From Primulina eburnea (taxonomy: Eukaryota > Streptophyta > Magnoliopsida > Lamiales > Gesneriaceae): DNA of 64,000 nt. The stretch spans positions 25,244,978 to 25,308,977 of the forward strand of contig NC_133105.1 in the NCBI RefSeq assembly GCF_022965805.1. Reading direction: 5' to 3'. This document shows positions 1 to 64,000 of the stretch, piece after piece; the first letter of the stretch is position 1; each line of letters begins with the position of its first letter. The notes beneath the pieces were generated by a model. That model made no database searches. It saw only the letters and a list, made by a program, of their open reading frames with translations, and was not told the origin of the DNA. The translations under genes and the position numbers were made by a program.

Positions 1-1548
1 CATAAAGTCTAGATCGTGCCATGGTCAATTAAATGATCACCGGAACGATCCATGACAATAAACGAAGCAAGACACCACACGCATGTATGAGTGCTCACGG
101 TTGGAGTTTCTGATGTTTGCTTGAATGGTTCGAATTGTGGCTGGCCCTGTGCCCTTAGCCATGGTTTGGGTCATTCCTTGGGATCCTGGTAAGGGTCTCC
201 GGTCGGTGGTTCACGCCCCAATGGCCGATAGACTCGAAACCAACCCAAGACGAGCAAGTGCGCAGCTGCTGGATTTTGACAGCAAGTTGCTGTGTCGTTC
301 AGAGGCGTAGTTTGAGTCCTCGGTTGGCTTTTAGCCCAAGGCCTTGGACTGGACAGTGCCTCATTGAGTTAGGAAGGTCATGTTTTCAACCGTTCGTCAT
401 TCGGATCATTTTTGAGGTCGTACGAGAATTTACGGTGCGACGTGCCATATTGATTCTCGAAAGAGCGTTTCACGTTTTGGCCTCCGTTGCACATGGATTC
501 GACCCTCATCACTTTAGGAGCATAATTTCAGTATGTTCAGCGTATTTTAATCATGACGTCACGTTGGTTGAGTGTTGGTTCGGGTTGGTTTAAAGTCATG
601 ATTAAAATACGGAGTCGTTAAGCGTAATTGTCAAAATTTTCAAACTTTAGTGCATCATTCATCCAAGAAAAATCTATTGCATATTTTATGGCATATTTAG
701 GTCACAGCGAGCCTGGGGACGATCCAATCCATTCCAGTTGGTAAAATTTCAGGATATTTTCATTATCGCCAGTTAATTATTTTACGTGCATGAAAACAGA
801 AAATGATTATTTTTGAGATTTATGCGATATGGCTTGTGGTGCATTCACTATGTGGGAGTATTATTTATACGGTCGCCAGTGACCGCTCAGTTCAGGTTGG
901 TACCATCGGGTCTTCAGTGACCGCTCAGTTCAGGTTGGTACCATCGGGTCTTCAGTGACCGCCAGCTCAGTTTCAGGCTCCCCGGTAGTCAGTTACCGAT
1001 CAGTTCAGCTTAGTGCAGTGGCCACAGGCGTAAAACATAATCTCAACAGAAAATTATATCAGTTATTTCAGTACAGGCTCCAAGGAGCAATTATTTTTTA
1101 CTGTGATTATCAGTTCAGTTATGCACGTAATTTAATTGCTCAGTACAGATTATTTTCAGCATATCTCACGAATATTTTACTTCAGATTTTACTCGTTACC
1201 TGCGATATATGCATGCTGAGTCTTTAGGCTCACTAGACTTGATTGTTGTAGGTACTGATGAGGTCAGGGCCGAGGGCGGGGACCAGTGAGCCAGCTTGGG
1301 TCGGCAGTAGTGGCACCCGAGGACCTCAGTGCAGCAGTTGTTATTTTATTCCGCAAACAATTTTTATCAGTCGTGGATATTTTTAAATTGAAATTGTTGG
1401 CAAAATTTATTTTCTTCCGCTGCTTTATTTTTAAACATTGAACGTGATTTAACAGTTGATTTTATGAATGAGGCCATTTAAGTTCTTTTAAAAAGAAAAT
1501 TTTTAATTTTCCGCAAATTTTCAAGCAAGAAGTTTTAGGGCCTTTACA
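1..1548 (+). mobile_element. 3' part of a large gypsy-type LTR (family A copy 1)
   Basis: Non-coding LTR sequence cut by the left window edge. It is homologous over its whole length to about 17090-18550: shared blocks include the 'catggtcaat' start, the 'cagcgagcctggggacgatc' block near 708 and the 'ggcggggaccagtgagccag' block near 1275. Both copies end in GGGCCTT(T/C)ACA. The right edge at 1548 abuts copia coding sequence with no primer-binding site, so this looks like a solo or truncated LTR inserted into the copia element. An approximately 42-bp motif around GACCGCTCAGTTCAGG is tandemly duplicated at 880-960. Lineage (Tekay-like) is inferred from style only. Confidence 0.6.
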
Positions 1549-1976
1549 ATTATCAACTACCATGTTTGATTCAATGGGACTTATATGTGTATAATGCAAT
1601 CCAGTAGGGAGCATTGGTAGTTTTTCGATCACATATTTCTTTCCTGATTTAAATGTGATAAGACACATATATTTCTCATTCCCTTCATTCATTGTTTGAG
1701 TATCATACCCATGGGAATATATATCATTAAAACTCAACAAATTTCTTTTCGATTGTGGTGAATATAAAGTATCATTGATAAAAAAAAATTTGTACCATTA
1801 GGTAACAAAAATTGTGCTTTACCACATCCTTTAATCAAGTCTACAGGACCTGATATTGTATTCACCGTTGTTTTTGTTGGTTTTAGTTCCAAGAAATATC
1901 TTTTATCTCGGAGGATAGTGTGCGTTGTACCACTATCGGGTATGCAAACTTCACCTTTGCTCATAGCATTTTCCAT
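1549..1976 (-). pseudogene. copia protease and pre-integrase fragment
   Basis: Two overlapping minus-strand frames follow gag. The first (1976-1734) has the copia aspartic protease motif CIPDSGTTHTIL, in which the Asp of DSG is the expected catalytic residue. The second (from 1740) resembles the GAG-pre-integrase region that precedes the integrase zinc finger. The frame changes between the two near 1740. The sequence stops at the family A LTR, so no integrase or reverse transcriptase follows. Confidence 0.7.
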
Positions 1977-2102
1977 ATTTGAACTTCAAAAAAATATGCA
2001 ATGAAATAAATTACTGGCAATATATATTTAAATATAACACATATCATAATTATACAATAAAACATTATTCTATGAATACATGAAAAATAAATTATTGTAC
2101 AT

Positions 2103-3254
2103 TTATATTCTACCATTATATTGTTCATTTTCAGAGAAATCGTTGAGAAAATCTACAGCATCAATATTGTTCATTTCTATCCCACCAACATATTGATCAT
2201 TTCCAGAGAAATCATTCATAAAATCACCAGCATCAAAATGAGTTGAATCACTCAAACGGTCACTGCGTTCAGTGAAGTTGGTCTCCTTTTCTTTCCCCTT
2301 TAATGATTCTTTATAAAGTTTACAAAGGTGCTCAGGGGCTCGACAAACTTTGGACCAATGTCGTGGAGTACCACATCTGTAACAAGAACTTTCATATCTT
2401 TTTGAGTGATTCTCATTAACACTTGTATTCTCATGATGTCTTTTCAGTGGATGGTTTGGGACGCTCTTTTGAGATGAGTTATAAAAATAACTATCTCTAT
2501 TATTTTCAAAACCACGGCCGCGTACACGACCACGACCAATTCCACGTCCATGACCTCGACCTCGACCAAAACCTTGTCTTTGAAATTGATTTTGTTTTTC
2601 AGGTTTAAATTCATTTTTAATTACAGCATTTACTTCTGGAAATGTTGTTGATCCAGTGGGTCGGGACTGATGATTTCTCATTAATAGCTCGTTGTTTTTT
2701 TCTGCCACAAGAAGATAGGCGATGAGTTCAGAATATCTCGCGAATCCACGTACTCTATATTGTTGATATAGAGTAATATTTGATGCATGAAACGTGGAAA
2801 ATGTTTTTTCAAGCATCTCAGATTCTGTGACCTCATGTCCACAAAATTTTAATTGCGAGATTATTCTATACATCGCCGAATTGTAATCACTGACTTTTTT
2901 AAAGTCTTGGAATCTCAATGTATTCCATTCATCCCGGGCGGTCGGAAGTATAACTTCTCTTATATGTTCGAATATTTCTTTTAATCCCTTCCACAAAGCC
3001 ATGGGATTTTTTTCAGTCAGATATTCACATTTCAATCCATCGTCGAGATGTCGACGCAAAAATATCATGGCTCTTGCCTTTTCTTGTGACGTGCATAGGC
3101 CATTTTCTTTAATGGTCTCGCTTAGACCCAATGACTCAAGATGCATTTCTACATCTAGAGTCCATGTCATATAATTCTTTCCCGTGATGTCGAGCGCAAC
3201 AAATTCGAGCTTTGTTAAATTTGAAATGGTGGTACTAAAAAAATTACGATGCAT
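2103..3254 (-). pseudogene. copia Gag (zinc-knuckle polyprotein)
   Basis: An open frame of about 383 codons from the Met at 3254. The N-terminal part carries the plant copia Gag signature LEFVALDITGKNYMTW, followed by a Retrotran_gag-type helical region. An RG-rich stretch of GRGRGHGRG type and a CCHC-like knuckle CYRCGTPRHWSKVC close the protein. The same frame extends upstream to 3500 with a hydrophobic stretch that is probably leader sequence. Gag would package element RNA in virus-like particles. It is called a pseudogene because the element is truncated downstream; the gag frame itself looks open. Confidence 0.8.
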
Positions 3255-3938
3255 TTTATTAGCTAATAATATTGCAATACAAAGTAACGGATAAACAACA
3301 AGTACAAGTATTTGTAAAAATAAAGAAAACGCACGAGGAGGATATTCTCCGATAAATACAGGACTCGTGAGTATGATAACCAAAATAATTAAAAATATCC
3401 TTGAGAAAGTCATCTTCTTTTTTCTTCGAAAAATTTGGTGATGAATAATTTTTAGAGAAGAAGAGAAAGTTGGAGTGATTGAATGTGTTTGTGAGATCAT
3501 ATTTATAGGGCAAAAACTAGCCGTTTTTTACCATTTATGACCGTTGGTGTACAAAAAAATAAAAGTATGTATTTGTATAATTTATGGTAATAATATGGTA
3601 TATAATATTAGACATGTTTAAATAATTATGTATATCATATCATAATATTATAATGAGTGTCATAATTTATTTTGTTTAAAAACCTTATAGGCTTTTATAC
3701 TTGTCGTATCCCATACCGGGAGTGTGGGATGTCGTCTTAACATCCTCTCAGGATTTATAACAAGTTTATGAAAAATTTATTTTTATTATTTCTAATAATA
3801 ACATTATATTGTATATTAAATAAATACACAATAAATAAATAATAGTAAAATAAATATAATTACTTTTGTTACCTTTTTCTTCTGTTTGGAGCTTGGAAAA
3901 GTATGTAGGACTTTTAGAGCTTCGTGTTGATAACGTGT

Positions 3939-4336
3939 TGTGAAAAGGTAAAAATTTATGGTAAAAAGTAAAAATCTCAAACTCTCAAAATTTACCAAAC
4001 TACACACTTTATAATATTTTTCTCTCTATTCAATTGTGATTTTCTTCACAAATGAGAGATCTATTTATAGAGTTTCATTACACATAATCCAAAAAATAAA
4101 ATACATCATTACCTACATCATCACACACAAATTTCTAATTTTACAACTCTTATTTTCAACATTCAAATATTCAACTATTACTTTTCAATATTCAAATCAT
4201 TTATTTTCAACACATATCACAATAATTAAACACAACAAAACAAACTTCCATCAACCGAGAATGTCCCAATTTGATGTGGGTCCCATTAAATTAATTAATT
4301 TTTTTTAAAAAAAATTAAGAACCGACACTTTTCACA
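3939..4336 (-). repeat. copia 5' LTR
   Basis: 398-bp LTR read as TGTGAAAAGG...CTTTTCACA, with inverted ends TGTGAAAA/TTTTCACA. A TATA-like 'ctataaatag' lies on the minus strand near 4075, as expected for a minus-strand promoter. The second LTR is not in the window, so the limits rest on the terminal inverted repeat and the adjacent primer-like site. Confidence 0.6.
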
Positions 4337-4704
4337 ATTTTATTAATTGAGTGGGTCTCGCACTTTCAATTATACATTGCATGTCTCGCACAATAATTCA
4401 ATACAATTATCATTCCAGTTCAATTGCCAGTTGCCATTCATCTTTTTCTTTATTTCTTCTGCAACATCTCCGGCAATATTTTTCCGTAGAAAATTCGCTC
4501 AAAATTTTTTTTAGAATTTCTCCAATTTTCAAGACTTCAAGGAAGTTGGAACCGAGAAAAAAATTTTCAGGTAAGTTTCTTAATTATATCCAAACTTTCA
4601 TTTTACGTAAACTTTGAGAAATTCTAAAAATTTCTTAAAGTTCATGATATCCGAAAAATAAAAACAAATTTTCAAGGAAGAGGTATCATGGCTCTGATAC
4701 CAAA
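4337..4704 (-). other. Leader of a second LTR element with primer-binding site
   Basis: No gene is seen. At 4690-4702 the + strand reads GGCTCTGATACCA, the complement of the classic initiator-Met tRNA primer site TGGTATCAGAGCC. Two bases later a possible LTR begins (TGTTAGAG at 4705). This marks a minus-strand element whose internal part is replaced at 4337 by the neighbouring copia element. A splice-donor-like TTTTCAG/GTAAG lies near 4570. Confidence 0.5.
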
Positions 4705-5077
4705 TGTTAGAGATTTTCTCTAATAATCATGTTTCTGTACGCACGTATATAAACATGAAAACAAATATGCGGAAGCTTAAATCGAGTGTTACCTCCGGTC
4801 ATTGAAAATTTGTTGAAGCTTTCTGATTTTCTTTCGATTGAAGCCTTCTAAACACTCCAACACTCCTTTAGATGGTGTATTTTCTGTATGAGATTATGTG
4901 TTTAGGGACCTCAATGCCTTCGGTATTTATAGGCACACTCATACCATCACCGAGTGCTTTCGGAGCTCGAGATTCAAATCAAATTTATATACGCATCTCA
5001 ATTTTCAAAATTTGAGGTTGTCGTGTACAAATTTTCAACACGTTTATTTTACGGTTACGGGTCAATATTTTCTTACA
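4705..5077 (-). repeat. Probable 5' LTR next to the tRNA-Met primer site
   Basis: Candidate 373-bp LTR from TGTTAGAGATTT to ATTTTCTTACA, directly adjoining the primer-binding site at 4690-4702. On the minus strand it ends ...ATCTCTAACA, the usual form beside such a primer site. The far boundary is inferred only from the CA dinucleotide and the switch to tandem repeats. Confidence 0.45.
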
Positions 5078-5084
5078 TCTTAAA

Positions 5085-7515
5085 CCTTGGCTCTTCTTTT
5101 CTAATTTCTTTATAAGGGTCGAGACCTTGAACTCAACCTCTATTTTTATTTATTTTTTAATGAGGGTTGGGTTTTTGAACTTCAACTCTTTTTTTAAAAT
5201 TTCTTTATTGGAAGGGCCGAGGTTTTCAACTCAACAAGATTTTTATGTAGTTTTTTTAGAGGGGTTGGGGTCTTGAACCTCGGCTCCTTGTTGATGCCCC
5301 GGTAAATATCTGGGACTCGCAAAACCTAACCTGGATTGAGGTAGGCCACATATAAAATCGAGAGGAAGTGGAGTAAGTCGTGGTCAGGATGATCTCGGGT
5401 CTTTGGGTCCTCGAGAATGAAGAGTAAAGGAAAGGCAAGGAGCCGAAGCAATTCGACTCAACCAAATTCCCGAGAACCAGGGTAGAAAAGTAAGCAAGGA
5501 GCCGGTGACTAAGGATAATGGAGGGGAAGGACCTGGAATATTATAGGTAGATCAGGTATAAAATCTTCCCAGGATACTCATGCATTGTTAGGATAAGTTA
5601 AAACAGATGAAGTGTTAAGAAGGGGGTGTTGAATAAACATTTAGGCTTTTGAGATCATTTTCAAATAGGAATAAGTTCTTTGAGAAACCGATCTTGAAAT
5701 CTTGTATGTCGCGAAACAAACTGAGAGATAGATTGAATATTGTGACTGTGATATGGTGATAACTGAATGAATAAAATGATAAACACAGAGAATTTTATGG
5801 ATATTCAGAGACTTCAACTCCTTCTACGTCATCCTTCTATCTCAAGGATAGGAATTCACTAAAAGAATTTGATCGATGCTCCACTGATACTCGGATCGGG
5901 TTAAATGTAATTTTTTTCTCACCACTCTGGTAGAGGCCCAAAAATGGTTTGATAATCTCGAATCCCGGTCCATCACCTTGTTCCGGGATTTCCGTGGTGT
6001 ATTCCTCCATTAGTTCACTAGTAGCAAAAAATAAAGAAAGATGAACTATATCCTCTTTGATGTGAGGCAAGCCTACGGAACCCTCTTAAGGGAATATATT
6101 AAATGGTTTAACACCTTAGCTCTCGAGGTGCCTACTTGCCCTTCCTGATCTTAAACTTCGTTTCTTCTTTTTTTATTTATAATGGGCCATTATGTTGAGC
6201 TCGATTTTTTTTTTTAAATTTCCAAGTGTTCGGTTCTTGAATTCGACTTATCTTTTATTTAATTTTTTTATGAGGAGAAAGGGTCTTAAACCGCAACTCT
6301 TGTTTTTTTAAAAAAAATTCTTTATAAGAGACGAAGTCTTAAACTCGACTTAGCTCTTTATTTAATTTGTTTTATTTGGGTCGGGATCTTGAAACTCGGC
6401 TTCTCTTTTTCTTTCTTCTGATTTTTGTATGAGAAGTCGGGCCTTCAATCTTGTCTCCTCTTGTTTAAAAAATAAAATCTTTTTAAAGGGCCAATGTTTT
6501 TAACTTGATTTTTTTTATTTAATTTTTTTTATGAGTGATCGAATCTTAAAACTCGACTGCTATTTTTTAAAAAAAAATGTATAAGCAACTAAGGTCTTGA
6601 ACTCGAATTTTTTTATTTAACTTTTTTTACGAATGATTAGAATCTTAAACCTCGACTACTCTATTATTTTTTTTAGAAGCCGAGGTCTTGAACCTCCTCA
6701 GTCTTCTTTTTTAAAAATTTAGTTATAATGGCCGAAGTCTTGAACTCGATTTCTCTTTTTATTTAATTTTTTTGAAGGTCGAGGTCTCAAACCTTAGCTC
6801 CTCTTTTTTTAATATTTTATGAGAAGTCGGGGTCTTGAAACTCGGCTCCTCTTATTTTTATGAGAATTCGAGGTCTTCAACCTCGACTCCTGTTTTTTTA
6901 TTTCTTTCTAAGGGGTGAGGTCTTGAGCTCAAACTCTCTTTTAATTTAATTTTTTGATGGGTTGATGCATTGGAACCTCGGTTTTTTTTTATAAGGGGCC
7001 GATTTCTTGAACTCGGTTTCTATTAGAGGACGGTGTTTTGAACCTCGACAACTCTTTTTTTCTAAAAAAAATGTTCTACTAGAAGCAAGGGTCATGAACC
7101 TCGGCTCCTATCCTTTTTTAAAAAAAATTATTTATAAGGCCGAGGTCTTGAACTCGTCTTCTCTTTTTATTTATTTTTATGAGGGGCTGAGCTCTTGAGC
7201 CTCGACTTCTCTCTTTTTTTTTTATGAGGGGCCAGGGTCTTAAACTCGATTTCTCTTTTTGTTTAATTTTTTTATGAGCGACGTGATTTTAAAACTCGTC
7301 TCCTTTTTTTTCAATTTATTTATAAGGAGCCGGATTCTTGAACTCGACTTTTCTTTTCATTTAATATTTTTATGAAGGGCCGTGGTCTTCAACCTCGACT
7401 CATCTTTTTTTAAAAAAAAAAATGGGTCGTGGTTTTGAATTCAATTTCTCTTTTTACTTAATTTTTTAAGTAATTGTGGTCTTAAACCTACTTTTATAAT
7501 TTTTTTTAAAAGGCT
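5085..7515. repeat. Degenerate tandem array of about 60-bp hairpin units
   Basis: Many diverged copies of a unit of about 55-65 bp, present at 5085-5290 and 6165-7515. Each has a core of the type GCCGAGG-TCTTGAA-CCTCGGC, whose arms pair, followed by CTCCTC and a T-rich or A-rich spacer. The best-preserved cores are near 6835, 6872 and 7090. No coding sequence is supported; the many short frames are repeat products. The design resembles the array in element C (10720-12260), but the sequence is different. Confidence 0.75.
5291..6164. other. Unassigned insertion inside the tandem array
   Basis: About 0.87 kb of non-repetitive sequence separates the two blocks of the array. It includes 'tgttaggataagttaaaaca' near 5587 and 'gttaagaagggggtgttgaa' near 5616, which look like the end of a copia-type LTR. 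No convincing gene is visible, and no TSD was identified. Confidence 0.4.
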
Positions 7516-7999
7516 GGATTATCATGTGACACCTTGGCTGAAGATGGCGAGTGGTGATCGCCGATACCAAGAAGTTGCATGGACAATGAGCCAGTGCTGA
7601 CATACTTCTATGTGAAAGATAATGAATGAACCGATCCTACAATGACATATTCCAAAGGTGTGCTGGTACCGCACTTGAGCCCTTTCTGTTTCATGTGAAT
7701 CCTCTGCAGAGTGATTCAGCTTCTCTACAAATCGCTGTTACTGATTTTCAATCCAACACCTTTCAAACCATCAAGTCTCGCCTTCAGCTCGAGGACATGG
7801 TTAGCTTTCTTCTTCTTCGATATCATTTCAGTTGTTTATATCCAATTTATGTTCCATTTGTTATAGATTATTAAATGGGTCGATGAGTTTTTTCATTTAA
7901 AAAATAATTATAAAATGTTATCCTTCTAGTTGTTTATATTCAATTTATGTTCCATTTGCCTGGTGACATATCAAGTCGATTGGTAAAAATTTTTATTAT

Positions 8000-8325
8000 T
8001 GATACCCCATGGATGAGCCCATTACCCCTGGCCCATCCCTAGCCCAAATGGAAGACAGGCCCATCAAGGGTCCAGGTATTCTCTTATAAATTCCCGGTTT
8101 GATTGTTAATTCATTCATTGGATATTGTTTTCAGCAGCACCTTTAAATGCTCCCCCCATATATCATCAGTCTCTGACTTGAGCGTCGGAGGGGCTACGCC
8201 AGGACACCCTCCTGGCCCCCTCCTAACGATCTTATTTGTGATTTCAGGCTCAGGATAATTTCAAAACCTGCGTCTGGACTAGTGAAACTTGCTGGAACCG
8301 GACCCTAAGTTTCCCGTGAGTATCA
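8000..8325 (+). repeat. Element C 5' LTR
   Basis: 326 bp, TGATACCCC...GAGTATCA. Nearly identical to 13263-13577, but the 5' copy has an 11-bp extra 'tggcccatccc' segment near 8030. TATA-like 'cttataaatt' lies near 8083. Confidence 0.92.
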
Positions 8326-8327
8326 CT

Positions 8328-8345
8328 TGGCGCCGTCTGTGGGAA
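8328..8345 (+). other. Primer-binding site of element C
   Basis: TGGCGCCGTCTGTGGGAA begins two bases after the 5' LTR end. This matches the primer-site type of Tat-lineage Ty3 elements. It would pair with the 3' end of a host tRNA to prime minus-strand DNA; the tRNA was not checked. Confidence 0.8.
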
Positions 8346-8366
8346 AACTTGAGTTGAGACGTAGAG

Positions 8367-9575
8367 ATGGTAGGCGGGAAAGGAAGTAGAAGAGCTACCT
8401 CAGCATCATCGCGTCCTCAAAGGGGACCCGAACAGTCTCATGTGGAGACAAGACAGGAACAGCCGCGTCTCGAGACGAGACAGGAACAACCTCGTCTAGA
8501 GACAAGAACCGAGCAGCCTCGTCAAGAGAACAGGGTCGAGCAACCCCGTCCTAATGAAAATGTGGGGAACTTGACCCTAGAGCAGTTTGGCCACTTTATC
8601 ACTCGGACAGTGGATGAGGCTATGAAGAAGAACCAAGAATCTTTGTTTGCTGAAGAGCAAGCCACTCGCCAAGAGCAAGAGGTACATGCTGAGGGCCACC
8701 AGAGCAGGGTTGAAGAGACACAACCCCACCAAAGTGGGGAGATTGGTGAGATGAGAGAAATGTGGAAGGAAATACAAATGTTGAGGCAGCAGTTGGGAAG
8801 CAGAGCGCCGACACCAAAGAGAGGAAGTCCCTTCTCGCTATCCATTTTAGAAGGACTTCCTCCAAATTTTCGACAGTCGAATGTGGGAGAGTACGATGGA
8901 CATACTGACCCCGAAGAACACTTGGGGAGATTTGAGAATGCGTCCCTATTACATCAATATTCAGATGGGGTCAGGTGCAGGGTGTTTCTTGGCACGTTGG
9001 CGAGGTCAGCTCAGCAATGGTTTAATACCCTACAGCCCAACTCCATACAGTCTTTCGAGGATTTTGCTACAGCTTTCTTGCGCCGATTTGCCAGCAGCAA
9101 GAGGCACCAGAAAAATTATTTGAGCCTGTTTGTGATGAAGCAGCAGGAGGCTGAAACTTTGCGAGAATTTGTCCAGCGCTTCAACAGTGCAGCGTTGGAG
9201 ATACCGACGGCTACCCCCGACATCATGATAAGTGCCTTTACACAAGGACTGAGGGGAGGGGAGTTTTTCAAGTCGCTGGTCAAAAAGCCTCCGTCGGGTA
9301 TTGATGAACTGTTGGCTCGAGCTGAGAAATATGTAAACTTGGAAGATGCCCAACGGTACAGAAGGATGGAGAGCCGGCCCGGAGGAAGTAGAGTTGAGGG
9401 AGCGGAGAAAGGAGGAAGGAAGAGGGGTGCTGGGGAAAGAGAGGAAGACAGAACTAGTAGTAGAAGACAATTCTCATCCCATGTTCCCCTGGATAGGAGT
9501 CAGGGACGAGGTGATGGAGGTGAGGGAGCCCACGGGGAGGTGGGAGAATTCGCGAAGGGTTGGGTGCAGTGCTAG
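8367..9575 (+). CDS. Element C Gag
   Basis: 402-codon frame beginning MVGGKGSRR, 22 bp after the primer site. Residues about 28-60 are repeats of a 10-residue ETRQEQPRL-type unit. A Retrotrans_gag core follows, including QWFNTLQPNSIQSFEDF and FLRRFASSKRHQKNY, then a highly charged Arg/Glu-rich tail. No CCHC zinc knuckle is seen. Gag would form the particle that packages the RNA. The frame ends at 9575 and overlaps the protease frame by about 230 bp, so the protease needs a frameshift or the frame is mutated. The tail beyond about 9480 probably reads better in the next frame. Confidence 0.85.
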   Translation: MVGGKGSRRATSASSRPQRGPEQSHVETRQEQPRLETRQEQPRLETRTEQPRQENRVEQPRPNENVGNLTLEQFGHFITRTVDEAMKKNQESLFAEEQATRQEQEVHAEGHQSRVEETQPHQSGEIGEMREMWKEIQMLRQQLGSRAPTPKRGSPFSLSILEGLPPNFRQSNVGEYDGHTDPEEHLGRFENASLLHQYSDGVRCRVFLGTLARSAQQWFNTLQPNSIQSFEDFATAFLRRFASSKRHQKNYLSLFVMKQQEAETLREFVQRFNSAALEIPTATPDIMISAFTQGLRGGEFFKSLVKKPPSGIDELLARAEKYVNLEDAQRYRRMESRPGGSRVEGAEKGGRKRGAGEREEDRTSSRRQFSSHVPLDRSQGRGDGGEGAHGEVGEFAKGWVQC

Positions 9576-10383
9576 ATTGCCTTCACGGGATAGACGAGAA
9601 GGATCCTCATTCAGGAGTCGACTAAGGTCTCGCTCGCCCCCTAGGCGTGCTCAAGGCCCTCCATGGATAAATCAGAGGATCGGGGAGCAGAGAGGGGAAG
9701 GTCGATGTCAAGATGTCCCTCAGGAGCTCGTCGAACCGAGGAGGGGTATGAATGAGGATAACCACCCTACGAGAGGAATGATTCATATGATCTCGCGGGG
9801 TGCTACTGACGGAGACTCTGGGCGAGATCGGAAGGCACATGGGAGAAGGTTGGAGAACTTTGAGATATCTAGGGGTGCAGTCTTACCACAAGACCCCGTC
9901 ATCAGCTTTGGGCTGGAAGACCTTCGAGGCGTTGTGACTCCACATAACGATGCCTTGGTGGCAACGGCCACCATTGCCAATTATGATGTGTTGAGAATAT
10001 TTATTGATAATGGAAGCTCCGTGAACGTCTTGTTCAAGAGCACGTTGGATCAAATGAAGATGGGAGGATTTGAGTTTGAGCCGGTATCCACCTCGTTGTA
10101 TGGGTTTGCAGAACACGTAATATTGCCTTTGGGTCAGATTGTTCTTCCCTTATCCTTGGGGACTGATCCTCGGCGGGTAACAAAGATGATAGCCTTCACT
10201 GTAGTAGATACCCCGTCAGGGTATAGTGGAATTCTAGGACGACCAGCCCTGAAGGATTTTAGAGCTGTAGCTTCCAGTTATCATCAGAAGCTTAAGTTTC
10301 CTGTGGGAAAAAGAGTTGGAGTCCTGTGCGGGGACCAAAAAGTCGCACGTCGTTGTTATGAAAGAATCGTGAAGGAAGAATAA
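9346..10383 (+). CDS. Element C protease region (Gag tail plus aspartic protease)
   Basis: Open frame overlapping the end of gag in a different phase. It has an Arg/Ser-rich basic stretch (RSRLRSRSPPRR) and then a retroviral-type aspartic protease. IFIDNGSSVNVLF contains the catalytic Asp in a D-N-G variant of the usual D-T/S-G, and ILGRPAL forms the second half of the fold. The frame stops soon after the protease at 10383. In relatives the polyprotein would continue into reverse transcriptase; here it does not. The 9346 start is only the first Met; translation would probably enter from gag by frameshifting. Confidence 0.75.
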   Translation: MPNGTEGWRAGPEEVELRERRKEEGRGVLGKERKTELVVEDNSHPMFPWIGVRDEVMEVREPTGRWENSRRVGCSARLPSRDRREGSSFRSRLRSRSPPRRAQGPPWINQRIGEQRGEGRCQDVPQELVEPRRGMNEDNHPTRGMIHMISRGATDGDSGRDRKAHGRRLENFEISRGAVLPQDPVISFGLEDLRGVVTPHNDALVATATIANYDVLRIFIDNGSSVNVLFKSTLDQMKMGGFEFEPVSTSLYGFAEHVILPLGQIVLPLSLGTDPRRVTKMIAFTVVDTPSGYSGILGRPALKDFRAVASSYHQKLKFPVGKRVGVLCGDQKVARRCYERIVKEE

Positions 10384-10719
10384 AAGAGAGGTCACGAGCA
10401 TTCGCATGGAAGCTTGAGCTCAGTCTTGCCGTTGTAGAGTCATTTGGAGAAGCTTCTAAGTGGGTAACTTTGTCCTGTGGAGTTACAAGAGGAGCTGAGA
10501 GGAAAGTTGGAGAATGCGCTCGGTAAGGCTCTAAAGAGGCATGAGAACGCTTACCACCTTAGAGAATATCTTTACTTCATTTTTGATGTATTTCGTTCCT
10601 GAATTTGTCTTACGTTATCAGTTGATATTTAATAAAGTCAAGTTCTTATATTAAGTTCGTGGTTGTTCTTGTATTATGAAGATTATATGAATTTTATTTT
10701 ACCTACTTAGGCTGCGCTT
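10384..10719 (+). other. Spacer after protease, no gene
   Basis: AT-leaning sequence following the protease stop with no open frame of note. This is where reverse transcriptase would begin in an autonomous relative. Confidence 0.6.
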
Positions 10720-12260
10720 AGTAGAGGAGAAGAGTGGGGGGGAGAAAAGTTAAATTTTTCCTGCTAAGGCATCGCCTAGCAGAGGAGTAGAGGGTGAGGT
10801 ATAGAATATTTATTTTCCTGCTAAGGCATCGCCTAGCAGAGGAGCACAGTTGAGGATGAGAAAAATTTTATTTTCCTGCTAAGGCCCGACCTAGCAGAGG
10901 AGTTAGAGGGTGCAGGTGGTGAATTTTTATTTTTCTGCTAAGGCCCGGCTTAGCAGAGGAGTTAGAGGGTGAGGGTGGTGAATTTTTATTTTCCTGCTAA
11001 GGCCCGACCTAGCAGAGGAGTTAGAGGGTGGATGTGGTGAAGTTTTATTTTCCTGCTAAGGCCCGACCTAGCAGAGGAGTTAGAGGGTGGAGGTGTTGAT
11101 TTTATTTTCCTGCTAAGGCCCGGCTTAGCAGAGGAGTTATGAGATGATGATGTGAGAGTTTGATTTTTCCTGCTAAGGCCCGGCTTAGCAGAGGAGTTAG
11201 AGGGTCGAGGTGTTGATTTTATTTTCCTGCTAAGGCATCGCCTAGCAGAGGAGTTAGAGGGTGGGCGCGTTGAATTTTATTTCCTGCTAAGGCCCGGCTT
11301 AGCAGAGGAGTTAGAGGGTGGAGGTGTTGATTTTATTTTCCTGCTAAGGCCCGGCTTAGCAGAGGAGTTAGAGGATGGAGGTGTTGATTTTATTTTCTTG
11401 CTAAGGCATCACCTAGCAGAGGAGTTAGAGGGTGGGCGCGTTGAATTTTATTTTCCTGCTAAGGCCCGGCTTAGCCGGTTTAGCAGAGGAGTTAGAGGGT
11501 GGAGGTGTTGATTTTATTTTCCTGTTAAGGCCCGGCTTAGCAGAGGAGTTAGAGGGTGGAGGTGTTGATTTTATTTTCCTGCTAAGGCACCGCCTAGCAG
11601 AGGAGTTAGAGGGTGGCGCGTTGAATTTTATTTTCCTGCTAAGGCCCGGCTTAGCCTGCTTAGCAGAGGAGTTAGAGGGTTGAGGTGTTGATTTTATTTT
11701 CCTGCTAAGGCCCGGCTTAGCAGAGGAGTTAGAGGGTGGAGGTGTTGATTTTATTTTCCTGCTAAGACACCGCCTAGCAGAGGAGTTAGAGGGTTAGCGC
11801 GTTGAATTTTATTTTCCTGCTAAGGCCCAGCTTAGCAGAGGAGTTAGAGGGTGGATGTGTTAATTTTATTTTCCTGCTATGGTATCGCCTAGCAGAGGAG
11901 TTAGAGGGTGGGCGCGTTGAATTTTATTTTTCATCTAAGGCATCGCCTAGCAGAGGAGTTAGAGGATGGAGGTGTTGATTTTATTTTCCTGCTAAGGCAT
12001 CGCCTTGCAGAGGAGTTAGAGGATGGAGGTGTTGATTTTATTTTCCTGTTAAGGTATCATCTAGTAGAGGAGTTAGATGGAGGAGTTGAATTTTATTTTC
12101 CTGCTAAGGCATCGCCTAGCAGAGGAGTTAGAGGGTGGGTGCGTTGAATTTTATTTTCCTGCTAAGGCATCGCCTAGCAGAGGAGTTGAGGGTGGAGGTG
12201 TTGAATTTTATTTTCCTGCTATGAACTATTTTAGCAGAGGAGTCATGGGCACGGGGAAGT
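10720..12260 (+). repeat. Hairpin tandem array in element C (about 26 units of about 57 bp)
   Basis: Head-to-tail units, each with a core CTGCTAAG-GCCCGG-CTTAGCAG (arms shown by hyphens), then AGGAGTTAGAGGGTGG and a spacer GTTGATTTTATTTTC. A second core variant, CTGCTAAGGC-ATC-GCCTAGCAG, also pairs. Unit starts are seen roughly every 55-60 bp, e.g. 10763, 10818, 10874, 11339, 11577, 11815 and 12154. Two units (near 11455 and 11635) have an extra 8-10 bp in the loop. Open frames across it are repeat artefacts. It replaces the position of pol. Confidence 0.92.
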
Positions 12261-12359
12261 GGAAACTATTTCCCTTCAAAAGCTTAGTAGAGGACCTTGA
12301 AGATGGGGGCGACGAGGGCATACTGTGTTAGAAAAAATTATTTCGTTTTTCGTTAACGA

Positions 12360-13110
12360 ACAATGTTTGCCGCTGCGAAAATTACGGGGGGATGGGGCGA
12401 GCAGGTGAGGGGAGCGGGGCGAGCACGCAGCAGGCGTGAAGGCAGGCGAGCGTCGAGAGGGCGAGGGAGAAGCGCGGCACTCGAGGGCAAGAGCGGAAGG
12501 CGGGCGAGCGTGGCGCTTGGGCGAGCAGGAGGTGCGCCGGGAGAGCTACGGTGAAGCTCGGGCGAGCAAGATGCGCGGCACGGGGCGAGCGTGGGCGAGC
12601 AGGAGGTGCGCCGGGCGAGCTAGGGTGAAGCTCGGGCGAGCAAGATGCGCGGCGAGCTGCTGTGGCGCGGTGGGCGAGCTGCTGTGGGCGAGATTCTGCG
12701 CGCGGTGGGCGAGCTGCTGTGGCGTGCTGGGCGAGCTGCTGCGTGCGGTGGGCGAGCTGCAGTGGGCGAGCTGCTGCGCACGGTGGGTGAGCTGTTGTGG
12801 CGTGGTGGGCGAGCTGCTATGGGCGAGCTGCTGTGGGCGAGTTGGCAGGCAGGGCAGGCGCGCTGTGGGCGAGCTGCTGCGTGCGGTGTGCGAGCTGTTG
12901 TGGGCGAGGACGAGCTAGCGAGCGTGGCGCTTGGGCGAGCAGGAGGTGCGCCGGGCGAGCGGGGGTGAAGCTTTGGGCGAGCGTGAATCTTTGGGCGAGC
13001 AGGAGGTGCGCCGGGTGAGGCGATGGTGGAGCGGTAGCTTGGGCGAGGCGGGGCCGGGCACGCTGGGTGAAGCGGTAGCTCGGGTGATGGCGAGGTGATG
13101 ATGAAGCGGT
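12360..13110 (+). repeat. GC-rich GGGCGAGC repeat domain of element C
   Basis: Very GC-rich block built from short repeats such as GGGCGAGC(TGCTGTG) and GAGCAGGAGGTGCGCCGGGC. Several overlapping open frames on both strands are low-complexity by-products. Its composition contrasts sharply with the AT-rich surroundings. It lies between the hairpin array and the 3' LTR. Confidence 0.8.
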
Positions 13111-13244
13111 GCTAGGATTACGATTTGATTTGAGTCCAAATTTTTGGGGACTGACGAACGGCTGGAAGATAATGCACAACTCGCACCCGGTAACCCGAGG
13201 ACAGCACGACTAATCGAACTTCGAACCTGCGATTCAGTTCGACT

Positions 13245-13262
13245 CGGGAAGGGGGAGACTGG
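13245..13262 (+). other. Polypurine tract of element C
   Basis: Purine-rich GGGAAGGGGGAGACTGG directly precedes the 3' LTR. This is the expected position for plus-strand priming. Confidence 0.8.
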
Positions 13263-13577
13263 TGATACCCCATGGATGAGCCCATTACCCCTAGCCCAAA
13301 TGGAAGACAGGCCCATCAAGAGCCCAGGTATTCTCTTATAAATACTCGGTTTGATTGTTAATTCATTCATTGGATATTGTTTTCAGCAGCACCCTTAGCT
13401 GCTCCCCCCATATATCCTCAGTCTCTGACTTGAGCGTCGGAGGGGCTACGCCAGGACACCCTCCTGGCCCCCTCCTAACGATCTTATTTGTGATTTCAGG
13501 CTCGGGATAATTTCAAAACCTGCGTCTGGACTAGTGACACTTGCTGGAACCGGACCCTAAATTTCCCGTGAGTATCA
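13263..13577 (+). repeat. Element C 3' LTR
   Basis: 315 bp, TGATACCCC...GAGTATCA, nearly identical to the 5' LTR, and followed by the ATTAT target duplication at 13578-13582. Confidence 0.92.
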
Positions 13578-14979
13578 ATTATAATTGTTTTTATTGAAAG
13601 ATGTAAATGAATCTTTTCAATCTTTATACAGAGAGATGTGTTTGTAATTGGTGGTGGTTCTTTGTCAGAATTTGAAGTTAATGTCACAGCTTCCCTGAAA
13701 TTGGAATATGTAAAGCTGGTAATGGAGGGCTCGTCTGAATCAGGCGGTAATTTACCAGCTTCTTCTTTTCAACAGTGATTCTGACATTGTGAATTCAACT
13801 TAAGAAATCAAATTTAATAGACAAATCCTTTTAATGTGTACTCATAATATATCACGTTGTGTTTGAACGTCAAAATAATATGAAAGTAGCATGATGAGTT
13901 AAAAGGCTCAGTTATATCAATAGTGATGTTTCATTCTTTGAATTATTCACCTCGTGATATAATATTAGTTTGTCTTGCGGGGAATTTATCAATTTTTTTC
14001 ATGCAATCAACTCTTGCACTGTTTAAATTTGGTTTAGTAGGTTCTTTGTATGGTTGATAGGAAAAGATACCTCCATGAAGTTGGGGCAAACCAAACTTCG
14101 AGTAAAAATTCAGCCCATCACATTATTTGTTTACGGGATAAGGTTCAAATTCTTTATCAGTCAAGTTAATTGGTGAATTTTAGTTATATTCCTTCAATGT
14201 CTGTAGGTTATTGCTAGTCGCAACTCGTTATCAATCTGTATAATCTCAGTAGAGGAAACTGAAAATTTCATGATGTGTTGTTCTTGAGCAGGTGATTAGG
14301 AGGCATGATATTGATAATTGATGTCATCAAATATTATATGGATGTTTTAGAAGGGCACTGACATGTTGTTCCTGATAGCAATAAATTCTGACTGATTCGT
14401 CCGACTCTTCATTATTCTATAGTGAATATATTCATTTAGTTATATTCGGCAGTCCTCATTGAAGAGAAGTGGGGCTAATTAATTCTAAGATTTTGGAAGG
14501 GAGCAATCTTTAATGCACGCTTTCATTAGTACATGTTTTTGCATCTCTTTGGTCCTATAATGCGTTAATTCTTTGAGAAATATTTGTTCCTAAGATCCAT
14601 AGTTCCCGAGTGAAGTTAGAACACATGGCAAATAATTGACTTTTGAGAGGCAGGAATAGTTGATGTTTGTGCGCTGACATTTATGACTGATGCTAGATTG
14701 ATCATTAAAATGTCTACTCTGGAATGCATTAAAGTTGATTGCATTTTTCTTCTGTTTTCAGGTGCTTTGCATGCAGAATTCATTGCACAAAAATCAGAAG
14801 GAATGCCACGAGTCTTGATTTCCCTTGGTTAGCTTGTTGATGGAGATGTGTGTAAGGCTATGGGGAAGTCTCTCATGGGAGCTCTGCTCACAATACAAAG
14901 TGGAGCTGCAAACAGCAGTAGGCACAACCCATTATCAGGATCTTGCTCTGATACCAACCGTACTTCTTTACTACTTAAA

Positions 14980-15603
14980 GTATGCAAAAAATAAAATTTT
15001 TATATTTATTTAATTTCATAATTCTTAACTTTAAAACTTAATAATTACCTAATTAATATTTTCAAAAATTACAATAAATAAACTCAAAAAATTCAAAAAT
15101 TGCGGATTTAAAAATTCAAATACTGATTATTTTAAGGCATAAAAATTAATCGTGTCAAACATCCACAAAATATGTCAAAGCGAAACTAAAAAATAATTTT
15201 TTTCCCAACTATAAGTAAAATAAAATAAATTAGAGTTTAAAGAAATTTTAACATGCATAAAGACTCATAAACTACAAGGCCATCGGGCGTGCACTGCCTA
15301 CTGTCCTAGCTTGCTCACTTTTCATCGCCTCCAGCCTCCTCAACGTTATCATCTGCATCAATCAAGTCTAGTAAGTCTAAAGACTCAACATGCATAAAAT
15401 GTGAGTAGCAAATACTACATAATAAAGAAAATCATGAAAATTAAACATAATTTATACGTAAAATAAATTAGGCATAAATAAATATGAACTGACTTTCCTG
15501 CATAAATAATACCATAAAACGTGCTTCGTTCTTGACATTACATAAATTTAATCATTTTGCGTAGAGTTCTGCTCATTAAAATGTGGCACCATAACATAAT
15601 TCG
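14980..15603 (-). repeat. AT-rich remnant with an inverted LTR-like block
   Basis: No gene. The reverse complement of about 15280-15395 (tgagtctttag...actagacttgatt..., then a 'gtgagcaagctaggacagtag' block) resembles the 3' part of the family A LTR (18228-18340), but in opposite orientation and clearly diverged. It is probably an old relative of family A in a head-to-head arrangement. Confidence 0.45.
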
Positions 15604-18550
15604 TGTAGAATCCGTAATTAGACTGCGTATAAGCCATGCATAATTATAGTATTTTAAATTTAATTGACTTCATTGCATGAGTATTTAAGTGTTTTCTTTG
15701 AACTTAATTATTTGATCCAGTAGTTTAGATTTTTCTCTTTTCAGTTAATTCGGTGAGGCCGGACCGGGGTTGGAGTATAGAGATAAAATTTAGTAAGAAA
15801 ACATTTTCCAAAATTTATTTAAGATAAATAATGAGTAAATTTATTGTAAAAGAAGGTTTAAGGAATTAATTTAAATAAGTTGAAATAAGTAGTAAATAAA
15901 GTTCAATAATTAAATCCTTAATTCTCTAAAATATTTAATGGGAAGATAAAACACTAAAGATTAAAAATGCAATATTTAAGAGATAGTTTCCCTCCATTTT
16001 ATATGAAATTATCTGCCCCTTCTTTTATTTAAAAAGATTTTATTAGTTGGCAATTCATTTCTTAATTATCCTTCCCTTAAAAATTTCTAGGTAAATATTC
16101 TCCTAACTTTTAAATCCCTACCAATTAATTAATTAAGCACTATTTCTCCCTTGCACCTAGACACCATGATCGACCCTATGCACCCCAATATCCCCTCAAA
16201 ATCTTTGATATTATTCTTGTTTCCTATCTAGCAATTAAACTAGGATAGAAAGATTATTCTCCTCCCTTTATCTTGCAATCTTCCCATATATTTTCCCTAG
16301 CCTTCCTCCCCATCACAACCACCGAAAATTGGAGAGAATTCAGAGCATTTCAGAGAGGGAAAAACCGTGAGAAAAGTAGAGAAAACAAGAGGGAAAAATC
16401 GAAGGAAAGCTAGGTAGAAAAGTGCACTCCGTCTCCTCCGCGCCGTATCGTCTATTCTTTTCGTTTTTCTTTCAAACGAAAACCAAGGTATGTTTATAAT
16501 CTTTCTTGCTCTTCAATCAAGTCCTACTATTATTTTTAAACATCACTTGTACATGATTTTATACAAGAAAACCGAAATATACATCAAGCCTTTTCGAAAT
16601 GCATGTGCAGATTTTTTTTCGACTTTCATGGCAGCTTCACGGTTTTCTCAAGTTTTGTGGTTTTAGGTGGATGGTTCGATTCCAAGCTCACTAGGCTACA
16701 TCTAGACACATACTAGGGTATGTCAAGACGGTAATGGTCCATTCAAACAAGCCCCATACATGACAAAAATCGAAAATAAAAGCAGCTTCTCTTCCGTGCC
16801 ATTTATGTTTCGAAATTCTGTGTGTGCTGTCAAAGGAGAAAGGATCTGATCTTGGTTGTCCCAAGGGCCTATAGCCATGGTTAGATCACTTCTCTAGCAT
16901 GTCTAAGACGTGACTAAGTTGCCCTTTTGGTGGCTTGTTCCATGGTACGCCGGTTTTTAAATCAAAAGCAAGAACATCCACCTTCCCTTCTCGGCCCTTC
17001 GGTTTTTGACAGCACTTGTGCTTCGAGTTTTGTGGAATGGTATGGATCTTGTTTGGCCTATGGCCCTTAGCCACGGTTCATCCCCTACCACTGGATGTCT
17101 AAATCGTGCCATGGTCAATGAAATGGCCACTGGAACGACACAAGACAACGAACGAAGCGGAACCCCCCAAGCGCGCAGATTTCGTTCTTGGCTAGGGGTG
17201 TGGTCGTGTTTCTGGTGTGGTTCGGATTGTGGCTGGCCTAGGGCCATTAGCCATGGTTCAAATCATTCCTTGGGATGTTGTGGAGAGGCTCTGGTCGGTG
17301 GTTCAAGCCCCAATGGCCAAAAGTCTCGCAAACGACGCGATGCAAGCGAAGTCGCTGCTGCTGGAATTTGACAGCAACTTGTTGTGACGGTTTGGAGGCT
17401 CGTTCGAGTTCTTGGTTCGCTTTTAGCCTATGGCCTTGGACTGGACAGTGCCTCATCGAGTTAGGAAGGCCACTTTTTTGGTCGTTCGTGATTCGGATCA
17501 TTTTTGAAGTCGTACGGGAATTTACGGTGCGATGTGCCAAATTGACTCTCGAAAGAGCATTTCATGTTTTGGCCTCCATTTCACCTAAATTTCGACCCTC
17601 ATCATTTTAGGAGCATAAATTCACAATTTTAAGCGTATTTTAATCATGACGTTACGTTGGTTCAGTGTTGATTCGCGTTGGTTCGGAGTCATGATTAAAT
17701 ACGAAGTCGTTAGTAGTAATTGTCACATTTTCAAACTTAATTGCATAGTTTGGTCAAGAAAAATCTATTGCATATTTTTCATGGCATATTTAGGTCGCAG
17801 CGAGCCTGGGGACGATCCAATCCAGTTGGTAAAATAATACAGGATATTTCTTTTTGCCATTTAATTTTATTACGTGCATAAAATAGAAAATACTTATTTT
17901 TGAGATTTATGCGATATTGCTTGTGGTCAATCATGGGAGTATTATTTTACACGGTCGATAGTGACCGATCAGTTCAGTTTTGTACTACCCGGTCGCCAGT
18001 GACCGATCAGTTCAGTTTGGTAACCCGGTCGCCAGTGATCGGACAGTTCAGTTCAGTGCAGAGGCCACATGCGTAGACCATAATCTCAACAGAAAATTAT
18101 TACAAATTATTTCAGTACAGGGCTCCAAGGAGCAAACCCTTTTACCATGATTATGCAGTTCAAGTTATGCACGTATTATAATTGCTCAGTACATAGTATT
18201 TACTCGTTACCTACGATATATGCATGCTGAGTCTTTAGGCTCACTAGACTTGATTGTTGTAGGTACTGATGAGCATGGGGCCGAGGGCGGGGACCAGTGA
18301 GCCAGCTTGGGTCGGCAGTAGTGGCACTCGAGGACCTCATTTTCAGCACTTACCATTTTATGCAAACATTTTTATCCGTTGTTGAACATTTATAACTTGT
18401 TATTTTTGCAAACAAATATTTACTTCCGCTGCCATTTTGAATATCAGACCTTGTTTATCGGTTTAGTTACGAATGAGGCATTTTAATTATTTAAAAAGAA
18501 AATTTTAAATTTTTCGCAAATTTTCAAGCAAGGATTTTCGGGCCTTCACA
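15604..18550 (+). mobile_element. Family A LTR, copy 2 (about 2.9 kb, left edge uncertain)
   Basis: From about 17090 rightward it matches copy 1 (1-1548), and it ends GGGCCTTCACA at 18550. A possible left end is TGTAGAATCC at 15604, because ATTCG precedes it and ATTCG also follows the right end (18551-18555). A 5-bp match can arise by chance, so the left limit is tentative. A leader-like region with donor-like CAAG/GTATGT lies near 16487. No protein is encoded. It may be a solo LTR. Confidence 0.5.
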
Positions 18551-18564
18551 ATTCGTTTGATCAA

Positions 18565-20119
18565 TGTTGCGACTTTGATTGTTGCACTCCCAAGAGCAGG
18601 TTGTCCACAAGTAATATAATTCGGTGAGTCCGAATATCGTATCCACAGGGAAGCTAAGGTAATTACAAGTCCACTACAATGTCTTTTTGTTTTGTTTTTG
18701 TTTTTTTTTTTTTAATTTTAATTGTTTGAATATTTAATGGGTAAATTTTAATTGTTCAAATTTTAATTTAAGTAGTTGAGATTAAAGGATCCACTCTTGG
18801 TATTTTAATAAAGTTAACATTAACGAACAATATTGAAATCTACTTAATAAAATGGTTCCAATATATTAAATAATCATATTTATATTATGTTATAAATTAT
18901 TATCTCATAAATATATAATATATACCAAAACTTATAAATGTGGTCAAGTATTTATTGTGCTATATATATATATATTTGTAAACACTAAATCAAGGTTCCC
19001 ACTTTAAATGGTTGGTAAAACCAAACTAACATTTAAATGGTACCAAGAAAATATTATTATGATATATTTATATATATTAAATCAAGGAATCCAAGTTAAA
19101 TGGTTGGTAAAACCAAACTAACATTTAAATGGTTCCAAGAATTTAATATTATAATATATTTATATATAATAAATCAAGGCATCCACTTTAAATGGTTGGT
19201 AATACCAAACTAACATTTAAATGGTTCCAAAAATTTAGTGTAACATATAGCAACAATAAATCAAAACTCCCACTTATAAGTAGGGTATAAAAATGCTTAA
19301 AGAAATAAATATAACATAAACAATAAATAATGATTAAATAATATAAAACATAGATTCTTACCTTTTAGTAACCTTATTATCATGCCAAGAGCTTCACCTT
19401 ATCATCTCAACTTTAGGAAGTTAGCTATTGAAATTAACATGCTAATTATATTTAAATGAAGAAATAAAAGAAAAATATAGAGAGAAATATTATGAACTCA
19501 AAGGTTTGTTCATAGAATGAGGGATATCTCAATACATTACAATGCACCACTATTTATAGCCAAATTTGGGGAGACAATCCACAAATAAAATATTATTTTT
19601 TACACATAAGTCTTCATTGGTGTTCCAAGAAATTAATATTATACTACACATCACTTTTGAAAATCTTCTTCTCCGAATTTGCTTCTTCACATAAAATGAA
19701 ACATGTGGATAATTGAGTTGTCTAGTTGTGGTATTTTTTTTAGAATATTTGACAATGTAATTTGAGAGATATGGTCAAAATACTAGAGCATGGTAAAACT
19801 GCCACTCCTTTGGTAACTTTAATTGTTGCTTAATTTGATCCCACTTGTGAGAGGATTTTTTTCTCATGCTTGTCAACAATATTGTAGATATTATAATCAA
19901 CTTTCTACAGGTCCAAGAATCATCTTAATCCATTTGAAACTCCAAGTTTATTCTTGTTTTATCGAACCTGTAAAAAATAGTAAAAACTTGTAATCAAATA
20001 ACAACTTATATTTTATACAATTTATTATAAAACATATAATATTTAAACATTTAATAAAACAAAAACTATATATGTATATTATAAAACATTTAATTAATGT
20101 ACAATTTTTATATTTATCA
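18565..20119 (-). repeat. Element B 3' LTR
   Basis: 1555 bp, TGTTGCGACTTTG...ATATTTATCA in + orientation, matching 29867-31163 joined to 39043-39303. Contains three or four copies of a 'taaatggttggtaa(a/t)accaaactaacatttaaatgg'-type direct repeat (18990-19240), T tracts and a short AT microsatellite. It is followed at 20120 by the CACCTCCCAACC complement of a purine tract. Confidence 0.93.
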
Positions 20120-21353
20120 CACCTCCCAACCAGCTTATTGCTAGTCCCTAGCAATTTAAGCGTTAATAGCAATACAAAACATATTGATTAATTTAAATAG
20201 AAATGCAATCAGAACTATCTAAGTGTTTAAATTAAATTTGAAAACTGTCAAAGTTATATCAAGATCATTATAATTATAATTTATGAAATAATCTGAACTG
20301 ATCAATTCAAAGCTTGTTTTCAGGTAGTTAAATGTACATGGCCTTCAGAAATTCCTAATAAGAGTCTCAACTCCATATTCTCACAAGTTAATAAGTGTTT
20401 CAATTTATGGGAATGATTTCTCTCATGGAGTTGGAATACAGATACATGCTCAGGAAAATGGTTTACAGAATGCAGACAGACAAACGAGCCAAACTAATCA
20501 AAAGATAGGAAATCCATTGATTTAAAATCCAGTTGTTCTTATTATATATATTTTTTTTCCTGATTTTTTTTACATCATGAAATCAGACTAAGTTTATGCT
20601 TCTTGATCACATATTCATTTAATTTGTACAATGTATTTCTCTCTTTCTTTCTTTTTTTACTTTTTTTTTTATTTGTATTTTTATGAGAGATAAATGGGTC
20701 GCAGCATGTAACTTAAAAATTACATAGATCTTCAACTTCTTTCTTTTTTTTTTTTTTTTTTTTTCAGGAAATATCAATTTTTTTTTCAAAATAAGAACAC
20801 AAGATCTAAACAATAGATAGCCTCTCTGGTGATCAATAAAGGCTCGCAAGCTGTTTACTCAATCCTCTCCACTCACTCACAAAATATGTGTGAGTTTAAA
20901 AATTTTAGGCACTTTTATCAGGTATATCATGGGCCACATACTTTAATAACTGATTTTATCACAATGGTTAATCATTCAAAAAGATTTCATAAATCATATA
21001 TTTATAGTGATCAAAATATTAAAATTGACTTTTTTTTTTCAAATAAAAATTAAACATCCTTAGATAGATTAATACATTTTTTAATTTAAACCTTTCAAAT
21101 ATGTAATGTATGATCTTTTTGCAAAAATTACAAAGATACAAGCAATAAACATGATTGTATTATAAAATAATATATATATTTTTATTTTTTAAATTTATTT
21201 TTATAAGTTTGTTCTCCCCCCAATCAGAATATGACATTGTCCCTAATGTCAAAATAACTATTAATAGAGAGTACATAATGAAAGAGATATCACCTGGAAT
21301 TTTATTGAAGATAACAAACTGAAACAAACGCAAACCAATCCACGACGTTTGAA
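20120..21353 (-). other. Element B 3' untranslated region
   Basis: No supported gene. It contains long T-rich tracts (about 20640-20765). A C-run, GTTCTCCCCCCAATCAG, near 21211 gives a purine tract on the element strand and resembles the internal purine tracts seen in Athila/Tat elements. Confidence 0.6.
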
Positions 21354-21991
21354 TCAATGATCCAACTTCCTTTTCTTACTGCTTGATTGCGACCAATTGA
21401 TATTTTCAATCATCGGATCAGGCTTATGAACAAAAGCTTCCAAATCATCAATTAATTGGTCGGCAGTCGAAGCACAGATGAGCATCCGTCGTGAATTTTC
21501 TGAAATGAAATTCTGTTCCACAGCTTTATCAAGAAATGTCAACAAACTGTCATAATAGTTATTGATATTCAACAAGCCCACGGGTTTATTATGGATATTA
21601 AGTTGTGCCCAAGAAACAGTGTGAAAATTTCTTCTAATGTACCAAAACCACCTGGTAGTGCGATAAAAGCATCAGAATTTTCAATCATTTGAGTGATTCT
21701 TTCATATATAGAATAAACTTTTAATTCCTCCCCAATCGTAACACCTGTAATATTTCCTTCAGCTAAAGCTATAGGAATAACACTCAAAACCTGACTACCT
21801 CCAAGATGAGCAGATGTTGAAACAGATCCCATTAACCCAATATTACCTCCCCCATATACCAAGTGAAATTTTCTCTCAGCCAATATCTTTCCAAGATTAT
21901 TCGCTGCTTCTACAAACACTTCATTTTTTCCAGGACTCGACCCACAAAATACACAAATATTTTTCAATGTTTGTGTAGAGGATCCAGCCAT
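21354..21991 (-). pseudogene. Captured LOG-like cytokinin riboside 5'-monophosphate phosphoribohydrolase
   Basis: About 212 codons from MAGSSTQTLKN (ATG at 21991) to a stop at 21354, close to the usual LOG length. LOG enzymes release active cytokinin bases from their ribotides. Visible family motifs are VFCGSSPGKN, HLVYGGGNIGLMG and the signature PGGFGTLEE. Past a frameshift near 21620 come KPVGLLN-type sequence (GLLNINNYYDSLLTFLDKAV) and a LOGL10-like tail (CASTADQLIDDLEAF, HKPDPM). The Lys usually following the Arg of the M-H-x-R-K motif is replaced (YERITQM). Plant LOG genes have several introns; none is present here, which suggests capture through an mRNA. It lies in element sense between the integrase/extra ORF and the 3' LTR. 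LOG membership is strong; activity is doubtful. Confidence 0.88.
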
Positions 21992-21999
21992 GTTTTTAC

Positions 22000-22192
22000 C
22001 CCTTTTTTTTCTGCGAAAATAGAGAGAAAGATGAGAAATTTTATAGGGGTAATATGTTATCATGACAAAACTATGGGTCACAGCTGTAAACAGAATAAAT
22101 AGTAAAAACAATAATGACACACATGCATATAAACAGTAGTGTGATTGTGGCTCACAATTTTCCTCTGGTTTTACGTCCAGAAACGGCTTCAA
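22000..22192 (-). other. In-frame hydrophobic leader upstream of the LOG copy
   Basis: About 67 codons are open in the same frame as the LOG copy, from MKPFLDVKPEEN. They include a strongly hydrophobic run (CLYACVSLLFLLFILFTAV) and a basic end (RRKKRGKN) just before the LOG Met. This could be a transmembrane leader, a remnant of an envelope-like protein, or the untranslated leader of the captured mRNA that happens to be open. Which of these applies cannot be decided from sequence alone. Confidence 0.45.
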
Positions 22193-22198
22193 CGCCTT

Positions 22199-22909
22199 CT
22201 ATGAGTCGAGGATATGCTTCCCATCCAATTTTCTTATAAATTGGCAAACAGGGTCTTTTTTAGTCGGATTCCCAAGACTATGACGCTCATCTTGAAATTG
22301 TTTCCATAAACGGAGAAGTTCAATATGCACATGTCCACTAGAATGCGTCTCAAGAGTCAATAAGATGTTATCTAAAGACTCCTTACTCAGCCCATTCTTA
22401 ATGAAATCAATTTTATCTTCTCTGTTATTGGAAACACATCCCAAAGATCTGCATCGTTTGTCACAAGTCCATCTTGCACACTTATGACAAACCCCTAAAC
22501 TTTTGGCCCTTCGTTTTTTCGCATAAGTGCTTTTTCCTAATCCAGGCAAATACCGAATGAGCAATGATTGTGGAACTTCTCCTCCTAATCGGACCTTAGC
22601 TTCAATTACAAGATGAATATCTTCTGGAATTCCTTTTTGCATTAGCAATCTCAATCTTTCACACCTTCCTGCATAAATTTTTCTTAGAACACTTTCAGAA
22701 ACAGAGGGAAATTATTTACAAATTTTTGAGAGAATTTCATCCATTTTGAAAAGAAAAGAAATGATTTTTTTTATTTTTGTATCAGCAATTGTGGGAAACT
22801 GATTTAACCGACTATGAGAGTCACGGAGTACCGTTATCCGCCATTTAATCGAGAAAATAAAAAGATTAAGGAAACCTGAAATAAAAACAAACAAAATTAA
22901 ATGCAACAT
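22199..22909 (-). pseudogene. Post-integrase cysteine-rich ORF of element B
   Basis: Begins with a hydrophobic segment (LHLILFVFISGFLNLFIF), then MDEILSKICK, an in-frame stop near 22715 and a continuous part to 22199. A cysteine cluster CHKCARWTCDKRC (C-x2-C-x4-C-x3-C) follows a basic stretch KKRRAK. I do not recognise the domain. Its place after integrase is where Athila elements carry an envelope-like or extra ORF. The same reading frame runs on past the 22199 stop, through a membrane-segment-like stretch, into the LOG-like frame. Confidence 0.6.
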
Positions 22910-22915
22910 AAAAAT

Positions 22916-24628
22916 TTAAGGATCAGAAAGGGAAATAAACTCTTCTTGAAAGATTTTATTTTCCAAAAATGGTTTAAGCCTTTGTCCATTCACTTTAAAA
23001 ACATCACCATTTTTAGGATTTTCAATATCCACAGCTCCATAAGGATACACATGCTTTACAACATATGGGTCTGTCCATCTTGATCGTAATTTTCCTGGGA
23101 ATATGTGAAGTCGAGAATTATAAAGCAAAACTTTTTTACCAATCTCAAAAGATTTTCTAAGAATTGTTTTATCATGAAATGATTTGATTTTTGCTTTATA
23201 AATCCTTGAATTCTCATACGCATCATTTCTGAGTTCATCAAGTTCATTAAGTTGCAAGTTACGCAATTTGTTGGCATCATCCATGCTTGAATTTAAAGTT
23301 TTGATCGCCCAATAAGCTTTATGTTCCAATTCCACAGGCAAATGACAATGTTTTCCATAAACCAACCTATAGGGAGACATATTCAATGATGTTTTAAAAG
23401 CTGTTCGATATGCCCACAGTGCATCATTAAGTCGCAGAGACCAATCTTTTCTATTTGAGTTTACAGTTTTTTCCAAAATTTGCTTTATCTCCCTATTAGC
23501 TAATTCAACTTGTCCATTTGTTTGAGGATGATAAGGAGTTGTTACTTTGTGAGTAATACCATATTTTTTCATTAATGAAGCAAATGGTTTATTAACAAAG
23601 TGAGTTCCCCCATCACTTATCATAGCTCGAGGAATTCCGAATCTACTAAAAATATTTTCTTTCAAAAATTTGATGACGATTTTATGATCATTTGTTCGAC
23701 ATGGAATTGCCTCTATCCATTTGGAAACATAATCAACTGCAACTAAAATATACAAGTATCCAAACGACGGTGGAAAAGGTCCCATAAAATCAATTCCCCA
23801 ACAGTCAAAGATTTCAATTTCAATGATAGGATTTAAAGGCATCATGTTTCTTTTTGAAATTGCACCCAATTTTTGACAATTTTCACAGATCTTGCAGATT
23901 TCGTGGGTGTCTTTAAACAAAGTGGGCCAATAAAATCCACACTGCAGGATTTTTGCAGCTGTTTTCTTTGAAGAAAAATGTCCTCTGCATGCTTCTGAAT
24001 GACAAAATTTAATGACACTACTTACCTCATTGTCGGGTATGCAACGTCGAAAAATTTGATCTGGACAGTACTTGAACAGATACGGATCATCCCAATAAAA
24101 GTTTTTTACCTCATTCAAAAATTTTCTTTTATCTTGGGAACTCCATTGTGGTGGCATTTTTCCTGTCACAAGAAAATTTACTATGTTAGCAAACCAAGGT
24201 GTAGTAGTAACTGAAAATAGATGTTCATCAGGAAAATTATCGTTAATTGGTGTCATTTCAAAAGATGATCCTGTTACTAGTCTCGATAAATGATCGGCTA
24301 TGACATTCTCGGTTCCTTTTTTATCTTTGATCACAATGTCAAATTCTTGGAGCAACAAAATCCATCGTATCAGTCGTGGCTTTGCATCCTGTTTCGTCAA
24401 CAAATATCTAATAGCAGAATGATCAGTAAACACAATAGTCGTTGATCCAATCAAATAAGAACGAAATTTATCTAATGCAAATATTACAGCAAGTAGTTCT
24501 TTTTCAGTTGTGGAGTAATTCATTTGAGCATTGTTTAAAGTTCTACTTGCATAATATATCACATAAGGCTTATCGTTTCTTCTTTGACCCAGTACTGCAC
24601 CGACTGCATAATCACTCGCGTCACACAT
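22916..24628 (-). pseudogene. Element B RNase H and integrase
   Basis: 570-codon frame starting at the RNase H motif [16 protein letters not shown], which retains the catalytic Asp, with [24 protein letters not shown] and [12 protein letters not shown] following. Next is the integrase zinc-binding region (H...H...CENCQKLG) and the DDE core: [22 protein letters not shown] and [18 protein letters not shown]. The integrase C-terminal region ends the frame. In element order it follows the reverse transcriptase in the same frame, separated by two stops. Integrase would insert the cDNA in the nucleus. Confidence 0.9.
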
Positions 24629-25464
24629 GATTTCAAATGGTAAAGATCAATCAGGTGGTTGCATGATAGGAGCCAATGTTAAATGTCGAATGATTTTATC
24701 AAAAGCATTTTGACATTCTTGAGTCTACTCAAATGCACTGTCTTTTGTTAAGAGGTTACAAATGGGTTTAGAGATTAAACTAAAGTCCTTTATAAACCTC
24801 CTATAAAATCCAGCATGTCCCAAAAATGAGCGAATTTCTTTAATGGTTTTTGGAGGGGGTAAATTTGCAATGACATCCACTTTGGCTTTATCAACTTCAA
24901 TTCCATGAGATGACACGACATGTCCCAGAACAATCCCAGAAGTAATCATGTAATGACATTTTTCCCAATTTAAAATAAGACCTTTTTCCTCGCATCTTTT
25001 TAAAACTTTTTCCAAATTTTCAAGATCATTATCAAATGTATTCCCAAAGACAGTTAAATCATCCATGAAAATTTCCAAACAATTTTCAACCATGTCGCAA
25101 AAAATGCTTAGCATACATCTTTGAAATGTTGTTGTGGCATTGCATAATCCAAATGGCATCCTTCTAAATGCAAATGTTCCAAAAGGACATGTGAATGTAG
25201 TTTTTTCTTGATCTTCGAGTGCAATAGGAATTTGATAATAACCTGAATATCCATCAAGAAAACAGTAGTATGGATGACCTGCTACTCTTTCTAAAATTTG
25301 ATCCAAAAATAGTAATGGAAAATGATCTTTTCTAGTGGCGTCATTTAATTTTCTATAATCAATACACATCCGCCAACTAGATGGGACTCGACTTGTTAAC
25401 AATTCACCTTTTTCATTTTTTATCACTGTGATGCCAGATTTTTTTGGAACTACTTGTGTTGGGC
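24629..25464 (-). pseudogene. Element B reverse transcriptase (two nonsense codons)
   Basis: Shows WRMCIDYRKLNDATRKDHFP, YYQIPIALEDQEKTTFTCPF, MPFGLCNATTTFQRCM and the active-site FMDDLTVFG, all typical of the Athila lineage. The frame continues to RNase H but is interrupted near 24726 (after DSAFE) and near 24643 (after QPPD). In relatives both positions are Trp, so both stops look like TGG to TAG/TGA changes. Upstream, a single-base deletion near 25467 separates it from the protease frame. Confidence 0.88.
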
Positions 25465-27840
25465 TTACCCATTACTATCAGAAATAGGGTAGATAATCCC
25501 AACATCAAGTAATTTGAGAACTTCAGTTTTCAAAACATCTTTCATGTGTGGATTTAATCTCCTTTGTGGTTGTTGAGATATTTTAGCATTTTCTTCTAAA
25601 TGAATTTTGTGTGTGCAAATTAGTGGATTAATGCCCTTCAGATCTTTTAGTGTCCAACCAATTGCATTTTTATGTCTTTTAAACATTTCAACTAATTTAC
25701 CTTCTTGATCACTTTCTAGTTTGGAAGAAATTACCACCGGATATGTTTCATCTTCTCCAAGAAATGCATACTTCAATTCTTCTGGCAAGGGTTTTAACTC
25801 CAATATTGGTGGTTCGTCTTTGTTCTCATATTTTGCATCAAATTCTTTCTCTGATCCTGTTAACGAGTGATACCTGATAAAATCATCAAGATCAATTTCA
25901 ATATTTTCTTTAATAGTTTCAATTGAACAAATATCTAATTGATCACGAGTACTCCCTTCTTGAATGTTTTCTTCCACAAGAGTTTCAATAAGATTTTCAT
26001 CTTCACTTTCATCTCCTTTGTCATGTGGTTGCTTACAAAGATTAAAAACATTGAGCTCCAAGGTCATGTTACCAAATGACAACTTCATTATTCCATTCCT
26101 GCAATTTATAAGAGCATTAGAAGTTGCTAAAAATGGACGACCCAGAATTACAGGAATTGCATTACAAGCTTCGATAGGTTTTGTATCTAAAACTATGAAA
26201 TCAACAGGATATACAAAGTTATCAACTTGGACCAACACGTCTTCTACCATACCTCTTGACACTTTAACAGATCTATCAGCAAGTAAAAGTGTTACCGAAG
26301 TAGATTTTAACTCGCCTAGATTGAGTTCTTGATAAACTGAATATGGAAGTAAATTAACACTAGCTCCAAGATCAAGCAATGCTTTTTTCATCTTTCGTTC
26401 TCCAATAATACAAGAAATAGTAGGACAACCAGGGTCTTTGTATTTCAAAGCATTATTATTTTGAATGATTGCACTTACTTGTTCTGCTAAAAATGCTTTC
26501 TTTTTCACATTCAATTTTCTTTTCACAGTGCACAAGTATTTCAAAAATTTTGCATATGATGGTACCTGTTTTATTGCATCTAATAAAGGAATATTAACTT
26601 TTACTTGTTTAAAAATATCATATATATCAGAATTCAAATTTGATTTTTTTGTATTTTTCAATGCATGAGGGAATGGTGGTGACACTGTCTGTTGAACCTC
26701 CTCTTCGCAAGTTATGGGTTCCACTTCCTTACCATTTGGAGTTGATTTATCATCATCTTCACAAGGTTCAAGAATGGATTTTTTCACAACCTTACCACTT
26801 CGAAGGGTAATAACAGATTTTACCTGATCCATCGGTTGAGTTCCAGAAGTTCCAGTTTGTGTATGATGATCCTTGGGATTAGGCAGAGGTTGTGAAGGAA
26901 ATTTACCTTTTTCATGAACATTAAGTGCAGATGCAAATTTAGCAAGAGTATATTTCAAATCTGTCATGGTTTGAGCAGTTTGAGTATTGATAGACTCTTG
27001 CTTTGCAATGAAAGAATTCAATGTATCTTCCAAATTTCTTTTCGGCGGAGGAACATAAGGTGCATAATTTTGAAATTTTTGTTGATTTTGAAAATGTGGT
27101 TGCGGAAATTGTGCAGCATTATCATTCCTCCAACTAAAATTTGGATGGTTTCGCCAACCTAGATTGTAATTTTGAGAAAATGGTTCAAAATTTGGCCTTT
27201 TGAAATTGTTCAAAACATTGGCTTGTTCATGGAGACATTCTTTAAAAGAGGGCAAAGTGGGACAATCTTTTGTAAAATGATCACTTGTATCACAGATGTG
27301 ACACGCAATTTCTTGAACAGATTTTAATTGACCATTCTTTTTCAATTCAAGTGCCTCAACTTTTCTTGCCAAAGAGGTAAATCTAGCTTGAAGATCATGT
27401 TCATCTTTGAGAGTGTACATACCTCCACCAGATGTAGGAGATTGAATCTTGTTTGATGGTTCGATTGTACCTATAGTGTCCCAATTTTGAGCATTTTCAG
27501 CTAATGAATCGAGATACTCAATTGCCTCGTTTGGATCTTTATCTTCAAATATTCCATTACACATAAATTCAACCATTTGCCTATCTTTAGGTGTTAAGCC
27601 TTCATAAAATTGAGAAACAACTCTCCAAATTTCAAAACCATGATGTGGACAAAGATTAAGCAATTCTTTGTATCTATCCCAACACTGATAAAAAGTTTCT
27701 CCTTGTTTTTGAGTGAAAGTGATGATTTGCCTTTTGAAAGAATTTGTTCTATGAGATGGAAAAAACTTTTTCAAAAATTGTTGTTGCAATTCATCCCAAG
27801 TTCGAATGGATCCCGATCTAAGATTTTGTAGCCAAGTTTT
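25465..27840 (-). pseudogene. Element B Gag C-terminal part, zinc knuckle and protease
   Basis: 774-codon frame. Gag core residues (LKKFFPSHRTNSFKRQI, CWDRYKELLNLCPHHG) are followed by a CCHC knuckle, CHICDTSDHFTKDC. After a Pro/Gln-rich linker comes an aspartic protease with LLDLGASVNLLPYSVY, where D-L-G replaces D-T/S-G, and VILGRPFLATSNALI. It ends with the start of reverse transcriptase at a frameshift. The N-terminal end of Gag is displaced 1.5 kb away by the solo LTR. Confidence 0.88.
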
Positions 27841-29344
27841 TGTAGTAGCCCGAATTCCAAATTGGGTAATTAACGGATTAATGGTGATTAAGAAGGTTTA
27901 ATGTGTAATTTTGACCGAGTCATGATCGGACGGACCGAAGATGGTTCGGAAGCACCGAAGAGTTCGTAAGGTCCGAAGTGAGTTCGGTGGATCCGATAAT
28001 TAGGTGTCAAGAGTTGATCGACACGTGGGAGTTCGGACGTTCCGAAGTGTAGGTTCGGTGGATCCGATCATGAGGTGTCAAGAGCAGCTGGACACGTGCA
28101 TGTTCGGACGGTCCGAAGTGTATGATCGGAGGATCCGATCATGAGCTGTCAAGAGCCAATGGACACGTAGCGTTCGGACGTTCCGAAGTGTTGTTCGGAG
28201 GATCCGAACATGGCCTATAAATAGTGCTCGGATTTCTCATTTTTGGTATTGCCATTTCTTGAGATTGAGTCTTTAGTGAGAGATTTGGAAGGTTTCTAGG
28301 GTTAGTTGTTGGTCGAGCGATAGCCAAGAGCTGCCAGGAGTAGTAGCGTAGCGGCGCCTGAGTTTCAAGGCAATCGACATCAAAGGGCTGTCGACGGACG
28401 AAGGTAAACCCTAAACCTTTGGTAGTACTAGGGAGTACTGGTTTTGCTAGTCTAGCATGGTAGTATTGTTGATTGAGTATGCTTTTGATGCGTAGGCTTG
28501 TGCTAGACCTGATTAGCGGTGTTGCGTAAGGCTAGGCTTGCTGTGATAGAGGTACGAAAGTACTATCCGAGATATCTTGGTTGAGTATACATTCTTATAT
28601 GTGTTGCATGATTATGTGGTGCATTGATATATGTCATATGATGCATGCTATTATGTCACGTTTATTACTGCACGTTGCATTTCATGTTGAGCCGTATCTT
28701 CTTCGAGATAGCCTTTACTGTTGAGCTGTATCTCTTTCGAGATAAGCTATATCTTGGGGCCGCTCAGCCCTGTCTTGTGGACGCATGGACACCGAGAGTA
28801 CACAGTGGCCGACGGGTCGGGAGGGCTTCGGTGGTCCGGGACATTTTAGGTCCACGTCTGTCTTGTAGTGGATGCAGTGACCCAGAGGTTGGACCGCGCG
28901 GCACTATCCACTTGGCGCCTCTAGACTGAGCATTTTGAGATCCTTTGTGATTCCTGTTTCTTGACTACCCTGGTATCATATCATAGCATGTGCATTTCAT
29001 ATAGGTTTGTATACTCATACTTTTGTACTGGGCGTTCTTATCGCTCACGTCCTCGGTTTTGTTTATTCTTGGACACCCCATTCCCTCGGGGCAGGCCTCA
29101 GGTTGGACAGCTCAGGAGGAGCAGGAGGAGGACGTTGAGTAGCTGGTTGGTTTAGTTATCGGTATTGTTTTGATTCGATATGGTTGTATTGGGTATTTTT
29201 ATATTTTGAGTTATTCTGATTTCGATTGGGTTGTATAACCATTATTGTTGTTGACTTTTCCGCTGTTATCTCTGATTATTGTTAATTAGGTTAATTGCAT
29301 GCTTAGTTTTTGATTAGTAGGTGATTCTGGAACGGGTCACTACA
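27841..29344 (+). repeat. Solo LTR of a Tekay-type family, inside element B gag
   Basis: 1504 bp, TGTAGTAGCCCG...GGTCACTACA, flanked by exact GTTTT duplications (27836-27840 and 29345-29349). Its ends and right third match the reverse complement of the element E LTR (e.g. the block near 29040-29150), so it is a family member in opposite orientation. No internal region remains, as expected after LTR-LTR recombination. It splits gag after the codons for LKDKAKT. Its left part carries a palindromic minisatellite (27925-28215). Confidence 0.93.
27925..28215. repeat. Palindromic minisatellite in the solo LTR
   Basis: Four to five units of about 60 bp built from paired motifs such as GTTCGGACGGTCCGAAG and GATCGGAGGATCCGATC, separated by CAAGAG...GACACGTG. 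The units are GC-rich and can fold on themselves. The element E LTR has an unrelated minisatellite in the corresponding region. Confidence 0.8.
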
Positions 29345-29670
29345 GTTTTAGCTTTATCTTTTAAAGAAAAAGGAAAAAGCTTAAGGCGAATGGTGTTCAT
29401 GCTACAATTTAGATCATTATATGTGTTGCACACTTCTTCAAACTCTCGTAAATGCATGTATGGATTTTCAGAATCTAAGCCATGAAAGTTGGGTAAAAGT
29501 TGGATAATACCAGGCTTAAAATTTAAATGAGATGCATCAGGGGGAAAAACTAGACATGAAGGTGCACTAGTACGTGTAGGATTCATGTGATCTCTAAGTG
29601 TTCTTCGTCTATCATGATCATGTTGAGATTGAATTTCATCTTCATTTTCTTGGATGGGTTCCTCCGCCAT
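29345..29670 (-). pseudogene. Element B Gag N-terminal part
   Basis: Starts at MAEEPIQENEDEIQ (ATG at 29670), about 170 bp inside the primer site, and reads into the Gag core (LNFKPGIIQLLPNFHGLDSE, LKLFPFSLKDKAKT). The solo LTR interrupts it at 29344. The continuation is at 27840. The split is exact apart from the 5-bp duplication. Confidence 0.85.
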
Positions 29671-29840
29671 GTTTTGTAAAAATAAAGGGTTATTTCGAAT
29701 GAGTCGACCACTAAGTGTACGTGACCAAATGCTCATGCAAATGTAAATGCAAAAGAATAAAAACACACAAAAGCAATAAAAATTCAAATAAAGAAAAATA
29801 AACTATAAACAAAATTAAATAGACTTGAAATTAAATTATA

Positions 29841-29860
29841 CTTCCCCGGCAACGGCGCCA
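29841..29860 (-). other. Primer-binding site of element B (tRNA-Asp type)
   Basis: The + strand reads CTTCCCCGGCAACGGCGCCA, so the element strand carries TGGCGCCGTTGCCGGGGAAG, the Athila-type site complementary to the end of tRNA-Asp. The LTR begins six bases further on. Confidence 0.88.
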
Positions 29861-29866
29861 AAAACT

Positions 29867-31163
29867 TGTTGCGACTTTGATTGTTGCACTCCCAAGAGCA
29901 GGTTGTCCACAAGTAATATAATTCGGTGAGCCCGAATATCGTATCCACAGGGAAGCTAAGGTAATTACAAGTCCACTACAATGTCTTTTTTTTTTTTGTT
30001 TTTGTTTTTGTTTCTTTTTAATTTTAATTGTTTGAATATTTAATGGGTAAATTTTAATTGTTCAAATTTTAATTTAAGTAGTTGAGATTAAAGGATCCAC
30101 TCTTGGTATTTTAATAAAGTTAACATTAACGAACAATATTGAAATCTACTTAATAAAATGGTTCCAATATATTAAATAATCATATTTATATTATGTTATA
30201 AATTATTATCTCATAAATATATAATATATACCAAAACTTATAAATGTGGTCAAGTATTTATTGTGCTATATATATATATTTGTAAACACTAAATCAAGGT
30301 TCCCACTTTAAATGGTTGGTAAAACCAAACTAACATTTAAATGGTACCAAGAAAATATTATTATGATATATTTATATATATTAAATCAAGGAATCCAAGT
30401 TAAATGGTTGGTAAAACCAAACTAACATTTAAATGGTTCCAAGAATTTAATATTATAATATATTTATATATAATAAATCAAGGCATCCACTTTAAATGGT
30501 TGGTAATACCAAACTAACATTTAAATGGTTCCAAAAATTTAGTGTAACATATAGCAACAATAAATCAAAACTCCCACTTATAAGTAGGGTATAAAAATGC
30601 TTAAAGAAATAAATATAACATAAACAATAAATAATGATTAAATAATATAAAACATAAATTCTTACCTTTTAGTAACCTTATTATCATGCCAAGAGCTTCA
30701 CCTTATCATCTCAACTTTAGGAAGTTAGCTATTGAAATTAACATGCTAATTATATTTAAATGAAGAAATAAAAGAAAAATATAGAGAGAAATATTATGAA
30801 CTCAAAGGTTTGTTCATAGAATGAGGGATATCTCAATACATTACAATGCACCACTATTTATAGCCAAATTTGGGGAGACAATCCACAAATAAAATATTAT
30901 TTTTTACACATAAGTCTTCATTGGTGTTCCAAGAAATTAATATTATACTACACATCACTTTTGAAAATCTTCTTCTCCGAATTTGCTTCTTCACATAAAA
31001 TGAAACATGTGGATAATTGAGTTGTCTAGTTGTGGTATTTTTTTCAGAATATTTGACCAAGTAATTTGAGAGATATGGTCAAAATACTAGAGCATGGTAA
31101 AACTGCCACTCCTTTGGTAACTTTAATTGTTGCTTAATTTGATCCCACTTGTGAGAGGATTTT
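29867..31163 (-). repeat. Element B 5' LTR, inner part
   Basis: Matches 18565-19860 closely. It is interrupted at 31163 by element E and resumes at 39043. Differences from the other LTR seen by eye are a handful of substitutions plus length changes in the T tract and AT microsatellite. Confidence 0.93.
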
Positions 31164-32723
31164 TGTAGTGACCCGTTCCAGAATCACCTACTAATCAAGA
31201 ATTAAGCATGCAATTAACTAAATTAATAACAATCAGAGATAATTGCGGAAATGGTCAACAAACGATAGATATACAACCCAAATGAAGTCCAGAATAACTC
31301 AGAATAAAAAATATGCGGTACAACCATATCGAAACAAACAGTACTGAAGAACTAAACCAACCGGCTACTCAACGTCCTCATCATCCTCCTCCTGAGCCAT
31401 CCAACCTGAGGCCTGCCCCGTGGGAATGGGGTGTCCAAGATAAACAAAACCGAGGACGTGAGCGATAAGAACGCCCAGTACAAAAGCATGAGTATACAAG
31501 CCTATATGAAATGCACATGCTATGATATGATACCAGGGTAGTCAAGAAACGGGAGTCACAAAAGATCTCAATATGCTCAGTCTAGAGGCGCCAAGTGGAT
31601 AGTGCCGCGCGGTACTCCTCTGGGTCACTGCATCCACTACAAGATCAGACGTGGACCTAAAATGTCCCGGATCACCGAAGCCCTCCGGACCCGTCGGCCA
31701 CTGTTTACTCTCGGTGTCCATGCGTCCACAAGACAGGGCTGAGCGGCCCCACAAGATATAGCTTATCTCGAAAGAGATACAGCTCAACAATAAAGGCTAT
31801 CTCGAAAGAGATACGGCTCAAGATGAAATGTAACATGCAGCAATAAGCGTGACATAATAGCATGCATCATATGACATATATCAATGCAGCAAATAATCAT
31901 GCAACACATATAAGAATGTATACTCGACCAGGATATCTCGGATAGTACTTTCGTACCTCTAGTAAAGCAATCCTAGTCCACAGGAAATCCTATCAATCGG
32001 GTCTAGTCCGTCGTCAGCCCTGACAATATTGAGCTCCCTGACTGACCTTCTCGGACCGTCGGCTATGCCCGGCTGCTCTGTCCCGGGCTGCTCTTCCCTT
32101 CCCGGGCTGATCTTCCCTTCCCGGGCTGCTCTTCCCTTTCTGGCTGCTCTTCCCTTCCCGGGCTGATCTTCCCTTCCTGGCTGCTCTTCCCTTCCCGGGC
32201 TGATCTTCCCTTCCCGGGCTGCTTTTCCCTTTCTGGGCTGCTCTAGAGAGCTAAAACTTGCATTTAAACACACAGTACCCCCTCCACAATGAGAAATCCC
32301 ATGGCCTATTTATAGACCTCAGTCTGCATGAACGTGTCAACCAAATCCCATGCATCCGGACATCTGTCGCTAGGCAGCATGCACAAAGACACCTCACCTT
32401 ACATGCATGAACGTGTGAACCAAATCCCATGCATCCGGACATCTGTCGCTAGGCAGCATGCACAAAGACACCTCACCTTACATGCATGAACATGTTCAAC
32501 AATTACCATGCACTTGACACCTGTCCGGCAGGCGTGTCAACCAAATACTATTCCCGGGCTGATCTTCTCTTCCCGGGCTGATCTTCCCTTCCCGGGCTGC
32601 TCTTCCCTTTCTGGCTACACCTCGGCTTACTCACACGAACTCTAAAGCCAAATTACACATGATTTACTTAATTAAAGATACTTAATCATGTTTATTTAAA
32701 TAAATAGGATTCGGGCTACTACA
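31164..32723 (-). repeat. Element E 3' LTR
   Basis: 1560 bp, TGTAGTGACCCG...GGGCTACTACA on the + strand. Contains a minisatellite of about 19-20 bp based on CTTCCCTTCCCGGGCTGAT (32075-32250 and 32550-32620). It also has a tandem 79-bp duplication starting at 'catgaacgtgt' (32327-32485). Confidence 0.93.
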
Positions 32724-32884
32724 TTCTCCCCCACTTAAAAAGATTTCGTCCTCGAAATCAGGCTAGAAGAAGAACGAAACGAAATCACAGCATCGAAAAA
32801 CAGCTAAAATACTGTTGAATACAACCGATGTTTGGTTTACAACGGAAAAACACATATACATTCATAGTACATCTACAGTACAAC

Positions 32885-33967
32885 TCAAAAGAGCTCTGGA
32901 TGCTCTGAACGCATACGTCTCTCTAACTCCCAAGTGGCTTCTTCAGTGCCTCTGCGCTGCCACTGAATTAAGACAAGAGGAATGATCTTATTCCGCAACA
33001 CCTTGTCTTTGCGATCGAGAATCCGAACTGGTCGTTCCACGTAAGACAAATCCGAATCAAGTTGAAATTCAGAGGGATGTAAGATGTGAGACTCATCTGC
33101 TACATATCGTCTCAACAAAGATACGTGGAACACATCATGAATACTTGATAGGTACGGCGGCAATGCAAGTCTGTAAGCCAAATCTCCCACGCTTTCCAAT
33201 ATCTCAAAGGGACCAATAAATCTTGGAGATAGCTTACCCTTGAGACCAAATCTCAAAATCCTGCGAAAAGGCGAAACTCGGAGAAACACTTTCTCACCTG
33301 GCTGAAATTGAAGAGGTCGACGCTTGGTGTTCGCATAACTAGCCTGTCGATCCTGAGCAGTCTTAATCCGCTTCTTGATTACTGCAACCTTATCAATAGC
33401 CTGCTGGACTAACTCCGGTCCCTCAACATGTCGTTCCCCAACTTCGTCCCAGAATAACGGAGTACGACAACGTCGTCCATACAACGCCTCAAATGGTGCC
33501 ATACCAATACTACGATGATAGCTGTTGTTGTACGCGAACTCAATCAAAGGCAAATGATCCTGCCAAGCGGTTCCGAAACCCATAACACAAGCTCGCAACA
33601 TATCCTCAAGTGTACGGATAGTCCTCTCTGACTGACCGTCGGTCTCTGGATGATAAGCAGTACTCAAACTTATTGAAGTACCCAATGCTGACTGGAAACT
33701 ACCCCAAAATCGTGAGGTAAAACGAGGATCTCTGTCACTAACAATACTGACTGGCACTCCATGCAAACGTACAATCTCTTGAATATACAATCGAGCCATA
33801 CGATCGAAAGTGAAATCACGGTTATATGGCAGAAAATGAGCAGACTTGGTGAGTCGATCCACCACTACCCAAATAGCATCACTGTTCCTCGAAGACAATG
33901 GCAAGTGAGTAAAGAAGTCCATCGTGATATGCTCCCACTTCCATTCAGGAATAGGTAAGTTCAACAA
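32885..33967 (-). pseudogene. Element E integrase and chromodomain-like tail
   Basis: 360-codon frame. The integrase core has [27 protein letters not shown] and [20 protein letters not shown], giving the D-D-E triad. The GPF/Y region reads KLSPRFIGPFEILE. The end, VRILDRKDKVLRNKIIPLV...WQRRGTEEATWELE...HPELF, is the C-terminal chromodomain-like module of Tekay chromoviruses, thought to guide integration into heterochromatin. The frame is separated from upstream pol by a one-base shift near 33985. Confidence 0.92.
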
Positions 33968-35877
33968 TAATCCTCCCGGTCGACGTGCTCTGCCTTAACC
34001 TGCTGACAAACTAGACACTTGGAGACAAATTGATAAATGCTGCGCTTCTTTCCTTTCCACCAAAATCGTGTCCTCAAATCTTTATACATCTTATTGCTTC
34101 CCGGATGAACACTCAACTTGCTTCGATGAGCCTGAGACAAGATCTCTTCCCTCAAAGTATCATCCTCTGGTACTACAACCCGATTATACAAACACAGAAG
34201 ACCATTAGTCTGATAATGGAAATTGCTATCTCCACCAACCAACCGAGCTAATCTCTGAGTCTTGAGATCAGACATCTGAGCATCTCGAATCCGAGTGAAC
34301 AAAGTTGGCTCAGATAAAATGGTAGCAACACGAATGCTCTCCATACCTTTCCGATGTTTGAACTTAAACCCCAACGAACAACAATCCTGGACAGCACTAG
34401 ACATAGCATTGGTCTGAAGTGCAGAGCCTCTCACCTTGCGACTAAGAGCATCGGCTGTGAGATTCGCAGAACCTGGATGGTACTTGATCACACAGTCATA
34501 ATCCTTAAGTAGATCCATCCAACGACGTTGTCTCATGTTCAACTCAGCCTGAGTGAACAGATACTTAAGACTCTTATGGTCAGTAAAGATTTCAAACTGA
34601 ACACCGTACAAATAATGACGCCAGATCTTTAGCGCAAACACAATAGCAGCTAATTCTAGATCATGAATAGGATACTTCTCCTCGTGAGATTTTAACTGTC
34701 TGGAAGCATAAGCGATCACATGACCATTCTGCGTCAACACACACCCTAAGCCTTGAAAGGAGGCATTGGTGTAAACACGGAAACCATTAGATCCTGACGG
34801 TAACGCCAAAACAGGTGCAGAAGTCAGAAGTCGACGAAGCTCTCTGAAACTATCTTCGCACTCAGATGACCACTCAAATGGAACATCCTTCCGAGTAAGC
34901 TGCGTCAATGGTCTAGCTACCTGAGAGAAATTCACGATGAAGCGACGATAATACCCTGCCAGACCTAGAAAACTACGGATTTCGGCCACTGTCGTCGGAC
35001 GTGACCAATTCAGCACTGCCTCAATCTTGCTAGGATCCACAGAAACTCCTTCCTTGGAAATCACATGACCAAGGAATACTACACGATTAATCCAGAACTC
35101 GCACTTACTCAGCTTAGCATACAATTGCTTCTCGCGAAGAATCTGCAACACCATCCTCAAGTGATGAGTATGCTCTTCCACACTGTGAGAATAAATCAAG
35201 ATATCGTCGATGAAAACCACAACAAACTGATCTAGAAAATTCCGAAAGACTCGGTTCATCAGATCCATGAACACCGCTGGCGCATTTGTCAATCCGAATG
35301 GCATAACTAGAAACTCGTAATGCCCATATCGAGTACGAAATGCAGTCTTGGAAATATCATCATCTCTGACTCTCATCTGATGATAACCCGATCGCAAGTC
35401 AATCTTGGAGTAAACAGAGGTACCCTGAAGCTAATCGAACAAGTCATCAATACGAGGTAATGGATACTTGTTTTTGATCGTCACACGATTCAGCTGGCGA
35501 TAATCAATACACAATCGCATCGATCCATCCTTTTTCTTGACAAACAAGACTGGAGCTCCCCAAGGTGAAACACTCGGACGAATATAACCTTTATCAAGAA
35601 GATCCTGCAATTGCTGCTTCAATTCCCTCATCTCTGACGGAGCAAGACGATAGGGGGCACGAGAAATCGGTGTAGTCCCTGGCATTAACTCGATGCCAAA
35701 TTCCACCTCTCTAATCGGAGGAAAACCAGGAATCTCATCTGGGAAAACATCAGGAAACTCACAAACCAGTGGAATATCATCTGTACCAACACTACTTGTG
35801 GATGAATCAATCGCATAGATGAGGTAGCCTTCCCCGCCCGACTCTAAAGCACGACAGGCTTTCAGAGCAGATACCAC
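33968..35877 (-). pseudogene. Element E reverse transcriptase and RNase H
   Basis: RT motifs are [52 protein letters not shown] and the active site [12 protein letters not shown]. An in-frame TAG sits in the DDLFD*LQG region near 35430, where relatives have Gln. RNase H begins [18 protein letters not shown]; the residue normally Asp in YTDAS/YCDAS is Asn here. The zinc-binding start of integrase ([31 protein letters not shown]) precedes a frameshift near 33985. The upstream boundary at 35878 is another in-frame TAG. Confidence 0.9.
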
Positions 35878-37302
35878 TGGCTACGGAGGTCGCGCTCCCT
35901 CACCATAGAAAAACCAACTAGATCTCTCAGTCGTACGAAACTGAACAAGCTTCTGGTAACAATCCACAGTAGCTCGGTAGATAGTCAACAGGTCTATACC
36001 CAGAATACAATCAAAATCTTCCATCTCTAGGATCATAAGATTCGCAGTCAACTCGTTACCCTCAAAATCTAAAGGACAACCCATTACTAGACGCTTTGCT
36101 AACACCGAATGACCCATCGGAGTAAAAACGGAAAGAATGACGTCTAGAGAAACATACGGTAACTTATGACGCTTAACAAATCGTGCAGAAATGAATGAAT
36201 GTGATGCTCCGGTATCAATAAGAACAAAAGCAGGAATACCGCATAAACAAAAAGTACCTGCTATGACTCTCCCTGTCTCATCTGCAGCCTGATCCTGGTT
36301 CAGCGCAAATACCTGACCTTGGGCACGAGGTCGAAGGTTTGAACTACCCATTGCCTGACCCTGCATCCTCTGCTGAACAGTCGTCTGAGATCCGGAACCA
36401 GATCCTGCTCCACCTCGCAACTGAGGACAATTCTTCTTAAGATGACCCATCTCTCCGCACTGAAAACAAGCTCCCGCGGCTGATCGGCACTGCTCCGATG
36501 GATGGTTCTTTCCACAATGCACAGAAGAAACCTTCTTCTTACCAAAGCGAAAAACACCGCTAGATCGAGATCCAGATCCAGAAGAAGAAGAACCTGACTT
36601 CTTGAAAGACTGAGATCGAGGGCTCAAAGTATTCGGAGGTCTAGAAGAAAGAATAGACCTACCACGCTGGAGACTGATCTCTGCCTGGCGACACCGGTTC
36701 ACTAACCCATCATAAGAAGTAGGATTATCGCAGACAGTGACTCGATCAAAGATCTCCTGGTTAAGACCCTGAAGGAAATGGTCATACTTGGCCTCAGAAC
36801 TGCCACTAATATGAGGAGCAAAGGGTAACAACTCGAAGAACTTCTGCTGATATGCATCAACAGACATACTACCCTGCTTAAGATTCAGAAGTTCAATCGT
36901 CTTTGCCTGACGAAGGGCTGGAGGAAAATATAGCTGCATGAAAGCTGCACGGAATTCGGCCCAAGTCACCCTACCCTGAGACTGGACTATCGGCGCAGAA
37001 GTCGATCGCCACCACTTGCGCGCACGGCCCTCGAGAAGAAAACCAAGGGTCTCCATCTGCTGCTCTTCGGTGCATTGGAATGCACGGAAACAACTCTCCA
37101 TGCGCTCTAACCAATCCTCAGCAACATCGGGAGTCTCGCCACCGACTAAAGGCTTAGGCCCCATCTGAATGAAACGGTGCATCTCAAAACGCCTAGGGCC
37201 ATCACGACGATGACGATGTTCACGATGACGCCTACGATCGCCCTGGTCACCCCAACGACCTACACTCCCCTGACTACTCTCATCACCAAGGTGGTCAGCC
37301 AT
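35878..37302 (-). pseudogene. Element E Gag and protease
   Basis: Starts at MADHLGDESSQGS (ATG at 37302), shortly after the primer site; an upstream Met at 37353 is less likely. The Gag core includes AEDWLERMESCFRAFQCTEE and WAEFRAAFMQLYFP. Next is a Ser-rich linker, a CCHC knuckle CFQCGEMGHLKKNC and the protease (FVLIDTGASHSFISARF, with an intact D-T-G). The frame ends at a TAG at 35881 after GARPP, and coding resumes in the same frame, so this is a nonsense change rather than the natural end. Confidence 0.9.
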
Positions 37303-37400
37303 CGCTACAAGATAGAATGGGGAAAATGGTAAAATGGTCAACGAAAATCCCAAAACAGAATCTATATCCCAAAATCATATGCATGCTCTGATACCATAAA

Positions 37401-39037
37401 TGTAGTGACCCGTTCCAGAATCACCTACTAATCAAGAATTAAGCATGCAATTAACTAAATTAATAACTATCAGAGATAATTGCGGAAATGGTCAACAAAC
37501 GATAGATATACAACCCAAATGAAGTCCAGAATAACTCAGAATAAAAAATATGCGGTACAACCATAACGAAACAAACAGTACTGAAGAACTAAACCAACCG
37601 GCTACTCAACGTCCTCATCATCCTCCTCCTGAGCCATCCAACCTGAGGCCTGCCCCGTGGGAATGGGGTGTCCAAGATAAACAAAACCGAGGACGTGAGC
37701 GATAAGAACGCCCAGTACAAAAGCATGAGTATACAAGCCTATATGAAATGCACATGCTATGATATGATACCAGGGTAGTCAAGAAACGGGAGTCACAAAA
37801 GATCTCAATATGCTCAGTCTAGAGGCGCCAAGTGGATAGTGCCGCGCGGTACTCCTCTGGGTCACTGCATCCACTACAAGATCAGACGTGGACCTAAAAT
37901 GTCCCGGATCACCGAAGCCCTCCGGACCCGTCGGCCACTGTTTACTCTCGGTGTCCATGCGTCCACAAGACAGGGCTGAGCGGCCCCACAAGATATAGCT
38001 TATCTCGAAAGAGATACAGCTCAACAATAAAGGCTATCTCGAAAGAGATACGGCTCAAGATGAAATGTAGCATGCAGCAATAAGCGTGACATAATAGCAT
38101 GCATCATATGACATATATCAATGCAGCAAATAATCATGCAACACATATAAGAATGTATACTCGACCAGGATATCTCGGATAGTACTTTCGTACCTCTAGT
38201 AAAGCGATCCTAGTCCACAGGAAATCCTATCAATCGGGTCTAGTCCGTCGTCAGCCCTGACAATATTGAGCTCCCTGACTGACCTTCTCGGACCGTCGGC
38301 TATGCCCGGCTGCTCTGTCCCGGGCTGCTCTTCCCTTCCCGGGCTGATCTTCCCTTCCCGGGCTGATCTTCCCTTCCTGGCTGCTCTTCCCTTCCCAGGC
38401 TGATCTTCCCTTCCCGGGCTGCTCTTCCCTTTCTGGCTGCTCCCGGGCTGATCTTCCCTTCCTGGCTGCTCTTCCCTTCCCGGGCTGATCTTCCCTTCCC
38501 GGGCTGCTCTTCCCTTTCTGGGCTGCTCTAGAGAGCTAAAACTTGACACAGTACCCCCTCCACAATGAGAAATCCCATGGCCTATTTATAGACCTCAGTC
38601 TGCAAGAACGTGTCAACCAAATCCCATGCATCCGGACATCTGTCGCTAGGCAGCATGCACAAAGACACCTCACCTTACATGCATGAACGTGTCAACCAAA
38701 TCCCATGCATCCGGACATCTGTCGCTAGGCAGCATGCACAAAGACACCTCACCTTACATGCATGAACGTGTCCAACAATTACCATGCACTTGACACCTGT
38801 CCGGCAGGCGTGTCAACCAAATACTATTCCCGGGCTGATCTTCCCTTCCCGGGCTGATCTTCCCTTCCCGGGCTGATCTTCCCTTCCCGGGCTGCTCTTC
38901 CCTTCCCGGGCTGCTCTTCCCTTTCTGGCTACACCTCGGCTTACTCACACGAACTCTAAAGCCAAATTACACATGATTTACTTAATTAAAGATACTTAAT
39001 CATGTTTATTTAAATAAATAGGATTCGGGCTACTGCA
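37401..39037 (-). repeat. Element E 5' LTR
   Basis: 1637 bp, TGTAGTGACCCG...GGGCTACTGCA. Nearly identical to the 3' LTR; I count about ten substitutions by eye. It is about 77 bp longer, mainly through extra CTTCCCTTCCCGGGCTGAT-type minisatellite units (38310-38530 and 38825-38930). Confidence 0.93.
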
Positions 39038-39042
39038 ATTTT

Positions 39043-39303
39043 TTTCTCATGCTTGTCAACAATATTGTAGATATTATAATCAACTTTCTACAGGTCCAAG
39101 AATCATCTTAATCCCATTTGAAACTCCAAGTTTATTCTTGTTTTATCGAACCTGTAAAAAATAGTAAAAACTTGTAATCACATAACAACTTATATTTTAT
39201 ACAATTTATTATAAAACATATAATATTTAAACATTTAATAAAACAAAAACTATATATTTATATTATAAAACATTTAATTAATGTACAATTTTTATATTTA
39301 TCA
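39043..39303 (-). repeat. Element B 5' LTR, outer part
   Basis: Continuation of the interrupted LTR after element E, matching 19865-20119. It ends ATATTTATCA and is followed by the ATCAA target duplication. Confidence 0.92.
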
Positions 39304-40700
39304 ATCAAACTAACACCAAAACACTTGGCCAGCAAGGATCACCACAGCCTTTGGACTGGATATTCACTACCAATCATGAGATAAGTTGCTAAGATCCTCG
39401 AACACGTTTTCTGCCTTCCAGACCCGTACATGCATAATTTGACCACAAGACAATTTACATACCTAAAAAATAATATTTTTTCACGTTACATTTATTTAAG
39501 AACGTCGTGGACCTCATTGAATCAACCCCCTGGACCAGCTGCCACTGCTATAAATTACAACTCAAAACAGCCCATAATCTTGCATACTACCTGTACGACT
39601 CCCGAATTAAATAAAACAACTTACAACTTACCCCACGACTCAGGACTCGTCTCAACTTTGACCAACAACCTAACTCATTGTCCATACCCCGAGAATAATC
39701 TATGGAATAGCTCCAAGCCATCCCGAAACAAGACAAGCAACTCTAGGCCATTCTAGACTCTATTCGGCCCTTTTTTGACACGTTCGGGCTACATATGGCT
39801 CCAAACATACCACGGCTCGAACCAGCCCTTAACCAAGTCCTATACCATGACATTAAAAACTAACCAAGCAACTGATACAGCCTTTACAAACCCAGGTCAC
39901 ACGTTGACATCGTATAGCAAGCCGGCCATGATAGCGCCTTTCGCGCCTTCATCCGCGCGTGCTATCCCTTCTTGCCTCCAGCGACTTTACTACCCGACTA
40001 GCCCGTAAATGACCAAGACCAGACCCATCTTAATACCCTAAGACACGGTCCAGACCCTAGCCACAAGTTCTAACCTGGCCCAAAACCTGCCCCAACCGAC
40101 CGAACCCATAAAACAGCCCCCATGCACGGTGATGCGGCAACTTGTGCTCCACCTATTCTATGCGCAACTAGACAAATTCCGACCTTTTCGAAGACGGATA
40201 AATAATATCTAGACACATCCTAATACATACCCATGCACAACATCAATATCCCAGACAATCCACACAAAGCATACGCATCAAAAACTTGTGAAAACTTGAA
40301 GGATTACGAGCAGAAAAATTTCAGCATGCAAATACATGTTTTTCATACATATTCATCATCAAATAATAATATATAACAAGATTGCTGTGACAAGAATGGT
40401 TTAGAACGTGCCTTGTATATAAACGCTCGAATAAATGAATACCGGCACGGGAGAACGTGGAGGATGAACGGAGAATGATTGCTAAACGTTTTTTTTTTAC
40501 AGAACTTGCGAGAAATCACCAAAATATTGTAGGTAGGAGTGGAGAAAGGGTAGTGGTTGCTTGGGAGCCAAGAACCCTAGGTTTTCTTGTGTGTGCGCGC
40601 GCGTGTGTTTTTATCTTTTTTCTTAGTTTAAAATTTTGCAAATTTAATTAAATTCTAACTAAACAATTTAATTAAGACATAAAATAATTAGGCAAAAACT
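39304..40700 (-). other. LTR-like remnant, no gene
   Basis: Sequence that was contiguous with 18564 before element B inserted. Composition and phrasing on the minus strand resemble the leader part of large gypsy LTRs such as family A, but are strongly diverged. An alternating GC/GT tract is at 40594-40610. The short frames here are not convincing genes. Confidence 0.4.
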
Positions 40701-40868
40701 TGTATGAGATGGTCTCACGGGTTGTATTTGTGAGACGGATCTCTTATTTGGGTCACCCATGAAAAAATATTATTTTTATGCTAAGAGTATTACATTTTAT
40801 TGTGAATATTGGTAGGGTTGACCCGTCTCACAGATCAGATTAGGATCCGTGAGACGGTCTCATATGAG
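40701..40868. mobile_element. MITE-like inverted-repeat element
   Basis: 168 bp with inverted ends: TGTATGAGATGGTCTCACGG on the left, and CCGTGAGACGGTCTCATATGA, its near complement, on the right. Internal GTGAGACGGATC/GACCCGTCTCAC motifs also pair. Non-coding. Short elements of the GAGACGGTCTCA type are common in asterid genomes (from memory). Confidence 0.65.
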
Positions 40869-41039
40869 ACCCACTCAAATAATTAATAAAATATTAAACA
40901 TCATTCCCAAGAGTTAAATATCCTAATTTTGGAAAATTTCTAATAAGATGTTTAAAATCTTTAAATACACCTAAAAATTTAAATTTGACTTTAAAATGCT
41001 AAAATTCATAAATCACGGTTAAAATAATTTTTACCGAGA

Positions 41040-41550
41040 GATGCAAATTCAATAATGATAGTGCTAAACCATTCATCAAACTCATTTAAAGTTTCGTCGG
41101 GCTTAATTTTGCATTATCGAACTTCTATATGGCAACTATTAGCTTGTTCTCATTAATCTGGTCATTATTCTCATATAGTTGAGTCAGTTTCTCCCATATC
41201 TCTTTAGTTGTGGAACAAGTTTTGATTTCGCTAAACATATTTTTATCTGAAGTTTTGTAAAAGATATCATTGACCACGTTTTTGAGGTTGGCCTTCTTCT
41301 TGTGCTCAACCATCCACTCGGACTGTTGCTTCTCCACCATCTGTGGAGAACCATCAGATAATCTTTTAAAATCTTCATTGGATCATTTATGATGACATAT
41401 CACATATCATCATCTTGGATTGCTAAATGTGCCTGTATTTAGATTTTTCAATCATCGTAATATCCCATCTAAAACATATGAATTTTGTTAAATGATGTCA
41501 TTTGATTGAGTAGTTATTAGATTTCAAGAAAAACACTCTCTGATACTAAT
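41040..41550 (-). pseudogene. copia Gag fragment (copy 1)
   Basis: Minus-strand remnant of a UBN2-type copia Gag (EWMVEHKKKANLKNV, TKEIWEKLTQLYENND) with frame breaks. It is homologous to 44160-44700. It lies between unrelated sequence and its LTR at 41551, so it represents the 5' end of a broken element. Confidence 0.7.
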
Positions 41551-42813
41551 TATTAGGATCGATTTAGAGTTTAAAGAGGGGATGAATAAATTCTTTACAA
41601 AATTTTAAACTGTTATTAACATTTTTAAGCTGTTAAGAACTATTCTTAACAACTAGTTTTGGTGAAACACTTAAAATTGAGTAAGTGATGAAACGGTTCG
41701 GTTTGACTAATGATAAATAAACGGTCGACATTTTAACAAGAAATGGTAGGAAAAAACTATAAATGAATAAATGTAAAGTGAGTAAGTAAATGACACAAGG
41801 TTTTTATAGATTTCTGGAGAAAAACTCCTATATTACCCATTCTTCTCCTTAGAAATTTCTCCACTAAAAGACTTTGGTTTATATAATCTTGTAATAGCTC
41901 GTTTCAGTTAGGACGTATAACACTATCTAAATTGAAACTCTTAGTGATCACTTTACAAAGCCTTGAATCTTGATGTTTAAGAACCCTTGGTTCATCATAC
42001 AACACAATAAATAACAATGATCAAACGACCAGCTTTGTAACGGCTTGACTTGGTTGAGATCGCACAATTTGATCCTTGAAGATCTGAATAAAGCTGGTAA
42101 GCTTGTGCTTTGATTGAGCAATCTGAAATGTAAACTGTTAAGTATGCTTAAACTATCTGAAAATATAGACTGTAGAATTATTTAATTCAACGGCTGGAAT
42201 ACTTGCTTTTAGAGTTTCCGATATTCTACACTTTGAATGTTTTCCATATTTATAGTTGAAAAGCTCTAACTGTCAGATTTGTTTTTCAGTTATCATCTAT
42301 ACTGTTTCCCAACAACATGGACAAGTCATTTTCAACCTTTGTATGTATCATTAAATGCTCTTTAATATTGTTTTTACTTTTGCGACTTTAGGTCCATGCT
42401 ATTTGAAAAGCGGACAAAACACAGACAAAATACGTAACTTTCAACCAATTTGGGGGTTGATATGATACTGTGTGATGTTTCCATTTGCAGGATTTGTCTG
42501 AACGGCTTGACTTGCAATATCCTCCTACAAATGCTCAAAACTATCTGTTTGTAATGCGGTTGGAATAAGACGGTTTGAATCTTTGCGCTACATTGAATTT
42601 TCGAACCGATCAGTTTTGTTAGATGATCTCTTGCAACTGGATTTCAATAAATACAACGATTTGACTTCTTGATGTAACAACTTGAACTCCTGAATTGATT
42701 AAGTGGTCTGAAAAAATGTTTTACATAAAAGAGAGTGGTTGGATCCTGAAACAATCCGGTGCTATTTATTTTGTGAATTACAAAAACTTAAGGATAATAG
42801 AAATATTATAACA
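41551..42813 (-). repeat. copia LTR, copy 1
   Basis: About 1.26 kb, TATTAGGATCGATTTAGAG...ATATTATAACA, matching 44711-45954. A degraded primer site (TGATACTA) precedes it at 41541. It is diverged from copy 2 at many sites, so this is an old copy. Confidence 0.7.
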
Positions 42814-43038
42814 ACTACATTATATCAAAATTTTTAAAAAATTATTCGAGCTCATACATAGTAAATTTAATAATTAATTATATAAAATAACATTTTGTAC
42901 ATCACATGATTAATATAATAGTAAACAAAAATAATAACAATATAGTTAAATTTAGTTCAGTTACGTTCAGTTGAGTCAATCAGTTTTGTAATCTTCAAAC
43001 GCTCAATTTTTCAAATTTCGAAATTCTAATTCCAGCAT
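42814..43038. other. AT-rich spacer, nothing recognised
   Basis: About 225 bp of AT-rich sequence between a minus-strand copia LTR and a plus-strand integrase fragment. No TSD or terminal repeat is seen. Confidence 0.5.
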
Positions 43039-43660
43039 GATGAATACAAAAATGATGAGTTCAAGAAATATTTTACATATAATGAGATCAAGATGGAGAA
43101 AGCTATTCCTATTACACCTCAACAAAATGGCGTAGCTGAAAGGATGAATATGACCCTGAATGAACGTGCTATGAGTATGAGATTTAACTCTGGATTACCG
43201 AAATCATTCTATGCTGATGCTATTAACACTGCAACATATCTGATCAACGAAGGATATTCCGTACCGCTTGACTACAAAATACCTGAAGAGGTATGGAACG
43301 ACAAAGAAGTAAACATTTCTTTCTTGAAAGTATTTGGATATTTATCCTATGTTCATATTGACTCGGCTAGTAGAACAAAGCTTGATCCGAAATCAAAGAA
43401 GTGTTTCTTCATTGGTTATAATGATCAAGAGTTTGGTTATCATTTTTGGAATGACCAAAATCGGAAGATCATTCGGAGCAGATATGTAATCTTCAAGGAG
43501 AAAGTATTTTATAAGGACAAGTCAAGCATTGGAACTGGAGACGAAAGTACTGAAGTCAATAAGAATGATGAAGTCCCATCGACAGATATTCATGTGTACG
43601 AATCGAAAAGCAATAAATTCAATTTAGTCAAAATTAAATATCATGTCATCAACAGTTTAT
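43039..43660 (+). pseudogene. copia integrase C-terminal fragment
   Basis: Plus-strand frame with ITPQQNGVAERMNMTLNERA (end of the DDE core, with the Glu), LPKSFYADAINTATYLIN and LKVFGYLSYVHIDSASRTKLDPK...CFFIGYND, a typical copia integrase/GKGGF region. No reverse transcriptase follows. It points opposite to the copia pieces on both sides, so the block is rearranged. Confidence 0.8.
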
Positions 43661-44700
43661 AGCTCAGCTTCAGAAATCTCTGTCTCAACATCTTCCATGA
43701 GACACTAAACCTTCTCATCATCATTTTATTTGATGAGATCTTCAAACTAGGCTTTTCTGAATTTGAATCGACCCATTTGCTTTTGCTCTCCTCACAACAA
43801 GCACTTTTTGACTTTCTCCTTTTTGAAAGATCTTCTTTCATCTTTGGACCTTCGTCATTTAAAAAGTTTCTTTTCATCCTTCTTTGGCCTATTATAATCT
43901 AAAATGAAATGGTCAGTAGAATTGATGCTAGAGGCTTCTTCATTAATGGTTGGAGTTGATGTTGTGGCAGCTAGAACTTTTGTGGGTTGGGCAGTGGATG
44001 GCTCCTCTTCTGTCCTGATTCTTATCTCAAAATTTTAATCTTTAAGGTCAACGAACAAATCATATAGCTCTAGTTTGTTGAGGTCTTTGGATTCCCTCAT
44101 GGCCTCTGTCATTATATGTTATTCTCTCGGATGTGCTCTCATTAACCTCAAAGAAATTTCACGGTTAGAATATTTTTACCGAGAGATGAAAGTTCAATAA
44201 TGATAGTACTAAACCGTTCATCAAACCCATTTGAAGTTTCATCGGGCTTAATTTTGCATTATCAAACTTCTGTATGGCAACTGTTAGCTTGTTCTCATTA
44301 ATCTAGTCATTACTCTCATAAAGTTGAGTCAATTTCACCCAGATCTCTTTAGTTGCAGAACAAGTTTTGATTTCGCTAAATATATTTTTATCTAAAGTTT
44401 TGTAAAGGATATCCTTGGCCACGTTTTCGAGATTGGCCTTCTTCTTGTCCTCAACCATCCACTCGAACATGTTCTTCTCCAGCATATGTGGAGCACCATC
44501 AGATAATGCAACAGCTGGATTTGCTTTTAAAATCTTCATTGGATCGTTTATGATGACATACCACATGTCATCATCTTGGGCTGCTAATGTGCCTGCATTC
44601 AGATTTTTCAATCATCGTAATATTCCTTTGAAAACATGAGAATTTTGTTAAATGATGTCATTTGAAAGTGTAGTTATCAGAGTTCAAGAAAAACCCGTTC
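43661..44700 (-). pseudogene. copia Gag fragment (copy 2)
   Basis: Minus-strand Gag with MKNLNAGTLAAQDDDMWYVI, FEWMVEDKKKANLENVAKDI and KEIWVKLTQLYESND at 44611-44303, then a degraded lysine-rich C-terminal part down to about 43661. Stops and shifts are frequent. Homologous to copy 1. Confidence 0.75.
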
Positions 44701-45954
44701 TGATACCACTTATTAGGATCGATTTAGAGTTTATGAGGGGGTGAATAAACTATTTACAAATTCTTTAAATTGTTTTTAATATTTTTAATCTGTAAAAACT
44801 ATCCTCGAACAACTAGCTTTAGTGAACCACTTTAAAAGAGAGTAAGTGCAAAAATTGTTCGGTTTGGCTAGTGATAAATAAATGGTTGACATTTTAACAA
44901 GAAACGGTCGAAAAACTATAATGCGAAGAAATGTAAAGTGCAAGGTTTTTAAGGATGTTTGAAGATAAAAATTTTACATCACCCATTCTTCCATTTAGAA
45001 AATTTTCCATTAAAATACTTTGGCTTTACATCGTCTTGTTATAGCCCGCTTCAGTTAGGACTTATTAAACTGCCTAAATTGAAACTCTTTGTGACCACTT
45101 TACAAGGTCTTGACGTTTAAGAAACCCTGGTTCATCAGACAACGCAATAAATAACAATGATCCAACGACCAGCTTTGTAACGGCTTGACTTGGTTGAGAT
45201 ATCACAATTTAATCCTTGAAGATCTGAATCAATCTGGTAATCTTGTGCTTTGATTGAGCAGTGTGCAATGTGAACTGTTAAGCGTGCTCAAACTATCTGA
45301 AAACATATAGACTGTAGAATTATTTAATTCAACGGCTGGAAAACTTGATTTTAGAGTTTCTGGCATTCTACACTTTGAATGTTCTGCATATTTATAGTTG
45401 AATAGCTCTAACGGTCGGATTTGTTTTTCAATGATCATCTGCACTATTTCCCAACAACATGGACAAGTCTTTTTCAATCTTTGTATATATTATTAAATTC
45501 TCTTTAATATTCTTTTTGTTTTTGTGACTTTAAGTCCATGCTAATTGAAAAGCTAATAGACCGTAGACCAAATATGTAACTTTCTGCCAATTCGAGGTTT
45601 GGTATGATAGTGTGTGATCTTTCCATTTGCAGCATTCTTCTAAATGGCTTGATTTGAAACATCTTCCTACAAATGCTCAACCTATCTATTTGTAATGCGA
45701 TTGGAATGAGACGGTTTGAATATTTGCACTACATTGAATTTTAGGATTGGCTCAGTTTTGTTAGATGATCTCTTGCAACTAGATTTCATAAATACAGCGA
45801 TTTGAATTCTTGATGTAGCGACTTGAACTCCTGAATTGATTCAGCGGTCTAAAAAACTGTTTTACATAAAAGAGAATGATTGGATCCTGAAACAGTTCGA
45901 TGTTATTTATTTTGTGAATTACAAAAACCTAAGGATAATAGAAATATTATAACA
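44701..45954 (-). repeat. copia LTR, copy 2, with primer site
   Basis: The primer-site complement TGATACCA is at 44701-44708, and the LTR follows at 44711-45954 (1244 bp). Same family as 41551-42813 and same orientation. Because each copy has Gag beside its LTR, these are two separate 5' ends, not the two LTRs of one element. Confidence 0.72.
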
Positions 45955-46396
45955 ACTAGTGCACGAAGTACGCGTTGCGTGATTATACAATATTTTTTAT
46001 AATTCATTTGATTTATATTTAAATGTGAATCAAAATGTTATTATAAAAAATAATGAGTCAACATTGCCATTTTGATATATGATTTAAAAAAAAAAATAAA
46101 TAGAAAAGAAAGGAAAAAAGATTCTAATAAGAATTGAACCTGCAATTTGATGCTTAGAAAATAAAAACTTTAAACACTTGGCTACAAAAACTTCCTTTAA
46201 AAATATAGAACTATATATATATATATATATATATATAATTATTAAATCAGATCACGACAAATTAATTTATGGAATATTTACGAACAAAATTAATGTCAAA
46301 CAACCCTAATGATGTTGATTATACTGACATGCCTCTTAGCCGACCGTGATAAGACAGATTACAATCCTGTCGGGCCGGGTTGAGGGGCTTCACCTT
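45955..46396. other. AT-rich intergenic sequence with (AT)n microsatellite
   Basis: No gene. An AT dinucleotide run is near 46212-46236. A 29-30 bp motif at 46318-46347 (GATTATACTGACATGCC, CTCTTAGCCGACCGT) recurs at 54597-54625 beyond the MULE. The last nine bases, CTTCACCTT, form the left target duplication of the MULE. Confidence 0.6.
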
Positions 46397-46799
46397 GGGA
46401 CAATTTAAAAAATGGGATTACGTGGGCAAAGATTTAAAAAACAAGGAGTCTGACTTTTTTTAAAAAAAAGAAGGAGTTGACTCTTGATTAGTTAATTAAA
46501 CCTTAATTAAAGTTAACTTCCTAAATTGATTAATTGTTAGTTGTTCTCTCTCTTTCTTCCCATTCCACGCACAAAATCCCCACAAAATTCCCAAAACTTC
46601 CCAAATTTAAAGAACTCATCTACCGCATCTACATATTCCGCGTATCAATAAATCGAAATTGACCACGGTTGCTCAAGTGTTGTGGCGCTCATTCCTCAGA
46701 TCCAGATCTAAATCTACTCCTACATATTGTTCCCCCATTCTTCTGTAAATACGTCTGTATTTGAAGAAAAATACAGTAAGTTTGCTCCATTTTCTTTGA

Positions 46800-47095
46800 C
46801 CAGTTCATTGTTTTCATCATTTCATGCAGCGATCGACCAAAAATAAGATGAATAATCCGTGTCGTTCATGGATTTTTGTCGAAGCAAAAAAAGAATTCTT
46901 CGTGGTCGACCAAAGAGAAATTATTCATGGTCGACCACAATCTTAATGGTCGACCAAGTTCTTGTTTTTTCAGAAATTAAGCTGGTCGACCGTGAGATTA
47001 TTTTTTCAGAAATTAAGTTGGTCGACCAAGTTCTTATTGGTCGACCTACATAACTTCATGGTTGACCAACTTATTTTTTGGTCGACCATGTGCGT
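46800..47095. repeat. TGGTCGACCA palindrome cluster 1
   Basis: About eight copies of the 10-bp palindrome or one-base variants, spaced 15-40 bp, upstream of the transposase start. Two copies share a flanking TTTTTTCAGAAATTAAG, suggesting local duplication. Confidence 0.85.
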
Positions 47096-48193
47096 TTTTT
47101 TTTGTTTTTACAACATTTTGCCCATTCTAATTATCATATTTGTTAATTTGTGCACTTTGTAGATATGCCAACAGTTATTGTTGTTCATTTTGATGGGAAA
47201 TGGGAAGTGGCAGAGGGGCTGGTTTATAATGGAATCCAGGGGCCAATGCAAAGTTTGTTGCTATTCCAGTGGACGATGATATTTGTTATTTTGAAGATTT
47301 AAAAAGTGAACTATACAGAGCTGGGAAAGTAGAAGACACTTCCAACTTGAGGTTGAGTTATCTACTAGATTTGCCGTGCAACATTCAACTAATTTATATA
47401 GAGAACGACCATGATTTGAAAGCATATTTGTATCTTGGTTGTCCGAGAAGTAGGCCAGTACTTCAAGTTGAAATTGAATGTGTTGCTTCTTTTGATTCTT
47501 GTGATAATTTGCACGGAAATGCTATTGATGAGAACAATTGCAATATTAACGAACAGAGTCATTTTGATGATTATTTTCACTTGAATATTGTGTCTGTGGA
47601 TCGTAATAATAGCATTGATTTTTTCGACGAAGCGCATAATGTGGATGCCATGCCTGTGGATCGTAGTAACACATTCGACGAAGCGCATAATATGGATGTC
47701 ATGCTTGTAGATCGTAGTAACACGGACGAGTTACATGATGAAGCACGTGATGACATAATTGAGGGCGAGGCAAATTTGGTTCAAAGCAATGATGCAAATT
47801 TGGTTGTGGATGTGGCTCTTGATAATGACTCATTTTCATTCACAGATGGTTCGAACTTGTTTGTGGGTCAAGAGTTTCCAAACCGAGAAGCGGTGAAAAA
47901 AGAACTAATTAGAATAAGTTTGGAAGCTTGCTTTGAATTTGAGACGGTAAAAAGTAGCAAAAAGGTGTACGTCGTAAAATGTGTAGTGTCTGATTGTAAG
48001 TGGAGAATCTGGACCTCTTTGATTAAGAATGATTCATGTGCATTCTCCGTTCGAACATATTGCAATAAACACACATGTAGTTTGACTGGGAGAGGAAAGA
48101 GAATCCGTGGAGCGAGTTCTGCTGTTGTTCGTGATATGTTGGGGATAATTTCCAAGGTCATCCAGTGCCTATTGTACCAAAAGCGGTGATGGC

Positions 48194-49113
48194 CAGGGAC
48201 GGATCCAGGAATAAGAGTTGGGGTGGGCTTGAACTCAATATGATAAGTTATATATTATTAAAAAAAAAGTACATTATATCGTTCAACGAAGTTGTGCCTT
48301 ACGGGATTTTAAAACATAAAATTCATCAATAATAGAATTTACATCAATATGTTTAGCTAAATCTCGTTCAATATAGAGTGTCAAACAATCGGCAAGAAAG
48401 TCATCCTCCATTTTATTGTGAAGTGCCGTCTTCACATGCTTCATTGCTGAAAAAGCCCGTTCAATAGTGGCAGTAGACACAGATAATGTCAAAACAAGAT
48501 GAATCAATCTAGTCAACATAACATAAACACTTGACCGTCCACTCTCGGTCAATTGCTGACACAACTCAACAAGTGTAGAAACCTTTAAATTCTGCATCAC
48601 ATCGAGTTTATAAATGTATCAATTCATACTTCAAAACAACAATTTCTTGATCTGTGAAATCTCCAGGATAAAACTTCTTCGCAAGCTTGCAAATATCATC
48701 ACTGTTAAATGAGTCAAATGAATTTTTAGGATCTAAAGCTATACTAAGAGAAAGAAGTTTCACCGATGACTCATTGAACCGAGTATTTAACTCCATCAAA
48801 ATGAAATCTATTGCTGCATTAAAAACATCAAAGTGGTAATGATGTTCTATTGAATAAACCGTCGCTAATTAAAACCGCCGATTCACTTTTTTTTTATTTT
48901 TTAATAATTTAGCGACGGTTTTAGCAATACCCGTCGCTAATATTTGCGACGGTTTTTGATAAAACTGTCGCCGATCCACATCGGCGACAGGTTTACTAAA
49001 ACCGTCGCAAACCTAGCGACGGTTTTCAAAAAACCGTCGCTAAAACCGTCGCTAAATAAAAAAAAATGGGCTGGGCTACAGCCCAGTATAGCCCTAGCGT
49101 AGATCCGTCTCTG
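48194..49113 (-). mobile_element. hAT element inserted in the MULE transposase
   Basis: 920 bp with ends CAGGGACGGATC and the inverted CAGAGACGGATC, flanked by exact 8-bp duplications GTGATGGC (48186-48193 and 49114-49121). Removing it rejoins the transposase reading frame across ALVMA-type sequence. The minus strand retains pieces of a hAT transposase, including the dimerisation region TIERAFSAMKHVKTALHNKM...DFLADCLTLYIE (48600-48283) and an upstream fragment (48799-48608) in another frame. The part at 48855-49060 is packed with CCGTCGC/GCGACGG repeats. It is non-autonomous. Confidence 0.92.
48855..49060. repeat. GCGACGGTTTT inverted and direct repeats
   Basis: About ten copies of AACCGTCGC or its complement GCGACGGTT in both orientations within 200 bp. 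Such motifs occur as subterminal repeats of other plant DNA transposons, so this may be a second nested piece. No terminal repeats of its own were identified. Confidence 0.65.
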
Positions 49114-50411
49114 GTGATGGCGATGATGCGCAATAGTATGAATGCTGATATATCATACTACAAGGCTTGGAAAGGAAAGAACTAGCAGACAATATGTTGA
49201 AAAGTGATCCTACGCAGAGTTTTACAAAATTGAGTTGTTATTTGCACATGGTTGAGCAGATGAATCCAGGAAGCATAACAGACATATTTGTCGACGAGGA
49301 AAATCGATTCAAGTATATGTTTCTTGCTTTTGGTGCATGCATTAGAGGATATCGAAGTATGTGAAAAGTTGTATCAATTGATGGTACGTGGTTGAAGGGC
49401 AAGTATAATGGTGTTTTATTGGTGGCATCGGCACAAGATGGAAATTATCACCAATATCCTTTGGCGTGGGGAGTCGTAGATGTCGAGTGTACTTCTTCGT
49501 GGAGTTGGTTTTTAACGAAGTTGTTAGAAGTAGTACCAGACGAGGATGAATTGGTGATAATTTCTGACAGGCATCAAGGGATCATTAATGCAGTTTCTAC
49601 CGTCTATAGAAATGCGCATCATGGGCATTGTAAGTGTCATTTATCCCAAAACATGAAGACAAGATGCAAAAAGGAGGGTGCAACCGAAATGTTTTTGCAC
49701 ATTGCAAAAATTTATAAAACTTTCGAGTTTGATATTGCATACAATAAGTTTAGGAATAGATATCCTGAGGCAGCGCAATATTTGGACGAGAGAGACTCAC
49801 TTGATAGATGGACTTGAGCGTATTGTCCGAAGACCCGTTACAATATTATGACGACAAACGGGGTTGAGTCAATCAATGCTAGACTGCTTGAAGAAAGGAA
49901 GCTGCCAATCATTGCACTGTTAGATTCCTTGCAGAGACTGGCATCATCTTGGTTTGCCCGATATCTCCACGCATCAATTGCAAGTAACACTAACTTGACC
50001 CCTACGATCGAGGGGATCCTTCGTAGCAGGTTCACAGATGCCCAAGGAATGCAAGTTTTTGAATTAGGACGTATGGAGTTTGATGTTAGGAGTCGTGGAC
50101 ATTCGGCCATAGTGGACCTCGAATCAAAAAGATGCACATGTCGAGTTTTTGATATTGATAGAATCCCATGTGCTCATGCCATCGCAGCTAGTTGGTTAGC
50201 GAATATTGATTTATATGATATGTGTTCAAAGTACTATTCTACAATGTCATGGTTCATGGCTTACTCAGAGACTGTGTATCCCGTTCCGGAAGAAAATGAG
50301 TGGCCACGCAACATTAATTTTCCATTGGTGTTGCCTCCTTTACTAGAGAAGAGAGTTGGCAGAAGAAAACAAAACAGATTTCCTTCAATTGGTGAATTCA
50401 GCAAGAGATAG

Positions 50412-50590
50412 CATGAGGGTCGACCATTATTTTTCTTTGGTCGACCATTACTTTTATTTGGTCGACCATCAAGCTATCGGTAGAGTGATGGTCGACCCTT
50501 AGCTTTGTTAGGTCGACCATTAGCTTGATGGACGACCATTAGTTTTCTTTTGGTCGACCATCAATCTCATGGTCGACCATTAGCTTGATG
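50412..50590. repeat. TGGTCGACCA palindrome cluster 2
   Basis: About eight copies or near-copies directly after the transposase stop, mostly as GGTCGACCATTA or GGTCGACCATCAA units. Confidence 0.85.
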
Positions 50591-50650
50591 GTGAGTTTTG
50601 TTTTTTTTCAATATATATTAATAATTGTCCAAAACATGTAACATAATTGT

Positions 50651-51545
50651 GATCGTGACAAAATACTGAGATTGTGATGAATTGATTCATATGTAAATTA
50701 AAATATATAACATAATCTTGAATTTACGATTTTTATTTTTTAAAAAAATATAAAAAAAAATAGCATGATTCACATTTAAATTGAAACGTATAACATAATC
50801 CTGTTTTTTAGATCGTGACAAAATACTGAGATTGTGATGAATTGATTCGTATGTAATTAAAATATATAACATAATCTTGAATTTACGATTTTTATTTTTT
50901 TAAAAATATAAAAAAAATAGCATGATTCACATTTAAATTGAAACGTATAACATAATCCTGTTTTTTAGATCGTGAAAAAATACTGAGATTGTGATGAATT
51001 GATTCGTATGTAAATTAAAATATATAACATAATCTTGAATTTACGATTTATATTTTGTAAAAAATATAAAAAAAATAGCATGATTCACATTTAAATTGAA
51101 ACGTATAACATAATCCTGTTTTTTAGATCGTGACAAAATACTGAGATTGTGATGAATTGATTCGTATGTAAATTAAAATATATAACATAATCTTGAATTT
51201 ACGATTTTTATTTTTTAAAAAATAGCATGATTCACATTTAAATTGAAACGTATAACATAATCCTGTTTTTTAGATCGTGAAAAAATACTGAGATTGTGAT
51301 GAATTGATTTGTATGTAAATTAAAATATATAACATAATCTTGAATTTACGATTTTTATTTTTTAAAAAATATTAAAAAAAAATAGCATGATTCACATTTA
51401 AATTGAAACATATAACATAATCCTGTTTTTTAGATCGTGACAAAATACTGAGATTGTGATGAATTGATTCGTATGTAAATTAAAATATATAACATAATCT
51501 TTAATTTACGATTTATATTTTTTAAAAAAATATAAAAAAATAGTT
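50651..51545. repeat. Tandem array of about 158-bp units between the two MULE genes
   Basis: Six units start with GATCGTGA(C/A)AAAATACTGAG at 50651, 50811, 50968, 51126, 51273 and 51433 (spacing 147-160 bp); the last is partial. Each contains ATATATAACATAATC twice in variant form and an A-tract of variable length. AT-rich, non-coding. Confidence 0.92.
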
Positions 51546-51559
51546 CGATTCCATGATTC

Positions 51560-51640
51560 CATGAAACCTTAAACCCTTGAAACCCTAAAATCCTAAAAAC
51601 CCTAAACCCTTGAAACCCTAAACCTAAACCCTAAAACTAG
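51560..51640. repeat. Interstitial telomere-like tract
   Basis: Irregular run of CCCTAAA, the complement of the plant telomere repeat TTTAGGG, mixed with CCCTTGAAA and CCTAAAA variants. It lies directly after the 158-bp array. Confidence 0.7.
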
Positions 51641-51885
51641 ATAACAATGATCGACCAAAATAACAGTGGTGGTCGACCATAAAGGGTAAAGGTCGATGGT
51701 CGACCAAAATAACAGTGGTGGTCGACCAACACAATACAATGGTCGACCATAAAAGGTAAACCAAAAGGTAAAGGTCGATGGTCGACCAAAATAACTCGTT
51801 TATGGTCGACTAACAGAATTTGTTAGTCGAACCATACAATTTTTGGTCGACCAAAAACGAGAGTGGTCGACCAACAAAATAACAC
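51640..51885. repeat. TGGTCGACCA palindrome cluster 3
   Basis: About nine copies or variants just beyond the 3' end of the ULP1-like gene. Includes a repeated longer unit GGTAAAGGTCGATGGTCGAC. Confidence 0.85.
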
Positions 51886-51949
51886 AAAAAATTACATAAG
51901 AAAACGATGTTCCAATAATGACATAAAATTGTCAGATACGTCACAATAA

Positions 51950-54351
51950 TCACCAATCATTAAGGAACATATTACAAGCTAAAAAGTATCTAAACTCAGA
52001 AACTAATCTATCATCTAAAGTTAGTACTACTTGCGCACTCCTGGACAAAGAGTATCCGGCAACCGCTAATACAAACGCTCCTGAATCTTCGCTGTGAAAA
52101 AAAAACGAGATGTTAATATTTATTGTTAACATTAAAAAAAAAGAATAATGAAGTTATATTTTAAATAGAAAGTTGACAACGTACTGTATAATCTTGGCAC
52201 GGAATTCATCATGTAGTTTTATATTCCATGGCCTCTTGAGGTGTGGGTTGTTCCCAACAATGGATAGCAAACGAGCAGCGTTTATAAGTATAGGCTCTAT
52301 GTCTTCATTCAGATCTTTGAATTTGGGATCGTGCCTTCGCTGCAAGTCATATATAATGCACTTATTCACCCCTGTCACGAGTTTTAGCAAAAACCAGCGC
52401 CCATCGGTGTAGACAGGGATGAGAATTCTTCGCGCCTTTTCCCACGAGAGACACGGCCATTCTGGATCACTACCTTTGACTTTGCTCATAATCGGTGCCA
52501 GATTTATGTTGAAATCGATGCTCCAATGGTGATGGGCGGCGGGAGGGATTGAGTCCAAAGTGGACTTTAGGACCCATACGCATAAGAGAACTGGTCCTAG
52601 AGCTGGATCTATCGAGATCACCATGACGGATGCCGGAAACGTCAGGAGATGCATGTGCAGGAGGCGTGTGCTGGACAGAGGGAGGTGAATGTCCAAAATG
52701 CATGGGCTGGTCAGAGGGAGGTGAATGTGCAGAATGCGTGGGCTGGACTGAGGGAGACTCCACAGGGTGCTCGCTACATATGACTGTCCGACCCTGCCTC
52801 CAGAGCTCGAGTACCCGAGTGATCACCGCATCAGGCGCAGAATCAACAAAATGTCCGGTGGTATAATACGGTGCAACTAGCTCCTCAGGAGTAGGAGTCA
52901 AAAATCCCAGACAATCCTGCATATAATTAATAAAAGAGCAAATTAATTAAAAATAATGTCCACGGTTATTTTACCAAATCAATTCATATTACTTACATCT
53001 ATAGCACAATCACTGAAGGCTGCAGCGATTTCAACACCAGTTGGGGCACGGTTTGATGCCCACGTCTTAGTCACCCACTGAAACATCCTGGGCAACATCA
53101 AACCGTCCACATCTCTTCTCCTTGCTAACTTCTGTGCCACGCTCGGATAATATTCATAAGCGAAGATCTGTAAAATAAATTTCAAACAGTGTTACTGGTA
53201 CAAATAGAGATAACAAATCCACTATAACATTCAAAAAATAATATACCTGCAGAGGGAGAACAAAACCACCGACTAGGAAGCTGCCCTCAACTTCTGTCCG
53301 GCCCTGTGCCTCGGCGAGGTAATTATATCGTCCTAAAAGATCCTTCTTCAGACATCGGACCGCATCCCGATAGGCTACTCTACCCTAGGAATAACGGTTG
53401 AACCTATCCAAATCATCTACAAGGCTCAAGTATTTAGGATCGATCTTCGTCGTCTTTTTCCTCGTCGCCTCACCGAATACGGCACGACAAAAGTATAGAC
53501 TAGCCATCTTTATCTTCTCCATGTCTAGACCAGTCTCGTTATGCTCTTGGACCATAATCTTTCCCTCCAAATCACCCAAAACAATATCAGCCTTACCGGG
53601 AAAGTGTGTGGTGGCAAATACACCTCTACCTGGTAAATCTTCGGGCTCTATAGCGCAATCGAGACCCTTTATTAAACAATACTGTAACAAAGAAAATCTA
53701 ACAGGCCTTTTGCGCACCACCATCCACAAATCATCACTACCACTATCAAGTATCTGGTTACTCATTAAGTACCATAGAATTTGGCTGGAAATTTTAAAAT
53801 CTCTATAATACCTAACTAAATTACCAAAAGGCGAATGCTCGAAAAAATGGGTTCTCTCCTCGTTGTTCAAATAAAAATGAATCTTCTCAGAAATCTCGTT
53901 ATATCTCGATTGAATTGTCAACTTACATCGGAAAATGGCATCCCTGCCTAATTTTCTCGGTAAATAGACCTGTGACAAAAAAACAGTATTAGTAAGGTTA
54001 GGAAAAATTTTGTGGTCGACCATAAAACCACATTTGGTCGACCATACAAACAAATAAGGTCGACCATACAAACAAATAAGGTCGACCATGTTTTATGGTC
54101 GACTTCGTCTTATGGTCGACCATAAAACGTAATCGGCCAAATAAAACATGGTCGACCATAAACATGGTCGACCATAAACTCGTTGTTTTATGGTCGACCA
54201 CAAACAACGTACCATTTGTATGGTCGACCATGGTGGAAAACCATGGTCGATTACACACACACACACAGCAAGCATACTAAAAAATACGACTAAAATTCAG
54301 AAGAAACAAATCGAAATAAACGCGAAAATTACCACATTTTCGTCTGCCATT
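51950..54351 (-). pseudogene. ULP1/DUF1985-type gene carried by the MULE
   Basis: Minus-strand, multi-exon. Start MADENV at 54351, donor GTG/GTAATT. Exon 2 from 53969 (VYLPRKLGRDAIF) carries the DUF1985-like region (FFEHSPFGNLVRYYRDFKIS, RPVRFSLLQYCLIKGLDC). Middle exons read on through 53185-52979. Then a linker with PPSVQPTHSAHS-type repeats, and the C48 peptidase-like domain: IPVYTDGRWFLLKLV, CIIYDLQRRHD, exon end at 52185, a 93-bp intron (52184-52092, GTACGT...CAG) and EDSGAFVLAVAGYSL. Active enzymes have H-W and D-C-G at these places; here they are R-W and D-S-G. An in-frame stop near 53386 and a phase change near 52500 suggest decay, unless unrecognised introns explain them. It would have acted on SUMO or related tags. 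Confidence 0.75.
54000..54255. repeat. TGGTCGACCA palindrome cluster 4
   Basis: About eleven copies or variants inside the first intron of the ULP1-like gene, many extended to ATGGTCGACCATAAAAC. The densest of the four clusters. Confidence 0.88.
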
Positions 54352-54572
54352 CCTTCCGTTGAGATTTTGAAGACTCGACGGAGACGTTTTTCAAGGAACG
54401 AAGGGATTTAGGGTTCGGAATGGAATAGGAAGGGGGTCTCTGCTGAAGTAAAGTGAATGAAGAAGAGGTAATCTATTTTAAACTTAATAAACCAGGGACA
54501 TTTACATCAATTAACATGTCAATCCTTTTTCTTAAATAAGTCCCATATGACTCTCTTTTCCCTAAATTTCCC

Positions 54573-55108
54573 CTTCACGTTTTGGAGCAACAATGGATTA
54601 TGCTGACATGCCTCTTAGCCAACCGTAGGGTTTAGCAGAATATCGTGAATCTGCATCTTCCCGTTTGCGTTTTATTCATTAAAATCTCGGTTTGGTTTAG
54701 GATTTTTGTTTTTAATGTTGCGCGCTTGTATAACCAAATATCGTGAATCTGCATCTTCCCGTTTGCGTTTTATTCATTAAAATCTCGGTTTGGTTTAGGA
54801 TTTTTGTTTTTAATGTTGCGCGCTTGTATAACCGGTGAGTTTTACTTCCTTTGATGCTTTTCTTTTTCATTGGTGGAAATATGTTAACCACTCTGTTTCT
54901 ATATGAGTCAAATCTTTTCTTGCTCAGTTGGTTGTGTTATGATTCTCTCGTTTTTGTTTTTTGACATTCCTTTGCTGGGTGTTATGTACTTCTGGTAGTA
55001 GATTGTGATGTGTATTTAGTGATTTTTTTTGTACAAAATTTCGATTCTTGTGTTTCTGGGAAGTTTCTTTTTGTGGGTTCTTTCAGGAATTGCTTGTTTG
55101 GCGTTTTT
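54573..55108 (+). promoter_or_regulatory. 5' region of the F-box gene, with a 98-bp tandem duplication
   Basis: Between the MULE end and the F-box ATG. A 98-bp unit (starting AATATCGTGAATCTGC) occurs twice in tandem, 54639-54736 and 54737-54833, with no difference seen by eye. The second copy ends at a strong donor (AACCG/GTGAGT) and TTTCTTTCAG-type acceptor sequence precedes 55087, so a 5' UTR intron of about 250 bp is likely. A TATA box was not convincingly located; it could lie in the MULE-proximal 60 bp or be absent. Confidence 0.55.
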
Positions 55109-56840
55109 ATGCGGCAGATTCAGGGTTTTGGACAATGTAACGAGGCGTCGTCGTCGGGTGAAGGTACGATGTTGCTATCTTCAGTTGCTGTTGAAGTTCT
55201 TGTTTCTTGATCGATCAAACCTTTTACTATATTTGCACTAAAGGTGTTTCGTGTAGTTACTCATCGCAAGCATGGTATTGATGTTGATACATTCGTATAG
55301 GGGAGGGAAGATAGGATTAGTCAATTGCCGGATGATGTGATCTCGTTGATTATATCTCGATTAGATACGAGAGCTGCTGTTAGGACAAGCGTCTTGTCAA
55401 GGAGATGGAAGCATGTTTACACCTTTATCTCAGATGTCAGATTTGATTGTTGTAGTATGTCCACTGATTCTACTCCTTGTCGCGAACTCGAGGGCGAAAA
55501 GCTGAGCCAATTACAAAGGAAGTTTGTCCATGCAGTGGATGCCTTTTTGCAACATCATTCTGGTCCTAGAATAATGTACTTTGAATTGATTTGTTGTTTC
55601 CGTGGATGCATCTTGGGCAGTTTTAGAAGATGGATGAATTATGTTGGCAGATTGGGAGTGAAAAGACTTGTCATTCGATATTGTTGTTATAGCCATGATC
55701 TAAAGAGAAACTACCCTCTTGTTTTATCTTCCGATTTTCTTCCTCAAACATCGTCATTGGAAAGTATATATTTGGTGGGTGGTTGTTTCCAAATATCAAG
55801 CCAAAAAGCTCTCAAAGATCTTGATTTGACTGATGTGGCTTTCACTTCTGAGGCCGTAGAGCGCATTTTATTGAACTTTTGCAGCCTCCAGTCATTAAAA
55901 TTTAAGTCTTGTACGCTCCCTTCCAAATTACATATTCATGGTCCTGATCTCCAATTGAAGAATCTGAGGCTGTTTGATTGTTCGCAGGTTGTAGAGATAT
56001 ACTTGTCTGCTATAAATCTAACTACTTTTGAATTATATACCCATAGAATGATGACGTTATCGTTTTCTAACGTACCGTTGCTACAAAATATACGCCTCGA
56101 CATTTGCGACCACAAAGTGGCTCCTTGTATATTTGGAAATGTCGCCAAAGATCTACCTCATCTTAGATGCATGTATTTTTGGACCGATGCCAGATTCTTT
56201 GAGGTGCAGTGACTCTCTTTTCACCATTTAACCATTCTTCATTTCCTTAGGAGTGAAGAGATACTTATGGAGTAGTTTCTGGATTTTGTCTCAGGCATTT
56301 GAAATAGGTGGAGTTAACAAGCTAATCCACCTCAGACAATTGGCTTTATTTTTAGAACACCAGAACAATATCGATCTTCTTGCACTTGCTACAATCCTGG
56401 ATTTGTGCCCTCTTTTACACAAGTTCCATATATCGATGGTATTCATCACATATTCACCTTTACTCCTTACTTCACAGTGATAATTTTTTTAATGAATTGC
56501 TGACATGGCTTTATGATTGCAGGTACTGCCATCAACATTTAACGCAAAACCAGTACATAAAAGAGTTGTCAGGCCCCACACTCAGTTGAAAGAGGTGGAT
56601 TTTAGTGGATTTCGAGGGACACAGAATGAGTACAATCTTATGTTATATATCCTTAAAAATGCGGTCTTCCTCGAACGATTGTCAGTCTCTGTGGATGCTA
56701 TATACTACCATGTAAATCTCGAAGGATGGCATCGTACTACACATTGTAGTCAATTGGCTTACAAGAAGATACGAAGAATTGTTCGCGAGCGGTTGCAAAG
56801 AGAGATCATTTCTAAGGATGTTGAGATTAATATCATGTAA
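55109..56840 (+). CDS. F-box / leucine-rich-repeat (FBD-like) protein
   Basis: Four exons: 55109-55163, 55311-56203, 56295-56438 and 56523-56840, all with GT-AG junctions, giving about 469 residues. Starts MRQIQGFGQCNEASSSGE. The F-box follows at residues about 20-58 (DRISQLPDDVISLIISRL...SVLSRRWKHVY). Leucine-rich-repeat-like segments follow (LKDLDLTDVAFTSEAVERIL, LQLKNLRLFDCSQVVEIYL). The C-terminal part (LKEVDFSGFRGTQNEYNLML, LKNAVFLERLSV) resembles the FBD region. Such proteins join SKP1-CUL1 ubiquitin ligases as substrate receptors; the target is unknown. No stop or frameshift is seen, so the gene may be functional. This is the only apparently intact host gene here. Confidence 0.9.
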
Positions 56841-57489
56841 GAAACCATAGCAGATCCATTTATAATTTAGAAGTTAAACATTTCTACAGGTATTTCTCCT
56901 TCAAACAGCTAAACTAGAGACCAGGTAGCATTAAACTGATAAATAACACACTGGCAACTAACTACACTTGGAGAAATTGATTTGTCCTTCACACATGACA
57001 TATATCATGTGTCAAGTATGTGTTCATCCGTAATTTTTCTTGTTCCAATCAAAAAATTTTGGCCTGGACTCCTCAATTGATGTGCCGGCGATCATAAATA
57101 TTTTTTTCGCTGAATATATCGTTTGTAATTTGAAAAAGATCTCTTCAATTTATTTATATTTATCACAATATGTACGTCTTTGATTATTATATGTTTTTTA
57201 TTTATGAAAAATGTCCAATAATATATTTTCTTTTTTTATTACTCTATTAATCAATTTGTTCGTAATTATTGTTGCTGATTTTGTAACAATTTAAAGGATT
57301 CATTCATATTTAATTTAGTTAATTAACTAGTAAAAATACATAAAATTATTGATTGATCAAACATACACGTACTTTATTAAACTATTAAGAAAGAGGATAA
57401 AAGTAAATAGACATATCAATTATATAAGAATATCTTTGTGCCTGAAGAAGTGGTTGGACACAATATGTCTGAAGCAAAAAATTATGTCT
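56841..57489. other. Intergenic, no gene seen
   Basis: AT-rich 3' flank of the F-box gene, probably including its 3' UTR. No repeat or coding signal stands out. Confidence 0.6.
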
Positions 57490-58810
57490 TTGCTGATTTA
57501 TTAGAAGATGCAAAAACTCCTCTTTTCCCTGGTTGTACTACTTACACAAATTTGTATGCAAAATATAGCTAGTAGTTTATAAAGAATGAATTCTAACAAT
57601 TCAGCTAATTCATCACAAGATTTGCATGATAAAGAAATGATTAAAGACAAAAAAACTAATAAGAAAAAAGGACGGGGTACATCAAATTTGAAAATGGTTA
57701 GTGGCCAAGACAAGCGCAAAGAGGTGGAGCGTAATGAGTTAGGACAACCGATTGAAGATAATTCATTTAAGTATGCTTCTTTTCTAGGTTGCACGATAAA
57801 GGAATTTGTGCTATATACGTTGGATGGATGGAATGATATAGACGAAGAAGTGAAGGATAGGATGTGGAGTTGTCTTCTGGTATCTTCAGCCACTAAATAT
57901 TTCATTTTCATTTTTATAATAAATTGTTGACATATTTTCGTGTTTCTATGTATATAAGACTTATAAAGTTGAGGAATGGGAAAAGAAATCAATTTTTTAA
58001 AAGTTAGCTAAATTGTGGCGCGATAGAAAATCCAAACTGCAAATATTTGTACGAAAAGCTAATACAAGTCAAGTGACTTCACGAAATCTCAGTCTTTTGA
58101 AGCCTGAATTTATGGACTAAAATCAGTGGGACTTATTTGTAAAGAGGACAATATCACCTACCTTTCAAGTAAGCATTTATAGGTATGAAACAATAACTAA
58201 ATTGATTATTAAAGAGTTGGTGACATTCTCTTCATACAACTAGAAGCTGAATTTACTAAGCATGACAAATTAATAATCATGTTACATTTGAATGTGTTTT
58301 TCACATGATGATCTGAACCAATAAGGCTACTGCTGCACTGTGCTCTTTATGGGAAAAATAATTGATTTACTACCCTTAGAGCCATCCCTTGTTAAATCAA
58401 CACATATTGGAGCACGTGTGGCACTACCTTTACTAGTTGGCTGCAAAATTAAATAGTTGGCAACTTAGAATTTGAAAAATAATAGTCAACAATAAAATAT
58501 TTCAATAGATATAATAAAGTATATTCCTTCAAAACATGAACTTCAGGTGAACCATTGCAATAGACCTAGAATTAGTGTCGGTTCAGTAGCTGATGCATTT
58601 TCAGCATTGGTGTTGGTTCAACAATATATTAATGTGTTTTCCTTTTGTTGTAATTAATGTCTTGGTTTTTTTTATATCTCACAAAAAGAGTGCAAGATTT
58701 AGAGCAGTGAGCATAAAACAAGACCACATTCACACAATGAGCCGGAGAGGTTATGCTTGTTTGACTCACATTATGATAAATATTATTTTTTTAATATTTT
58801 CTAATTTAAG
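57490..58810 (+). pseudogene. CACTA-type (Transposase_24-like) fragment
   Basis: The plus strand shows a lysine-rich start (57586) and then RNELGQPIEDNSFKYASFLG, FVLYTLDGWNDIDEEVKDRM, which matches the pattern of plant En/Spm Transposase_24 proteins. After a probable intron (57881-about 57957) the similarity continues as VEEWEKKSIF, a stop, KLAKLWRDRKSKLQIFVRKA and WDLFVKRTISPTFQ (to about 58170). A last piece, KSARFRAVSIKQDH...RRGYACLTH, is near 58680-58775. Stops interrupt it. No terminal CACTA repeats were found. Confidence 0.6.
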
Positions 58811-59224
58811 GTAATAAGTAATTATGTATATACATCTTTTTGAATTTATATATTTCTATAATTAAAAAAAGACAACTCCGGCAGATACACAAATTACAAG
58901 ATCACAAGTTTGTATTGAAATGCACAAGAAAAAAAAAATGGGGAATCTAGTACTCAAGAGAATTATCTCATTTTTATTTGCAAAAGTTCATAAGAAAAAA
59001 TGAGCAACTTAAATTTGTTATTTTCTCAGAAATTATGTTTAAGTTTGATTTTGAATTAACAAAGCTAAAGCTTTGAAAAGTTTGAGAGAAAATTCTCACA
59101 AATTTGATAAACTCAAAATAATATGTGTATTGTGTGTAATTTTTCGTCCAAATACATTATAATAAAGAAAAGATATCAAAATCTAGTCTCCCAAAATAAT
59201 AAAACTCTAGAAAAGGAAACAAAT
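58811..59224. other. AT-rich sequence, no gene seen
   Basis: A-rich and T-rich tracts only. No supported coding or structural feature. Confidence 0.5.
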
Positions 59225-59500
59225 CCGCGCAGAAAACATAGGACACGGACCCCGTGCAGACATCCGTAGACGGGTCCGTGTACATACTGTAAATAATCTT
59301 TAGTCGGGAACAAGGGACACGGACCCCGTGCTCACCTCCGTGTACGGGTCCGTGTAGGCACTGTATTCGCCAAATACATAGGGCACGGACCCCGTGCCTG
59401 GGTCCGTCTTCAGGTCCGTGCAGGCACTGGAATTGCTCATCTCGGATTGTGAAGGACACGGACCCCGTGTGCAGTTCCGTGTCGAGGTCCGTGAAGACTC
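59225..59500. repeat. CACGGACCCCGTG palindromic tandem repeat
   Basis: Four units of about 70-80 bp, each with GGACACGGACCCCGTG and then TCCGT...GGGTCCGTG, separated by AGGCACTG-type spacers. The core CACGGACCCCGTG and the flanking CGGGTCCGTG/CACGGACCC can pair. The array forms the tail of the frame at 59300-60841. Confidence 0.85.
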
Positions 59501-60841
59501 GGTTGATGAGATTAATGCTTGAATCCTATTCCTTTGACCTTCCAACATTCTTCCATGCATCCCGAGCCCTCCACCACTTTGCTCCTCGCACGTAAATCCA
59601 TATTCTTCGCTCATACGCCCGTGCAAGGCTACCATGTTCGCATCATCCTCCCCTTCTTGAAAAGGATTTGTCCTCAAATCTTCACTACCTACACAGAAAC
59701 GAAGCAAGTTAGTAATAACAATAATTGTATGACCAATATGCTTACCTTCAAACTCAAGTTTGTAGGTGTTATCATTTGCTTGCTCCAACCGCACTGGAAA
59801 TTTCAACACCTTCGCTGCTTTTCCTACAAACTCATCAACTTTACCAATCAGCAAATAACAAATGACACCAAATGATAAAATACCATTACGCATCACAAAA
59901 ATTAAATTCCTCTCCTTCTTAGACCTAGTCAACACCAAAGCAAGTATCATACAAATGTGGGTATATTGCTTACTAGGACTAAGAATTAAGTCATGCATGT
60001 CATAAAACCCTATCCTAGTTGCTATCTTCATACATGCAAGACCCTCGTTACAACACCATTCGACATACCTTTTTATATGTAACCAACATAGAAATGCATG
60101 CATCTTATCAATAATGAAATCATAACAATATGCATCACTAGCGAGTAACTCATAAAACGAGCATAACATGAACAACTTAGTCTCCATAAAAATATATTCA
60201 TCATGGACAAAGAAATTCTTATAGTCATTCATGCTCTTCCCAAAGTCTTCATCAAACAAGTAGGAATCATGCAAATAGAACACACTAAATGTACTATCCA
60301 TGTTTTCATTCAACTCACCACATGAATTTAATCCTAATGCACATAGGTCATTGCCATGACAAAGTGTCAATTGGACAACCTTGGAACACTCAAAATCAAT
60401 AACATTTGAATCTAATTCATGTAATGCATATTCATTCTCAATAGTATGACGCTTAGGTAACAAGACTAAACCACATTCACATCCTCTAAACATCACATTT
60501 TCAACTTGTCCCCATAATTCTTGAAAACAAAACAACAATGAATTAAGGTAAGGGAGAAAATCATACCTTTCGGATGTTGCGGTGACAACTAACCTTACCT
60601 CATTGCTATGGCTCTTGAATCCATATGGTTCATCCCATTGTATCCTCACACCAACAACACTTGCTAGCCTCCCTATCATAACATCGCCAAAATCCTGCAA
60701 AGAAGAAATAGCAACGCTCGGGATTGAACCGGCGATTCCATCACAATATGGGTAAACCACTTTGTACAAAGGTATATGTAATGGTTTATGCAATAATAAA
60801 CAACTCTCATACTCACTCTTTTCACTCCTTTGGGCCATCAA
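59300..60841 (-). CDS. Chimeric gypsy-derived ORF with an unrecognised middle
   Basis: 513 codons, uninterrupted. Residues about 1-55 (LLLHKPLHIPLYKVVYPYC, IPSVAISSLQDFGDVM) resemble the segment between protease and reverse transcriptase of gypsy polyproteins (L-P-S-V-V-S-L-L-Q-E-F type). Residues about 355-415 (VRLEQANDNTYKLEFEGKH, SEDLRTNPFQEGEDD) resemble the very end of pol. The roughly 300 residues between them lack any RT, RNase H or integrase motif I know and are rich in Cys, Tyr, Phe and Leu. The last 70 residues are encoded by the palindromic repeat. It could be a non-autonomous element's own protein or a chance long frame. Confidence 0.5.
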   Translation of the reverse strand: MMAQRSEKSEYESCLLLHKPLHIPLYKVVYPYCDGIAGSIPSVAISSLQDFGDVMIGRLASVVGVRIQWDEPYGFKSHSNEVRLVVTATSERYDFLPYLNSLLFCFQELWGQVENVMFRGCECGLVLLPKRHTIENEYALHELDSNVIDFECSKVVQLTLCHGNDLCALGLNSCGELNENMDSTFSVFYLHDSYLFDEDFGKSMNDYKNFFVHDEYIFMETKLFMLCSFYELLASDAYCYDFIIDKMHAFLCWLHIKRYVEWCCNEGLACMKIATRIGFYDMHDLILSPSKQYTHICMILALVLTRSKKERNLIFVMRNGILSFGVICYLLIGKVDEFVGKAAKVLKFPVRLEQANDNTYKLEFEGKHIGHTIIVITNLLRFCVGSEDLRTNPFQEGEDDANMVALHGRMSEEYGFTCEEQSGGGLGMHGRMLEGQRNRIQALISSTESSRTSTRNCTRGPCPSQSEMSNSSACTDLKTDPGTGSVPYVFGEYSAYTDPYTEVSTGSVSLVPD

Positions 60842-61053
60842 ATGATTTTTCTTTTCTTTTTCTTTGGCCTCTTTTTCTTGGCCTCTTTTTTCTTTTCTAT
60901 GGTCATCTCACTCTTTTGTTCACTCTTTCTTTCGACCATATATTTTTCTTTTTCTTTTTCTAAGGCCATCTCAATCTTTTGGACACTCTTTTTTTCGGCC
61001 TCATCTCTTTGTTTCTTTTTCAATTGATCTTCAAGTATTTGTTTTGGTGACAA
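60842..61053 (-). pseudogene. Lysine/glutamate-rich gypsy linker
   Basis: Minus-strand frame beginning MSPKQILEDQLKKKQRDEAE and continuing as Lys/Glu repeats. This is the charged linker often found between protease and RT in one group of plant gypsy elements. It is out of frame with the 513-codon ORF. The upstream protease/gag is cut off at 61121 by the insertion of the next element. Confidence 0.5.
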
Positions 61054-61121
61054 ATTTAGTAATACAATTGGTTCTTTGTTTAGGACAAATGAGTACCTAT
61101 TCTTGAAACCATCATGTTAGT

Positions 61122-62657
61122 TGTGGGGACCCGGACGCTAATCAAGTTCTTAATCATAAATGGGACTAATTAATCAATTAAAAACAGGGTCTAAATTTTT
61201 TTTTTAAAATGCGGAACGTAGTGACATACAACATATATACATATCAGTATATAAAATACCAATCCTGTATTTCAACATTTATTCAAGCTAGGGTTTAAAA
61301 CTAAAGTCAAATGTTTAACCCTACAACTAGTACAAGTCCGGTGCCACCACTCTAATCACGATCTAGCTCTTCATCTCCTCGACCCTGGACCTGTCCCACC
61401 TGTTGTCAAGTACACATACAGACAAGACAACAGCCGGATAACTCCGGTGAGAATAAATCCCAGTATAAATCAACGAAACATGCAATCATATAAACAAATA
61501 TAAAGCATGTAATCAGGTAACAGAATATGTAACAAATCTGAAACATAATCAATATCATGCTGTCGACAATACTCGTAGATCTACAATTCAGACTAGACTC
61601 AATCCTAGTCTAGGGATCCCGGTTTCCAGATGTGGTATTCCTATATCGAATTCCGTAAAGGATGGAATCATAATCTCTATTACTCGATATAACCAGTGCC
61701 CCGGTATTCCTATATCGAATTCCGTAATAGAAGAATTCCAACCCCTTTACTCGATATAACCAAATATGGTGTTCCTATATCGAATTCCGTAATGGATTCC
61801 ATTACTCGATATAACCATACATCCAGTGTCCTGACCTAACCGTCAAGGACTGTAGTTCTATCGCTAGCATCCTATCTTGAGACATCGTGCAATGTGCCGT
61901 GGCGATACCACCACTATCCGGCACTTCTGTCACAAGATAACTCGTCTAATACCTGTCATCTAAATTCAAGAGAACAAGTACATTAATCAATATAATGCAA
62001 ATATCCATGCAATAAAATAAAGTATGTGATTTAGGGAAACCCAAGTCTAAACCGACTCGAGTCCATCTCCCAATACCACATTGACTTATACCTTTCTTTC
62101 GTCGGTTTCTGGCTCAGTCGAAGTCCTGAACTCACAATCTGTCTGGTACTGACAATATCAATAATCTCATATCAATATATCAGTCAATTCCATAATAATC
62201 TGATCAATCTGGATTTAATTCAAAATTGACGGCATAACTGTATAATCTCAATATTCCCGTCAATATAACATTACCAGATAACAGTTACAATCCATAACTT
62301 ATATCCAGTATAATCCATAATCCAATCATAATTCAAATCTGTCCGGTATAACTCAATATACCCTAAAAATTCATCACAATTCCATAATCAGTCCGTTTCT
62401 CAGTCTGACTTCGATTCTACGATGTCTAACATATCAAGAACATCATATATGAATTCCATTCAATTCTGACAACAGCAAAATATCAAAGCATGTCAAAACG
62501 TAGCAAAACTTACGTCCAGTTGTAGCCTACGTTGCTAGGAACTCGGTACCGAAGTCGGATTTAAAATCTAACGGACGGATTTCTCATAATCAAATTGAAC
62601 GTGATTTCTCCCCGGAAGCTTTCGTTCTTTTCCTCTGAGATTCTGAGGAAATTTCGC

Positions 62658-62710
<53 letters not shown>

Positions 62711-63042
62711 CATAACATGCATTAGGACGAGTGGCTCGATCTTGGCTCAACACGTCTCTCGCTCGGGCGGACATAAATTTCCGCCCGGGCGAGCAACTCT
62801 TGGCCCTTCTGCGCGATTCAGTCTCGCTCGGGCGAGCACAAACTTCCGCCCGGGCGAGTAACTCTCGGCCCTCTTCCACTAGGCACTCGCGCTCGGGCGG
62901 TTAAAAACTTCCGCCCGGGCGTGCCATCTTCGCCCAACAATTTAGTCTTCTCAAATTAATCTCAAAATGGTCCGGGTTATAATCGTGTCCACTAAAAATC
63001 AATAATCTCAGATTAACATGATATCAAATCTTGGGCATTACA
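61122..63042 (-). repeat. Element F 3' LTR
   Basis: 1921 bp, TGTGGGGACCCGG...GGGCATTACA. Holds a 3-4 unit tandem repeat with CCTATATCGAATTCCGTAA (61630-61815), a TA microsatellite of about 45 bp (62661-62706) and three units of a GC-rich hairpin repeat (GCTCGGGCGG paired with CCGCCCGGGCGAGC, 62755-62935). Confidence 0.85.
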
Positions 63043-63138
63043 TTTCTCCCCCCTAAGATACGATTTCGTCCTCGAAATCACAAACTATCAATCGTATTAA
63101 TAAGGAGTATGTATACAAACACTGTATCAAAATTTACA

Positions 63139-64000
63139 TCAGTGAAACAATGCTGGAAATTCCTGTCTCATGTCAGATTCAGTCTCCCAAGTAGCTTCTT
63201 CAACCCCATGACGAGTCCATTGTACTTTCACAAGAGGAATCGTCTTTGTTCTGAGCTGTTTTTCTTTACGATCTATAATCCGGATCGGTTTCTCGACATA
63301 ACTCAATGTCTCATCCAGCTCAGTCTCGTCTGGTTGAATCACGTGAGAATCATCAAGGAGATATTTCCTCAGCATCGATACATGAAAAACATCATGTATT
63401 CCAGATAATGAAGGCGGCAATGCTAGTCGATAGGCACGATCTCCTATCTTCTCGAGAATTTCATAAGGACCTACATATCGTGGAGACAATTTCCCTTTCT
63501 TGCCAAATCTGACAACACCTCTGAAAGGAGAAATCTTCAGGAATACTCGGTCTCCAGCCTCAAATACCAACGGTCGTCGTCTGATGTTGGCATACTTGGC
63601 TTGTCTGTCCTGAGCTGCCTTCATTTTCTTCTGAATCAATTTCACTTTATCGGTCATATCTCTGATCATGTCAGGTCCAGTCTCAGGAACTTCAGAGATA
63701 TCATCCCAATACAATGGGGATCGACACTTCTTTCCGTACAACGCTTCGAATGGAGCCATCTCAATACTTGTTTGATAACTATTGTTGTACGAAAATTCAC
63801 AAAGAGGCAATGCATCTTGCCAATTAGTGCTAAAATCTAGCACTACTGCTCTCAGCATATCCTCCAGTGTCTGGATAGTCCGCTCTGACTGTCCGTCGGT
63901 CTGTGGATGATATGCGGTACTCAGATGTAACTTCGTACCGAGAGCCTGCTGCAAACTCTGCCAGAAGTGCGAAGTAAATCGAGGATCACGATCTGATACA
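63139..64000 (-). CDS. Element F integrase and chromodomain-like tail (partial)
   Basis: Open from the right edge region to a stop at 63139. Contains the third catalytic residue context [40 protein letters not shown], the GPY region [17 protein letters not shown] and the Tekay-type tail ([38 protein letters not shown]). No disabling change is seen in this part. The N-terminal integrase and the rest of pol lie outside the window. Confidence 0.92.

Follow-up and report, generated by a model that had tools for sequence, protein, structure and literature searches.

The window analysed here is a stretch of 64,000 nucleotides from Primulina eburnea. Positions 18565-39303 on its minus strand were occupied by one Athila-type LTR retrotransposon, which was bounded by the 5-bp TSD ATCAA at 18560-18564 on the left and 39304-39308 on the right. 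LTR comparison placed the 3′ LTR (TG...CA) at 18565-20119. The 5′ LTR was present in two parts, an inner one at 29867-31163 and an outer one at 39038-39303, the latter on the far side of a nested Ty3/gypsy element (31164-39037); all of these were on the minus strand, as were the PPT GGTTGGGAGGTG (20120-20131) and the PBS TGGCGCCGTTGCCGGGGA (29843-29860). Pfam recognised three frames of gag-pol on the same strand: gag with a zinc knuckle and protease (25465-27897; PF03732), the reverse transcriptase (24725-25471; PF00078), and RNase H plus integrase (22916-24646; PF17917, PF17921, and PF00665).

This copy was damaged. The gag-protease, reverse transcriptase, and RNase H-integrase regions lay in separate frames, with the reverse transcriptase detached from the adjoining ones, and a foreign LTR piece from the family of the nested element was inserted in gag in reverse orientation (28532-29347, plus strand). 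A gag-start-like frame (29314-29802, minus strand), assigned by eye and without a retroelement profile match, was cut off from the remaining gag by this piece. The LTRs of the outer element, compared as two pieces, were 99.0% and 98.9% identical, with 10 differences over 1,554 compared sites (K = 0.0065). The nested gypsy element, which is foreign to the LOG-bearing one, had LTRs that were 93% identical to each other.

Several other features were observed in the window. A 71-bp unit was found in three tandem copies at 27982-28194, adjoining the inserted LTR piece. The left flank of the element (18000-18553) and a segment near the start of the window (956-1551) were copies of a repeat with 77% identity, and the element was inserted beside or into the former. 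Frames resembling a MuDR-type transposase (47230-50411) and an open frame resembling an F-box protein (55301-56212) were recognised by eye on the plus strand.

The domain order of the element in the Pfam scan was PR-RT-RH-INT, as in the Athila lineage (Ty3/gypsy, non-chromovirus OTA). Neither an archaeal RNase H (Tat-type) nor a chromodomain was among the matches of the general Pfam scan of seven frames. The PBS TGGCGCCGTTGCCGGGGA, which was found in the window copy and in all nine dated copies of its family (family A, described below), was not of the tRNA-Met type, and we take it to be of the tRNA-Asp type. Non-chromoviruses prime with tRNA-Asp among others, according to the available part of one survey (PMC6317226). 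The ATHILA ORF-1 domain (PF03078) was absent from the seven scanned frames; however, the same part of that survey gives it for only 16% of Athila elements (PMC6317226), and thus it is not a defining Athila feature. By its gag-pol order, PBS, and PPT, the element fits the Athila lineage.

Between the integrase and the 3′ LTR, in element sense, there was a LOG gene (PF03641; 21354-21991, minus strand) with its ATG at 21991 and its stop at 21354-21356, which agreed with the position and strand given in the original prediction. The LTRs, the ATCAA duplication, the PPT, and the PBS placed this gene inside the transposon, as had been claimed from the TSD-defined boundaries. The LOG assignment also held in a profile comparison: the two halves of the gene matched PF03641 independently (2.7e-15, 57.2 bits and 1.3e-14, 54.9 bits; cut-off 27), a similarity far beyond chance. 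The gene could be aligned over all residues, 1 to 212, of the intact relative P0121 (212 aa), and no intron-sized gap was present, in line with the earlier description of an intron-less copy. The same alignment supported the claim of a near full-length LOG in extent; however, it was not one open frame. Residues 1-123 were encoded in one frame (21991-21623) and residues 108-212 in another (21671-21357), so that a frameshift between about 21623 and 21671, directly past PGGFGTLEE, had been overlooked. The PGGxGTxxE motif and the catalytic-type Arg and Glu, which we take to be the catalytic residues, were present. Nevertheless, the window copy of LOG is broken, and no LOG product is possible from it.

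An adjacent virus-type gene had been missed. It was located between the integrase and LOG (22199-22744, minus strand; ATG at 22744), comprised about 182 aa, and contained a zinc-finger-like CHKCARWTCDKRC and a basic KKRRAK. In the window copy an in-frame stop (22712-22714) followed the tenth codon. The frame matched PF01623 (Carla_C4, the putative nucleic-acid-binding protein, NABP, of carlaviruses) with 1.5e-7 and 31.7 bits (cut-off 20.9), and its match to PF05515 (22.5 bits) was slightly below the cut-off of 23. Seven of eight scanned relatives exceeded at least one of these two Pfam cut-offs, and P0093 was below both. The best match of a relative was 1.1e-8 across about 85 residues; for the window copy and the eight relatives together, the best E values ranged from 1.1e-8 to 2e-4, and the profiles covered only the middle part of the protein. 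No viral NABP relative was found in IMG/VR, by either a single-protein or an alignment query. For one relative (P0012), structural prediction gave a poor model (pLDDT 56.5). At rank 1 of its fold search, and best among the viral matches, was an RNA silencing suppressor of Fig latent virus 1, but this match was not significant (E 0.21). This fold search was not counted as evidence because of the low confidence of the model.

The NABP-like protein had relatives in several plants. At E ≤ 0.001, 391 of the 438 candidates from a protein search were relatives, and the named ones among the best 120 listed were plant proteins, for example from Xanthoceras, Populus, Acer, Orobanche, and Rhamnella. In the Rhamnella protein (P0052), an integrase-like end, identified by eye, was followed by the NABP domain in a single frame. 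An alignment of 53 relatives across plants had a mean column identity of 64%. In the P. eburnea genome, PF01623 was found at no fewer than 123 places at E ≤ 0.001, all over the cut-off, with 150 of 818 candidates scored. It was found in none of 14 control genomes, all of them prokaryotes and thus a weak control. In other plants, contigs of equal size (8723, 4511, and 2128) were common to the best 120 listed relatives of NABP and of LOG; a fourth one (905) was too short for both genes. These contigs are only suggestive of co-location of NABP and LOG outside Primulina.

The 812-Mb genome was searched by profile, and PF03641 was found at 150 or more places, all above the cut-off, with 150 of 1,042 candidates scored. 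The family of the window element (family A) was sampled at 28 loci, namely the 8 best and 20 more out of the 150 listed. Integrase, NABP, and LOG occurred together in all 28, including a rearranged locus (L019) in which integrase and NABP were on the strand opposite LOG. The LOG frame was ungapped and free of stops over residues 2-211 in 26 of these loci, which had been selected by LOG score; only 16 of the 28 had an NABP frame that was open from MDEI through KHIL. A second family (family B; L029-L038) had the same gene order in all ten fetched loci. Its identity to family A was about 80% for integrase (less where the match was split), about 56% for NABP, and 67% for LOG. The ten copies had just two distinct LOG DNA sequences; their NABP frame was shorter in one copy, and in the other nine its C-terminal end departed from the conserved one. 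A protein in public records under the name ‘LOG3-like [Primulina eburnea]’ (P0186) belonged to family B and was located at 17 dispersed places with 100% (rounded) identity, 11 of which shared the top score. The usual order in these families is therefore gag-pol, the NABP/CRP-like gene, LOG, and the 3′ LTR, and further Athila copies carrying LOG do exist in the genome, a check that the original prediction had named. We also considered whether NABP had entered the window copy alone, by way of a nested viral insertion or an endogenous carlavirus; its recurrence in all 28 and all 10 fetched loci of the two families led us to reject this.

LTR dating was attempted on ten family-A copies. It was possible for nine, since the tenth gave no match for a 5′ LTR; in one of these nine the 3′ LTR was truncated at the edge of the fetched stretch. 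The two LTRs differed by no substitution in four copies, by one in two copies, and by 3, 16, and 15 in the others. The four substitution-free pairs spanned 1,478-1,570 bp, and one of them included 92 gap positions. TSDs of 5 bp were readable in the eight dated copies with both outer ends visible. Family A is thus a young, high-copy, and recently active family.

The host LOG genes of the same genome were different in structure. A search with a 60-residue query gave 14 exon-type matches with 64-91% identity that covered 43-47 of the query residues; one of them had an internal stop. Element LOG copies were found in the same search at 40-45% identity, below the host matches (150 of 873 candidates scored), and longer AtLOG3 pieces used as queries were swamped by element copies. 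Two host genes (L139 and L140) were each split over four or more separated blocks, some of them short and weak, which bore out the earlier statement that plant LOG genes contain introns. The element LOG contains no host introns. Since the host genes have several exons, capture from an mRNA, as proposed before, fits this difference. That LOG was recently captured from a local parent is unsupported, because LOG was present in all 28 and all 10 fetched loci of the two families and the element LOG clade lay apart from the host LOGs sampled.

With these two host genes, which represent 2 of the 14 host-type places, the window LOG shared identical runs of at most 16 nt in the sense direction and at most 17 nt in antisense. 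It had been suggested that a mobile LOG copy could silence its parent genes by small RNA. That is unlikely, because the identical runs are so short while selection acts on the protein. For the same two reasons we hold it extremely improbable that LOG acts through RNA in general, be it that small RNAs of the element silence host LOG or that the LOG sequence shields the element from silencing, although the high copy number would suit such a role.

The phylogeny of LOG was inferred from 22 element-type, 20 host, and 17 bacterial sequences; one of 18 bacterial rows was dropped, and in two rows stops were converted to X. The element-type (100/99), host (100/98), and bacterial (100/99) sequences each formed one clade, and the element-type and host LOGs were sister groups. 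The element-type clade was recovered in 100% of 200 bootstrap trees, although the bootstrap was not fully settled. Since the host sequences were closely related to Arabidopsis LOG3 and LOG8, the tree may lack a host subclade that is closer to the element LOGs. Three listed Populus proteins named ‘LOGL10’ belonged to the element-type clade, so that the label ‘LOGL10-like’, which the original prediction had given to the C-terminus, is misleading. Judging from copy numbers, names, and clade, the database proteins from plants other than Primulina are presumably element-borne as well. Several independent captures of host LOGs by different Athila lineages would agree with the narrow host sample of this tree, and the two families described here and the elements reported from Citrus and Populus, as far as the available part of that report goes (PMC9289625), could have separate origins. 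However, the single clade with its full bootstrap recovery, the tail that is common to the element LOGs, and the NABP neighbour in both Primulina families leave only a very small chance for this explanation.

Selection on the element genes was estimated at two levels. Between families A and B, LOG had a dN of 0.26 and a dS of 1.24 (dN/dS 0.21, 24 pairs) and integrase had a dN/dS of 0.12 (24 pairs), with dS between the families near saturation; the ratio between copies was among the checks named beforehand. The pairs for each gene were composed of 12 A and 2 B copies, taken from 27 and 10 copies for LOG and from 17 and 8 for integrase. Within family A, among the loci chosen by LOG, the pooled pN/pS was 0.46 (0.30-0.79) for LOG in 27 copies, 0.67 (0.40-1.11) for NABP in 22 copies, and 0.35 (0.19-0.72) for integrase in 17 copies. 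The corresponding controls, which were wrong frames and antisense, gave 0.69-1.17, 0.77-0.90, and 0.57-0.98, respectively, and the bootstrap intervals of LOG and integrase overlapped those of their controls.

The sample chosen by LOG was biased by its selection, and therefore a sample chosen by integrase was also used. Of 54,565 candidates in the integrase search, 146 were scored, the window copy included, and 79 of the 146 matches lay within an open frame of more than 1,700 codons by hand count. Every tenth match was taken, which gave 15 loci and a sample biased toward copies that resemble that of the window. LOG was at the expected place in 14 of them and was full length without a stop in 12. 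The pN/pS of LOG in 13 ungapped copies was 0.27 (0.10-0.78), compared with 1.19, 1.05, and 0.84 for the controls, whose intervals were wide (from 0.31 up) and overlapped that of LOG. All of these intervals are rough, because the copies share ancestry. Taken at the sequence level, there is a good case that LOG is under purifying selection. For NABP, whose pN/pS was not separate from its controls, the case for purifying selection within this genome is weak. A neutral LOG that simply hitch-hiked with a successful family would also be found in many copies, as chance can amplify a single capture, and that LOG is able to decay is evident from the window copy. Nevertheless, such a passenger is very unlikely in view of the low dN/dS between the families, the pN/pS in the integrase-chosen sample, overlapping intervals included, and the length of the protein, which was at least 195 aa in 81 of 120 listed relatives.

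These 81 full-length proteins formed the element-type set for a comparison of residues, and the 39 shorter ones were left out. Of the 81, 79 retained the catalytic-type Arg and 77 the second Glu of PGGxGTxEE. The Tyr of PGGYGT was found in only one element-type LOG versus 112 of 120 host LOGs (the other eight were without a motif match), and the Lys after the catalytic-type Arg was found in none versus all 120 host LOGs. With Tyr and Lys replaced, the activity or the substrate of the element-type LOGs may therefore differ. A basic C-terminal tail with KKRKL, which is nuclear-signal-like, was present in 57 of the 81, and 60 ended in LxLxL or DLxL; neither was matched in the 120 host LOGs. The LxLxL end is presumably EAR-like. 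The Primulina element LOGs kept the basic tail and were without the LxLxL end. The model of the intact relative P0121 (pLDDT 80.5, with the tail at low confidence) had the LOG fold; its best PDB match was 2a33 (At2g37210), with a TM score of 0.92 by target length and 0.76 by query, and it also matched 5zbj.

The two C-terminal motifs and the replaced residues near the active site raise the question of a job for LOG outside cytokinin metabolism, as a nuclear or regulatory protein that the KKRKL tail would direct to the nucleus and the LxLxL end to co-repressors. However, the catalytic-type Arg and Glu are still conserved, the Primulina members have no LxLxL end, the motifs are simple patterns, and the tail is a low-confidence part of the model. 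Thus, we consider this role unlikely.

We regard it as probable that LOG, in the young, high-copy Athila-type family of which the window locus is a damaged member, originated from a spliced transcript of a plant LOG and was then maintained by selection as a gene of the element. The capture would be ancient and probably a single event. A selection-kept LOG beside a virus-like gene suggests that the element may use LOG for host manipulation. The element-made LOG would cut cytokinin riboside monophosphates and thus release free cytokinin where the element is expressed; free cytokinin would favour a dividing, meristem-like state, in which new copies could be made and inherited. The NABP-like protein may blunt RNA silencing or alter host transcription. 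In the accessible text of a paper on viral cysteine-rich proteins (CRPs), these proteins suppress RNA silencing and one acts as a hyperplasia-inducing transcription factor (PMC12172455). Cytokinin released by the element LOG, together with an NABP that blunts silencing or alters transcription, is the most likely mechanism in our judgement, although we rate it at somewhat less than even; expression, enzyme activity, the cytokinin effect, and silencing suppression are all presumed in it. A narrower version, in which two genes form a module for host manipulation, one for a silencing suppressor or transcription factor of flexivirus type and the other for a cytokinin-activating enzyme to which a nuclear/EAR-like tail was added, is put forward as a speculation that we think rather doubtful. 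If true, the element would switch host cells to a state of division with less silencing, as certain viruses and gall-forming organisms do.

An active enzyme would mean that a plant hormone is produced by a selfish element, and this would be relevant to the question of why some retrotransposon families carry extra genes. In addition, genes of such elements can be mistaken for host cytokinin genes in annotation, as with the ‘LOG3-like’ protein P0186 and the three Populus ‘LOGL10’ proteins, and the number of LOG genes given for plant genomes may be too high.

LOG in Ty3/gypsy elements is already known. Two Athila-like elements with LOGL4-like extra ORFs were reportedly described by Steinbauerova et al. 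in 2011, and the LOG-type extra ORF of Athila-like elements is at the 3′ position. In the available part of a later study, Gypsy consensus sequences with the YgdH (LOG) domain are given for two Citrus species, and for Populus trichocarpa as well when no filter was applied, a finding that the study put in line with Steinbauerova et al. 2011 (PMC9289625). The LOG-family domain in Ty3/gypsy is common to those elements and ours. The present case differs in the asterid genome, the two families, the recent activity, and the NABP-like partner, and it also includes a selection test, the tail motifs, and a tree. Among the titles and abstract openings searched, with subscription journals thinly covered, an NABP-like gene in such elements, its pairing with LOG, and the selection and tail of their LOG were not found, and by titles no paper on repeats of the P. 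eburnea genome was found. The NABP pairing, the selection, and the tail are thus without an earlier report in the literature covered.

Compared with plant LOG3 and LOG8 (which we take to be 2a33, At2g37210, and 1ydh, respectively), the element LOG has the same fold, catalytic-type Arg and Glu, and length. In contrast, it is without introns, has PGG[F/L/I]GT, has the Lys after Arg replaced, and belongs to a separate clade, in which many members have an extra C-terminal tail. The NABP-like protein resembles the cysteine-rich proteins of carlaviruses and allexiviruses (NABP; PF01623 and PF05515) in that a basic stretch is followed by a zinc-finger-like Cys cluster in both; however, the element gene encodes about 182 aa, is matched by the profiles in its middle only, and is carried by a retrotransposon. 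Another Gypsy system with a gained and retained host-type enzyme is formed by the Ogre-related elements of Phalaenopsis, which carry an AlkB m6A demethylase with activity shown in vitro, according to the part of the report available (PMC9289625). AlkB occurs in flexiviruses as well. The likeness to our element lies in the gain and retention of such an enzyme by a Gypsy element, whereas the enzyme, the element lineage, and the plant are different.
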